From the IMG/VR virus record IMGVR_UViG_3300025087_000192, positions 1 through 39,083 of that record: DNA of 39,083 nucleotides. One strand, given 5' to 3'. Under the pieces are notes generated by a model that made no database searches, had not been told where the DNA came from, and worked only from the letters and a program-made list of their open reading frames with translations. Numbering within the stretch: the stretch's first letter is position 1; each line of letters opens with the position of its first letter. This DNA comes from a virus. Below are positions 1-39,083 of this stretch, piece after piece. Both the position numbers and the translations under genes were made by a program.

Positions 1-126
1 AAAATTTGAACGGGGGTTTTAGTGAGCTTTTCTCCGTACAGGTTGGCTCCGTACAGGTTGGCTCCGGACAGGTTGGCTCCGGACAGGTCGGCTCCGTACA
101 GGTTGGCTCCGTACAGGTTGGCTCCG
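1..126. repeat. Contig-end overlap, left copy (circular map)
   Basis: These bases are identical to 38918-39043. Joining position 38917 to position 1 restores one continuous leftward reading frame (pentapeptide-repeat protein), which strongly supports a circular or circularly permuted genome. Identity stops inside a 15-bp tandem array, so the exact closure length is uncertain by whole repeat units. Confidence 0.9.
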
Positions 127-311
127 TACAGGTTGGCTCTGGACAGGTTGGCTCCGTACAGGTTGGCTCCGTACAGGTCGGCTCCGTACAGGTTGGCTCC
201 GTACAGGTTGGCTCCGGACTTAACGGCAATCTGCAACGCCATCTTCACGCTCTCTGCTTCCACCTCAAACAAAACTGAACAAGCCCATCTTGATTTAATC
301 TGAATTTTCAT
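1..311 (-). CDS. Pentapeptide-repeat protein, N-terminal part (continues at 38917)
   Basis: Read leftward from ATG at 311, the frame stays open to base 1 and continues across the map junction into 38917-38725, giving 167 residues in all. Residues 1 to about 32 are a non-repeat cap. Twelve perfect pentads of the form G-A-N/D-L-Y/S follow, matching the A(D/N)LXX pentapeptide repeat that folds as a right-handed quadrilateral beta-helix. The chain ends in a non-repeat segment rich in Trp. The start overlaps the end of the upstream gene (295-582) by 17 bases. In some phage and plasmid systems such proteins mimic DNA and bind gyrase, but nothing here shows a target. The plus-strand frames over this array are shadows. 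Confidence 0.8.
34..213 (-). repeat. 15-bp tandem array coding pentapeptides (12 units)
   Basis: Twelve contiguous 15-bp units (ccgtacaggttggct and close variants) lie exactly in frame with the leftward gene, each coding one pentapeptide. Variation is confined to the base that swaps Tyr/Ser and the base that swaps Asn/Asp, plus one unit beginning ct instead of cc. The copy at 38951-39083 has a different unit order from its seventh unit on, so the array length or order is variable or hard to assemble. Confidence 0.92.
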
Positions 312-582
312 TTCGTCCCCTTTCTAACTCGGCGTTGATGATTGATAAGGCGTTTTTAACAAGGAAATAATTATCGTTATCCTCGTCGTCTAAAGACTGT
401 TTAACCTTATCCAGCACCTTTAAATGCTCGGCTTCAATCGTCGCTATCTTCTTCTGCTGTGCTTCAAACAACTTGGACGCAACTACATACACATTGTCCG
501 ATACTCCGAAATCGACAATCTCTAAGTCCTCCAACATAAGCGGGCCTAATTTATCGCTATAAAAAAAGCCTAATCTTTGCAT
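295..582 (-). CDS. Small coiled-coil accessory protein with HLKVL module
   Basis: Ninety-five residues, not a family I can name. The centre is predicted alpha-helical ([18 protein letters not shown], residues about 41-58) and the C-terminus reads IINAELERG. The same two motifs recur in 3470-4048 and, more divergently, 38309-38725, so this is one member of a family of shared C-terminal modules. It overlaps the upstream gene by 26 bases and the downstream pentapeptide gene by 17. Function unknown; early accessory operon. Confidence 0.65.
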
Positions 583-748
583 TGCCTTCCCGTTCTGATA
601 ATCTCCCCAACGTCGCTTTCAACTGGGATTCACGGGATTCCGCATCTTTTAGATCAATCTTTAAATTGTCAATATGCCGATATAACTTATCAATACGCTC
701 CGCAACTGCATCTGCCGTTTCTTTTGAATGGCACCGTTCACAACTCAT
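557..748 (-). CDS. Small CxxC coiled-coil protein
   Basis: Sixty-three residues. It opens with a short Cys pair (MSCERC) followed by His, then a charged, heptad-like helix (about residues 12-55). The start ATG shares its A with the TAA stop of the upstream gene (TAATG), which supports coupled translation. One Cys pair alone is not a complete zinc finger, so metal binding would need dimerisation. No function recognised. Confidence 0.6.
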   Translation of the reverse strand: MSCERCHSKETADAVAERIDKLYRHIDNLKIDLKDAESRESQLKATLGRLSEREGNAKIRLFL

Positions 749-1032
749 TAGGCACGCTCCTTTAACTTTAGGATTGCTTTAGCTATCTCTTTTCTTGCCT
801 CAATACAAAGTTTGATTAAGGATAGCTTTGGGTTACAGATACAAGTATCGTTTGCAATCTTCGCCGCATCTTCCAATCCCTTGATATACCCACGCTTCTC
901 TACCTCGATATTGACACGGATAAGGGCGGATTCAATCTTAGAAATGTGTTCTACTGGTTGTGTTTTGTGTCCTAATCTAATTAGTAGTTCTTTTGCCAGT
1001 TGATTGAAGTCAATTTTTGATTGTTCGCTCAT
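748..1032 (-). CDS. Hypothetical helical protein
   Basis: Ninety-four residues with a strong ribosome site (AAAGGAGATAT-ATG). It is mostly helical, with two Cys as CICN near residue 65. The last bases, through the stop and next start, match those at the 38725 junction (cattaggcacgctcct), another trace of copying among these accessory genes. No family recognised. Confidence 0.65.
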   Translation of the reverse strand: MSEQSKIDFNQLAKELLIRLGHKTQPVEHISKIESALIRVNIEVEKRGYIKGLEDAAKIANDTCICNPKLSLIKLCIEARKEIAKAILKLKERA

Positions 1033-1046
1033 ATATCTCCTTTAAA

Positions 1047-1121
1047 TTAACCCCCGCCGCCGATGTTCATGACCACCGGAACGCTCAGTATCCTGATTTC
1101 TGGACTGCCATCGTCATCCAC
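1047..1121 (-). CDS. Possible 24-residue microprotein (GTG start)
   Basis: A GTG codon preceded by GAGGGGG opens a 24-codon frame ending in four glycines and TAA. It fills part of the 142-base gap between 1175 and 1032. Support is only the ribosome-site-like purine run and the position. The rest of the gap (1122-1174) holds a C-rich and a G-rich stretch that could pair, and no other gene. Confidence 0.25.
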   Translation of the reverse strand: MDDDGSPEIRILSVPVVMNIGGGG

Positions 1122-1174
1122 ATTGCCCCCTCGCTTACAGCGACGGAGCAGGGAACGGTGGGGGTTGTTATTTC

Positions 1175-1444
1175 TTAAACCTTCTCGTAAGTGGCTTCAA
1201 AGATGTCTGGCTTGCATGGATAGCACTCTCCCTTTACACCTTTGATGACCCAATCCATCAAAGAACATTCCATTTTTCCCTCGAGGGTATGAATAAATAG
1301 AGTCTTTCCTCCGGGATCAATATCGACATGACGGGAAACTCCGCCGTTCATGGGCTTATTTAGCACCATAATATCGAGGATACTCTTTTCGCTCCCGTCA
1401 AACTGAACTGCATCAATCACTATTGGTTTCTTTCGGAATTTCAT
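1175..1444 (-). CDS. Phage PGDYG-type small conserved protein
   Basis: Eighty-nine residues starting at ATG 1444 behind GGAGGATGT. It begins [15 protein letters not shown] and ends with [20 protein letters not shown]. This is the pattern of a small protein common in phage accessory regions (MKFRKKPVVIEAVQF ... [25 protein letters not shown]), often called PGDYG-domain protein. Biochemical role unknown. An upstream in-frame ATG at 1465 overlaps the previous stop and has no comparable ribosome site. Confidence 0.85.
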   Translation of the reverse strand: [89 protein letters not shown]

Positions 1445-1465
1445 ACATCCTCCGTTGTTTGTCAC

Positions 1466-1690
1466 TCAATACCCATACCCGTTCCCGTTCCCGTTCCCGT
1501 ACCCGTACCCGTTCCCGTTCCCGTTCCCGTACCCGTTCCCGTACCCGTACCCGTTCCCGTTCCCGTTCCCGTACCCGTACCCGTTCCCGTCCCCGTTCCC
1601 GTCCCCGTTCCCGTCCCCGTTCCCGTACCCGTTCCCGTACCCGTTCCCGTATGAATTTTGTCCTTCTTCACTTACAATTTTCCGACCCAT
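1466..1690 (-). CDS. Low-complexity YGNG-repeat protein
   Basis: Seventy-four residues from ATG 1690, behind a GGAGG site. After 14 unique residues (MGRKIVSEEGQNSY) the rest alternates Gly with Tyr, Asn or Asp, coded by hexamers. Such chains are expected to be disordered; the Tyr/Gly/Asn composition resembles prion-like, phase-separating sequences (inference only). The hexamer array is open in all leftward frames (GT repeats in another), so the frame is chosen from the ribosome site and the 19-base overlap with the upstream gene. Function unknown. Confidence 0.5.
   Translation of the reverse strand: MGRKIVSEEGQNSYGNGYGNGYGNGDGNGDGNGDGNGYGYGNGNGNGYGYGNGYGNGNGNGYGYGNGNGNGYGY
1472..1650. repeat. 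6-bp tandem array (cccgt + t/a/c)
   Basis: About 30 consecutive hexamers cccgtt, cccgta or cccgtc on the plus strand (GGGAAC, GGGTAC, GGGGAC on the coding strand). Only the sixth base varies, which changes Asn/Tyr/Asp in the coding frame. The bottom strand carries a run of GGG triplets spaced by three bases, so a G-quadruplex is possible. Confidence 0.93.
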
Positions 1691-2004
1691 GACGCCTCCT
1701 TACAGTCGATAGTAGCAATGACTGTCAGATAATCAAATTGCACCTGTCCGAGGCACTTATCCAGAATAGTATCTTTGAGTGTTCCGTTAGCCGCCAATTC
1801 ACCCAGACCTTTTGTTGTTCCCCATCTGCGGATAGTTGACGCATTACTCAAGACACAATCCGAACCATTACGGGTAAATCTACCAACCATAATCCATCCA
1901 CGCTGTAAGATAACAATCTTTAAATCCCCCTTAATATCCTGATTTACAGCGTCCGCCCTGACATACTTAACTTCGTCAATCATCATTGTTTCTGGCTTAC
2001 TCAT
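1672..2004 (-). CDS. Two-module phage protein: KPETMM N-module + DUF6948-like domain
   Basis: One hundred and ten residues from ATG 2004 (AAAGGAG site). Residues 2-35 (KPETMMIDEVKYVRADAVNQ onward) are nearly identical to the start of 37764-38108. The remainder (MVGRFTRNGS, IRRWGTTKGLGELA, DTILDKCLG, LTVIATIDC) resembles a small phage domain I associate with DUF6948. The shared start and unrelated ends indicate a mosaic made by recombination between paralogues. Function unknown. Confidence 0.75.
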   Translation of the reverse strand: MSKPETMMIDEVKYVRADAVNQDIKGDLKIVILQRGWIMVGRFTRNGSDCVLSNASTIRRWGTTKGLGELAANGTLKDTILDKCLGQVQFDYLTVIATIDCKEASWVGKL

Positions 2005-2029
2005 TTTATTTCTCCTTTATTGTTGTTTA

Positions 2030-2719
2030 TCATTGCTCAATGGCTTTACGCAGCATTGATATAAAATAATCATCGTCGTCTTTTCCGCAATTATCGTCAT
2101 ATTCTGCGAGCCATTTTCTTGACTCGCTACGGCTTATCGTTATTTTGTCAGATGGCTTGACCACTGGCTGTTTACATTCCCAACAATGCTCACCTTTTAA
2201 ATCTCCCAAAGTCTTACCCCCGCATTTATGGCACTTATTCGGCTCATCCACCGCAACGGTATTACCCGTAGTCTTTTGCATTGGGTTTCTTGTAGCAGAA
2301 CAGATAGCGTGGTGCATTCCACCACGAAAACCACAAATATGGCAGGAATCATCCACCGGAACATTGTGCTTATTTGGTTCAGAGGAGCTTTTCAAATCAT
2401 GCAGACGTTTAAATATTAACAACAGAGTAGCGTCAATATTATTCTGCCAAAGAGTGGGCTCTTGGGAGTGCAGATCCTTCTTCAGCAGAAATATATCCAT
2501 CTCCCTGTTAGCGTTGGTTATGGTTAGCGTTTTCAGCTTCTCCTCAAGCTCTTGTATCCTCAATGCCAACTCTTGATAGCCACTGATTTTTAATTCTTTC
2601 GGGAGGGGTTCGTCGAGGGCGAGGAGGATTTCACGCACAAAATTAAACACCCAAGCATAATCCTTAGATACCATTTGCCGTTTTTCTTCTAGCTTCCTAA
2701 TTGCGGCTTTAATGTTCAT
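2030..2719 (-). CDS. Coiled-coil protein with CxxC zinc-ribbon elements
   Basis: Two hundred and twenty-nine residues. The first 110 or so are helical with a coiled coil (RIQELEEKLKTL). The centre has CHICG and further Cys/His, then CHKCGG about 15 residues before CWECK, a four-Cys arrangement typical of zinc ribbons. The C-terminus is acidic (GKDDDDYF). The start overlaps the upstream stop as ATGA. Zinc binding is inferred from spacing; partner and role unknown. Confidence 0.65.
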   Translation of the reverse strand: MNIKAAIRKLEEKRQMVSKDYAWVFNFVREILLALDEPLPKELKISGYQELALRIQELEEKLKTLTITNANREMDIFLLKKDLHSQEPTLWQNNIDATLLLIFKRLHDLKSSSEPNKHNVPVDDSCHICGFRGGMHHAICSATRNPMQKTTGNTVAVDEPNKCHKCGGKTLGDLKGEHCWECKQPVVKPSDKITISRSESRKWLAEYDDNCGKDDDDYFISMLRKAIEQ

Positions 2720-2910
2720 TTCATCTCCATGAATTTCTTAAAGTCGTCAGTTAATTCTTCGTACCCCCAAGAAACAACACCGCCTTTGCAAATTTGTTTT
2801 AGCACAATTCTAAGGACATCTTCGGTGCAGTTCGTTCTTGGTGTTTTATGGTAGTCCTCGCCAATCCTATTCGATATTTTAAGTAACAACCTATCAACAG
2901 TATTTTTCAT
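2716..2910 (-). CDS. Hypothetical 64-residue protein
   Basis: A small charged protein (MKNTVDRLLLKISNRIG start, FKKFMEMK end), coupled by ATGA overlaps on both sides (2910-2907 and 2719-2716). The two overlaps are the main evidence for translation. No domain recognised. Confidence 0.6.
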   Translation of the reverse strand: MKNTVDRLLLKISNRIGEDYHKTPRTNCTEDVLRIVLKQICKGGVVSWGYEELTDDFKKFMEMK

Positions 2911-3473
2911 TCCCCCACCCTCCCCTTTTCTAACAAGTCCACCCCGTGGGTAATAATTGTTAAACGCATTTTATCCTTGGCGGCGTAGGCGGCGTAGGTG
3001 GCGTAGGTGGCGTAGGTGGCGGCGTTGGCGGCGTAGGTGGCGTAGGTGGCGTAGGTGGCGGCGTTGGCGGCGGCGTTGGCGGCGGCGTTGGCGGCGGCGT
3101 TGGCGGCGTAGGTGGCGGCGTTGGCGGCGGCGTTGGCGGCGGCGTCGTTGGCGGCCTTGGCGGCCTTGGTGGCGGCGTTAGAAGGATTTTTTAAATACTC
3201 TTTAGCCGCTTCAATCGCTTTCCGTGGTCTATTGTCATCCGGGTACTTATCCTCGTATATTTTAATAACCTGTTCTGCCGCAAAAACTGCATATTGAATC
3301 TTCTGCGCATGCGTCATAGCATGAGTTACAACCCAATTAGCCCAATCCCAATGGTCGTTTTTGAGTAACGCATCAATAAACGGCTTTAATTCTCTGTCCG
3401 TTTGACGTTGGCTCCACTTATACCCATACACACAAGCTAATTGTTCTTTTAACCACTCATTTGTAATTTTCAT
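2907..3473 (-). CDS. Phage protein of the putative-immunity-like type with Ala-rich repeat tail
   Basis: One hundred and eighty-eight residues from ATG 3473, which overlaps the upstream stop as ATGA; the longer in-frame extension lacks this signal. Residues 1-90 (NEWLKEQLACVYGYKWSQ, WANWVVTHAMTHAQKIQYAV, RPRKAIEAAKEYLKNP) form a helical domain I recall from many phage and bacterial proteins annotated as putative immunity protein. It is followed by about 70 residues of AAN/ATY repeats and a short unique C-terminus (KDKMRLTIITHG). In that family the Ala-rich tail varies between relatives. Function unproven. Confidence 0.7.
   Translation of the reverse strand: MKITNEWLKEQLACVYGYKWSQRQTDRELKPFIDALLKNDHWDWANWVVTHAMTHAQKIQYAVFAAEQVIKIYEDKYPDDNRPRKAIEAAKEYLKNPSNAATKAAKAANDAAANAAANAATYAANAAANAAANAAANAATYATYATYAANAATYATYATYAAYAAKDKMRLTIITHGVDLLEKGRVGE
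2979..3178 (-). repeat. GC-rich in-frame array coding AAN / ATY repeats
   Basis: Repeated ggc-ggc-gtt and ggc-gta-ggt triplets on the plus strand encode Ala-Ala-Asn and Ala-Thr-Tyr on the minus strand. The array keeps frame throughout and is far more GC-rich than its flanks. The plus-strand reading of Arg/Trp is a shadow. Confidence 0.9.
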
Positions 3474-4048
3474 TTTGTACCCTTTTCTAACTCGGCGTTG
3501 ATAATTCGTTGCGCTTGACCAATAGAGCAAGAATATTCCCCAGCTTCCTCTGCGTGATGGAATCCAACATGACCGCAACTATCCAATACATCTGAAATTC
3601 TCTCAAGAACCTTCCTATGCTCCTCCCGAAGGGCTTGCTCACGCTGGATATATTTATCTTCCAACTGTTTCAATTTGATTGAGAAGTGTCCACGCTTAAC
3701 ATTGTCAACCAACTCAATAAACCTACAATTATCTAGGGTATACCCTATGCTTGTTTCTTTACGGTCAAGACTTGGCTTCTTCATGCTTATTGCGTTATCT
3801 CTTTGCCATAATGAATACACCTCGTCTTTGGTTAAGGTAAATTCCAGACCCTTATAAAGATAATGTTTTGAGTTTGTGCCGAATATTCTGTTCTTAGCCG
3901 AATACCAATGCTTTATCCAACGAAACCTCTCAAAGTATTCCTTTGATCTAAATACACGCTCTTTTTTCTTCTCTTTTGTAAGGCCCCCATACCACTTTTT
4001 ATTTCTTTTAGACTTTTTCTCCTTTGCTTCCGCTCTTTTATCGCTCAT
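3470..4048 (-). CDS. HNH-like DNA-binding/endonuclease protein fused to HLKVL module
   Basis: One hundred and ninety-two residues from ATG 4048 behind AAGGAG. The N-terminus is Lys/Arg rich. The core (KHWYSAKNRIFG, LTKDEVYSLWQRDNA, KPSLDRKETSIGYTLDNCRF) matches phage HNH-related proteins with the pattern LWxRDxA...PSxDR...Y..DNCRFIE, likely DNA-binding and possibly nicking. The last 60 residues (HRKVLERISDVL ... IINAELEKG) are the same C-terminal module as in 295-582. It looks like a fusion of a mobile-type nuclease core and a local module. Whether it cuts DNA cannot be judged. Confidence 0.65.
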   Translation of the reverse strand: MSDKRAEAKEKKSKRNKKWYGGLTKEKKKERVFRSKEYFERFRWIKHWYSAKNRIFGTNSKHYLYKGLEFTLTKDEVYSLWQRDNAISMKKPSLDRKETSIGYTLDNCRFIELVDNVKRGHFSIKLKQLEDKYIQREQALREEHRKVLERISDVLDSCGHVGFHHAEEAGEYSCSIGQAQRIINAELEKGTK

Positions 4049-4193
4049 TTTTGCTCCTTTTCCATTCTTCCGCCCACTCAATAATGTTCTCTACTGGCAC
4101 TTCTTCTATCCAATCCCAGAATTCATCATCTGGTGATTGCCCTCCGTTGTCGACGTACTTCTGCGTTAAAAATGATTCGAAAGTGTTAAACAT
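4038..4193 (-). CDS. Acidic 51-residue microprotein
   Basis: ATG 4193 follows AGAGGGAAAA. The product starts MFNTFESFLTQKYVDNGG and ends EWAEEWKRSKNER; it is acidic and Trp-rich. It overlaps both neighbours (8 bases upstream, 11 downstream), as is normal in this operon. No family recognised. Confidence 0.6.
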   Translation of the reverse strand: MFNTFESFLTQKYVDNGGQSPDDEFWDWIEEVPVENIIEWAEEWKRSKNER

Positions 4194-4329
4194 TTTTCCC
4201 TCTTGATTCTCTGAACGCCTTTAAAATCTCCCGTGCCTCTCTGAACGACCAGACGCCGATTGGATTCAACTTCGTCTTGACCTGATCTGCTACTTGCTCG
4301 TAAATTGATTGAGGATATTTTGTCTTCAT
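4186..4329 (-). CDS. 47-residue helical microprotein
   Basis: ATG 4329 overlaps the upstream stop as ATGA. The product (MKTKYPQSIYEQVADQVKTK start, FREAREILKAFRESRGKNV end) is amphipathic and basic. A longer overlapping frame at 4166-4348 has poorer composition and no start signal. Function unknown. Confidence 0.6.
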   Translation of the reverse strand: MKTKYPQSIYEQVADQVKTKLNPIGVWSFREAREILKAFRESRGKNV

Positions 4330-4559
4330 AACGCCTCGTAGTAGGCAATATTGATGTTCATTCCGTAAGAAGCTCTTATCCCAAGATCAAACAGATTTTC
4401 TCCCTCGATTTTATTTAACAGCCCTTCATTCACCATCCGACGAACACAACGCCCTGCCGATATAAAGTAATTCTCTGCGCCCCAGTCGTAAATTTCAGCA
4501 CTCGACACGATGCCTTTTGACTTTATCCAAGACAGGAGGACTTCTTTTTTTGTTTCCAT
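4326..4559 (-). CDS. Small winged-helix-like protein
   Basis: Seventy-seven residues. The order helix (KKEVLLSWIKSKG), second helix (SSAEIYDWG), third helix (SAGRCVRRMVNEGLL) and short wing (NKIEGENLFDLG) resembles a winged helix-turn-helix of the type used in small phage regulators. This is inference from pattern, not a firm family match. Coupled to the next gene by ATGA. Confidence 0.55.
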   Translation of the reverse strand: METKKEVLLSWIKSKGIVSSAEIYDWGAENYFISAGRCVRRMVNEGLLNKIEGENLFDLGIRASYGMNINIAYYEAL

Positions 4560-4560
4560 G

Positions 4561-4941
4561 TCAATCGCATCCTTTTTTATATTCTATAAAATTAACAAGG
4601 GCTTCAATATCCTGTGTCAAACATGGCTCTAGTCGCTGTCCAGAAACAGGATAACAAGGGATTGATACTCCGCTAATTTCTGCCCTTTGCATAAGACGGT
4701 TAAAATATCTTGTGTTTGCAGATACAACAAATTGTTCTTGTGAAATAACTTCAACTCTCTTGATTTCCCTTTCACACCCTAAGAGCGGAAGAATTAAAAG
4801 CATCAAAAACGCAAATCCAATTAAAGAAAGAATCATAATATTGAACGGACTCTCATCCGGCTCGTCGGAAACATTCTTTTGACAGGTTGGACATAACAAC
4901 TTCTTCGCTTTATGCTTTTCGATTGTCTTTGGATTTAACAT
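4561..4941 (-). CDS. Membrane protein with N-terminal CxxC
   Basis: One hundred and twenty-six residues. The N-terminus has CPTC (residues 17-20) in a basic context. One hydrophobic segment (about 34-54, NIMILSLIGFAFLMLLILPL) ends in LLGC, which resembles a lipobox but lies too far from the start for a normal lipoprotein signal. The rest is soluble, with three more Cys. Probably a single-pass inner-membrane protein; role unknown. Confidence 0.6.
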   Translation of the reverse strand: MLNPKTIEKHKAKKLLCPTCQKNVSDEPDESPFNIMILSLIGFAFLMLLILPLLGCEREIKRVEVISQEQFVVSANTRYFNRLMQRAEISGVSIPCYPVSGQRLEPCLTQDIEALVNFIEYKKGCD

Positions 4942-5030
4942 AATTCTCCTTTATGCTTTACAGTTACCAGCCTATCCCGACCTTCGGCAGGATAATGCGG
5001 TGATCGTCCGATGAGGACTGCCGGGCGCAC
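4935..5030 (-). CDS. Possible 31-residue microprotein (GTG start)
   Basis: A frame from GTG 5030 ends at TAA 4937-4935, overlapping the start of the next gene (ATGTTAA). It starts four bases after the stop of 5035-5103. Composition is protein-like (RPAVLIGRSPHYP), but there is no clear ribosome site. Confidence 0.3.
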   Translation of the reverse strand: MRPAVLIGRSPHYPAEGRDRLVTVKHKGELC

Positions 5031-5034
5031 AATG

Positions 5035-5103
5035 TCAAATTATTTCATCAACCTGATCGTGCCTAACAATAACAACCCTATGGCTCGGATATTCTTTCTC
5101 CAT
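5035..5103 (-). CDS. Possible 22-residue microprotein
   Basis: ATG 5103 shares its A with the TAA stop of the upstream gene (TAATG), the overlap used at proven-looking junctions elsewhere in this operon. It ends at TGA 5037-5035. Too short for any functional statement. Confidence 0.3.
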   Translation of the reverse strand: MEKEYPSHRVVIVRHDQVDEII

Positions 5104-5228
5104 TATTTCCAGTCCTTTCTTTTACAGGCGTGGCTTGGGAAAGCGTCCTTTGTTTCATACAGCTTTCCGCATAACTTGCACGTTACCAGCCTTGTTGTTG
5201 GCTTGCGCTTTCCGCTTATCATTGTCAT
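5103..5228 (-). CDS. 41-residue zinc-finger-like microprotein
   Basis: ATG 5228 overlaps the RecT stop as ATGA. The product has CKLCGKLYETKDAF followed by SHAC, a C-x2-C ... H-x2-C arrangement as in small single zinc fingers, on a basic background. It directly follows recT and may bind nucleic acid; that role is inferred. Confidence 0.6.
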   Translation of the reverse strand: MTMISGKRKPTTRLVTCKLCGKLYETKDAFPSHACKRKDWK

Positions 5229-6394
5229 TCCTTCCAGATTTCTTCCGGTGTCTGTGGCTTTCCGGCACTCAAAACCTCAACCCTCTTGGCGTTGTACTGC
5301 GTCTTCCCTCGGAATTCTTTCGTTGTGATTTCAGTGAACTTCAGCTCCGTGCCATGCACTCCGCCTGTTTCATCACTCCCAAACATCGAAACTGCGATCT
5401 CACCTAAATCCTGCGTTAAAACAATATAATCATTTCCTGTAAACACCTTACCATCCAGTGCCCTTGTGCGTGTAAATGGGACTATGCCTATTAAAGCCCC
5501 TACAATCTCGTTTAAACCGCTTGTTTGGCTTGTCGGGGCTTTGGTCGGTTCTGGCGAAATTGGTGCAGTAACGGGCGATTCCGCTTGTTTCTGTGGCATT
5601 CCTGCAGGCTTTTCGACAGATGGTTGAACAATCTCGGCATTAACGGCAGTGTTCCAGTCTGTTTTGTCTGGAACGTCCGTCATTTTTGGCGCAATATCCA
5701 TTTTGACGGTTTCATCCGTGCTTATCCGCTGTTGAACCTCAACAGAAAGAGGAAGCAACTTGCAAAGTCTTTTGACGGCTGTTTTCTTCCTCATTTCATC
5801 CGTCCATTTAACCCATGGACTATATTCGCTTGTCCCTGCCTTGCTTGAGTTCTGAACCTTCTGTACTTCTTCCTTATTTAGAAAGACAAAAACTTTTTCA
5901 TTCGCCATCATATTTTTTGCGATAGCGTATACACCAACAAACTCCCCACGATCACCGCTTGCCGGGATATGGCGCAAAATAGGATTTAACCCCTGTTCAT
6001 ACTGGAACTGGTCTTTTTCAAACACGCACTCGGCATTCAAAATGCTTGCCTCTTTTGATCTGTTGACCAACTCAACAAGCCCCTTGTATCCAACGATCAA
6101 CTGGACTTCTTTAACGCCCTTATTAACAAACGGTACATAATAAACATGACCGATTGCCCCCGGCGTCAATCCAATCTGAACCGTCTGAAGAACGGCGGCA
6201 ACTAAGCTGTTTTGACTACACCCCATCAACGCAGGAGATTGCATTACAATATTTGTTACCGCAAGAAACCTTTCCGGGCTTATTGTGTTATTTAAAGCCC
6301 GAACGATCAAATGTTCGTTTTTCTTGAGACAATCCTCTATCGTAACTAACTGCGTTCCTGCCACCTGTTTTTTTACTTCTGCCAAATTACTCAT
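5225..6394 (-). CDS. recT: RecT-family single-strand annealing protein
   Basis: Three hundred and eighty-nine residues. RecT proteins anneal complementary single strands during phage recombination, working with a partner exonuclease. Family features are clear: SPALMGCSQNSLVAAVLQT, IGLTPGAIGHVYYVPF, LIVGYKGLVELVNRS, and the later WVKWTDEMRKKTAVKRL. The core ends near residue 240; the Pro/Thr-rich stretch and the C-terminal 90 residues extend beyond the usual RecT length and may bind a partner. The start overlaps the exonuclease gene by 8 bases, giving the usual exonuclease-annealase order. Confidence 0.93.
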   Translation of the reverse strand: MSNLAEVKKQVAGTQLVTIEDCLKKNEHLIVRALNNTISPERFLAVTNIVMQSPALMGCSQNSLVAAVLQTVQIGLTPGAIGHVYYVPFVNKGVKEVQLIVGYKGLVELVNRSKEASILNAECVFEKDQFQYEQGLNPILRHIPASGDRGEFVGVYAIAKNMMANEKVFVFLNKEEVQKVQNSSKAGTSEYSPWVKWTDEMRKKTAVKRLCKLLPLSVEVQQRISTDETVKMDIAPKMTDVPDKTDWNTAVNAEIVQPSVEKPAGMPQKQAESPVTAPISPEPTKAPTSQTSGLNEIVGALIGIVPFTRTRALDGKVFTGNDYIVLTQDLGEIAVSMFGSDETGGVHGTELKFTEITTKEFRGKTQYNAKRVEVLSAGKPQTPEEIWKE

Positions 6395-7244
6395 CTTTTT
6401 TCTCCTTGTTTAAAGTTATCTTTAACATCTTCCCGTCTTTTTTGGTAACTTGAAAAGTTGATCCTTTAACCTGAATCCACTTTGCCACATACTGGCTGGT
6501 ACGAATCCCGGCATTTTCTCCGATAACCTGTTTTAATTTCGCCTCCAGCTCGTCTTTTGTGGCATCCAACGCTTTAATATTAGCCTTCGTCTGCTGTAAC
6601 AGGGCGATAGATGCGTTCATTTCTTCGACCGCCTGTATAAGTTCGCCTGACTTCGGATAAATATCAACAATACCGGGATTATCTGCACCGATTGCAAACG
6701 GCGGAGTTTTGTCCTGCACCATTTTCCAAAATTCAGCGACTTTTGTTTCGATCATGGCGTAAAGCTCTGCATCAAATTTCAGATACTTTTCGACTGTGCG
6801 TTGGCCACCGCACAAACAATATACCCAAGCATCTTCTCTTTTAGATAACCCCATCTGCGCCGTCACCTGCGCTATGACCTTCGGCGGTATCTCGTCCGGG
6901 TTTTCCCACTTTTTCCATGACTGAGCCCCAACTGTCTTGATTTCGACAATGGTCTTCGTGCCTACTATAATATTATCCAACTCGCAGGAAAAAAACGGCA
7001 TTGTCGCATGATGATAACGCTGTTTATACGCCATCAACTTGACGCCGTGTTTTTCGGCAAAATCATCTGACACAATGCGCTCCAGCTTTTTCCCCCATTG
7101 CACCGACTCATTCCCGGACAAATCATCCGCCGGAATTGTCCCCGTTTTAATGCCCCACAATTTTAATGGAGTCATGTACTCATCAATCCCCAAAATCGCC
7201 GGGACTTCGCTTGCCCCAATTATATTCATCCGATCAATTTCCAT
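6387..7244 (-). CDS. yqaJ: YqaJ-type recombination exonuclease
   Basis: Two hundred and eighty-five residues from ATG 7244 (GGAGATAAAA site; an in-frame TTG 12 bases upstream is less likely). YqaJ/lambda-Exo-like nucleases resect double-strand ends to feed the annealing protein. Seen here: GASEVPAILGIDEY near residue 10, WGKKLERIV, the metal-binding ELD and the VEIKT motif about 13 residues later, then a Gln-rich helix (VIAQVTAQMGL) and WVYCLCGG. A C-terminal coiled coil (about 200-245) follows the nuclease core. Coupled to recT. Confidence 0.92.
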   Translation of the reverse strand: MEIDRMNIIGASEVPAILGIDEYMTPLKLWGIKTGTIPADDLSGNESVQWGKKLERIVSDDFAEKHGVKLMAYKQRYHHATMPFFSCELDNIIVGTKTIVEIKTVGAQSWKKWENPDEIPPKVIAQVTAQMGLSKREDAWVYCLCGGQRTVEKYLKFDAELYAMIETKVAEFWKMVQDKTPPFAIGADNPGIVDIYPKSGELIQAVEEMNASIALLQQTKANIKALDATKDELEAKLKQVIGENAGIRTSQYVAKWIQVKGSTFQVTKKDGKMLKITLNKEKKDE

Positions 7245-8055
7245 TTTTATCTCCAATCTGTTTTTCTAAATCTTTTCTCGTACCCTGCCAAACAACTTTA
7301 GCATCCTTCCCAGCGTGCAATCTCCAAATAGTTCCATCAAAAGAAGGAACTAGTCCGCGTTCCCATAATTTCTGGTTAATTCCAAAATTATTTTTATATT
7401 TGATGTCGAAGTATGTTGATATCGAAGCCCCGACCGAATCCCTGACCGAAGCCCAGACCGAATCCCAGACCGAATCCCCGACCGAAGCCCCGACCGAATC
7501 CCTGACCGAAGCCAAGACCGAAGCCCCGACCGAAGCCCTGACCGAATCCGCGACCGAATCCCTGACCGAATCCCAGACCGAAGCCAAGACCGAAGCCCCG
7601 ACCGAATCCCTGACCGAAGCCCCGACCGAATCCCAGACCGAATCCCCGACCGAATCCCTGACCGAAGCCCAGACTTTTAATAACAACAAGTCCCTTTTGG
7701 AAACTTTCTTCGCTTTTAGGTTTGTGAGCGGATTAAAAATCTTTTTGACAATCAATGGACCAACGATAGTCTTAAAGTTCACCTCTCGGCAGAACTTCTC
7801 TATTAAACATTTATCGTCTGTTGTGTTCATCTGATCTACTTCAAACAATCCAGTCAATGGGCTATATTCGTACTTGTTCACCTCGTCGGCTTTATTGCCC
7901 GTAAATCCGTAGAACGACGATATAGATGAATGACTGTCCGCTGTTTCGACCATATTAAACGCAGGGTCTTTCTTTAACATAGCCTGACGTTGTTTCCAAT
8001 CGAAATAATACGGATTGCCGTTACCATCTGATATTAAGCTAAAAAATTTACACAT
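7234..8055 (-). CDS. Phage MCKFF-type protein with SV tetrapeptide repeats
   Basis: Two hundred and seventy-three residues. The N-terminal 125 (MCKFFSLISDGNGNPYYFDW, DSHSSISSFYGF, DEVNKYEYSPLTG, LNTTDD-like QMNTTDDKCLIEKFC) match a conserved but uncharacterised phage protein. About 80 residues of (A/D)SV(W/R/G/L) repeats follow, then a C-terminal region (WERGLVPSFDGTIWRLHAGK). Repeats of this kind in relatives vary in number, so the segment may be a length-variable rod. The end overlaps the exonuclease start by 11 bases. Function unknown. Confidence 0.75.
   Translation of the reverse strand: MCKFFSLISDGNGNPYYFDWKQRQAMLKKDPAFNMVETADSHSSISSFYGFTGNKADEVNKYEYSPLTGLFEVDQMNTTDDKCLIEKFCREVNFKTIVGPLIVKKIFNPLTNLKAKKVSKRDLLLLKVWASVRDSVGDSVWDSVGASVRDSVGASVLASVWDSVRDSVADSVRASVGASVLASVRDSVGASVGDSVWDSVWASVRDSVGASISTYFDIKYKNNFGINQKLWERGLVPSFDGTIWRLHAGKDAKVVWQGTRKDLEKQIGDKNGN
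7429..7672 (-). repeat. 12-bp in-frame array coding SV repeats
   Basis: About 20 consecutive units of the form gaccgaa(t/g)cc-c-n(g) on the plus strand encode Ser-Val-x-(A/D) on the minus strand. Variation falls mainly on the codon for W/R/G/L/A and on the A/D choice. The plus-strand frame reading T-E-S/A repeats is a shadow. Confidence 0.92.
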
Positions 8056-8058
8056 TTT

Positions 8059-8691
8059 TCACCCCTCCGCTATCTCCAATATTGAATTAAAGATGTTCTC
8101 CGACGTCAAAAGTTCCGTAAATGTAAAATTTAACGGCGTATCGTTTATTGATAAAAACTTTATTATATTTAAAATTTCCTCTTTAAATCCCGGCTTTGAT
8201 AATCTGCCAAATAAAAGATTATTTAAATCTGCGCTGTACGGCTTTGCCCGTTTATATTTCTCCGGCTTTAATTCAGCTAATTCATTCCAAAGAACAATAG
8301 TTTCTTTTACATCCTCAACGGAGTCCGCCTTTACTTTTTTCCATCTTTTATCAGCAGATTGGCGCCGAGATTCAATCCACAATTCCAGTTTTTCCATTCG
8401 CTTTAACAGCGACGGGGAAACGTATTTCTCACCGTCTGTTATCAATAAATCAACAGAGCAAAGATAATCTAAAAAAGATTTCAATTCCTCCTTCGACATT
8501 AACAATTTATAAGACAACCCCTCTGCAACATGGCTCGTAATGTTTAACGCATAATGTTTGCAATTCCGCAATGTTTCCAAAATTGCCCACCAACGCCCGT
8601 AACCCTCAAACCCGTAGTTTTTTATCAGGCACACGATTTTTGTGTCACCCAACGAATCGGCGTCATGTGGGAAAGTTTTTGAACCGTTCAT
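8059..8691 (-). CDS. DUF4373-like phage replication protein
   Basis: Two hundred and ten residues. The N-terminus FPHDADSLGDTKIVCLIKNY, then GFEGYGRWWAILETL, matches the Lin1244/Lin1753 (DUF4373) domain of phage proteins that occupy the replication-initiator position; the fold is winged-helix-like and probably binds DNA. The middle is charged (RRQSADKRWKKVKA); the C-terminus is unique. It opens the recombination operon, directly behind a leader with two terminators. The ATG (8691) overlaps the stop of a leader frame as ATGA. A role in initiation is inferred from family and position. Confidence 0.8.
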   Translation of the reverse strand: MNGSKTFPHDADSLGDTKIVCLIKNYGFEGYGRWWAILETLRNCKHYALNITSHVAEGLSYKLLMSKEELKSFLDYLCSVDLLITDGEKYVSPSLLKRMEKLELWIESRRQSADKRWKKVKADSVEDVKETIVLWNELAELKPEKYKRAKPYSADLNNLLFGRLSKPGFKEEILNIIKFLSINDTPLNFTFTELLTSENIFNSILEIAEG

Positions 8692-8801
8692 TCGATCCTT
8701 AAATTAAAAAACCCTGCCGGGATGCGATCCGGGAATATCTCGCATGGAGAACCCGGACAGGGAATAAAAAAAGGCACACCCTCGACGGATGCGCCTATCA
8801 T
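8688..8801 (-). CDS. Possible 37-residue leader peptide across the tandem terminators
   Basis: An open frame from ATG 8801 reads straight through both terminator stems and ends at TGA 8690-8688, overlapping the next start as ATGA. The ribosome site is weak. It may be chance, but a ribosome translating it would disrupt both hairpins, which would link translation to read-through. Confidence 0.25.
   Translation of the reverse strand: MIGASVEGVPFFIPCPGSPCEIFPDRIPAGFFNLRIE
8706..8762 (-). terminator. Terminator-like hairpin 2 of recombination-operon leader
   Basis: In the leftward RNA, CCCTG (8762-8758) pairs with CAGGG (8716-8712), an inner five-base stem pairs 8756-8752 with 8721-8717, and ATGCGA pairs with TCGCAT (8745-8740 with 8727-8722). 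Six U follow. The segment at 8757-8752 is also fully complementary to 8733-8728, so a competing fold exists. It ends 15 bases before the DUF4373 start codon. Confidence 0.75.
8766..8796 (-). terminator. Rho-independent terminator 1 of recombination-operon leader
   Basis: A ten-base stem (two G-U pairs), AGGCGCATCC with GGGTGTGCCT, loop GTCGA, followed by seven U in the leftward direction. A standard strong intrinsic terminator placed upstream of, not after, the genes it faces. Confidence 0.85.
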
Positions 8802-8865
8802 TTCAATTTTTGTTTTTCCCGGTACGTTTTTCATTTTGTTTTCCGATCTCCAACGGAATATTAAA

Positions 8866-8893
8866 ACTTTACCACAACCATTTTAATTGTCAA
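8866..8893 (-). promoter_or_regulatory. Leftward sigma70-type promoter for the recombination operon
   Basis: TTGACA (8893-8888), 16-base spacer, TAAAGT (8871-8866). The perfect -35 lies in an AAAACTATTGACAAT block shared with the promoter at 10536-10563. Expected start near 8859, about 165 bases before the DUF4373 gene and upstream of both terminators. Confidence 0.65.
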
Positions 8894-9035
8894 TAGTTTT
8901 CTTCTCGGCTGTACAAATCCCTAGGCGCATGATGTCGATTAATGTCCAGCCCTGCGCCCTCAATGCCATAATCCGGGCGTGTTCCGCTTCCGTTAAACTG
9001 CAATTTGCTTGGATGTATGCTTTGCGTTCGGTCAT
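8883..9035 (-). CDS. 50-residue microprotein, possible small regulator
   Basis: ATG 9035 behind an AGGGGG purine run. The product has a helix-turn-helix-like stretch (SLTEAEHARIMALRAQGW then TLIDIMRLGI), as in small phage regulators; this is pattern inference only. The 3' end of the gene overlaps the promoter at 8866-8893. Confidence 0.55.
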   Translation of the reverse strand: MTERKAYIQANCSLTEAEHARIMALRAQGWTLIDIMRLGICTAEKKTIDN

Positions 9036-9052
9036 TTTAAAACCCCCTGAGA

Positions 9053-9127
9053 TTAGTTGAACAAAATTTTATTATCCAAAACAACAAAAGAATAATATTT
9101 ATTGAAATAATTATCCTCTTGATTCAT
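9053..9127 (-). CDS. Possible 24-residue microprotein
   Basis: ATG 9127 overlaps the upstream stop as ATGA; the product is Tyr/Phe/Asn rich and AT-rich in codons. The overlap is the only support. Confidence 0.3.
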   Translation of the reverse strand: MNQEDNYFNKYYSFVVLDNKILFN

Positions 9128-9222
9128 TTTCTTACGCCATGCGCTTCATTCACTTGACAGTCAACCAGTTCCAAAACACGGCTGGACAGCTCCGCTTCCT
9201 TGAATATGTCTTGCTTTGTCAT
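9124..9222 (-). CDS. 32-residue microprotein
   Basis: ATG 9222 overlaps the stop of the upstream gene as ATGA. The product (MTKQDIFKEAELSSRVLELV start) is an amphipathic helix. No function assigned. Confidence 0.45.
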   Translation of the reverse strand: MTKQDIFKEAELSSRVLELVDCQVNEAHGVRK

Positions 9223-9428
9223 TTTACAACCTCAAAGGTATCATCTATTTTATGGCTTGGCTCACCGTCTTTTGAACACTCCAGCCAGTCAACAAGCCCA
9301 GTCCGCTTGAATTCCTGCAAGGTTATCATGCTGGCGGGCTGTGTGCAGTAAAGACGCCTATCATTAATACCCCGGTAATAATTACGGAAATTACCGCTAT
9401 TCTCTCGAATAAATTTAACGTATTTCAT
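9219..9428 (-). CDS. Hypothetical 69-residue protein
   Basis: Starts at ATG 9428 (AGGTGAACGC site; an in-frame ATG at 9446 overlaps the previous stop). Contains NFRNYYRGINDRRLYC and LVDWLECSKDG. No family recognised. Confidence 0.55.
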   Translation of the reverse strand: MKYVKFIRENSGNFRNYYRGINDRRLYCTQPASMITLQEFKRTGLVDWLECSKDGEPSHKIDDTFEVVK

Positions 9429-9436
9429 GCGTTCAC

Positions 9437-9691
9437 CTACATGCACTTTTTAATATAGGTTTCTCTTGCCTCTTTTGTAACAATTCGCGTCAACCCGTTC
9501 CCCTTGTCTACGTCCGATATTGCACAGGCTGGAACGCAATACGCCCGCCTATCATCATCCGCCTGTATGTGTATCTGATCGGAAAACCGTCCCGGTGGCT
9601 CTATCCGTGTTATTGTGCCCCAGTGGTCAATATTTGCCATGTCGCCTCTGTTATATAATCTTTGTCCTATGCTTAGTTCATTGTATTTCAT
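9437..9691 (-). CDS. Hypothetical 84-residue beta-rich protein
   Basis: Good ribosome site (GGAGGGATGAAAAT-ATG). The sequence (GQRLYNRGDMANIDHWGTIT, IHIQADDDRRAYCVP) suggests a small beta-barrel fold like those in many phage accessory proteins. It ends in ATG-TAG, close to the next start. Function unknown. Confidence 0.6.
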   Translation of the reverse strand: MKYNELSIGQRLYNRGDMANIDHWGTITRIEPPGRFSDQIHIQADDDRRAYCVPACAISDVDKGNGLTRIVTKEARETYIKKCM

Positions 9692-9765
9692 ATTTTCATC
9701 CCTCCGTTGTTATTATTTACGGTCAAATTGCCATTGCCGAAACTCTAACAAAAACTATTGGTTTT

Positions 9766-9915
9766 TTAATTAACTTTTTCAAATTTTGACCAAATTTTAC
9801 ATCCCGCACTATAGGCCGCTTTGCGCGTATAATAACCCCGGGAGCAACCTCTATATGAGCGCGCATACCATTTACCCAATTCCTCCTGATACTCAATCCA
9901 CCAGTGTTTTTCCAT
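9766..9915 (-). CDS. 49-residue Trp/Tyr-rich microprotein
   Basis: ATG 9915 follows AAAGGGGGGGAC. The product (MEKHWWIEYQEELGKWYARS start, GYYTRKAAYSAG middle) looks like a compact alpha/beta domain. The longer overlapping frame at 9723-9977 has no start signal and was discarded. Function unknown. Confidence 0.6.
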   Translation of the reverse strand: MEKHWWIEYQEELGKWYARSYRGCSRGYYTRKAAYSAGCKIWSKFEKVN

Positions 9916-9928
9916 GTCCCCCCCTTTG

Positions 9929-10291
9929 TTATTTGTAAAATGCATGATCTTTGTATTGATAGGTTTTTACCTTGCACCAGCGAAACGGCTTTTCATGGCG
10001 TGGATTGATAAAGTACAAAGCCCCGCCAGTCCTGTCTTTGATTCCGCCCACGAGTGCCTCTTGCGCTATTTTAAGAGCCAAGGCTTGTGTTTTGGGGCTG
10101 GACTGCTCATATAATCCGCTCGTCAGCCCGTAATACTGCCTAGGTTGCACAATCACATCCCGGATAGGCTTATCCCACGCCACTGACCTGTTAATCACGG
10201 TAGACGCTACAAGACGCATACCCTCTGCGCCCTGTCCACCGGCCTCGCCAACTAACAGCATAGCCAGTAATACTACTGTTGTTATGGGCAT
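9929..10291 (-). CDS. SleB-type cell-wall hydrolase, likely endolysin
   Basis: One hundred and twenty residues from ATG 10291. SleB-family (Hydrolase_2) enzymes cleave peptidoglycan. Seen here: the catalytic-region pattern GEAGGQGAEGMRLVASTVINR (quoted in two parts: GEAGGQGAEGM and RLVASTVINR), then PRQYYGLT, and the C-terminal GALYFINPR...P-FRWCK block. The first 14 residues are hydrophobic (ITTVVLLAMLLVG) and could act as a signal or signal-anchor, but they run straight into the domain. It sits in the leftward unit by the origin, far from the holin-like genes. Confidence 0.85.
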   Translation of the reverse strand: MPITTVVLLAMLLVGEAGGQGAEGMRLVASTVINRSVAWDKPIRDVIVQPRQYYGLTSGLYEQSSPKTQALALKIAQEALVGGIKDRTGGALYFINPRHEKPFRWCKVKTYQYKDHAFYK

Positions 10292-10292
10292 T

Positions 10293-10490
10293 TTAAATAA
10301 TCCTTTCGTAGTAACACCCACATATAGGATCAGAATAGAAAATCTTCCCATCCATAACATTGCTTGAACACTCGGAAAGTGTGTTTTCAGAAACTAACAC
10401 CATTTTATTATATATACCGTTCGGACTATATTCTTTCACTCTTACGCTTGGGATAAACGATTCTGCATTTTTTACTATAATATTTATCAT
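10293..10490 (-). CDS. Hypothetical 65-residue protein, first gene of leftward unit
   Basis: First frame downstream of the strong promoter at 10536-10563. The sequence (INIIVKNAESFIPSVRVKEY, DPICGCYYERII) is not recognised. Its stop lies 1 base before the SleB start, so the two are coupled. Confidence 0.6.
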   Translation of the reverse strand: MINIIVKNAESFIPSVRVKEYSPNGIYNKMVLVSENTLSECSSNVMDGKIFYSDPICGCYYERII

Positions 10491-10535
10491 ACCATCTTCT
10501 CCATTGTTTTAGTCGCTCTCCCTCGACCTATTGCT

Positions 10536-10563
10536 AGTATAGCACGTAACATGGTATTGTCAA
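10536..10563 (-). promoter_or_regulatory. Strong leftward sigma70-type promoter
   Basis: TTGACA (10563-10558), 16-base spacer, TATACT (10541-10536): only one mismatch to consensus. The upstream AAAACTATTGACAAT block is shared with 8866-8893. It drives the SleB-first leftward unit. Confidence 0.85.
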
Positions 10564-10834
10564 TAGTTTTTTATCAACTATTTTTATCTATTTTTTTCCC
10601 GTCTAGTCCTCGTCGCTGTTTTTTAAAAAACTATTGCACGCTCTCAAAAAAAACACAAAAAAAAATTATTTTTTGAACCCAAAATAATCAATTCTCAACT
10701 TATTAACGACGCCTCGCCTCGACGGCATCGGCACCAATATAATGCATACGCAGTGCATCCCCACATAGAGAGTGGTACATGTGCATTGCTACAGTACATT
10801 ACAGCACACCATTTTTTTGACTATTTTGATATTG

Positions 10835-10904
10835 GGCGGTGAGGCGTAGCCGATACCGCCTGACGCCTCCGGCGTCTATTATGCTTCTCGGCGCACCTGC
10901 GCCG
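10835..10904. repeat. Cluster of three perfect GC-rich inverted repeats
   Basis: GGCGGT...ACCGCC (10835-10860, 14-base loop), GACGCC-TCC-GGCGTC (10862-10876) and CGGCGCA-CC-TGCGCCG (10889-10904) follow one another in 70 bases. None has a U-tract, so they are not simple terminators. In an origin, such hairpins can act as priming or protein-binding sites. Confidence 0.8.
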
Positions 10905-11021
10905 GACTTATAGTGTCACCATGATCTATAGATAGATTATACTTATCTTTTTACATAGACTACGCTGGACGCCTGTTTTTGGTGATTTTTTTGGGTATTG
11001 TGGTGCATCCTGGCGACATTT

Positions 11022-11051
11022 CTATTGACACTATTTTCTCCATGATATAGA
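11022..11051 (+). promoter_or_regulatory. Possible rightward promoter in the control region
   Basis: CTATTGACA, the same nine-mer as in three stronger promoters, with TATAGA 15 bases after TTGACA. The short spacer weakens it. It would transcribe about 500 bases without a gene, through the DnaA boxes. Confidence 0.35.
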
Positions 11052-11172
11052 TGTGTTATTTTCCAGTATTTTGGGTGTTGTAAGTCATTTATTTTCAATG
11101 GTTTATAATATCTATTTCCTATAATGTAGGTTATGTTAACTTGACTCCGACGAGGACTTAAGCCGTTAGGAG

Positions 11173-11192
11173 TTATCCACAGGTTATCCACA
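11173..11192. promoter_or_regulatory. Two tandem perfect DnaA boxes
   Basis: TTATCCACA at 11173-11181 and again at 11184-11192, 11 bp apart (one helical turn) in the same orientation. TTATCCACA is the high-affinity DnaA consensus. In the divergent control region this suggests host DnaA takes part in initiation. Confidence 0.8.
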
Positions 11193-11539
11193 GGCTCGGA
11201 CATAGAGTCTAGGCCAGACACTCATTGGCAGTCATAGTGATAGAGTGCTAGTGTGTCATGATCGAGCGTCATGCGTGGCGTGTTGTGTGTGATCGGCTGG
11301 CGTGTCGTGGTGCAGGGTCGGGCTTGGCACCCCCTCCCCCTATGGCTATTTATATCCGACCCCTTCCACACATCCCCATAAAAATCCAAGTCTCTAAACT
11401 TTTCCAAGCCCCCTGTAAAACGCCCACAGTATCGCTAGGATTCGATTCTAGGCATTATTTGTCATGTGGTAGTGTGTTGGTATGGTTTCAGGTTTAAAAG
11501 GCTTTAAAGAGGAATTTTTCCCGTTGCGCAACAAATCTA

Positions 11540-11568
11540 TTGACAATAGGAAATGATGGTGGTATAAA
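11540..11568 (+). promoter_or_regulatory. Rightward promoter of the packaging/virion operon
   Basis: TTGACA (11540-11545), 17-base spacer, TATAAA (11563-11568), again with the CTATTGACAAT block. It lies just before an AGGAGG ribosome site and the first rightward gene. Confidence 0.85.
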
Positions 11569-11589
11569 ATTTATCAGGAGGTGGGTGAT

Positions 11590-11760
11590 ATGCGAAAAGA
11601 GTTGAGAGTGGTAAAGACGTGCGAGGAGTGCGGTAAGGTATGGATGGGGCGGAAGGATTCGATAAGGTGTAGTCCTACGTGTAATAACAAGGCGTGGGTA
11701 CGTGTAAATCGTCCTGGGGTTAAAAAGCATGGATTATCGGAGGTAAAAACAGATGTATAA
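11590..11760 (+). CDS. 56-residue zinc-ribbon microprotein
   Basis: ATG 11590 follows CAGGAGGTGGGTGAT. The product has CEECGKVW and, after 15 residues, CSPTCNNKAW: four Cys in the C-x2-C...C-x3-C pattern of small zinc fingers seen in phage HNH or regulatory proteins. It is basic, so likely nucleic-acid binding. First gene of the rightward unit. Confidence 0.7.
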   Translation: MRKELRVVKTCEECGKVWMGRKDSIRCSPTCNNKAWVRVNRPGVKKHGLSEVKTDV

Positions 11761-11947
11761 AGCGACTGTTGTTTTAAGAAAAGATGGTGTCCGAGAGATT
11801 GAGTGTCGTGATTTTGGGGTTGGGAATGGGGTGTTGACGTTATGGGATGTTGATGGGTTGGGGAGGAAGACGCCGATGTGGATGTTCCCGTTAGATACAG
11901 TTATGCAGGTGTATGGCGTGTTTATTGATAATCCGGTGATACAGTGA
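11753..11947 (+). CDS. Hypothetical 64-residue protein
   Basis: Overlaps the zinc-ribbon gene by 8 bases. The sequence (MYKATVVLRKDGVREIECRD, VLTLWDVDG, MWMFPLDTVMQVYG) reads as a small beta-sheet domain. Not recognised. Confidence 0.6.
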   Translation: MYKATVVLRKDGVREIECRDFGVGNGVLTLWDVDGLGRKTPMWMFPLDTVMQVYGVFIDNPVIQ

Positions 11948-12123
11948 GGGATGTTCATGTTAAGGTTCAGTGAACAAAGAAGGATGCGAGAGGGCGTATT
12001 GTATGTTTTACTTGTGTTTAGGTGCATCAGGCGAACAAGTATTCCAAAAGGTATAATGAGTTGCTTGAGAAGGTTGGTACGGAAGAGAAGGTTTTAGGTG
12101 GTAATTATGAAGACGTTGCATAA
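11944..12123 (+). pseudogene. Interrupted small frame with two in-frame stops
   Basis: Starting at GTG 11944, one frame reads protein-like sequence three times: VRDVHVKVQ, TGA, TKKDARGRIVCFTCV, TAG, then VHQANKYSKRYNELLEKVG and on to TAA 12123. The last part could also be its own 33-codon gene from GTG 12022. A competing frame (11951-12097, 48 residues) is Arg-rich and looks like a shadow. Most likely a decayed small gene, with readthrough possible. Confidence 0.35.
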
Positions 12124-12481
12124 GGACATTAAAAAATTAGAAGGAAGCCGGTTACCGGTGGCGAAGCCTATCTGGCAGATGTCAGATGAGGTTGGGGCGA
12201 CAAGGGAGCTGTTGAAGAATAAGATAGCGCAGTCGCATAAGATTGAGGATATGGTTGTAAAGGCGGCGCATGATGGATTGAATGCAACGACGAAGGTCTT
12301 TTTTGAAGGGGCGGAGGTAGCGGAAGTACCGGATTACGGAGTTAGGCATAAGTATTGGAGGGACATTTTGATAATGAAGAAGTGGCTGGCGAAGACGGAC
12401 GTTAATGTAGACGTGCGTAATCTTACAATAAATGCACAAGAAGAAGAGATCCTGCGGCGATATTCAAATGAAAACACTTGA
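12107..12481 (+). CDS. terS: Terminase small subunit (probable)
   Basis: One hundred and twenty-four residues from ATG 12107 (GGTGG site; an in-frame GTG at 12098 is possible). It lies immediately before TerL and has the composition of a small terminase: LLKNKIAQSHKIEDMVVKAA, then GVRHKYWRDILIMKKWLA and a charged C-terminus (QEEEILRRY). TerS recognises the packaging site and regulates the large subunit. The assignment rests on position and pattern. Overlaps terL by 14 bases. Confidence 0.7.
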   Translation: MKTLHKDIKKLEGSRLPVAKPIWQMSDEVGATRELLKNKIAQSHKIEDMVVKAAHDGLNATTKVFFEGAEVAEVPDYGVRHKYWRDILIMKKWLAKTDVNVDVRNLTINAQEEEILRRYSNENT

Positions 12482-15095
12482 AGATTTCCTACCAGAAGAA
12501 GATTTATCCCGGTACAAACTTTTAACCAATAAAGATGCGAAGCGGATATTTATACAGGAAGCGGCGAAGAGGTATTTTCCGTTGATGGTGCATATTTTAG
12601 GGTATCGGGATACTGGTGCGTTTCACGTGGAACAGATGCAGGAGATCGCCGAGGTTAAGGGGATGGGAGATTACTCATCCCGGCGTCTTTGGTTATGGGC
12701 AAGAGGACATTTCAAGGCGGTCGATGAAAATGAACCTGTTCCGACGCCATTAGGATTTGTTCGTCATGGAGATATAAAGGTTGGAGATGAAGTTTTTTCT
12801 CCAAATGGGAAAGCAATAAAAGTAATTGGTCGTTCAGAAACTTTTATAAATTCTGAATGTTATAAAATTACGTTTAGCGACGGATATTCTGTTGTTGTTT
12901 CTGGGGATCATCTTTGGTGTGTTGGTAGAAAAAGTCGTCGTAGGGTGTCTGGAACGAACAAAAGGCAATATCGAGATTGGTCTATAAAAACAACCGAGGA
13001 ATTACATCGGCACGATCATAAGCAAGACAATAGATATTCCGTTCCTCTTTCTTCCCCAGTAAAAGGATACTACAAATTCCTCCCCGTTCATCCATATGTT
13101 CTTGGTGCTTGGCTTGGGGATGGTTCATCGGCAAGTGGTGGTTTTACTTGCGACGACCAAGAGATAATTGATAATATCTCGAAATGTGGATATATTGTTT
13201 CTCGGTATCCGTCCGACTATGCTTATGGTATAAAAAAATTGAAGGTAAAATTAAGGGGATTAGGAGTTCTATCGAATAAACATATCCCCATGCGGTATAT
13301 GATAGCTCCAGAGAACGATAGAATGGAATTGCTTAATGGATTAATGGATACTGATGGAACTTGTGATTCAAGAGGGACAGCAAATTTCTGTAATAAGAGT
13401 AAACGTCTTGCTACTGATTTTTTCAGGCTTGCCAATTCTTTGGGATTATGTGCATCAATCAGAAGGCATAAATCAAAATATAAGGGTGAAGATTATTATT
13501 TTTTCCAAGTATCTTTTCAGGCATATGGGAATATATTTAAATTAAAAAGAAAGCAAGATAGGACGAGAGTAAATAAAAAAAGAGTTTTCAGAAGCAAGTA
13601 CATAATTTCCGTTGAGAAAACAGACACTATCCCTACAAATTGCATAAAAGTAGAATCCAAAGATGGTCTTTATCTCATAGGAGATCGGTATACCGCAACA
13701 CACAACACCAGTTTAATAACAGAAGCTCATTCGGTATGGCTTGTTGTGAACAATCCGAACATAAGGATCTTGCTTGTATCGAATACGATAGGGATAGCGG
13801 AGAAGATTCTAAGGAATATAAAGTCACATTTCATGGTGAATGCGGAGTTCCGGTACTTTTTTGCTGAATTCTGTCCACAACCGAATACAGCCGGGAAGAT
13901 AGAGTTTGGCACGACTGAATATTTCACAACGCCAGCCCGTTTTAAATCGCTTAAAGAGCCGACGATGATGGTCGCCGGTATTGGCACTAACCTGACAGGG
14001 TTGCACTTCGATTATGAGAAGATAGACGACCTTGTAACAAAGGACTCGACAGCAAATGATACTCAAATCCAGACTTCCAAAGATTATTACTCTACCCTCC
14101 GGCAACTCTTTGACAATCCAAGCTATCCGAAGGAAGACGTTATCGGGACGATATACCATTTCAATGATTTATACTGTGACTTTAGAAAGTCCAGACGAAT
14201 GGCTGAGTCTTTTATCCCAGTTCGCACGGAAGAAGGGATTAGTTTCCCGGAAAGGTTCAGCGACGAAAGCCTTAATCGAATAATGATTGATGTAGGCCCG
14301 TATGAATATTCGACGCAGTATATGCTTAACCCGGTAAATCCAGCTGATGCAAAGTTTAAGCAGGAATGGATTAAATATTACGATACGTTGCCCGAGGGGC
14401 TGGCTGAATACATAACATGCGATCCGGCGAGTACGCAGAAGAAGAAATCAGATTTTACAGTAATAATGAGGTGGGGCGTTGATTCTGAAGGAAATCATTA
14501 TCTGCTTGAAGGCGTTCGTGATAAGCTCACGGCGTTTCAACGAGTAGATAAACTGTTTATGCTCGTCAAGAACGCAAGAAACCTTAAATGGGTGAAATAT
14601 GAAGTTTTGGGCGGAAGGCATGGTGATCTTGAGGTTATAAGGGAACGGCAAATTAAAGAGCAGGTGTTCTTTAACATCCAAGAAACAAAAGGCACGGCGA
14701 CAAGTAAGGCTGATAGAATTGAACAACGTCTTGTTCCTGCGTACCATGCTGGGGTGATTAACTGGCCTCGACAGATGATAACAAAATCCGTGTATGATGG
14801 GAATACTCATGACTTCATTCAAGATTTTCTTTTAGAGTTTTTACAATTTCCGTTTAGCGAGCATGATGATATTTTAGACTGTCAGTCGCAAATATTCGAA
14901 GACCCTAAAATGATAATCAAAGGGTCGAAGACATCCGTCAAGAAATCTGGAAAACTAGTAACCGCAGATGATTGGGAAAGGTTTTACAGTAATTTAGAAA
15001 AAGAGAAAAATATGTTTAAACACTTGACGAATGAACAGTTTAGGGATAGAAGGTTAGTTAGGAAGTTTAAAAGCATTGTCAAGAAAGGGCTGTAA
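12468..15095 (+). CDS. terL: Terminase large subunit precursor with intein
   Basis: The precursor is 875 residues; removing the intein (residues 84-413) gives a 545-residue TerL. The motor cuts and pumps DNA into the procapsid. The spliced P-loop region reads ARGHFK-TSLITEA, followed by a Walker-B-like stretch (LTGLHFDYEKIDDLV). Nuclease-domain acidic residues occur in EYITCDPAST and EHDDILDCQ. ATG 12468 is chosen for its good N-terminus; an upstream in-frame ATG (12432) would add 12 odd residues. Unspliced protein should be inactive because the insertion splits the P-loop. Confidence 0.92.
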   Translation: MKTLEDFLPEEDLSRYKLLTNKDAKRIFIQEAAKRYFPLMVHILGYRDTGAFHVEQMQEIAEVKGMGDYSSRRLWLWARGHFKAVDENEPVPTPLGFVRHGDIKVGDEVFSPNGKAIKVIGRSETFINSECYKITFSDGYSVVVSGDHLWCVGRKSRRRVSGTNKRQYRDWSIKTTEELHRHDHKQDNRYSVPLSSPVKGYYKFLPVHPYVLGAWLGDGSSASGGFTCDDQEIIDNISKCGYIVSRYPSDYAYGIKKLKVKLRGLGVLSNKHIPMRYMIAPENDRMELLNGLMDTDGTCDSRGTANFCNKSKRLATDFFRLANSLGLCASIRRHKSKYKGEDYYFFQVSFQAYGNIFKLKRKQDRTRVNKKRVFRSKYIISVEKTDTIPTNCIKVESKDGLYLIGDRYTATHNTSLITEAHSVWLVVNNPNIRILLVSNTIGIAEKILRNIKSHFMVNAEFRYFFAEFCPQPNTAGKIEFGTTEYFTTPARFKSLKEPTMMVAGIGTNLTGLHFDYEKIDDLVTKDSTANDTQIQTSKDYYSTLRQLFDNPSYPKEDVIGTIYHFNDLYCDFRKSRRMAESFIPVRTEEGISFPERFSDESLNRIMIDVGPYEYSTQYMLNPVNPADAKFKQEWIKYYDTLPEGLAEYITCDPASTQKKKSDFTVIMRWGVDSEGNHYLLEGVRDKLTAFQRVDKLFMLVKNARNLKWVKYEVLGGRHGDLEVIRERQIKEQVFFNIQETKGTATSKADRIEQRLVPAYHAGVINWPRQMITKSVYDGNTHDFIQDFLLEFLQFPFSEHDDILDCQSQIFEDPKMIIKGSKTSVKKSGKLVTADDWERFYSNLEKEKNMFKHLTNEQFRDRRLVRKFKSIVKKGL
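12717..13706 (+). mobile_element. Class 3-type intein with LAGLIDADG homing endonuclease
   Basis: A 330-residue insertion between Lys and Thr of the TerL P-loop. It starts AVDENEPVPTPLGF (Ala instead of Cys/Ser at position 1) and ends ATHN before Thr+1. Block B reads SGDHLWC (His65, Trp67), block F has NCIKVESKDG (Cys309), block G has Thr328-His329-Asn330. Trp/Cys/Thr at these positions is the WCT signature of class 3 inteins, which use the block F Cys as first nucleophile. Both endonuclease motifs keep their Asp: LGAWLGDG (135) and LLNGLMDTDG (213). It is visibly more AT-rich than the flanking terL, consistent with separate acquisition. Confidence 0.93.
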
Positions 15096-15230
15096 ATGTT
15101 TTCTTGGATATCTGGAATCATCAGAGAAAAAATATCCAGAAAGTTTACTGGAGCAATAAGAATAAATTTTTTTAATGGTGGAATCTCAAATATCAACGTC
15201 GAGGAAAGCATAAAACCTCCAGCGTTGTAA
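15096..15230 (+). CDS. 44-residue microprotein after terL
   Basis: ATG 15096 follows directly on the TerL stop, with AAAGGG in front. The product (MFSWISGIIREKISRKFTGA start) is basic and amphipathic. No function known. It fills most of the gap before the terminator. Confidence 0.5.
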   Translation: MFSWISGIIREKISRKFTGAIRINFFNGGISNINVEESIKPPAL

Positions 15231-15271
15231 ATTTTGTAAAATATAGTTTTTGGGACAATGCGAAACACGCA

Positions 15272-15308
15272 AGCCCGTTAGAGATTAAAATCTCCGACGG
15301 GCTTTTTT
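15272..15308 (+). terminator. Rho-independent terminator between terL and portal
   Basis: AGCCCGT (15272-15278) pairs with ACGGGCT (15297-15303), and inside it GAGAT pairs with ATCTC around a TAAA loop; U6 follows. The stem is nearly continuous at 12 bp. It should cut off or attenuate transcription between packaging and virion genes, 21 bases before the portal start. Confidence 0.9.
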
Positions 15309-15329
15309 ATTTAACTGGAGATTAAAGTC

Positions 15330-17390
15330 ATGCCGAATCTAAACGCCGACGAGATAAGCTCTTGGAAGGGCAGGATACAAAGAGGCGAGGCGTTTCAAGC
15401 GAAGAATCATAAGGCGTGGCGTGATGCAGTTGATTTATATAATTGTGAATTCTTTCAAAAAAATCTTGGATATGACCCAGAGCGTGTTGAAGTAAATTTT
15501 GCGAATTGGTACATTGATAATTTAGTAGCCCTCGTTTATTTCAGAGACCCTTTCATTTTTGTAAAATCCCGTAACGATAAATACACCACATTTGCCGAAA
15601 CAATGGAGCAGGTCATTAACTACCATTGGATCGAAATGGGGTTAAAGCAAGAGAACAAGAGGGCAATTCGTTCGGCGTTTATGATGCCTCCGGGATGGGT
15701 TAAGGTCGGATACACCGCCGAGCTTGGACAGGACGTTGCAAAGATCGACGAGATAAAAGAGAAGGGAGCAATCCAATTATTAAAAGACGCTATAAAGGGA
15801 GTCTTCTCAAAAGAAAAAAAAGAATTAACCCCAGAAGAGCAAGGGCATCTGAATTATTTTATTAAAGAGGAAAATATTTTTGCGACGTGGATTCCGTCGT
15901 GGAATATTATAATGCCAGAAGGGTATCATGTTATTGAAAAGATGCCCTGGATTTGCGAGATTGAAGATGTGAATATGCTCGACTTCTTGGCGAATCCGAC
16001 GTACAAGAATAAAACGGATTTAAAGTCGGATAGACGCATAGAGCCAACTAATGATGGCGGACGTGAAATATCAAAGGTTGGATATGCTGATTCTGATGCA
16101 ACAAACGAAGACAATGATGTTATCCGTCTTTACCATATTTGGGATAGGCGTGGACAAAGAAGGATGACTCTTTCTATGCGGTCAAATGAGCCTCATTCCG
16201 AAGGGAAGTGGCCGTATGATATGGAAGGTTTCCCGTATCTTCCACTTGCGTTTGATGAGTCGTTGCCAACAGACCAGACATCAAACCCTTACCCACCAAA
16301 CTGCCTCAAGTCAATAATGCCGCAGATCATCGAAAAAAGCAATATGCGGACGCAAATGACTAAGTGGAGAAAACGGGCTTCAGCGTTTATTATGTGCCAA
16401 AAGGGTCTTTTAACTGAAGACGACATGCAACAGATAACTGAAACAGAAGGTCTTCAGGTCGTTAATATCTCCAATATTCAGGCTGTTCAGATGCAACAGG
16501 GCCCGTCATTGCCGAATGAAGTATTTGCGGTTGAAGCGGCCATTGATAAGGATTTACAGCAAGGAACAAGCATGGGGCAAATGATGTTTGCACCTATGCC
16601 GGGGCAAAGGACTGCCACACAAGCAGGGTTAGCCCAACAGGGCATGGAATTACATGCACAGAGCCGAGTGGACTGCATAGAGGACTTTACGGTCAGGGAA
16701 GCCCGTTGTATTGCACAGTTGGCATGGCAGTTCTACGATAAGAAGAAGGTCGAAGAGATTATTGGAATGCCGGTATCTGAAAATATGTGGCCGACGCTTC
16801 CAAAAGAACCAAAAGAACGCCGTAGGGTTATTCAAGCCGAGTTACAGTTTAAGATTGATGCCGGCTCGACTGCCGCTCCGAAGGATGAGCTTGTTGACAG
16901 AAAGCAGTATCTTGATGCGCTGTCGATTATTTCTAGTATTGCTCCGGGACGGCTGAAAGAAGAGGAAGTCGTCTTAGGCGTATTGAAGAAATTCAAATTT
17001 AACCGTGAGGTCGACAGGCTTGTTTACACGAATGACGATGAAGAGCGTGTAGCGGCACAGCAAGAGAATCAGTTATTGAATAGCGATGTTCCACAGGTTG
17101 TTTCTCCGAATGAGAACCATAAGATTCATATGGAGGAGCATATCAAGGGCGGACAGCCTACTCAAGTTATGGATATACACCTTACAGATCATGGCAAGTT
17201 TCTTGGCGTGAGTTTGACGGGTGATAAGAGTGGTAGCGGTTCAAACACACCACAGGCGGGCGATAAACGCCCGCCAATGAAATCTTCTAACCCTGAAATT
17301 GTTCGTCAAGGGAACACTTCAGCGGGGGATATCAATCAGAGCGCACAGAATTTAGGGGCTGGTACGGGCGCACCCGAAAGGATGACGTAA
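15330..17390 (+). CDS. Portal protein
   Basis: Six hundred and eighty-six residues behind a GGAG site. The portal is the dodecameric ring at the capsid vertex through which DNA passes. Position (after TerL, before scaffold and capsid), size and sequence (WRDAVDLYNCEFF, RSAFMMPPGWVKVGY, PYPPNCLKSIMPQIIEKSN, then the Gln-rich TATQAGLAQQG helix) fit phage portals. The C-terminal 120 residues are low-complexity and charged, as is common. Confidence 0.88.
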   Translation: MPNLNADEISSWKGRIQRGEAFQAKNHKAWRDAVDLYNCEFFQKNLGYDPERVEVNFANWYIDNLVALVYFRDPFIFVKSRNDKYTTFAETMEQVINYHWIEMGLKQENKRAIRSAFMMPPGWVKVGYTAELGQDVAKIDEIKEKGAIQLLKDAIKGVFSKEKKELTPEEQGHLNYFIKEENIFATWIPSWNIIMPEGYHVIEKMPWICEIEDVNMLDFLANPTYKNKTDLKSDRRIEPTNDGGREISKVGYADSDATNEDNDVIRLYHIWDRRGQRRMTLSMRSNEPHSEGKWPYDMEGFPYLPLAFDESLPTDQTSNPYPPNCLKSIMPQIIEKSNMRTQMTKWRKRASAFIMCQKGLLTEDDMQQITETEGLQVVNISNIQAVQMQQGPSLPNEVFAVEAAIDKDLQQGTSMGQMMFAPMPGQRTATQAGLAQQGMELHAQSRVDCIEDFTVREARCIAQLAWQFYDKKKVEEIIGMPVSENMWPTLPKEPKERRRVIQAELQFKIDAGSTAAPKDELVDRKQYLDALSIISSIAPGRLKEEEVVLGVLKKFKFNREVDRLVYTNDDEERVAAQQENQLLNSDVPQVVSPNENHKIHMEEHIKGGQPTQVMDIHLTDHGKFLGVSLTGDKSGSGSNTPQAGDKRPPMKSSNPEIVRQGNTSAGDINQSAQNLGAGTGAPERMT

Positions 17391-17391
17391 A

Positions 17392-17772
17392 TTGCCACTT
17401 TACGAATATTGTTGCCCCAAGTGCGAAAACAGATTTGATATGTACCGTTCTTTCTCTGATTACGACAAAAGAACAAAATGCACCCGTTGTGGAAATAGGG
17501 CTGATCGGTTAATTAGCCTGCCGAACACAAATAAGGACAGGGCGTACAACTTTATTGATAATGCCACGACGGCTAAGCCAATACATATTACGAGTAAAGG
17601 GCAATGGAAGAAACATTTAAAAGGGTTAGGTTTGACGGATGATATTCCGCAAGCACCGCCCAAACATGGGTCATTAAAGCAAGTAAAGAATGAGCCGTCA
17701 AAGGCGGATAGGATTGAAGGGCATAAGAAGAATATCGAAGGTATATTAAGAGAGAAAGGGGCAATAAGATGA
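17392..17772 (+). CDS. FmdB-type zinc-ribbon protein
   Basis: One hundred and twenty-six residues with a TTG start (AAAGGA site). The first 45 residues, (M)PLYEYCCPKCENRFDMYRS then CTRCGNRADRLIS, are a textbook FmdB zinc ribbon with two CxxC pairs. The remainder is basic and unstructured, ending EGILREKGA. FmdB-like proteins occur in phage head operons; role unknown. The stop overlaps the next start as ATGA. Confidence 0.85.
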   Translation: MPLYEYCCPKCENRFDMYRSFSDYDKRTKCTRCGNRADRLISLPNTNKDRAYNFIDNATTAKPIHITSKGQWKKHLKGLGLTDDIPQAPPKHGSLKQVKNEPSKADRIEGHKKNIEGILREKGAIR

Positions 17773-17843
17773 AAAGCAAATCTAAAGGGAATAAAGGGGT
17801 TGGCAAAGGGTCAATCCTTCAAACACAGTGTAAAGGGAGGTAG
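17769..17843 (+). CDS. 24-residue Lys/Gly-rich microprotein
   Basis: ATG overlaps the upstream stop (ATGA). The product MKSKSKGNKGVGKGS... is strongly basic and resembles the basic microprotein at 34430-34492, which also starts MKSK. It may bind DNA or RNA; too short to be sure it is a gene. Confidence 0.4.
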   Translation: MKSKSKGNKGVGKGSILQTQCKGR

Positions 17844-17847
17844 AAGT

Positions 17848-18021
17848 ATGGCAGAAAGACTCACACCCCCGAGCAAGCCGGTTGCACGTAAGGATGGAAT
17901 TAAGATGGGTAGTGCGAATACTACCTTGACGACTCCGAATCCTACGTTCGGTCGGTACATGGGTTCTAATCAACCCGGCTCAACTGCCAAAGGCGAAGGT
18001 ACGCTTTTCGGCAAGAAGTAA
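17848..18021 (+). CDS. 57-residue hypothetical virion-operon protein
   Basis: ATG 17848 behind GGGAGG. The sequence is low-complexity with Ser, Thr, Pro and Gly (TTLTTPNPTFGRYMGS, ending GTLFGKK). It lies between portal and scaffold, so a head role is possible. Confidence 0.6.
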   Translation: MAERLTPPSKPVARKDGIKMGSANTTLTTPNPTFGRYMGSNQPGSTAKGEGTLFGKK

Positions 18022-18039
18022 AAACAAGAAAGGTAACAA

Positions 18040-18954
18040 ATGGACAAGCCTAATACTAAGAGCGTTCAGGACACGTTGAGAGAGGTCGTTGGGGAAACCG
18101 TAAGCTCCCCCAAGACAGCCCCTGTCACCGAACCGAAAGAAGCCGCTCCGACTGGCACTTCTACGGAAACAAAAGCTGGTGAACCCGTAAAAGAGTATGT
18201 TTCGGGTATTGATTTATCCGATATTCCAGAGCAGGACAGACCTCGGTTTAAAGAGTTGTTTTCAAAGAAGGCAAAGCTACTTGAAGATGGCTACCAAGCC
18301 AAATTTAAGGGTGTTGCCGCACTTGCCAAGGCTCAACAGGACATGGAGGCTATGGGTCTTCAGGTTGATGAAGCTAGGGACGTATTGACTAAGCATCTTG
18401 AGTCAAAGAAAGCCAAGGCTTCAGGTGTTGAAGTTAAAGTTGACACCAAGGCAAAGAATTTGAGAACGCTTGACAGGTTAATCGAAAATGCCGCTGATAC
18501 TGACCAAAAAGCCGCACTTCAACAAATGAGAACCATCGTTGAAGAAGAAACCGGCATCAAGGAAATCAAAGAGAAGCTGGAATTATTTGACAAGTTCTAT
18601 AAGGCATCAACAACTGAACTTTCCAATAAGAGGTATTCACAGCTTGATTCCGAGATTAAAGTCCTTGAGGAACAATACGGTGCAGAATTGGTGGGCAAGT
18701 ATAGAGAAGACATCTTGAAACACGGGATGCAGTCGAATAACACGCCCCGTCGTCTTCTTCATGCTATCGCAGACCCTGACGAAATCGAGCAAGCTATCCT
18801 GACGAAGAAGACGAAACCAGAAGTACCCAGAATAAGCGAAGATAAACTTAACGCTATTTCGTCAAGCTCGTCTGGAATAACAGGCTCTAAAGAACACCTA
18901 GACACAAAGAAACTAGGGTTTAAAGACCTATTCCGAGAGTTGGCAAAGAAATAG
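18040..18954 (+). CDS. Scaffolding protein (probable)
   Basis: Three hundred and four residues, highly charged and mostly helical after a Pro/Thr-rich N-terminus, with two predicted coiled coils (about 70-130 and 150-230) and a basic C-terminus (KKLGFKDLFRELAKK). This composition directly before the major capsid gene is typical of scaffolds, which shape the procapsid and then leave. The helix-rich C-terminus is the likely coat-binding end. Confidence 0.8.
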   Translation: MDKPNTKSVQDTLREVVGETVSSPKTAPVTEPKEAAPTGTSTETKAGEPVKEYVSGIDLSDIPEQDRPRFKELFSKKAKLLEDGYQAKFKGVAALAKAQQDMEAMGLQVDEARDVLTKHLESKKAKASGVEVKVDTKAKNLRTLDRLIENAADTDQKAALQQMRTIVEEETGIKEIKEKLELFDKFYKASTTELSNKRYSQLDSEIKVLEEQYGAELVGKYREDILKHGMQSNNTPRRLLHAIADPDEIEQAILTKKTKPEVPRISEDKLNAISSSSSGITGSKEHLDTKKLGFKDLFRELAKK

Positions 18955-18976
18955 TCCCAACTGACAGGAGAGCCAA

Positions 18977-19972
18977 ATGTCGTACTTATCAACGACTGTA
19001 GCTTGGGACACAATTCGGAGCATTACGCACCCGAAGGTGGCCCAGAAGATTGCCGATAACATTACCGGCAAGATCCCACTTCTTTATTTTCTGAATCGCA
19101 TGGGGAATAAAGAGATGGAGAATGGCGGTGTCAACTATATGTTGCCCGTCTTTAAAGAGCTGGCGAGTGCCCAGTTTTATACCGGGTTGACTTCGTTGTC
19201 TTCCAATGAAGCCGATCCATTCACGACCGCTATCTTCGAGCGCAAACAGGTGACTGTTCCGGTTGTGGCATCTGGAACAAAGATGTTGCAGAATTCAGGG
19301 AACAATCCTGAAGCCATTATCAATTACATGGCGGCGATTGTCGAAGCGGCTGAAGAATCAATGAAGAGCGCATTAGCTGGCTCTGCGAACGGCATCTTCT
19401 CGACGAACACCGAGAGTGATGTTGGTATTACAGGTTTACAGAACATCGTTTCTGATACTCCGACAACGACCGTCAGCGGTGGTCTTGACCCTGCGACGTA
19501 TTCGTTCTGGCGGAATTATCAGGGAGCTTGTGCAACGAATTTCAGCACGAGCGGACGTTCTTCGTTTGACACGGCGTTTTACTCTTGCGTCCGTGGAGAT
19601 GAATCGCCGACCATTGTCGTTACGACACAGGCGGCTTATATTAACCTCAACACCGTATTGACGGGGACGATTAGCTTCAATCAGAACAACGTCGCTCCTA
19701 AAGTCAATTATGGCGATCTGGCGTTTGAACATATCTATTGGCATGGCGTTCCTGTCATGTTCGATAGTTATTGTCCTGCTAACCATGCGTATTTTCTGAA
19801 CTTGAAGTATCTGAAGTTTATGGTGCATGGTGAAAGGGACTTGTCGTTTAGGGATTGGATTACTCCCGGCGATCAGGATGCACTGGTGGCTCGTATGTAT
19901 TGGGCTGGAAACCTCGTTTGTTCAAACAGGGCTCGTCAGGGTGTTATTTCGACGAACCTCGATACCTATTAA
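18977..19972 (+). CDS. Major capsid protein
   Basis: Three hundred and thirty-one residues behind CAGGAG. Position and pattern fit an HK97-fold coat protein: an N-terminal helical arm, GGVNYMLPVFKELAS, the long helix AIINYMAAIVEAAEESM, and a C-terminal strand region (FRDWITPGDQDALVARMYW, GNLVCSNRARQGVI). The coding sequence is more GC-rich than its neighbours, as often for highly expressed coat genes. Confidence 0.9.
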   Translation: MSYLSTTVAWDTIRSITHPKVAQKIADNITGKIPLLYFLNRMGNKEMENGGVNYMLPVFKELASAQFYTGLTSLSSNEADPFTTAIFERKQVTVPVVASGTKMLQNSGNNPEAIINYMAAIVEAAEESMKSALAGSANGIFSTNTESDVGITGLQNIVSDTPTTTVSGGLDPATYSFWRNYQGACATNFSTSGRSSFDTAFYSCVRGDESPTIVVTTQAAYINLNTVLTGTISFNQNNVAPKVNYGDLAFEHIYWHGVPVMFDSYCPANHAYFLNLKYLKFMVHGERDLSFRDWITPGDQDALVARMYWAGNLVCSNRARQGVISTNLDTY

Positions 19973-19991
19973 CTGAAAGGAGAATAAGACA

Positions 19992-20501
19992 ATGCGTAAC
20001 TTAAAAATGTTGTTAGCGGTTGCTTTTGTTCTTGCTTTCACGGGTATCGTGAAGGCTGAGAACTCGGCAACGGGTTATGACGCAACGTATAGAAGCCAGC
20101 AGGTTTTTGTTGGAGCTTATGCGTATGCGGCGGTAAGCAAGAATGACGTTGTTATTCTTGACGTTACAAACAGCACCAATGGCTCAACGAAGGGTGCTTA
20201 TATTAATACAACGACAACAACGAACAGCGTCTATGTGTTTGGCGTTGCTGATGAAGACATTGCGACTGGCACGTTGGGTCGCATTTGTGTTCGTGGGCCG
20301 CACCTTGTTACTATGATAAACACTGGGCTGACTGTTGCCGGGACTCCGATGGGGGCTTCTAGTACGGCAGGAAAAGCGGCCGCAACGTCAGCGGCTGATG
20401 GTACAGCGAGTGGCGTTCTTGGATTAGGGTTGTCTGATACATATGACACCACTGATACTGATGCCGCATGGATCTGGGTTAATCCTAGAACCCATAAATA
20501 A
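19992..20501 (+). CDS. Capsid decoration-like protein with N-terminal signal peptide
   Basis: One hundred and sixty-nine residues behind AAAGGAG. The body (AVSKNDVVILDVTNSTNGST, GAYINTTTTTNSVYVFGVAD, RICVRGPHLVTM) resembles the DUF2190/decoration-type beta protein often placed after the coat gene. Unusually, residues 1-23 form a Sec signal: basic RNLK, hydrophobic core MLLAVAFVLAFTGIV, cleavage site VKA-EN. The family as I know it lacks such a signal. Either it is exported or the N-terminus was recruited for another use. Confidence 0.75.
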   Translation: MRNLKMLLAVAFVLAFTGIVKAENSATGYDATYRSQQVFVGAYAYAAVSKNDVVILDVTNSTNGSTKGAYINTTTTTNSVYVFGVADEDIATGTLGRICVRGPHLVTMINTGLTVAGTPMGASSTAGKAAATSAADGTASGVLGLGLSDTYDTTDTDAAWIWVNPRTHK

Positions 20502-20509
20502 TGCTTCTG

Positions 20510-20533
20510 AAGGGGTGAGCAATATCACCCCTT
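20510..20533 (+). terminator. Perfect hairpin upstream of O-antigen ligase gene
   Basis: AAGGGGTGA pairs fully with TCACCCCTT around a GCAATA loop. The following sequence (CGACATTTTA) is only weakly U-rich, so termination may be partial. The stem hides the only ribosome-site-like GGGG before the next gene. Confidence 0.65.
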
Positions 20534-20543
20534 CGACATTTTA

Positions 20544-21680
20544 ATGACAAACATTATCGTTATCGCCATATTACTGATGCCTTGGATATTCGTGCCTGAC
20601 ACGTCATTTATTGACCAGATGCGATTACCAAAAGCTGTTTTCTTTGATATGGTGTGTATGACAATAATTGCGTCATGCTTTATCTCTGGGCAAAGATTCC
20701 AATACAAGAATAAATGGCTTGGAATAATGCTTCTTATGATAATGGCAGGTTTGTTTATGAATTGGTACTTTCCATATATGATTCAGATCGAGAATAAGCG
20801 TGTTCTGAATATGTGGAACTTAAGTGCGTCGATTCATGCCATATTAGGGATTGTGGCGTCATTTTGTATAATGACAAGCCTTGACAGGGCTAGTTATATA
20901 AGGATAGCCAAAGCGATATGTCTATCAGCGGTGTTCTGTTCGCTTTTTGGCATACTACAGGCGATAGGCTTTGACCCAATGTCGCAGATTACAACGTATA
21001 AGGCCTACGAATCTAACCATGTTGCCGCAATTTTAGATCATCCGAATATGCTTGGGAATTTTCTTGCGCTGTCGATTCCATTCTTTCTGTTTTTTGATGC
21101 CCCGATATTTGCTCTTGGTATTTGTATTTGTGTTCTTTGCCTTTACTTTACGCATTCTTCAACGTCAATGATGGCGTTATTCATTAGCACTCTTGCTTAC
21201 TTCTTCATTAAAAATATAAGAAACGTGAAGTGGGTAATTGGAATTATTGCCGGCAGTGCAATTGTTCTTGCTGTCGTGTTGACAGCTCCGGGGTTTAATA
21301 AGATATCAGCAGGGTTCACGGGTCGTGCGGCGATCTGGGGACAGGCGATTGAAAGGATAAAGGACAATCCTGTATTCGGGCAAGGCTTGGGGAGATTTGC
21401 CACGTTTGACATTAACCAAAGCGGAATGCGTTGGGAGTTTGTCCATAACGACTATATTGAAATGGTCATAAACTTCGGGTTTATTGGACTAGCCATCTTT
21501 GGCTTTATAATTTTCAATTCATTTAAGAATTTCAACCTATCGTCGGAGAATGCGTTAGGTTTCTCATATATTGCGTCACTTGTGGCGTTTCTGGTGATTA
21601 TGTTCGGGTCATTCCCTTTAGAATTCGCTCCGGCGTGTTTATTGGGGATGATGGCGTTTTGCGGCACTGAACGACTTTAA
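20544..21680 (+). CDS. O-antigen ligase / Wzy-type polymerase-like membrane protein
   Basis: Three hundred and seventy-eight residues with about ten membrane segments. Near residues 257-310 the sequence GRAAIWGQAIERIKDNPVFG, then GQGLGRF, later VHNDYIEMVINFGFIGLA, is the signature of the Wzy_C/O-antigen ligase family, which joins or polymerises polysaccharide on lipid carriers in the inner membrane. In a phage this suggests alteration of host surface polysaccharide. No clear ribosome site; a hairpin lies in front. It looks like a cargo (moron) gene between decoration and coiled-coil genes. Confidence 0.8.
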   Translation: MTNIIVIAILLMPWIFVPDTSFIDQMRLPKAVFFDMVCMTIIASCFISGQRFQYKNKWLGIMLLMIMAGLFMNWYFPYMIQIENKRVLNMWNLSASIHAILGIVASFCIMTSLDRASYIRIAKAICLSAVFCSLFGILQAIGFDPMSQITTYKAYESNHVAAILDHPNMLGNFLALSIPFFLFFDAPIFALGICICVLCLYFTHSSTSMMALFISTLAYFFIKNIRNVKWVIGIIAGSAIVLAVVLTAPGFNKISAGFTGRAAIWGQAIERIKDNPVFGQGLGRFATFDINQSGMRWEFVHNDYIEMVINFGFIGLAIFGFIIFNSFKNFNLSSENALGFSYIASLVAFLVIMFGSFPLEFAPACLLGMMAFCGTERL

Positions 21681-21693
21681 CTAAAGGGGTAAT

Positions 21694-22542
21694 ATGGCTA
21701 AGCAGAAAGATGTTAAGTTGGAAGACAACAGTAAGGTTTCAATGTTTGAGTATTCCGAGATGGCTTCACAAATGATTGAGCAGAGGAAAAAAGAGTTCTC
21801 TAATCTTCAGCACAATTATTTACTTGCGACGATGGCGTTAAAGAATACCCAAGAACAGATTGCCAATGAACGTGTAGCTTTCGAGCAATTAAAGAAGGCT
21901 GAAGAGAAGCGTCGTGAGGACATTCTTGTTAAAAAAGAGCGTGACATGGACGAAAAAGCTCATGCGCTTGAAGTGAATGTAAGGACGTTTGAGAAGAGAA
22001 GTGCAGATTTGAAAGCCCGTGAGATTGCCGTAGCTCATTTATTTGAAGATCGTAACAAGTTAAATGAAGAGCGTATCGACGTTGAACGGCTTCGGAATAA
22101 AGCTGAAGATGCAATGCGCCAAGCCAATAAGAAGAGTTCAGAGGCGTCGGCGTTAATGAACACCTCAAGGGTCAAGGAAGACGAGGCTAAAGCGTTAATG
22201 GCAAAAGTTGACGCTATGAATGTAAACCTTGCGACAAGAGAGGCACAGCAAAAGAAGCAAACGGATGAGATAATCAATCGAATTAAGGAGCTTAACGCCT
22301 TAAAAGAGATTGTTGACCCGAAGATAAAAGAACTTGAATTGGTTGATGCCGGGATTAAAGAGAAGGAAGCCGAGCTTGCCCAAAGAGAGAAAGATGTTGC
22401 GAGGAAGCTTGAAGAGGATAGGGCTATTGTTATCGCCTTCTCTGAACGGGAAAAAAAGCTTAAAGCCCGTGAAATAGAGGTTTCGACAAGAGAGCAGGAA
22501 GTCACTCGGAAATTGCTTCTTATGAAAGGGTCTGAAAAATGA
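21694..22542 (+). CDS. Long coiled-coil virion-operon protein
   Basis: Two hundred and eighty-two residues behind AAAGGGG. From about residue 25 to the end it is a near-continuous charged coiled coil with recurring KAREIxV segments (LKAREIAVAHLF, LKAREIEVSTREQEV). No catalytic domain. Possibly structural or an assembly chaperone; position before the connector genes. The stop overlaps the next start as ATGA. Confidence 0.65.
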   Translation: MAKQKDVKLEDNSKVSMFEYSEMASQMIEQRKKEFSNLQHNYLLATMALKNTQEQIANERVAFEQLKKAEEKRREDILVKKERDMDEKAHALEVNVRTFEKRSADLKAREIAVAHLFEDRNKLNEERIDVERLRNKAEDAMRQANKKSSEASALMNTSRVKEDEAKALMAKVDAMNVNLATREAQQKKQTDEIINRIKELNALKEIVDPKIKELELVDAGIKEKEAELAQREKDVARKLEEDRAIVIAFSEREKKLKAREIEVSTREQEVTRKLLLMKGSEK

Positions 22543-22877
22543 GCCGTAAAGTCATGACCGGGAATGAAGGGGTATTGGATACTGACAGGACGTTAGTGTA
22601 TAACCTTGTCTTTAAATCCACGCTCAAGGCAAGAAACATTTCCGTTTCAGACACGGCTACACCTTTACCGACGACTCCGCTTGCTAGGAGAATGAGCATT
22701 ATTGTTCAGAATTATGGCAACGTTGTTTTGTTTATTGGGGCTTCCGATGTCACAGTTAATGATGGATTCCCGATATTGCCAAGGGCTACGATACAGTTAA
22801 GCGTTGAAGAAGAGGTCAATATTTACGGCATAGTAGCGACTGGCACTTGTGCGGTTCGCATTCTGGAAGGGGCATAG
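22539..22877 (+). CDS. Small beta-rich virion protein
   Basis: One hundred and twelve residues. The pattern RRMSIIVQNYGNVVLFIGAS, DGFPILPRATIQLSVEEEV, IYGIVATGTCAVRILEGA is that of small beta-sandwich phage proteins found near head decoration and connector genes. Precise role unknown. Confidence 0.65.
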   Translation: MSRKVMTGNEGVLDTDRTLVYNLVFKSTLKARNISVSDTATPLPTTPLARRMSIIVQNYGNVVLFIGASDVTVNDGFPILPRATIQLSVEEEVNIYGIVATGTCAVRILEGA

Positions 22878-22878
22878 T

Positions 22879-23991
22879 ATGCAACGCCTTGACATAGCAA
22901 CGTCAGTTGAATCAATATCGAATGTCCAACAGCAGAGGTCGCTTGTAAACAGAGCGATTCAAATTGCTCTTGAGAGAGTCTATCAGTTCACAGACTGGCC
23001 GTATTACCTTCAATGGGGTTCAATAAGAACGACAGCCACATACACAACTGGCGCGGCAAAGGTAACGAACGGAAGTAAGACGGTTACTGGCGTTGATACC
23101 GTGTGGACTTCTGCCATGATCGGGAGAAAGTTTAGACATTCAGACGAGGCGGCTTATTACCGTATAACGGCTGTTGGTGGGGATACAAGCCTTACCATTG
23201 ATAACGAATATCAAGGGACTACGGATGTCGTTGGCTCTTCTTACACGATTTATAAAGACGAGTACCGGCTTGCTTCTGATATGGATAAGAACAAGACGGC
23301 TATTCAGATACAAAACCGTGTTCCGATGGTAGATCTTCCGCCGGGTGAATTTGATAAACAGATGCCCGTTCCGCAGTCTTATGCAGACCCAATTTATCAG
23401 GTTCAGTCAGGCACGAAGCTTGACACTTACACCACGGGGACAGTAACGTGTTCTGGCACGACAATAACAGGAATTGGGACAGCTTGGTCTTCCGTTGAAG
23501 GTCTTGGACGCATGAGCCGGATTATTATCGGTAGCAATGCTTATACCGTTAAGTCCGTCAATTCGGATACATCAATCACAACATATGAAGCCCTTACAGC
23601 GATATCTGTTGGCACAACATATGTCATTGAGCTTCGGAATGTCATAGTCCAGCTCTATCAGATACCGGATGCCGCAAGGATGCTCTACTATCGCTATTAC
23701 AGGATCCCGGAAATTATGGCGAATGATTATGACAACCCGGATATGCCATCTCATTGGGATTGGGTGCTTATTTACGGGGCACTATCAATGACTTTCCTTC
23801 AAAAAGGGGATGTAACAAAAGGCACTGAATGGTGTCAACAGGAGTTCGAAAAAGGATTGGCTTTAATGAAGAACAAGGTTGGGTCTTTTGTTGCCAACCG
23901 AATTTATAAGAAGCAGTGCGTGGATAAGGCAGGGAGTCGTCCCGGCGTTGGATTAGAAAGAAGCTCATTCGATAGGCGGTATTCTTCGTGA
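22879..23991 (+). CDS. Head-tail connector/tail-tube-like protein with duplicated beta domain
   Basis: Three hundred and seventy residues from ATG 22879 (GGAAGGGG site). It starts with helices (VQQQRSLVNRAIQIALERVY) typical of adaptor proteins. Two related beta modules follow: about residues 52-115 (VTNGSKTVTGVDTVWTSAMI) and 185-250 (VTCSGTTITGIGTAWSS). This phage module often sits in connector or tail-tube proteins. The end is helical and basic. Its position matches gatekeeper/tail-tube genes of short-tailed phages. Confidence 0.7.
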   Translation: MQRLDIATSVESISNVQQQRSLVNRAIQIALERVYQFTDWPYYLQWGSIRTTATYTTGAAKVTNGSKTVTGVDTVWTSAMIGRKFRHSDEAAYYRITAVGGDTSLTIDNEYQGTTDVVGSSYTIYKDEYRLASDMDKNKTAIQIQNRVPMVDLPPGEFDKQMPVPQSYADPIYQVQSGTKLDTYTTGTVTCSGTTITGIGTAWSSVEGLGRMSRIIIGSNAYTVKSVNSDTSITTYEALTAISVGTTYVIELRNVIVQLYQIPDAARMLYYRYYRIPEIMANDYDNPDMPSHWDWVLIYGALSMTFLQKGDVTKGTEWCQQEFEKGLALMKNKVGSFVANRIYKKQCVDKAGSRPGVGLERSSFDRRYSS

Positions 23992-25622
23992 TTAAAAGGT
24001 TAATACTCACAGCGATTCTATTGTTTTCTTCATTGGCTACGGCTAACGCTGGTGTCCTATGGAGTAAGCATTCATATTTTCGTAACTTCGGTGGTCTGAA
24101 TGACGTGTCTTCTTCTTCTGAAATTGAAGATAACGAAGCGACAGATATTCAGAACATTGTCTTTGATACGTCAGGTGCTATCAAGAAGCGTTATGGATAC
24201 AGAACGCTTCCAGAATCAACTGGAACAATATATAAGGCGGCGACTGGTCAGATCACCGGGCTGATATATTTCAAGAAGTCAAACGGAGATAAGTTTCTCT
24301 TTGGAATAAGCAATGATAGTGGTCAGGCGAGAGCCTTCTATAAGCAGTACGACACAAGCACATCATTACCCGTTAGTGCGTGGACAGACAATACTGGGAT
24401 TTTACCATCTGGATATTCAGCTGATTATTTAGCGACGCTTTCAGTTGCGAATGATTTAGTTGTTATTACGCTCGATGCCGGAACACAAAAGAAGCCTTTT
24501 GCATGGACAGCGACAGCCCCAGTATATCAATTATCATCTGATGCGAATCTTCCTGTTGCGACATTAAACTGTTATCATAAGAACATTTTATTTCTCGCCG
24601 GCAATGACGCTTATCCTTCAAGAGTGTATTTCAGCAACCTTGGATTGATTGACACATGGACGGTCACAGACTTCTTTGATGTTAATTCCAATAATGGAAC
24701 AAGGGTGACAGGTCTTATTTCTGCGTATGACTGTCTTTACATTTTCTTAGACAAGTCAATATGGAGGCTTTCTGGGTCTGATAGAGATAGCTTTCAACTT
24801 GAGAAGATGGTTGACAATATCGGAACGACGAGCCAGCAGTCTTTATCCATTGTAAATAATCTTATCTACTTTACTACGGCGCAGGGCGATATTGCAGTGT
24901 ATGACGGGGCATATACCGTCAAGTTTTTATCACAGAAGATACGCAACACAATCGGTGGATTGAATTTTACCAGAGCAAGCAAGACGTTGGGTCTTGCCTT
25001 CTCGACGTATAAATACGTTGATAATGATTATTATGTTGCTGTGTCAGAGTCTGGTTCTGGAACAAATAATCTTATCCTTCTTTTTGATACGGCGCATAAT
25101 GCTTGGACAAAATTTAAAGGGATTAACGCCTCTGCTTGGACGGTAGCCGATACGTCTTCAGGTCAGTACGCTATGGTATTTGGAGATTATGACGGGTATG
25201 TTCACCAGTATCCATCAACTGGATATTATGACGGGGACGTGGCAACGTCTGCGATTTCGGCACACTACCAGACGAAATGGTTTAGATACGCCGACCAATC
25301 GTTAGGCGACAAATATATGCGGCTATTAAAGACTTACTGTCTTTCGGAAACGCAATCGCCCAATAATTTGACCATTGAAGCCAAGGCTGATTATGAAACA
25401 GTTGGAACGGAATATGTAGTTAATCTATCCCAAAGCGGTGCTATGTGGGACGTAGCCTTGTGGGATATTGATTTGTGGTCAGGACAGAGATTGATAGTCG
25501 ATAGGGAAGAGGTCAACAAAGGTGTTGATATTTTTCAGTTAAAGTTTTCTAATGAGAATGTTGACGAAGGGTTTACGGTTCTCGGGTACGAAAATTATAT
25601 CGAGCCCAGCGACCGCATCTAG
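23988..25622 (+). CDS. Tail hub/tubular-type protein with N-terminal signal peptide
   Basis: Five hundred and forty-four residues with a GTG start overlapping the previous stop (GTGA). Residues 23-66 (SYFRNFGGLNDVSSSSEIED, NEATDIQNIVFDTSGAIKKR) are the characteristic opening of a phage beta-propeller-like tail protein family following the connector. Ahead of it lies an unexpected Sec signal: IKRLILTAILLFSSLATANA then GVLWSK. No alternative start is near, so the signal is part of the gene. A tail role is inferred from family and position. Confidence 0.75.
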   Translation: MIKRLILTAILLFSSLATANAGVLWSKHSYFRNFGGLNDVSSSSEIEDNEATDIQNIVFDTSGAIKKRYGYRTLPESTGTIYKAATGQITGLIYFKKSNGDKFLFGISNDSGQARAFYKQYDTSTSLPVSAWTDNTGILPSGYSADYLATLSVANDLVVITLDAGTQKKPFAWTATAPVYQLSSDANLPVATLNCYHKNILFLAGNDAYPSRVYFSNLGLIDTWTVTDFFDVNSNNGTRVTGLISAYDCLYIFLDKSIWRLSGSDRDSFQLEKMVDNIGTTSQQSLSIVNNLIYFTTAQGDIAVYDGAYTVKFLSQKIRNTIGGLNFTRASKTLGLAFSTYKYVDNDYYVAVSESGSGTNNLILLFDTAHNAWTKFKGINASAWTVADTSSGQYAMVFGDYDGYVHQYPSTGYYDGDVATSAISAHYQTKWFRYADQSLGDKYMRLLKTYCLSETQSPNNLTIEAKADYETVGTEYVVNLSQSGAMWDVALWDIDLWSGQRLIVDREEVNKGVDIFQLKFSNENVDEGFTVLGYENYIEPSDRI

Positions 25623-25635
25623 AAATCGTTTGTTT

Positions 25636-26271
25636 TCAATAGGTTACAACATTATGCTTACTTTTAAGAGTTTCGGAAATCTTATCACGAGTTTCTTGAG
25701 AAACAATATGACCCTTATGCCATTTATTAAGTCCACTATTTTTATCATTAAGAGCGTGCCAGCGCATATGTTCAGATTTATTCGCAAACAACATAAGGTT
25801 TTCAATTCTGTTGTCAAGTTTATTCCCGTTAATATGATGAACACATTCTTGTTTTGTAAGAGGTCTGCCAATATGTGCTTCCATAATAAGAATGTGTTCA
25901 CAAACGCTTTTATATGCTTTAATCGCTTTTGGATGACCTGGCATAAAAATGTATCTATATCCACCGGAAATTCTAAATTTAAGTCTTGGCTTATTGCGTC
26001 TAGATTCTCCAGATTTCCTTCCATATTCAAATATCTTTTTAGATGTTTTGGTCGTGAGTCCTTTATTCCAAGAAATAATTCCTTGACGAAGTTTATTTCC
26101 AATCATATTAGGATTTTTCTTTCCTTTCCAGAAAGATACTCTACCAAGTGTGCTACATCTAACAGAGCAAAAATTTCTTCTTTCCCAATACTTCTTTCCA
26201 TGAGAAGGTTGTTTAGTAAATTCTTTGCCACATTTAATGCAATTTTTAGTAAGAATGATTTTCGTTTTCAT
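25636..26271 (-). CDS. Free-standing HNH homing endonuclease with NUMOD3 motifs
   Basis: Two hundred and eleven residues on the strand opposite its neighbours, and clearly AT-rich. N-terminal zinc-binding CIKCGKEFTKQ ... FCSVRCS, a NUMOD3-like NKGLTTKTSKKIFEYG, the HNH core (CEHILIMEAHIGRPLTKQEC, VHHINGNKLDNRIENL), then a second NUMOD3-like motif (SQETRDKISETLKSK). Such enzymes cut alleles lacking the element so it is copied. It fills exactly the gap between two tail genes, leaving both intact. It is a mobile gene, not a virion part. Confidence 0.9.
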   Translation of the reverse strand: MKTKIILTKNCIKCGKEFTKQPSHGKKYWERRNFCSVRCSTLGRVSFWKGKKNPNMIGNKLRQGIISWNKGLTTKTSKKIFEYGRKSGESRRNKPRLKFRISGGYRYIFMPGHPKAIKAYKSVCEHILIMEAHIGRPLTKQECVHHINGNKLDNRIENLMLFANKSEHMRWHALNDKNSGLNKWHKGHIVSQETRDKISETLKSKHNVVTY

Positions 26272-26288
26272 AATAAGGATTATATTCT

Positions 26289-26576
26289 ATGCGTTGGTTA
26301 ATGTCAATAAGCATCTGTTTGGTTTTGATATCTTCTCTCGGCTTCGCAACACCAGAGCCGCCGAAGATAATTGACAAGGCGACCTATGAATACGTTAGAA
26401 CATTACGAAATAATCTTAATCGTCTTCCTGTTGTTGTTAGCAACCCTTCAGGGGTTAGATTAGGGGATTATGGGGATATGATTTTGTATAAGAACGGTGC
26501 GACGTTCAGTTTAATGATAAACGTGTCGAGTCCTAATGGAAAAACATGGCTCGGCGTAAATCTTGGAGTAATATGA
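26289..26576 (+). CDS. Small secreted protein in tail-fiber cluster
   Basis: Ninety-five residues with a Sec signal (MRWLMSISICLVLISSLGFA then TPEPP). The body has a helix (YEYVRTLRNNLNRLP) and a beta-rich end (MILYKNGATFSLMI). Ribosome site AAGGATT lies just beside the HNH gene. The stop overlaps the next start (ATGA). Not a known family. Confidence 0.65.
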   Translation: MRWLMSISICLVLISSLGFATPEPPKIIDKATYEYVRTLRNNLNRLPVVVSNPSGVRLGDYGDMILYKNGATFSLMINVSSPNGKTWLGVNLGVI

Positions 26577-27505
26577 AAAAAACAGCCCTCTTATTTGCGT
26601 TATACGCCACGATAATTGCTCAAGGCACCTGTTATGCCTCCGCACCAAGTCGGACTTACAACTATGTGGCAGGTCAAACAATTTCTTCAGCACAGGTCAA
26701 TACGAATGAGATTTCTCTTTATTCATATTTACAGAACGGTGTTGAGGTATTGGCTGCAAATTCCGTAACTGATACCGCTGTGTCTGCCAGTGCTAACATC
26801 CAATATTCCAAGCTGAATTTAGCAGGACAGATACTCAATGCTGATATTTCATCTTCGACTACGATTGATTACACGAAACTGAATTTAACAGGCAAAATTG
26901 TTAATGCAGACATTTCGGCATCTGCCGCTATTGCTGATAGCAAGCTCGCCACGATTACAACGGCTAGTAAAGTCAACACTTCAGCAATAACTGGAACTCT
27001 TGGCGTATCAAATGGAGGTACTGGTCAAACAACAGCACAGGCGGCGATTGATGCTTTACTTCCGTCTCAAGGGTCTGCAAGTGGAAAATTTCTTACATCG
27101 AATGGGAGTGCGAGCAGTTGGGGGACAGTAACCACATACACTCCATCTGTAAAGTTTGGATCATTCTCAAGAACTCCGGGCACAGGAAGTGGTTCTGTCA
27201 ATTATACAGGAGTTGGATTTCAACCGACATCAATTATGTTTTTTGTTCCTACTTATGGTACAAACAATTACTCTTATGGTGGATATGGAACAAACAATGC
27301 GAATTACTGTACATATACATCCGGTGGAGCTGGGGCAGGAACAAGCACGACATATTCAATAGTTCAGCAACTTGGCGGTGCAAATTATTCAGAGTCAGGG
27401 GCAGTTTCATCTATGGGTGCGGATGGATTTACTATAGCATGGACGACTGCCGCAGGATCAGATGCGAGTGCGGCTTTTACAGTTTTTTATGTAGCAACAA
27501 AATAA
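26573..27505 (+). CDS. Tail-fiber-like protein with signal peptide
   Basis: Three hundred and ten residues from ATG 26573. The signal peptide is MKKTALLFALYATIIAQGTC with cleavage near YASA. The body repeats a short fiber motif three times (SANIQYSKLNLAG, SSTTIDYTKLNLTG, SAAIADSKLA), then LGVSNGGTGQTTAQAAIDAL, a motif found in many phage fibers, and ends in a Gly/Tyr/Thr-rich beta domain. Probably receptor-binding or adhesive. The export signal is atypical for a fiber. Confidence 0.75.
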   Translation: MKKTALLFALYATIIAQGTCYASAPSRTYNYVAGQTISSAQVNTNEISLYSYLQNGVEVLAANSVTDTAVSASANIQYSKLNLAGQILNADISSSTTIDYTKLNLTGKIVNADISASAAIADSKLATITTASKVNTSAITGTLGVSNGGTGQTTAQAAIDALLPSQGSASGKFLTSNGSASSWGTVTTYTPSVKFGSFSRTPGTGSGSVNYTGVGFQPTSIMFFVPTYGTNNYSYGGYGTNNANYCTYTSGGAGAGTSTTYSIVQQLGGANYSESGAVSSMGADGFTIAWTTAAGSDASAAFTVFYVATK

Positions 27506-27513
27506 GGATTCTT

Positions 27514-28194
27514 ATGAAAATACTATTCCTAACTTTAGCTATCATATTCGGACTTCAACTTAACTGCCTTGCCAACCCGTCTAACTCGGTGAGCATTTCA
27601 TACCCTGCGGTGGCTAATGCGGTAATTGCTTCGGCTGAATACAATGCGAATAATAATGAAGTCCAGACGAAGTATAACAGCCATTCGCATATTGATATTG
27701 ACAATCTAGCGACAGTAACGACGGGCGTTTGGGCGGCGACTCCGATTAACTATCCTTTCTTGGAATTAACAGACTCTATCGTAGGTGACGATTTATCTGA
27801 CAGTGCGATGGAGAAGATTTATCCAGTCGGCTCGATTTATATATCAACCGTATCGACGAATCCGGCAGCGTTATTTGGCTTTGGGACTTGGACAGCTTTT
27901 GCGGAAGGTCGTGTATTGATAGGGGTGGGAACGTCAGACGCTGTTTATGCCGCCGCCGCTACTGGCGGTGCTTCTACGGTTACCTTGACAGCGGCACAGA
28001 GTGGGCTACCAGCGCATACTCATGCTCAAGACTCCAGAACGCTTCTTAATGTTGCCGGAGGAAATAACAACTCTGGAAGCAATGGTTTGGATGCTGGAGG
28101 GAATACAGGGTCAACAGGTGGAACGTCCGCCGCCGAAGCGCACACGAACCTGATGCCGTATGTTGTGGTCTATTGTTGGCACAGAGATAGTTGA
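27514..28194 (+). CDS. Tail-collar/Gp10-C-like fiber protein with signal peptide
   Basis: Two hundred and twenty-six residues from ATG 27514 (AAGGATT site). Signal: MKILFLTLAIIFGLQLNCLA then NPSNS. The C-terminal half has YPVGSIYISTVSTNPAALFG, FGTWTAFAEGRVLIGVG, GLPAHTHAQ and ends VVVYCWHRDS, as in the baseplate Gp10 C-terminal/tail-collar family that forms trimeric fiber ends. A longer upstream extension of the frame is the shadow of the previous gene. Confidence 0.82.
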   Translation: MKILFLTLAIIFGLQLNCLANPSNSVSISYPAVANAVIASAEYNANNNEVQTKYNSHSHIDIDNLATVTTGVWAATPINYPFLELTDSIVGDDLSDSAMEKIYPVGSIYISTVSTNPAALFGFGTWTAFAEGRVLIGVGTSDAVYAAAATGGASTVTLTAAQSGLPAHTHAQDSRTLLNVAGGNNNSGSNGLDAGGNTGSTGGTSAAEAHTNLMPYVVVYCWHRDS

Positions 28195-28248
28195 GGAATT
28201 ATGATAAAGACTTTAACCTTAATGCTTTATAAATCGGGAGTGTGATAT

Positions 28249-29046
28249 ATGGGCTTCTTAGGCGATATTGTCGGAAGTGTAATGAATTCTTCTAAAGGCG
28301 GCGGCGCAAGAAAAGGTGCTGAGGAATCTATTGATAAGCTTTCTAATGAAGCATATAACCGTGGAAAGATGACTGACGCTGAAAGCGAGCAGTATTCCGG
28401 GTCGTTTGATATTGGAAAATTGATCGAGCAGGTTTATAAAGGACAGGTGGGTCTTGGAAAGATGCCAGAAGGTTATGCAACGCCTGAACAGCAATACCTT
28501 CAGCAAACAGGAGAGATTGGAAAAAGCCTTTATGACACAACGCTTGCCGATTTGAAAGATCCTTATGCCACCTATGAAAGCCAGTTAAACCCGGCATTGA
28601 AGGCGGCTGAGGACTTCGTAAATACATCAATGCAACGACGTGGACTGCTTAAATCGGGTCTTAATATCGAAAGCATGGGGAGAGCTGGCGTTGACCTTGC
28701 AATTAAAGAAGCCCAAGATAGGATGGCGTATCGTTCAGAGGCTTTAACCCGTGGTGCTGGTATGGCTGATACTATTCAAAGTACGGGGCAGACGAATTTA
28801 GCAAACATATCAAACCTGTATAACACACAGCAGGGCTATGGTCAGAACGCCATGGCAAGACAGGCAGGACAGGCTTTAGGCGTATTGCCTACACAGGTAG
28901 CCCCTCAAATGGCTCGTCTTGGTGATGCCTATGCAATGATTCAGACAGGACGGAAACAACAGCAATCGGCTATTAATACTGGGGCTGACGCATTGCAAAC
29001 AGCCGCCACTGGCGGAAACTTTGGCGCAAGTCTTTTCGGAGGATAA
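28249..29046 (+). CDS. Ejection/internal virion protein 1 (probable)
   Basis: Two hundred and sixty-five residues, Gly/Ala/Gln rich. It starts MGFLGDIVGSVMNSSKGGGA and contains RRGLLKSGLNIESMGRAG and a Gln-rich C-terminus (GRKQQQSAINTGADALQTAA). This is the usual make-up of the first of three ejection proteins in short-tailed phages, which enter the cell envelope with the DNA. Inferred from composition and position. Confidence 0.7.
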   Translation: MGFLGDIVGSVMNSSKGGGARKGAEESIDKLSNEAYNRGKMTDAESEQYSGSFDIGKLIEQVYKGQVGLGKMPEGYATPEQQYLQQTGEIGKSLYDTTLADLKDPYATYESQLNPALKAAEDFVNTSMQRRGLLKSGLNIESMGRAGVDLAIKEAQDRMAYRSEALTRGAGMADTIQSTGQTNLANISNLYNTQQGYGQNAMARQAGQALGVLPTQVAPQMARLGDAYAMIQTGRKQQQSAINTGADALQTAATGGNFGASLFGG

Positions 29047-29050
29047 TTAT

Positions 29051-30265
29051 ATGGCAGGCGAATTTCAAGCTACATTAGCAAGCGGTATGGAGGCAGGACG
29101 TGACCCTGTTGAGGAGAAGCGTCAACTGCTTCGTTTAGAACAGCAACAAGAGTCAAAGAAGCAACAGGCTCAACAGCAGTTTGCTCATAACTTTCTTAAA
29201 CAATTTGGAATTGTAAAAGAGAAAGATATTGAGCCGTCTGCGTCGGAATTAGAAGAATCGCTCAAGTCCTTCGGACAGAAGAACGGGTCAGAAGTAAAGT
29301 TTAATATTGCTCCTGATTCTTCTGAGGAACAGAAGGTCGCCTTTCTTAAACAATTACACAGTGCGTATAAAATCCCTGTTCCAAAAGGTAGAAGCGAAAC
29401 GGTGTTTGATGAAAAAGCGGCGAAAGGTCTTGAGGTAAGTTTATCTAGTTCTGGTGAGGCAAGCCTTAAGTCAAAAGAGAATGAATTATCAGCTGAAGAT
29501 GCCGCTGAAAAATTAACACGGGCAATGGGAATAGCCCCGAAAGGATATAAGCCAACAGTAAGCACGAAAGGCGGTGTTGGATACAAGCCCGAGAGTGAAG
29601 ATATCGGTATATACACCTTGAATCCAATTACTGGGGATGTGGAGCAAAAAGCCTCTGTTCCTTATGGTAGCAAGACGTATAAAGCCGTTATGACACCGGA
29701 ACAGATTAAAGAGCGTTCTTATTCAGAAGCACAGGGGAAGGCTATCGGTAAAAACATTGAAACATCTGACAAGTTAGCGTCGGCGGTTAAACGTTTAGAG
29801 ATAATAAACTCGCAATTTAAAAAAGCATTACCTTCAGGCGATAAAACGCCATTAGAACAGCGCATTTCTGGGGCAACGTCTTCTTGGGCGGCAAAGGCAG
29901 GGCTGATTGATAATAAAGAACTTGTTGCACTTCAGAAGAATATTAGACCAATGGCTATAAACATGATTCGGGCTTTTGGGGAGGTCGGGAATCTTTCCGA
30001 ATCAGAACAGAAAGGCGCAATAGACGTTGTTGAGCAATCCGGGCTCACAGATGATGAGCGGATTGCGGCTACTAAGCAATTCATTGAATTTGCTTTAGCT
30101 GGGGCAAGTCCTGAAGGAATTAAACATTTGAGGTCAAGAAAAGACATTCAAGGAATATTGGATGCTTTTGGTGTTGAGTTGCCGAATTATGGTGATGAAG
30201 AATCTGTTGCTCCAAAAGGGGCGGCGAAAGTAACGGATTACAAGTCAATATATGGATTGAAATAA
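29051..30265 (+). CDS. Ejection/internal virion protein 2 (probable)
   Basis: Four hundred and four residues from ATG 29051 behind GGAGG. The N-terminus is a Gln-rich helix (LLRLEQQQESKKQQAQQQF), then mixed Ser/Lys-rich sequence and helices in the C-terminal third (NIRPMAINMIRAFGEVGNLS). The second of three adjacent large, low-complexity proteins; a DNA-ejection role is inferred. Confidence 0.65.
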   Translation: MAGEFQATLASGMEAGRDPVEEKRQLLRLEQQQESKKQQAQQQFAHNFLKQFGIVKEKDIEPSASELEESLKSFGQKNGSEVKFNIAPDSSEEQKVAFLKQLHSAYKIPVPKGRSETVFDEKAAKGLEVSLSSSGEASLKSKENELSAEDAAEKLTRAMGIAPKGYKPTVSTKGGVGYKPESEDIGIYTLNPITGDVEQKASVPYGSKTYKAVMTPEQIKERSYSEAQGKAIGKNIETSDKLASAVKRLEIINSQFKKALPSGDKTPLEQRISGATSSWAAKAGLIDNKELVALQKNIRPMAINMIRAFGEVGNLSESEQKGAIDVVEQSGLTDDERIAATKQFIEFALAGASPEGIKHLRSRKDIQGILDAFGVELPNYGDEESVAPKGAAKVTDYKSIYGLK

Positions 30266-30266
30266 T

Positions 30267-31841
30267 ATGGCAGACCTAGCCCGCATTAAAGAGAATGTTG
30301 CCAAAATGGCATCAATGAACGCCCCCGTAGAAGATATTGACGGGTATATCGCTTCTGAAGGCACTACAGTTGACGCTATTAAGGCGTTTAAGCCACAAAT
30401 GTTCGCAACCGAAGCCGAAGGTCGCCAAGCGTCTGAAGTAGCATTTAAAGAGCAAAAGAGGCTTCAGGGCGAGGCTTCTCCGCTGGCGGTCGCTGGCAAA
30501 GGCTTGGCAAATACTGGCAAGGAAATTGTCGGTGGAATAAACACAGCCCTGAATACCGCTACGGCAGGGGCAACTGACATTCCTTATCAAATGGCTGGAA
30601 CAACGAATGTCCCGGCTGAAACAGGAGATATTGCTAAAGGCGCAGGAATGGGTCTTGGAATGGTTGGCGGGATCCCCGGTGCGGTCGCTAAAGGTGCAGG
30701 AGCTATGCTTGCCAATACTGGTCTTTGGAAAGCACCGGGTCAATATATGGCTATGGGTCGTGAGTTAAAGGCATTACAGGCTCAATATGGCAAGACAGCC
30801 GAAGGCGTTAAAGTACCAATGACAAGGCTTGCAGACCATATTGGGGAAGCCGTCGTCAAGGCAAAAGACAAATTGGGGAATTTCAAGAAAGAAATTGATA
30901 ACGCCATATTCTCTGAATCAGAAAAAGCGGCTTCTTTTGTTCATTCTAAATTACCTCCGTTTTTCAAAAAGGCTTCTAAAGAATATGGAGATAGACTTGA
31001 AGAAATTGCTCAGTTTGCTGATGAAACAGGAAAAATCACAAGAAAAGAAGCGCATGAATTTGTTTCTGGTATAAAGCAAGAAGCTATATCTAAACAACTG
31101 GATATTGGTAAAGCATACGACAAGGTTGACGAAATATTAAAAGGCTATCCACTAGAAGGAGAACCTTCAATTATTCTTTCTGAAAAAGGAACAAAGACTA
31201 TTCAAGATTTATCACAAGATTTAATACCGTTTAAAGATTTTAATGCTTCCATCCGTGAAGTAATGAAAAAAACAGGAGCTACCTTTAAATCTGGACAGAG
31301 AGTTTCCCCCGAAGATTTAGCCGCCATGATTACTAAAGAACATTATGGTCAATTTCTTGAAAGCAAAGTGTCGTCGGAAGTCGCTCAATCTCTCAAACAG
31401 CTTAATGCCGACTACAAACCCATTGCACAGGCAAGACAAGAAGCCGGACGCATATTTAATCCATATTTAGAGTTTAAAGAAGGACAGGGTTCGTCTTGGT
31501 TAGCAAAGGTAGCGGAAAATACTGCAAAGAAAGACTTATCTATTGGAGAACAAAAACTGTTATCTCTTCTCGAAGAAGGCAATGCAATGGGCGAAGGCGT
31601 GGGTGATGTTACGTCAACCATTCGTGCTTTAGGTAAACAGAAGGCAAGTACCGTAAAAGACATTGAGAATACGGTTAATGATTTGGTTATGAAGCAGAAC
31701 AAGGTCAAGGATTATGAAGCGACACGGGCATCAATGAATAAGAAGGTTGGATGGGCTTTGGGGATACTTGGAATTGGTGGGTTAGGTGGAGCAAGCCAAG
31801 TATATAGAGCAGGTCGTCAGGCAACTGAATTTACCAGATGA
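30267..31841 (+). CDS. Ejection/internal virion protein 3 with membrane-active segment
   Basis: Five hundred and twenty-four residues starting one base after the previous stop. Around residues 65-165 it is rich in Gly/Ala (GKGLANTGKEIVGGINTALN, AKGAGMGLGMVGGIPGAVAK), like the membrane-inserting part of ejection proteins. The middle is helical and charged, and the C-terminus has a hydrophobic GWALGILGIGGLGGAS segment. Confidence 0.7.
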   Translation: MADLARIKENVAKMASMNAPVEDIDGYIASEGTTVDAIKAFKPQMFATEAEGRQASEVAFKEQKRLQGEASPLAVAGKGLANTGKEIVGGINTALNTATAGATDIPYQMAGTTNVPAETGDIAKGAGMGLGMVGGIPGAVAKGAGAMLANTGLWKAPGQYMAMGRELKALQAQYGKTAEGVKVPMTRLADHIGEAVVKAKDKLGNFKKEIDNAIFSESEKAASFVHSKLPPFFKKASKEYGDRLEEIAQFADETGKITRKEAHEFVSGIKQEAISKQLDIGKAYDKVDEILKGYPLEGEPSIILSEKGTKTIQDLSQDLIPFKDFNASIREVMKKTGATFKSGQRVSPEDLAAMITKEHYGQFLESKVSSEVAQSLKQLNADYKPIAQARQEAGRIFNPYLEFKEGQGSSWLAKVAENTAKKDLSIGEQKLLSLLEEGNAMGEGVGDVTSTIRALGKQKASTVKDIENTVNDLVMKQNKVKDYEATRASMNKKVGWALGILGIGGLGGASQVYRAGRQATEFTR

Positions 31842-31881
31842 CTAGCGATTTGAAACAATTATTAAAAGACCGAGTAAGAAT

Positions 31882-31947
31882 ATGGCTAACCACATATCGT
31901 TCCTTTCAGTTAATAAAAGCATACCACAAAAGGTTGACAATGTATAA
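31882..31947 (+). CDS. Possible 21-residue microprotein
   Basis: ATG 31882 to TAA 31947, overlapping the next gene start (ATGTATAA). The product MANHISFLSVNKSIPQ... has ordinary composition. The main rival is that 31838-31939 codes an N-terminal extension of the following protein. Confidence 0.25.
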   Translation: MANHISFLSVNKSIPQKVDNV

Positions 31948-33688
31948 AAACATTTGGATATGGTTAAAATCTAGGACAAGGTGGCTGTACCGCATTAAGA
32001 GGTCATGGATGGCTTGTGCCTTGCTTCTATGCGCTATTGGGGTTAATGCCGATCCGATCAGGTACGAGAACGCACCATTGAATATTTCTGATGGAACAAC
32101 GAGTGTCTATCCGTATCAGTTTAATGTGCCGAGTGGGTCATTGACTGATAATAGCGACGGGACAGCTACCCTTAACATTGACTCAGAGATTTACAGTAAC
32201 TCCGGCTGGACAGCCTCAACAGGTCAAACGGTATCGACGCTCAACGTCGGCATCGGCACAACAATTCCAACCCGTAAATTAGACGTAGTCGGAACAGCAA
32301 CCATCTCCGGGGCTGTCGGGCTTGGAACGACTACGGTAACGGGGAATGTTTTTGTTAGTGGGAATGTTGGGATAGGGACGACAGTTCCAGCGTATAAAAT
32401 AGAGTCTACTTCTGGTGATATTGCCTTCAACACGGGCGGGTTTATTTCTGCCACAGGTGGGACGATCACAACTTCTGGAAGTAAGACTATCCATACCTTC
32501 AATGACTCTGGAACATTTACAGTTTCTACTGCGACTACGGTTGAGTATCTTGTAATTGGAGGTGGCGGTGGCGGCGGAAGTCTTATTGCTGGCGGTGGTG
32601 GTGCTGGTGGATACAGGGAAGGCGTTTTATCAATAGCCGCGGGAACACACGATATTACTGTCGGTGCAGGTGGTATTGCAGTTACTGGTGGGGCAGCGGG
32701 GGTCACTGGAAATGATGGCAATCCTTCGATATTTAGCACAATAACATCCGGAGGCGGTGGTGGCGGTGGTACATACAATAATGTGGCAGGTAGAAACGGT
32801 GGTTCGGCTGGCGGCGGTGGTGGGGCAGAAGGTTCAGGCACTGGATGTTCAGCGGCTGGTGGAACGGCATCTCCGGCAGGACAAGGAAATAACGGCGGTT
32901 GCGGTGGAGCTAAGCCGAGCGGTGTATATCAAGGCGGTGGCGGTGGTGGTGGTGCTGGTGCGGTTGGACAAGCGTTCCAGACAGTTAATGGAGGTAACGG
33001 CGGTACTGGTGTAACGCTATCAATAAGCGGTTCTCCTGTTTGTTATGCTGGTGGTGGTGGTGCTAGTGCCACTGGAGTAGGGACATTTGGAACGGCTACT
33101 TGCGGAGGTGGCGCAGGTGCGGTTGGCGGTAATTCAGGCACAAATGGAACAGCAAATACCGGAGGCGGTGGCGGTGGCGTATCGGGCGGTACGTCAGGAG
33201 CTGGCGGAAAAGGCGTTGTAATAATCCGTTATTTAACACAAACACCAGACACCTCGTCTGCCATGACCCTGAAAAGCGGGAAGCTAGGCGTTGGTACAGG
33301 GTCACAATTATCCAAAGTCGGAGTGAATGGCGGAGTATCCGTTGGAAGCTCTTATTCTGGAATTCTTGCCCCTACTGATGGGTTGATAGTACAGGGTAAT
33401 GTCGGCATTGGCACGGCAATACCGGGCGCAACGTTACAGGTTGGTTCGGGCACAATCTCAGGTACGATGGCTTCGTCAAGTGCGCATATTCAGGGCGATC
33501 TTGAGATAGATGGAACACTTTATAGCGGTGGGACAACATTTGGCTTTCGCGTAGCAACAGCCGCAAATCAGGCGTGTACTACAACCTGTGTTCGTGGATG
33601 TGTTTTAGGTCAGGATACGGCGGCATTAACCTATGCGATAGTGGCTTGTTCAAGTGCGGCTGCAGATATTTGTCTCTGTTCAAAATAA
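31940..33688 (+). CDS. Glycine-rich adhesin/fiber with signal peptide and Cys-rich end
   Basis: Five hundred and eighty-two residues from ATG 31940 (AAAAGG site); the frame is open back to 31838. The export signal has a long basic n-region and core MACALLLCAIGVNA, then DPIRY. Fiber repeats follow (NVGIGTTVPAYKIES, LNVGIGTTIPTRKLDV), then about 250 residues with many Gly runs (VIGGGGGGGSLIAGGGGAGG), as in polyglycine receptor-binding domains of T-even adhesins. Another GNVGIGTAIPGATLQVG repeat precedes a C-terminal domain with six Cys (ACTTTCVRGCVLG...CLC), suggesting disulfides. Likely the receptor-binding adhesin. Confidence 0.78.
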   Translation: MYKNIWIWLKSRTRWLYRIKRSWMACALLLCAIGVNADPIRYENAPLNISDGTTSVYPYQFNVPSGSLTDNSDGTATLNIDSEIYSNSGWTASTGQTVSTLNVGIGTTIPTRKLDVVGTATISGAVGLGTTTVTGNVFVSGNVGIGTTVPAYKIESTSGDIAFNTGGFISATGGTITTSGSKTIHTFNDSGTFTVSTATTVEYLVIGGGGGGGSLIAGGGGAGGYREGVLSIAAGTHDITVGAGGIAVTGGAAGVTGNDGNPSIFSTITSGGGGGGGTYNNVAGRNGGSAGGGGGAEGSGTGCSAAGGTASPAGQGNNGGCGGAKPSGVYQGGGGGGGAGAVGQAFQTVNGGNGGTGVTLSISGSPVCYAGGGGASATGVGTFGTATCGGGAGAVGGNSGTNGTANTGGGGGGVSGGTSGAGGKGVVIIRYLTQTPDTSSAMTLKSGKLGVGTGSQLSKVGVNGGVSVGSSYSGILAPTDGLIVQGNVGIGTAIPGATLQVGSGTISGTMASSSAHIQGDLEIDGTLYSGGTTFGFRVATAANQACTTTCVRGCVLGQDTAALTYAIVACSSAAADICLCSK

Positions 33689-33696
33689 GGAGATTT

Positions 33697-33984
33697 ATGA
33701 AATACGTTATCTTGTTTGTGATGTTTTTAATTCCGTCGGTTTGCTTCGCAGATTTACAGGCTGATTTAGATGCGGCGAACATCAAAGTCCTACGCACACA
33801 GCTTGAGTTAATAAAGACGCAGGAAGCCGTGGCTCAACAGCAAAGGGAAAAAGAAGTAGCACTGTCTGAAATTGAAGATTTGCGTTTGCAGTTATCGGGA
33901 ACTAATGAACAAGAAAAAATATCCCCGGTTAATATGGAAATGTCATGCGGGACAACAATATCTTGTGACACGACGGTGAAATAA
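33697..33984 (+). CDS. Secreted coiled-coil protein
   Basis: Ninety-five residues from ATG 33697 (AAGGAG site). Signal peptide MKYVILFVMFLIPSVCFA then DLQAD. The rest is a coiled coil (about 20-68, KVLRTQLELIKTQEAVAQQQ) with a two-Cys tail (MSCGTTISCD). A periplasmic role near the lysis genes is possible, for instance spanin-like, but there is no lipobox. Unrecognised family. Confidence 0.6.
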   Translation: MKYVILFVMFLIPSVCFADLQADLDAANIKVLRTQLELIKTQEAVAQQQREKEVALSEIEDLRLQLSGTNEQEKISPVNMEMSCGTTISCDTTVK

Positions 33985-34220
33985 TGTTTATCGCACCGCC
34001 TATATATTATGACGTTCAATCTTTTGACAGGAGCAAGCAATATGCCGTTATCGGAGAGGCAACGACACGAAAAGAAGCAGAAGATCTTATCAAGTCTAAA
34101 GGCTTTTCAGACGACCAGTGCTTTGCTAGTCGTGACGATCAACAGGGATTTTTTCGGGCTATTTGCGAAGTCAATAGGGTGACGAGTTATCCGAATAAGG
34201 AGAAGCCAATTGAGCATTGA
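33984..34220 (+). CDS. Hypothetical 78-residue protein
   Basis: Starts as TAATG with the previous stop. The sequence SKQYAVIGEATTRKEAEDLI then GFSDDQCFASR suggests a small alpha/beta fold. No family recognised. First gene of the rightmost cassette of membrane and small proteins. Confidence 0.55.
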   Translation: MFIAPPIYYDVQSFDRSKQYAVIGEATTRKEAEDLIKSKGFSDDQCFASRDDQQGFFRAICEVNRVTSYPNKEKPIEH

Positions 34221-34419
34221 AACTAAACCTATAGCAGTGTCCGGCGGTGTTATTCTGTCGCTTATTTTTTCAACATGGGTTTTAATTACGGTTGTTCTTG
34301 TTTGTTACGCTGAACGCATGACAGAATATAGAATGCGGATTGAAAGGCTTGAGGATGAGAGCATGGGGATAAATATGCCTGTAACACAGACAATTAAAGA
34401 CGTTCTAACCAATAAATAG
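34210..34419 (+). CDS. Single-pass membrane protein
   Basis: Sixty-nine residues with TTG start overlapping the previous gene. One membrane span (AVSGGVILSLIFSTWVLITV, about 9-32) and a helical C-terminus (YRMRIERLEDESMG). Lysis-region membrane protein of unknown type. Confidence 0.55.
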   Translation: MSIETKPIAVSGGVILSLIFSTWVLITVVLVCYAERMTEYRMRIERLEDESMGINMPVTQTIKDVLTNK

Positions 34420-34429
34420 GGGGTTCACT

Positions 34430-34492
34430 ATGAAAAGTAAGCGAGGCTCAACGAGAGGATCTTCGAGAGGGTCTAAACGTGGAACACGATAA
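34430..34492 (+). CDS. 20-residue Ser/Arg/Gly-rich microprotein
   Basis: ATG 34430 behind TAGGGGGTTCAC. It alternates S/T-R-G (begins MKSKRGST) and has no acidic residue. Overlaps the next gene by 14 bases. Compare 17769-17843. Could be a nucleic-acid-binding peptide; translation is unproven. Confidence 0.4.
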   Translation: MKSKRGSTRGSSRGSKRGTR

Positions 34493-34862
34493 TACTCCTC
34501 AACAAGCTGTTGGATACGACCGCAGACTGGCGGAGTATATATCTGAATTCGGGTTTACTCCGGCTATGTTCTTGGCTGAATCAAGAAGGCATAAAGAGCA
34601 TATTGATGGTATTAGATCAGACATCAAAGATATGGTAAAAAAGGTTGATGTCTTGAATGAGGCGATATTAAGACTCCCATGTGATAAGCACGAAGGCGCA
34701 AGAATGGTTCTTGAAACACGGGTTGAGGCTTTAGAGAATAAACCAAAGGAAGATATGAGAATTGTTTACATCTCAATGCTTGGGTGTGGAGCAATAGGCG
34801 GGCTTATTGTTTCTGGAGTTTTAAAGCTCGGAGAATTAGTAAAACAGGCGATAGGTTTATAA
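34479..34862 (+). CDS. XhlA-like membrane protein
   Basis: One hundred and twenty-seven residues, GTG start. Helical N-terminal part with a coiled coil (GIRSDIKDMVKKVDVLNEAI, then RVEALENKP) and a C-terminal membrane segment (YISMLGCGAIGGLIVSGVL). This coiled coil plus C-terminal span layout resembles haemolysin XhlA-type phage proteins next to holins. The match is by architecture only. Confidence 0.55.
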   Translation: MEHDNTPQQAVGYDRRLAEYISEFGFTPAMFLAESRRHKEHIDGIRSDIKDMVKKVDVLNEAILRLPCDKHEGARMVLETRVEALENKPKEDMRIVYISMLGCGAIGGLIVSGVLKLGELVKQAIGL

Positions 34863-34888
34863 GGATGTTGCCACAGAAAGGGACTGAT

Positions 34889-35062
34889 ATGGTTCGTCAC
34901 GATCTTCAACAGGACGTTATAGCGGCGTATCGAGCATTACGGATGGCAAGGGTAATATGCGCTCATGCGTCAACATTGGATGAGATTAACAAGGCGGTTG
35001 ATTCAGTTTTCCAGATAGCAAATAAGCTTGGCGTTGATTTAACTATTATTGACAGGGATTAA
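34889..35062 (+). CDS. 57-residue helical protein
   Basis: ATG 34889 behind AAAGGG; an in-frame ATG at 34865 would add eight residues. Two helices (LQQDVIAAYRALRMARVIC and LDEINKAVDSVFQIANKL). Not recognised. Confidence 0.5.
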   Translation: MVRHDLQQDVIAAYRALRMARVICAHASTLDEINKAVDSVFQIANKLGVDLTIIDRD

Positions 35063-35074
35063 ACGGGGGTGGTT

Positions 35075-35254
35075 ATGGTGCAGAAACTATTGAGCGGAAG
35101 GCTGTTATTTACAGTTGCGGCGGCAGTAGTCTTCGTTCGTGGGGCATTTAACAAGAGCATCCCTGAAGAAGCCGTTGTTGCTATAATCATGTTCGTTGTT
35201 CAGGCGTACTTTAACCGTGGAGATAGGAGTTCTTCAACAAAGGGGGCGGCATGA
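35075..35254 (+). CDS. Small membrane protein, holin-like candidate
   Basis: Fifty-nine residues. Two hydrophobic stretches (LLFTVAAAVVFVRGAF and EAVVAIIMFVVQAYF) with a short basic turn and a charged tail. Size and topology fit a small class II holin. It is coupled to the next, similar gene by ATGA. Confidence 0.55.
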   Translation: MVQKLLSGRLLFTVAAAVVFVRGAFNKSIPEEAVVAIIMFVVQAYFNRGDRSSSTKGAA

Positions 35255-35424
35255 AATTCTGGCAAAAACTTTTAATTGTTGTTGTTTCAGGTGGAGCAAT
35301 ATGGGGGTTGTCTTTTTTGGCGAGCGTTAAGCCAGACATGGCTATGATGCTTGCTTCGGTTAATACGGCGATCATGGCTGTATGTAGCTATTGCACGGGG
35401 TTCCCGGCACAGAAAGAGGTCTAA
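35251..35424 (+). CDS. Two-span small membrane protein, holin-like
   Basis: Fifty-seven residues. Spans KLLIVVVSGGAIWGLSFLAS and MAMMLASVNTAIMAVCSYC are separated by a short turn with VKPD. ATG overlaps the upstream stop. With 35075-35254 it may form a holin pair. Confidence 0.6.
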   Translation: MKFWQKLLIVVVSGGAIWGLSFLASVKPDMAMMLASVNTAIMAVCSYCTGFPAQKEV

Positions 35425-35425
35425 T

Positions 35426-35632
35426 ATGTCTTGGGGAAAGTTATTCGGAAAGATTTCCGACCAATTTCAAGGAAGAATCGAACGACTTAAAAATGAGAAA
35501 GAGAGCCTTTTAAATGAAAGACAGAAAATTCTTATTAACCCTCCTACCGATAAGTCTTCTAATCGTGTTATCGCTATTGATACAAGGGTGTGCCAAATCA
35601 ACCAAGCCCTTGGAAGTAAAGCGTCCGATTGA
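35426..35632 (+). CDS. 68-residue coiled-coil protein overlapping the lipoprotein gene
   Basis: ATG 35426, one base after the holin-like stop. The helix QGRIERLKNEKESLLNERQK is a coiled coil; there is no membrane segment, so it is not a standard i-spanin. The downstream lipoprotein gene begins inside it in another frame. Function unknown. Confidence 0.55.
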   Translation: MSWGKLFGKISDQFQGRIERLKNEKESLLNERQKILINPPTDKSSNRVIAIDTRVCQINQALGSKASD

Positions 35633-35732
35633 AGTAACTTGGGGTAAGTCCGGGGAAGTGCCAGTTAATGTTTATACTGATTATGATTGGATTTTAATGA
35701 GCCGTAGCCATTTTGAGGGGACGTGTAAGTGA
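35514..35732 (+). CDS. Small lipoprotein, possible o-spanin
   Basis: Seventy-two residues. Lipoprotein signal: basic MKDRK, hydrophobic LLTLLPISLLIVLSLLIQGC with Cys26, then a Pro-containing tail (LEVKRPIEV, VPVNVY). Its start lies inside the previous gene, like Rz1 within Rz. In Gram-negative phages such lipoproteins act as outer-membrane spanins in the last lysis step. A matching membrane-anchored i-spanin is not obvious. Confidence 0.6.
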   Translation: MKDRKFLLTLLPISLLIVLSLLIQGCAKSTKPLEVKRPIEVTWGKSGEVPVNVYTDYDWILMSRSHFEGTCK

Positions 35733-36178
35733 AGGCTTTAAAAGCTATTCTAGCGTGGCTTGGCATCGTCCTGTCAGGGATGTATGGCGGTCAGAAAAAT
35801 AAAGCCGTCAGAAGATTCGGTATCCCTGCCATTTCTATTGGATTTGGGCTATCTATGGGCTGGAGATGGCAGTATTTGGCGTTTTTAGGGTTTATTCCGG
35901 TACTTATCATGGGCTATGGCGTTGACAGCGTTTTAGGTGGCTTGTTGGGGCATATAGAGTGGCTTATCAGGCTTGTTTACGCCATGTTGTTGTCGTTGCC
36001 GTTCCTGTTCTTTGGTTTGTTCCGGTGGGTAGTTGCGGCGGCACTTCTTGTCTTGGCGTTTCAGATCCACGCAGGAAGCCTTGGCGTGATCTGGGGAATG
36101 GATATATTGATCGAGGATATCGCAAGATATGGAGTCCTTGGAGGTTTGATTGTGTTTAACGTCCTCAAATCGGAGTAA
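35729..36178 (+). CDS. Polytopic membrane protein, last gene of rightward unit
   Basis: One hundred and forty-nine residues, GTG start overlapping the previous stop (GTGA). Starts KALKAILAWLGIVLSGMYGG with QKNKAVRRFGIPAISIGFG, then about four further membrane segments. Similar membrane proteins with a GGQxNKxVRRxGxP motif occur at the ends of phage lysis regions; activity unknown. Its last 14 bases overlap the convergent rusA gene. Confidence 0.65.
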   Translation: MKALKAILAWLGIVLSGMYGGQKNKAVRRFGIPAISIGFGLSMGWRWQYLAFLGFIPVLIMGYGVDSVLGGLLGHIEWLIRLVYAMLLSLPFLFFGLFRWVVAAALLVLAFQIHAGSLGVIWGMDILIEDIARYGVLGGLIVFNVLKSE

Positions 36179-36542
36179 TGGTAATCTCTGCGCCACAGGT
36201 ATCCTTATTTACTATCTGACAATCTAAAGTTAATTTTTTCACCACCTGCCAACAATCATCTTCGATTATTCCTGCTTTAACTAGCGCATCCATCACCGAT
36301 TCCGCAGAATTGCTTAAATCACGCCTTCTTTTATCTGGCATAATAAACCGTATCCAGACATGACAACTCTTTAATGGTACGGGAGTCTTATGCAATGCGA
36401 TCTGTCCACGAAGCATAATTACCGCTGTTTTTTCCCACCTGATATAATCCGAAGAAGAAATAATTATCGGACGACAACGGACTCTTATAATCTGCTTAGA
36501 ATTTTTTTTTGAAGGTATCCTGCCTTTAAGTGAGAATATCAT
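36165..36542 (-). CDS. rusA: RusA-type Holliday junction resolvase
   Basis: One hundred and twenty-five residues. RusA dimers cut four-way junctions to resolve recombination intermediates and debranch DNA for packaging. Seen: IPSKKNSKQII at the start, SSSDYIRWEKTA, and the acidic core DKRRRDLSNSAESVMDAL followed by GIIEDDCWQVV; the Asp residues there match the catalytic ones of the family. Last gene of the leftward unit. Coupled by ATGA to 36539-36742. Confidence 0.9.
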   Translation of the reverse strand: MIFSLKGRIPSKKNSKQIIRVRCRPIIISSSDYIRWEKTAVIMLRGQIALHKTPVPLKSCHVWIRFIMPDKRRRDLSNSAESVMDALVKAGIIEDDCWQVVKKLTLDCQIVNKDTCGAEITITPI

Positions 36543-36742
36543 ATCAACCCCGATTCTTCATATGTGCTAAATTCTAACCGTTGATTCTTATAAGCCTTTT
36601 TCTTACTACCTTTCAGCTTTATTGTATTCATTGACGACTTCATCACTTTCACATCGACTTCAGACTGATTCCTCTTTGGGATATTCCTCCATGCCCGGTA
36701 CATATGTTTTTGCATCTTCTTGTCAACATCGCCAAGTGTCAT
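36539..36742 (-). CDS. 67-residue basic hypothetical protein
   Basis: Starts MTLGDVDKKMQKHMYRAWRN; rich in Lys and Arg (LKGSKKKAYKNQRLEFS), ending TYEESGLI. ATGA overlap with rusA. No family recognised; DNA or RNA binding is possible from charge. Confidence 0.55.
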   Translation of the reverse strand: MTLGDVDKKMQKHMYRAWRNIPKRNQSEVDVKVMKSSMNTIKLKGSKKKAYKNQRLEFSTYEESGLI

Positions 36743-36755
36743 AATGGCCTTTCAA

Positions 36756-36848
36756 CTACAGTTTTTCAATAAATATTAAGTAATAAAGGATTTTTGCTAT
36801 AGCGTAAGCAAGGGTAAGGATTATTATCCAGCAAACGATGCTCTTCAT
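36756..36848 (-). CDS. 30-residue single-span membrane microprotein
   Basis: ATG overlaps the upstream stop as ATGA. MKSIVCWIIILTLAYAIAKI is almost wholly hydrophobic, followed by LYYLIFIEKL. Typical of phage membrane microproteins; role unknown. Confidence 0.5.
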   Translation of the reverse strand: MKSIVCWIIILTLAYAIAKILYYLIFIEKL

Positions 36849-36997
36849 CTTGTAGCCTCAATATGCTCAATAAACTTCTTTGTGTTATTCATCAATGGGC
36901 TTTCTTTCTCTTTTATAAAATCTTTCCACTCAGCCCGTGTCCATGCCTTTAGCAATAGAACGGCATCTCTTAATTCGATAATATCAGCATTTTTCAT
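36845..36997 (-). CDS. 50-residue helical protein
   Basis: ATG 36997 behind AGGAGGGATA. The product reads MKNADIIELRDAVLLLKAWT, then EWKDFIKEKES and NNTKKFIEHIE. A frameshifted, internally deleted copy lies at 37691-37764, which shows that this is an old gene that has been duplicated. Function unknown. Confidence 0.65.
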   Translation of the reverse strand: MKNADIIELRDAVLLLKAWTRAEWKDFIKEKESPLMNNTKKFIEHIEATR

Positions 36998-37151
36998 TAT
37001 CCCTCCTACTTAAATTCATTGCCGCATCAGCATTGTAGATTAACTGTGACAATATCGCAACCGTTAGCGGTATTTCGATATGTTTCCCGGCTTGTTGGTC
37101 AGTCTGATCTTGTAGTTTGTCAAGCTCTGACATGAGAAATTTATTGAACAT
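36984..37151 (-). CDS. 55-residue protein starting inside the upstream gene
   Basis: ATG 37151 follows a perfect AGGAGG seven bases upstream, though it lies within the coding region of 37064-37336 in another frame. The product (FLMSELDKLQDQTDQQAGKH, LTVAILSQLIYNADAAMNL) is helical and well composed. It overlaps the next gene start by 14 bases. Unknown function. Confidence 0.55.
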   Translation of the reverse strand: MFNKFLMSELDKLQDQTDQQAGKHIEIPLTVAILSQLIYNADAAMNLSRRDNEKC

Positions 37152-37336
37152 TCGTAATCCTCCTCTATCTTATTTATTGTTCTGTTTAAAAGAAGCTGGT
37201 TATTCCTAACATCAATCCTCAATGATCTTACTTGCTCAATAAGATCATCTGATTTATTCCGCCAGTACGAGTCAAAGCATATGGCGGACATAAAGCATAA
37301 GAACAATACAATCAAGGATAATTTTATATCACTCAT
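37064..37336 (-). CDS. Membrane-anchored coiled-coil protein
   Basis: Ninety residues. N-terminal membrane segment (IKLSLIVLFLCFMSAICF), then a coiled coil (DDLIEQVRSLRIDVRNNQ, LLLNRTINKIEEDYEC). An i-spanin has this layout, but the gene is on the leftward strand far from the lipoprotein, and another gene begins inside its 3' part. ATGA coupling with 37333-37689. Confidence 0.55.
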   Translation of the reverse strand: MSDIKLSLIVLFLCFMSAICFDSYWRNKSDDLIEQVRSLRIDVRNNQLLLNRTINKIEEDYECSINFSCQSLTNYKIRLTNKPGNISKYR

Positions 37337-37689
37337 TTCGATTCCATTTCTATACCTTCACTGTTTTCTACATACTCCCTTGTCAAAAATGTTTCTCCGT
37401 TACGAATTACATGCTTTTTTTTACTAACGCTTAAAAGGTATTCATATAGTTTCATGCTATCTTCGGTAATATCTTTTATGTCAGGATGTTTTGACATATG
37501 TTTTATATGTACCATTGATTTTGGGTTAACAGTTGGGTAGAATCTACACACTTGTTCATTTACACTCATGTAGTCCTTTTGTGTTGCCAAATAGCGTCCA
37601 GTTCGTTGCCAAGTAATCCCATTCTCGTCTGTGTATCCACCACAGCATATATATTCTTGAATTATCGGCGGAGGGGTTGTATAGATCAT
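37333..37689 (-). CDS. Hypothetical 118-residue protein
   Basis: Starts MIYTTPPPIIQEYICCGGYT and contains ENGITWQRTGRYLATQK, resembling a small beta-rich domain, then a helical C-terminal half. Strong AAAGGAGAATACA-ATG site. No family recognised. Confidence 0.6.
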   Translation of the reverse strand: MIYTTPPPIIQEYICCGGYTDENGITWQRTGRYLATQKDYMSVNEQVCRFYPTVNPKSMVHIKHMSKHPDIKDITEDSMKLYEYLLSVSKKKHVIRNGETFLTREYVENSEGIEMESK

Positions 37690-37690
37690 T

Positions 37691-37764
37691 GTATTCTCCT
37701 TTCATGTTTTACGCCGTCCATACTCTCAACAAATTTCTTTGTATTATGAATCAGCATTTCTCAT
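37691..37764 (-). pseudogene. Deleted, frameshifted copy of the 36845-36997 gene
   Basis: Leftward it begins AGGAGATATA-ATG-AGAAATGCTGAT, matching AGGAGGGATA-ATG-AAAAATGCTGAT of the intact gene. It jumps over about 32 codons to a match of the 3' part (ATACAAAGAAATTTGTTGAG against ACACAAAGAAGTTTATTGAG). The joint is out of frame, so translation stops after MRNADS. The start still overlaps the upstream stop (TAATG). Confidence 0.7.
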
Positions 37765-38108
37765 TATATCTCCTGCTTAGATTTAAAGCCGATAACTGGC
37801 GACTTCTTAAGTTGTGGATATTTAGTCGTAAGTGGCTCTAACGCTTCAATCCTTTTCTGCATATCCGCAATCGTCTTGGTATAATGCGACAGGTGGTCGG
37901 AGAGGGATTTTTCAAGGATACAAGCACCGACAACGGCTGACTTATCACAATTATCTGTCGTTACTCCGAAATGGTCGTGCATAATGGTTTCAAGTTCTTT
38001 AACCCGACGCTGAAGAATTACGATTTTTAAATCCCCCTTAACATCTTGGTTTACTGCGTCTGCCCGAACATACTTAACTTCGTCAATCATCATTGTTTCT
38101 GGCTTCAT
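37764..38108 (-). CDS. KPETMM N-module fused to a coiled coil
   Basis: One hundred and fourteen residues from ATG 38108 behind AAGGAG. Residues 2-33 (KPETMMIDEVKYVRADAVNQ, DVKGDLKIVILQR) are almost identical to the start of 1672-2004, also at DNA level. The rest is unrelated: coiled-coil sequence (RVKELETIMHDHFGV, YTKTIADMQKRIEALEPL). A mosaic protein of unknown function. Confidence 0.7.
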   Translation of the reverse strand: MKPETMMIDEVKYVRADAVNQDVKGDLKIVILQRRVKELETIMHDHFGVTTDNCDKSAVVGACILEKSLSDHLSHYTKTIADMQKRIEALEPLTTKYPQLKKSPVIGFKSKQEI

Positions 38109-38154
38109 TTTCTTCTCCTTGTTTGTTGTTTCTCCCAAGCGTTATTGGGAGGTG

Positions 38155-38322
38155 TTATTGTGCCCACTGGTTAATAACATTATCGGAAACTAGCACCACT
38201 TCAATAATGTCTGAGTCTTTGTAAACTTTTCTAAATAAAGGTTCGACATCATTCAATGAGTCTACGACGAGATATGTTGGTTTCGCTATTGCGTATCTTG
38301 CTGTTACTTTATATATTTTCAT
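38155..38322 (-). CDS. 55-residue alpha/beta microprotein
   Basis: ATG 38322, overlapping the upstream gene by 14 bases, with GGGGGGAGTAG in front. The product (MKIYKVTARYAIAKPTYLVV, DSLNDVEPLFRKVYKDSD, IIEVVLVSDNVI) reads as strand-helix-strand. Not recognised. Region 38109-38154 has no gene. Confidence 0.6.
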   Translation of the reverse strand: MKIYKVTARYAIAKPTYLVVDSLNDVEPLFRKVYKDSDIIEVVLVSDNVINQWAQ

Positions 38323-38725
38323 CTACTCCCCCCTTCATTTTGACGATTTCGGCGATTGCCTCGTTAATCTTAACCAATGCTTCCATGTGCATTGCCGGAT
38401 ACCCTCTAGTTCCACTTAATGTCCACTTAATGCCTTCCAGCACCTTTAAATGAGCGGCTTCTAACTCTTTAATTTTCTCCGACTGCCTTGCACAAGTCCT
38501 GCCCCAAAAGCCGGAGTAATTTACATTTTCTGGTAACGCTTCAAGTTCTTCAATTCGGTTCTTCTGCGTAGCAATTACGCCCAGCAACGCTTGCTCTCTG
38601 GCGATAATCATTTTTATAGCATCATCAATATTTGCATACCCTCTGCTAATGCCAGGAGTGTATTTAATCCTGCAAGATGTGCTTAGAAGACTTTCTAACT
38701 CCAGTTCTTCCCTGTCATTTTCCAT
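38309..38725 (-). CDS. Coiled-coil accessory protein with HLKVL module
   Basis: One hundred and thirty-eight residues. ATG 38725 shares its A with the upstream TAA (TAATG), so the ten-residue in-frame extension is rejected. The centre is a coiled coil (VIATQKNRIEELEALPENV) with a REQALLG segment like 3470-4048. Then comes AAHLKVLEGIKWTLSG and VKINEAIAEI, the module shared with 295-582, including identical DNA (ccagcacctttaaatg). Confidence 0.65.
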   Translation of the reverse strand: MENDREELELESLLSTSCRIKYTPGISRGYANIDDAIKMIIAREQALLGVIATQKNRIEELEALPENVNYSGFWGRTCARQSEKIKELEAAHLKVLEGIKWTLSGTRGYPAMHMEALVKINEAIAEIVKMKGGVDENI

Positions 38726-38917
38726 TAGGCACGCTCCTGACAATGCGCTTCCCACAACGCCTTAATAATCGGTTTATAAGCACTCCACCACGCTTGCGCA
38801 TCCGGATGCATTGATTTAATTTTATCATTGTCAAACTTAAACCATTCTTCTGCCTTGTGAATCTGGCATCCAATTTGAATGTGTTTTTCGGTAATACAAA
38901 TCCACCAATTCAAACCT
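38725..38917 (-). CDS. Pentapeptide-repeat protein, C-terminal part (continues from base 1)
   Basis: In frame with the leftward gene entering at base 1. The last pentads end in [12 protein letters not shown], then [30 protein letters not shown] and [18 protein letters not shown]. The Trp-rich end resembles a helical cap or interaction segment. Taken alone this stretch could be read as a 62-residue gene from TTG 38913, but there is no ribosome site and the joined frame is perfect. Confidence 0.75.
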
Positions 38918-39083
38918 AAAATTTGAACGGGGGTTTTAGTGAGCTTTTCTCCGTACAGGTTGGCTCCGTACAGGTTGGCTCCGGACAGGTTGGCTCCGGA
39001 CAGGTCGGCTCCGTACAGGTTGGCTCCGTACAGGTTGGCTCCGGACAGGTTGGCTCCGGACAGGTCGGCTCCGTACAGGTTGG
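38918..39083. repeat. Contig-end overlap, right copy with variant array
   Basis: Bases 38918-39043 repeat 1-126. From the seventh 15-bp unit onward the order differs from the left copy: here units 5-8 repeat units 1-4 exactly, a 60-bp super-unit. This fits an array one super-unit longer than the left copy shows, or a mixed population. Confidence 0.85.

Follow-up and report, generated by a model that had tools for sequence, protein, structure and literature searches.

A probable class 3 intein with a LAGLIDADG homing endonuclease in the terminase P-loop of an uncultured phage

Results

The terminase gene and its surroundings

The virus record IMGVR_UViG_3300025087_000192 was analysed over its whole stretch of 39,083 bases, here called the window. 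On the plus strand, a single open reading frame of 887 amino acids (ORF 12432-15095) encodes the large terminase subunit (TerL) together with an insert. The parts on either side of the insert, the exteins, were identified as TerL by PHROG 38 (E 7.5e-71, matched in the C-extein) and by the NCBIfam model termin_lrg_T7 (E 7.9e-14). The N-extein (12432-12716, plus strand) counts 95 amino acids and ends at the P-loop lysine in the sequence WARGHFK; an alternative start codon for the gene is possible at ATG 12468. The C-extein (13707-15095, plus strand) counts 462 amino acids plus the stop codon, and its first residue is the P-loop threonine, which is also the +1 nucleophile of the insert. Downstream of TerL, ORF 15330-17390 occupies the usual place of the portal gene, with no match in a search against the PHROGs, and a major head protein is encoded at 18977-19972 (PHROG 9953, E 4.6e-50). 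Over 7386 bases, the insert included, the window is matched without a difference by another IMG/VR contig, 3300002097_000262, which possibly stems from a related sample.

The last 166 bases of the window (38918-39083) repeat the start of the record (1-216 region), exactly for 126 bases. The repeated ends lie within an array of 15-base units, of which the minus strand reads as a pentapeptide-repeat protein. This probably means that the genome is circular or terminally redundant and that the record was closed within the repeat. Another array, of 12/24-base units (CGAATCCCCGAC), was located at 7423-7674 within the minus-strand ORF 7234-8055, next to a RecE-like (6387-7256) and a RecT-like gene (5225-6394). 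Arrays of short units were also present at 2977-3179 and 1478-1650, one of them within the minus-strand ORF 2907-3578 (PHROG 38757) and one consisting of CCCGTT units.

Insertion site

The insert spans positions 12717-13706 on the plus strand, equal to residues 96-425 of the product. It is a stop-free run of 330 codons from AVDENEP to YTATHN, and separates the P-loop lysine and threonine, with WARGHFK before it and TSLITE after it. In viral contigs with related terminases the same region is uninterrupted, reading WSRGFFK-TTLITE in L004/L136 (58% TerL identity) and WSRGFFK-TSLITE in L137 (59% TerL identity). Both extein parts of the window align with these homologues, the C-extein along its full length with the 58% identical one. 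The initial annotation had placed the insert between the lysine and threonine of the ATPase P-loop and suggested a search for TerL homologues with and without it; the two uninterrupted proteins set the boundary exactly there. At the DNA level, 30 of the 42 bases flanking the site are the same as in the nearest empty homologue, L137, a low number, and we propose no recognition sequence.

Kelley et al. (2016, PMC5050341) named the corresponding site of mycobacteriophages TerL1-a and called it a classic P-loop insertion. In the window, the insert likewise lies between the Walker A lysine and threonine of a large terminase subunit and, judged from the sequence, the site is of the same kind. The host protein matches PHROG 38 and termin_lrg_T7, and a Pfam search of the exteins gave no match to Terminase_1, the family of the mycobacteriophage TerL1-a examples.

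Splicing residues

Class 3 inteins are defined by the lack of a nucleophile at position A1, the first residue, and by a tryptophan, a cysteine and a threonine (WCT) at positions B:12, F:4 and G:5 (Kelley et al. 2016, PMC5050341). With its boundary set by the empty-site homologues, the insert starts with Ala1 and thus not with cysteine, serine or threonine. Its N-terminal splicing region, comprising blocks A and B (12717-12944, plus strand), was matched by phmmer and hmmsearch to residues 1-75/76 of the structures 6bs8, 6rix and 6riy, and includes Cys48 (12858-12860) as well as His65 (12909-12911) and Trp67 (12915-12917) of block B. The C-terminal splicing region with blocks F and G (13602-13706, plus strand) matches, in the alignment, the C-terminal block of the 6bs8 and 6rix inteins. 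It carries Cys309 in block F (13641-13643) and closes the insert with Thr328-His329-Asn330 (13698-13706), followed by Thr(+1).

By sequence, the insert's best matches in the PDB were two class 3 DnaB inteins, that of Mycobacterium smegmatis (6bs8) and that of M. chimaera (6rix and 6riy), with E 5.8e-15 by phmmer and E 3.5e-38 by profile; His65 and Trp67 carry identical numbers in them. Trp67, Cys309 and Thr328 align with the WCT residues of these inteins and with those of 80 out of 80 IMG/VR relatives, and neither comparison placed a different residue at the W or C position. All residues listed in the initial annotation were recovered at their places in the translation, and its reading of the set as that of a class 3 intein stands. 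Five class 1 phage inteins (L023, L146-L149) served as controls. These start with cysteine and have neither the tryptophan at B:12 nor the block F cysteine; since most of them end in THN, it is W and C that discriminate, and not the threonine alone. In a Pfam search the nuclease alone was recognised in the insert, with no match to a splicing domain, so that the class assignment had to come from alignment and structure.

Predicted fold and nuclease domain

An AlphaFold2 model of the intein, built from 40 rows (the window and IMG/VR sequences), reached a mean pLDDT of 94.7 and a pTM of 0.91. It shows a HINT fold like that of solved class 3 inteins. In VIA-align comparisons, all 125 of 125 residues of the M. 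smegmatis DnaB intein 6bs8 were superposed with an rmsd of 1.2 Å (Z 22.4), against a Z of 18.8 for the class 1 intein gp41-1. Among mini-inteins, the predicted fold is thus nearest to the class 3 DnaB inteins. PI-SceI, a full-length intein with HINT and LAGLIDADG parts, gave a Z of 27.5 with 3.5 Å over 325 residues.

The LAGLIDADG endonuclease region lies between blocks B and F at 13092-13553 (plus strand, ends approximate). It was recognised by Pfam LAGLIDADG_3 (4.6e-06) and Hom_end (2e-04), on the second half, and by a profile match to PI-SceI (profile positions 126-275). Two motifs were found, with the catalytic residues Asp135 (13119-13121) and Asp213 (13353-13355), conserved in 96 and 98 out of 99 aligned inteins respectively; both are intact, as had been annotated. 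Four relatives carry a substitution at these positions, D135N in L047, L084 and L093 and D213N in L014, and keep all splicing residues. Their nucleases are probably dead.

Relatives

A tblastn search found relatives of the intein in 753 phage records. Of 600 stretches of viral contigs that matched a pattern, at least 583 encode one, and such numbers argue against the insert being a product of chance. The alignment used here contains 99 inteins: 80 from IMG/VR, 18 from named phages and the one of the window. In these, W is present in 96, C in 98 and T in 98. Most of the aligned IMG/VR relatives are located at a boundary of the same type, with lysine before Ala1 and serine or threonine after the asparagine, often in a TerL P-loop. 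Scans with the single protein for close relatives returned only the identical contig from viral_contigs and none from genome_contigs; at the sensitivity of such a scan, close kin is rare in both collections.

In a tree of the splicing blocks, the window grouped with the inteins L026-L031, whose host P-loops in TerL are of the type LWARE/SREHYK before serine. The class 3-like set was split from the five class 1 controls, a small outgroup, with a support of 78. Similar TerL inserts are present in phage RaK2, where the insert is also described in PMC5259590, and in Vibrio phage VCO139. The VCO139 intein (L019, 1501-2514) at a TerL K/T site has Ala1, the block F cysteine and THN, and lacks the tryptophan at B:12 (SEDHINI); from its sequence, it is possibly a class 3 variant without the W of WCT.

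Among the closest known counterparts is the TerL intein of phage Eureka gp8 (NC_041850), which has the same K/T site and the motifs ALDVETP, HLW, VCIQID and PTHN before threonine. Eureka and the window share the P-loop location, Ala1, W, C, THN, a LAGLIDADG domain and a length of about 330 amino acids. The inteins are 37% identical, and the phage of the window is uncultured with a TerL that is not close to a mycobacteriophage TerL. Going by its site, we read the Eureka copy as belonging to the TerL1-a set. The DnaB inteins of M. smegmatis (DnaBi1, 6bs8) and M. chimaera (DnaB1, 6rix and 6riy) resemble the window in His65, Trp67, Cys48, the F:4 cysteine and THN, but are mini-inteins without a nuclease and are hosted by DnaB. 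Class 3 splicing was shown for the MP-Catera Gp206 intein (cited in PMC3196547). Its assumed homologue in phage Astraea, gp208, is 33% identical to the intein of the window and shares W, C and THN, whereas its host protein is annotated as exonuclease/HNH and is not a TerL.

Mobility

The nearest intein observed, L026 on IMG/VR contig 3300007345_007618, is 51% identical over its whole length and occupies the same P-loop site (WAREHGK before serine, its +1 residue), yet the C-exteins of the two terminases are only 23% identical. Conversely, the nearest terminases, at 58-59% identity, have no intein. The histories of the intein and of its host gene do not match. The GC3 of the intein is 0.267, compared with 0.505 in the N-extein and 0.445 in the C-extein, and all 149 in-frame windows of intein length from other genes lie above it, with values of 0.279 or more. 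This lowest value is not far above that of the intein, and the low GC3 may partly result from amino-acid content. The mismatch in identity, the empty homologues and the GC3 fit acquisition by homing, and suggest that the intein was gained in this way.

Discussion

The insert is very probably, at about 95%, a class 3 intein of full length that carries a LAGLIDADG homing endonuclease, located between the lysine and threonine of the TerL P-loop. Splicing is expected to follow the route of other class 3 inteins. Cys309 of block F, aided by His65 and Thr328 and with Trp67 packing, would attack the Lys-Ala1 bond to form a branched thioester, from which the acyl group would be transferred to the P-loop Thr(+1). 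Cyclisation of Asn330 and an acyl shift would then leave the exteins joined by a peptide bond, with an intact P-loop reading GHFKTSL. In the precursor the Walker A lysine and threonine are separated by 330 residues, which should leave the ATPase inactive: unspliced TerL would have no intact ATP site and could not power packaging. The split P-loop makes it a strong inference that packaging depends on splicing. Most likely, the nuclease cleaves TerL genes that lack the insert at the K/T site, after which repair would copy the intein in.

Some class 1 inteins carry a cysteine at F:4 (Tori and Perler, PMC3196547) and THN is found in phage inteins of class 1 as well, so the block F cysteine might be incidental to a class 1-like intein in which Thr(+1) attacks directly, or the insert might belong to class 1 or class 2 proper. 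We consider this very unlikely. The alanine at residue 1 leaves no class 1 nucleophile, the B:12 tryptophan is missing from the class 1 controls, and class 2 inteins have been reported in KlbA only (PMC3196547). Moreover, the model is closest in fold, among mini-inteins, to the class 3 DnaB inteins, and in the tree the intein falls within a group of class 3 relatives (split support 78, five class 1 controls). Smaller still are the chances of a decayed intein that has lost the ability to splice, in which case the phage would be defective and its terminase non-functional. One known example of a class 3 pseudo-intein is Arsp-FB24 Arth_1007, which lacks the F:4 cysteine (PMC3196547). In the window, by contrast, the splicing residues and both nuclease aspartates are all intact in a frame that is open throughout, the C-extein still aligns along its length with a 58% identical homologue, and a second, identical contig exists.

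The class 3 intein in a TerL P-loop that the initial annotation had described is thus retained; what that description left unsaid is that the arrangement is common and already published (TerL1-a, Kelley et al. 2016), so that the window adds a member to a known group.

In M. smegmatis DnaBi1, a disulfide between Cys48 and Cys118 reversibly blocks splicing under oxidative stress, and Cys48 was called non-conserved (PMC6195587). The intein of the window also has a cysteine at alignment position 48, and Cys309 is the counterpart of Cys118. By analogy, a Cys48-Cys309 pair might act as a redox switch on genome packaging, a proposal that we regard as doubtful. If the pair forms, an oxidised cell would keep TerL as unspliced precursor and packaging would be delayed. 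Of the 99 aligned inteins, 57 have Cys48 and 57 have it together with the block F cysteine, and such a switch could be widespread among phage inteins.

The window represents one more uncultured phage in a large known group, and is a further illustration that an intein need not share the history of its terminase gene. It is of use as a clean case, in which the boundaries are exact, two homologues have an empty site and the model is confident. The shared Cys48 and block F cysteine raise the question whether the redox control described for a single mycobacterial helicase extends to the splicing of phage class 3 inteins in general.

Follow-up and report, generated by a model that had tools for sequence, protein, structure and literature searches.

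Predicted export signals on the outer virion proteins of a tailed-phage lineage and a possible assembly in two compartments

We found a conserved rule in the virion operon of a podovirus-type phage and its relatives: the outer parts of the particle carry predicted export signals and the inner parts do not. We take this as a hint that the particle is completed, and perhaps coated with sugars, outside the usual compartment. The general view is that tailed phages complete their whole assembly in the cytoplasm. At the sequence level, we could establish the signals, their conservation, their restriction to outer parts, their absence from distant homologues, and the co-occurrence of a Wzy_C gene. 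The signals are well supported; for the proteins that bear them, we infer export and cleavage.

Signals in the virion operon

The window (the whole stretch of DNA analysed) is a 39,083-base virus record of podovirus type. Its virion operon lies on the + strand, from ~12 kb to ~36 kb. The first half runs through terminase, portal-like, scaffold-like, major capsid (MCP) and cement-like proteins to a Wzy_C membrane protein. In the nozzle region, genes for a coiled-coil protein and a further small protein precede those for the SU10-type adaptor and the nozzle/hub, and small and fibre-like proteins come next. Three proteins that are internal by position follow, and the operon ends with a long fibre and a small coiled-coil protein. 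The MCP, adaptor, and nozzle are homologous to those of a P22/T7-type virion module and keep its conserved order (PHROG 9953, PF24175, hub homology, PDB 9k09). The features are:

15330..17390, + strand: portal-like protein (by position, after the terminase); no significant family; no signal.
18040..18954, + strand: scaffold-like protein (by position, directly before the MCP); no signal.
18977..19972, + strand: MCP; PHROG 9953, E 4.6e-50; no signal.
19992..20501, + strand: putative capsid cement (decoration) protein, directly after the MCP gene; signal MRNLKMLLAVAFVLAFTGIVKA, predicted cut before ENS; SD AGGAG.
20544..21680, + strand: polytopic inner-membrane protein of the O-antigen ligase/polymerase superfamily (Wzy_C); PF04932.
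22539-22877: 112-aa protein; no signal.
22879..23991, + strand: head-to-tail adaptor; PF24175 SU10_adaptor, E 1.1e-7; no signal.
23988..25622, + strand: tail nozzle/hub (tail tubular protein B / 'phage stabilization protein' type); signal MIKRLILTAILLFSSLATANA, predicted cut before GVLW.
26289..26576, + strand: small 95-aa operon protein, between hub and fibre genes; signal MRWLMSISICLVLISSLGFA, predicted cut before TPEPP.
26573..27505, + strand: short fibre-like protein; signal MKKTALLFALYATIIAQGTCYA, predicted cut before SAPSRTYNYV.
27514..28194, + strand: collar/fibre protein (Gp10_C domain); signal MKILFLTLAIIFGLQLNCLA, predicted cut before NPS; SD AAGGA.
28249-29046, 29051-30265, 30267-31841, + strand: three internal (ejection-type) proteins, by position; syntenic in relatives; no signal.
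31940..33688, + strand: long Gly-rich tail fibre with a Cys-rich C-terminus; signal ending ACALLLCAIGVNA, predicted cut before DP; start codon uncertain.
33697..33984, + strand: small coiled-coil protein with a C-terminal Cys pair; signal MKYVILFVMFLIPSVCFA, predicted cut before DL.

The collar/fibre protein at 27514 matched PF21939 (E 2.6e-25) and PHROG tail proteins, and the long fibre at 31940 matched PF21722 (E 6.8e-15). From their position only, the three internal proteins (28249..31841) would be ejection proteins.

We used a home-made signal predictor, which joined a von Heijne-type cleavage matrix to rules on the n-region (basic), the core (hydrophobic), and the A-x-A site. It recovered 8/8 E. 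coli control sequences. The first-pass annotation had predicted real Sec-type signals on unrelated bodies, pointing to export, and had argued that such repetition was not chance. Both claims held: this predictor placed Sec/signal-peptidase-I-type signals at all seven of the proposed starts (7/7) between 19992 and 33984, and the signals were kept in relatives. The strict rule was passed by seven of the 44 window genes, all inside this interval. When the first 60 residues of the seven were shuffled, 0.8-5.5% of trials passed, and ~0.5 passes would be expected by chance over all 44 genes; chance hydrophobic N-termini were thus ruled out as the source. Under a looser rule, the 240 annotated genes of eight control records gave 17 matches, mostly weak or holin/Rz-like, and none on any hub or major capsid protein.

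Wrong start codons were rejected for all signal-bearing genes except the 31940 fibre. The GTG start codon of the hub lies where its gene overlaps the adaptor gene by 4 bases, 26573 starts in an ATGA overlap with the preceding gene, and good SD sequences precede the cement gene, 27514, and 33697. All seven start regions were found again, exact, in contigs of IMG samples 3300002097 and/or 3300025117, so we also ruled out assembly error as the source of the signals.

Some details of the first-pass annotation fared differently. For the hub, its cleavage site (ANA-GV, hyphen at the cut) was backed by the orthologues against the choice of our matrix (ATA-NA). For 26573, the best site by orthology was CYA-SAP (orthologue sites VYA-APP, ALA-SAP, and ALA-TPP). 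The signal that it had proposed at 31940 was clear in orthologues; there are three competing starts in the window (31838, 31940, and 32009), and since the start is uncertain, the signal there is atypical. It had counted 33697 among the virion proteins, and a signal is indeed present, but this small coiled-coil protein may be either a virion part or a lysis protein.

Conservation and origin of the signals

Relatives were found by a terminase scan, which retrieved 3300020147_000017 (G001), and then by MCP, hub, and genome scans. The terminase of G001 is 58% and its hub 51% identical to those of the window. It carries predicted signals on the orthologues of the cement, hub, 95-aa protein, short fibre, and long fibre, and in its second short fibre the N-terminus resembles a signal but has no basic residue. 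Further relatives were 3300050821_007565, 3300002097_000076 (also seen as 3300002460_000012 and 3300002223_000062), 3300046484_000042, 3300046653_000036, 3300045118_000751, and JAQTLL010000009.1, a contig of a Sulfuricurvum MAG. Within the close clade, MCPs were 50-61% identical where compared. For the Sulfuricurvum contig, the tetranucleotide correlation to the MAG was r ~0.5-0.6, versus 0.91-0.97 for the MAG's own contigs in the pool, and short DNA matches to 228 genomes of Sulfuricurvum's family were scattered.

The cement signal was present in all seven divergent relatives, and those of the hub, small protein, and fibres in most of the seven where the contig covers them, despite diverged signal sequences. 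When we applied the strict test gene by gene to seven genomes, 39/44 outer or operon-end genes passed versus 0/59 head, connector, and internal genes; since these genomes share ancestry, the counts lack phylogenetic independence, and the two classes were set from homology and gene position. Among the five outer genes that failed, four were signal-like by eye and one, the long fibre of L047, was not. The three internal proteins had no signal in any syntenic gene of relatives.

For individual proteins, we found the cement signal in the window and nine related records, with an identical A-E cleavage site in eight close phages and a varying signal sequence. The hub signal was found in six orthologues, and the 95-aa protein had signal-bearing orthologues in L020, L024, L046, and L047. 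Short fibre 26573 had orthologues in several relatives; G001 and 3300050821 have two copies apiece, and all of these copies begin with a signal-like N-terminus. The long-fibre orthologue L020:9013 begins MQIKLFAIFFFFLVSFNATA, and the genes in the long-fibre place of L043 and L046 carry the signals MKLIKYTILLLLVSLWASTSSVA and MKKIALSICFLLITTTCYS, all three with a predicted cut before Q; in L043 and L046, small genes with signal-like N-termini also follow the long fibre. Different tail modules have each their own signals, as in five consecutive genes of L054.

In most orthologues, the start codon upstream of the signal has an SD sequence, and no conserved internal restart skipping the signal was found among them. 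In the orthologues, the only start with good support has the signal in frame, and thus a separate cytoplasmic form is not encoded.

At the compositional level, signal-bearing bodies contain 0.94% Cys versus 0.28% in the others. It is the fibres that account for this excess; whether or not they have a signal, hubs are similar in Cys content, which makes disulphide formation weak as the main reason for export.

Regarding origin, the hub is homologous to hub proteins of cultured and environmental phages, and the best full-length matches begin at its residue 26-30. A hub profile with distant homologues matched the tail tubular protein B of PDB 9k09 (E 4.7e-21). None of 17 more distant hub homologues outside the clade had a signal, and several of them start just before the conserved GGLN core. 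By this comparison, the signals are a derived addition in the window's lineage. The first-pass annotation had raised the question of a lineage-specific addition, and the answer was a clear yes: close relatives keep the signal and distant homologues lack it. It had also proposed acquisition from host surface-protein genes, an origin that we rejected for the hub and cement bodies because they belong to phage families whose other members have no signals.

For the cement family, orthologue L060 reached 22.9 bits against PF09956 Phage_cement_2 (E 1.1e-4), slightly short of the 24-bit cut-off. The window protein had no PF09956 match, its LVIVD match at 21.2 bits is probably chance, and its structure prediction reached a mean pLDDT of 49.8. 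Profile comparison of this family with the post-MCP proteins of L048/L049 gave a probability of 6.5%. Two more distant phages, with MCPs 29% identical, carry part of the pattern: L061 has a predicted signal on the cement-position protein and a fibre, not on the hub, and L088 has signals on the cement-position and 100-aa proteins, with a signal-like stretch just upstream of its hub start that lacks a usual start codon.

Proposed assembly and the Wzy_C gene

The reading that we favour, at somewhat short of an even chance, is that the outer parts pass into the periplasm, mature and possibly acquire glycans there, and are joined to DNA-filled heads at lysis. The portal, scaffold, capsid, adaptor, and internal proteins, which have no signal, would build DNA-filled heads in the cytoplasm. 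The cement, nozzle/hub, 95-aa protein, collar, and fibres would leave via the host Sec system, lose the signal to signal peptidase I at A-x-A sites, and be kept in the periplasm, where disulphides could form and the phage's own Wzy_C-type membrane enzyme could add glycans. When the inner membrane fails at lysis, the heads would meet the stored outer parts and the particle would be completed. Virions would then contain the mature forms, assembled at lysis and possibly glycosylated. The suggestion of the first-pass annotation that fibres are added in the periplasm comes close to this explanation; the pattern is wider, since it takes in cement, hub, collar, and fibres and no inner part.

Normally, the nozzle contributes to sealing of the packed head in the cytoplasm. 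Its delayed addition would therefore need another plug, and the adaptor and the 112-aa protein (22539-22877), both without a signal, are candidates for a temporary one.

The Wzy_C membrane protein of the operon was absent from the finding of the first-pass annotation, and its gene tracks the signal-bearing cement gene. The protein at 20544 matched PF04932 with an E-value of 1.8e-17 (63.9 bits versus a cut-off of 31.7) and has nine hydrophobic segments; an HND motif is conserved in most orthologues. PF04932 was also found in G001, 3300050821_007565, 3300002097_000076 (and its duplicate), 3300045118_000751, L088, and the Sulfuricurvum contig, and below the cut-off in L061. Counting L061, the gene occurs in 8/10 distinct signal-bearing phages from three divergent lineages, where it follows the cement gene either directly or with one small gene between them, and in 0/16 relatives without signals on cement or hub. 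L047 and L055 keep signals without a Wzy_C gene at the cement-adjacent place; the L055 contig is short, and the L047 genome has family-2 glycosyltransferases.

Enzymes of the WaaL/Wzy/PglL superfamily act on the periplasmic side, and we propose that the Wzy_C protein is a periplasmic glycosyltransferase. Export could then serve chiefly for glycosylation by this co-encoded enzyme, which would act like a protein O-oligosaccharyltransferase from an undecaprenyl-linked host glycan and give a sugar-coated particle. We consider this unlikely as the chief reason for export. The placement of the gene after signal-bearing cement genes and the periplasmic action of the superfamily are in line with it, as are the Ser/Thr content of signal-bearing bodies (21.7% vs. 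14.4%) and two family-2 glycosyltransferase genes in G006, a phage without Wzy_C. However, Ser/Thr-rich fibres occur in many phages, and two signal-bearing phages have no Wzy_C at the cement-adjacent place. The only solved relative found by sequence, the polysaccharide polymerase/ligase 7tpg, was a weak match (E 0.0064). The predicted structure, with a mean pLDDT of 66.1, was too poor to place the fold and gave no PDB fold match, and no PglL-specific Pfam or NCBIfam match was obtained. Besides, the known role of a phage Wzy protein is O antigen change (PMC4815439). A lineage that combines cytoplasmic head packing, periplasmic glycosylation of the outer parts by the phage Wzy_C-type enzyme, and completion when the inner membrane fails seems to us equally doubtful.

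Exported copies of cement, hub, and fibres, which the first-pass annotation had proposed as a coat on the infected cell or a block to reinfection, could instead be decoys that remain in the envelope or are released from the cell and block receptors and superinfection, with virions using the fraction that escapes export. Receptor-binding fibres could block receptors, and Wzy_C could change the polysaccharide that serves as receptor, an effect known from the phage-acquired Wzy-beta (PMC4815439). But the cement and tail nozzle have no obvious receptor to block, the tags are on nearly all outer parts, beyond the fibres, and no conserved signal-omitting start encodes a separate cytoplasmic form, all of which makes decoys quite unlikely.

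Another possibility is that the hydrophobic N-termini stay uncleaved, as membrane anchors or inserting segments in assembly or entry. Their strong hydrophobic cores and some low-scoring c-regions, such as that of the L060 hub, are compatible with this. We judge it very unlikely, given the A-x-A-like sites at the junction with the mature domain, the invariant A-E site of the cement in the close clade, and a capsid cement without a known membrane role.

Finally, an artefact of wrong starts or chance hydrophobic N-termini is hardly credible, and close to refuted for most signal-bearing genes, despite the uncertain 31940 start and the home-made predictor, in view of the SD sequences and overlapping starts, the recurrence in independent contigs and seven relatives, and the ~0.5 passes expected.

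Known systems and meaning

The closest comparison is the P22/T7-type podophage module of the Mx8 branch (Mx8, Mx9, BUCT555, and 45A6), which is treated in PMC10386132 and has a similar order of terminase, portal, MCP, adaptor, nozzle, and fibres. The window MCP is 29-32% identical to those of Mx9, Mx8, BUCT555, and 45A6. The hub and MCP of Mx9 and BUCT555 have no signals, unlike the hub of the window phage; a P22/T7-type nozzle would be expected to lack an export signal, whereas the window nozzle has one that is absent in the 17 distant hubs.

Mx8 p64 and its Mx9 homologue carry a Sec-type signal before a fibre-type N-terminal domain. Homologues of this domain in related phages have no signal and start near residue 1 (BUCT555) or within the first ten residues (ppBjS10J-1). 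Thus, Mx8 p64/Mx9 is an independent case in cultured phages, in a putative virion part. Signals in Mx8 and Mx9 were confined to this fibre-like protein and a near neighbour, in contrast to nearly all outer parts here, and Wzy_C was not found in Mx9. Since both phages are cultured, the export question is open to direct testing.

In filamentous phages (Inoviridae), virion proteins bear Sec-type signals or insert into the membrane, and it is outside the cytoplasm that they come together with the genome. The coat proteins of these phages remain in the inner membrane, and particles leave by extrusion, whereas the window phage is tailed and head-packaged. Assembly of the filamentous type, in which a naked nucleoprotein filament is extruded and no head is packaged, does not fit a genome with a tailed-phage terminase and MCP.

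Phage-borne Wzy/O-antigen ligases share the Pfam superfamily with the window protein and are likewise phage-encoded membrane proteins. Wzy-beta (D3 type) is a serotype-changing polymerase (PMC4815439), and VarioGold VG_p25 has been described as moron-like, with a direction of reading opposite to that of the late genes (PMC9658991). Unlike these two, the window Wzy_C gene lies inside the virion operon beside a signal-bearing cement gene. Sec-exported endolysins, such as the predicted endolysin in PMC8951688, are lysis enzymes, whereas the signal-bearing proteins of the window are predicted to be structural, with 33697 as a possible lysis protein.

Among the openly available papers searched, none described signals spread over the outer virion proteins of a tailed phage. 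At present, we have a variant of a known virion module; confirmation of the assembly route would turn it into a new kind of tailed-phage assembly. If true, one tailed-phage lineage would finish or modify its particle outside the cytoplasm, and disulphide bonding and protein glycosylation would be opened to tailed virions.

Homing elements, intein and repeats

In the window and in one relative (L060), endonuclease or endonuclease-like elements lie beside or within virion or terminase genes, and the window also carries repeats:

25636-26271, minus strand: HNH endonuclease, between the tail hub gene and the small-protein gene that starts at 26289
12432-15095: intein-split terminase large subunit
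6-303, 1423-1712 and 7166-8055: short tandem repeats encoding low-complexity peptides (VQVGS, RTRSRS and ASVRDSVG)
L060:9980-11626: interrupted major capsid protein gene

At the HNH endonuclease, the DNA of the window and of JAQTLL010000009.1, a signal-bearing relative binned in a Sulfuricurvum MAG, was 69% identical over 586 bases. This exceeds the rest of the operon, as is expected of a homing element. In L060, the two parts of the capsid gene flank a homing-endonuclease-like ORF (10603-11148), and we interpret the interruption as an intron or an intein.

The terminase intein spans about residues 96-425, includes a LAGLIDADG domain, and is inserted in what is likely the Walker A region. The terminase frame (573 aa) of the close signal-bearing relative G001 (3300020147_000017) lacks an insert like that of the window.

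Glycosyltransferase and Wzy_C-like genes, and signals, in relatives

Two further loci concern glycosyltransferases and Wzy_C, the O-antigen-ligase-superfamily membrane protein, and a third a signal-like stretch in L088, a distant relative:

L078:4542-9252: gene cluster of a signal-bearing phage without Wzy_C, encoding a methyltransferase, two glycosyltransferases of family 2 and a membrane protein whose C-terminus has TPRs
L046:16544-17647: second, more distant Wzy_C-like protein, downstream of fibre genes (24.9 bits, below the cut-off)
L088:4669-4806: signal-like stretch KWILWVGLWALLLSSPALA|QE, in a frame 5' of the hub's ATG start and without an ATG, GTG or TTG start of its own

The cultured Myxococcus phages Mx9 (L012:384-2193) and Mx8 (L093:3001-5042) present signals on the fibre-like p64 and a near neighbour.

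Record MW495066.1 (L013), titled Microcystis phage MaAM05, holds a podophage-like block amid lepA, proS, ftsH and other cellular genes; it looks like a piece of bacterial chromosome carrying a prophage.

Possible lifestyle

Judged by eye, G001 contains repressor-like genes and one integrase-like gene (L015:3089-4585), which suggests that at least one member of the signal-bearing clade may be temperate.
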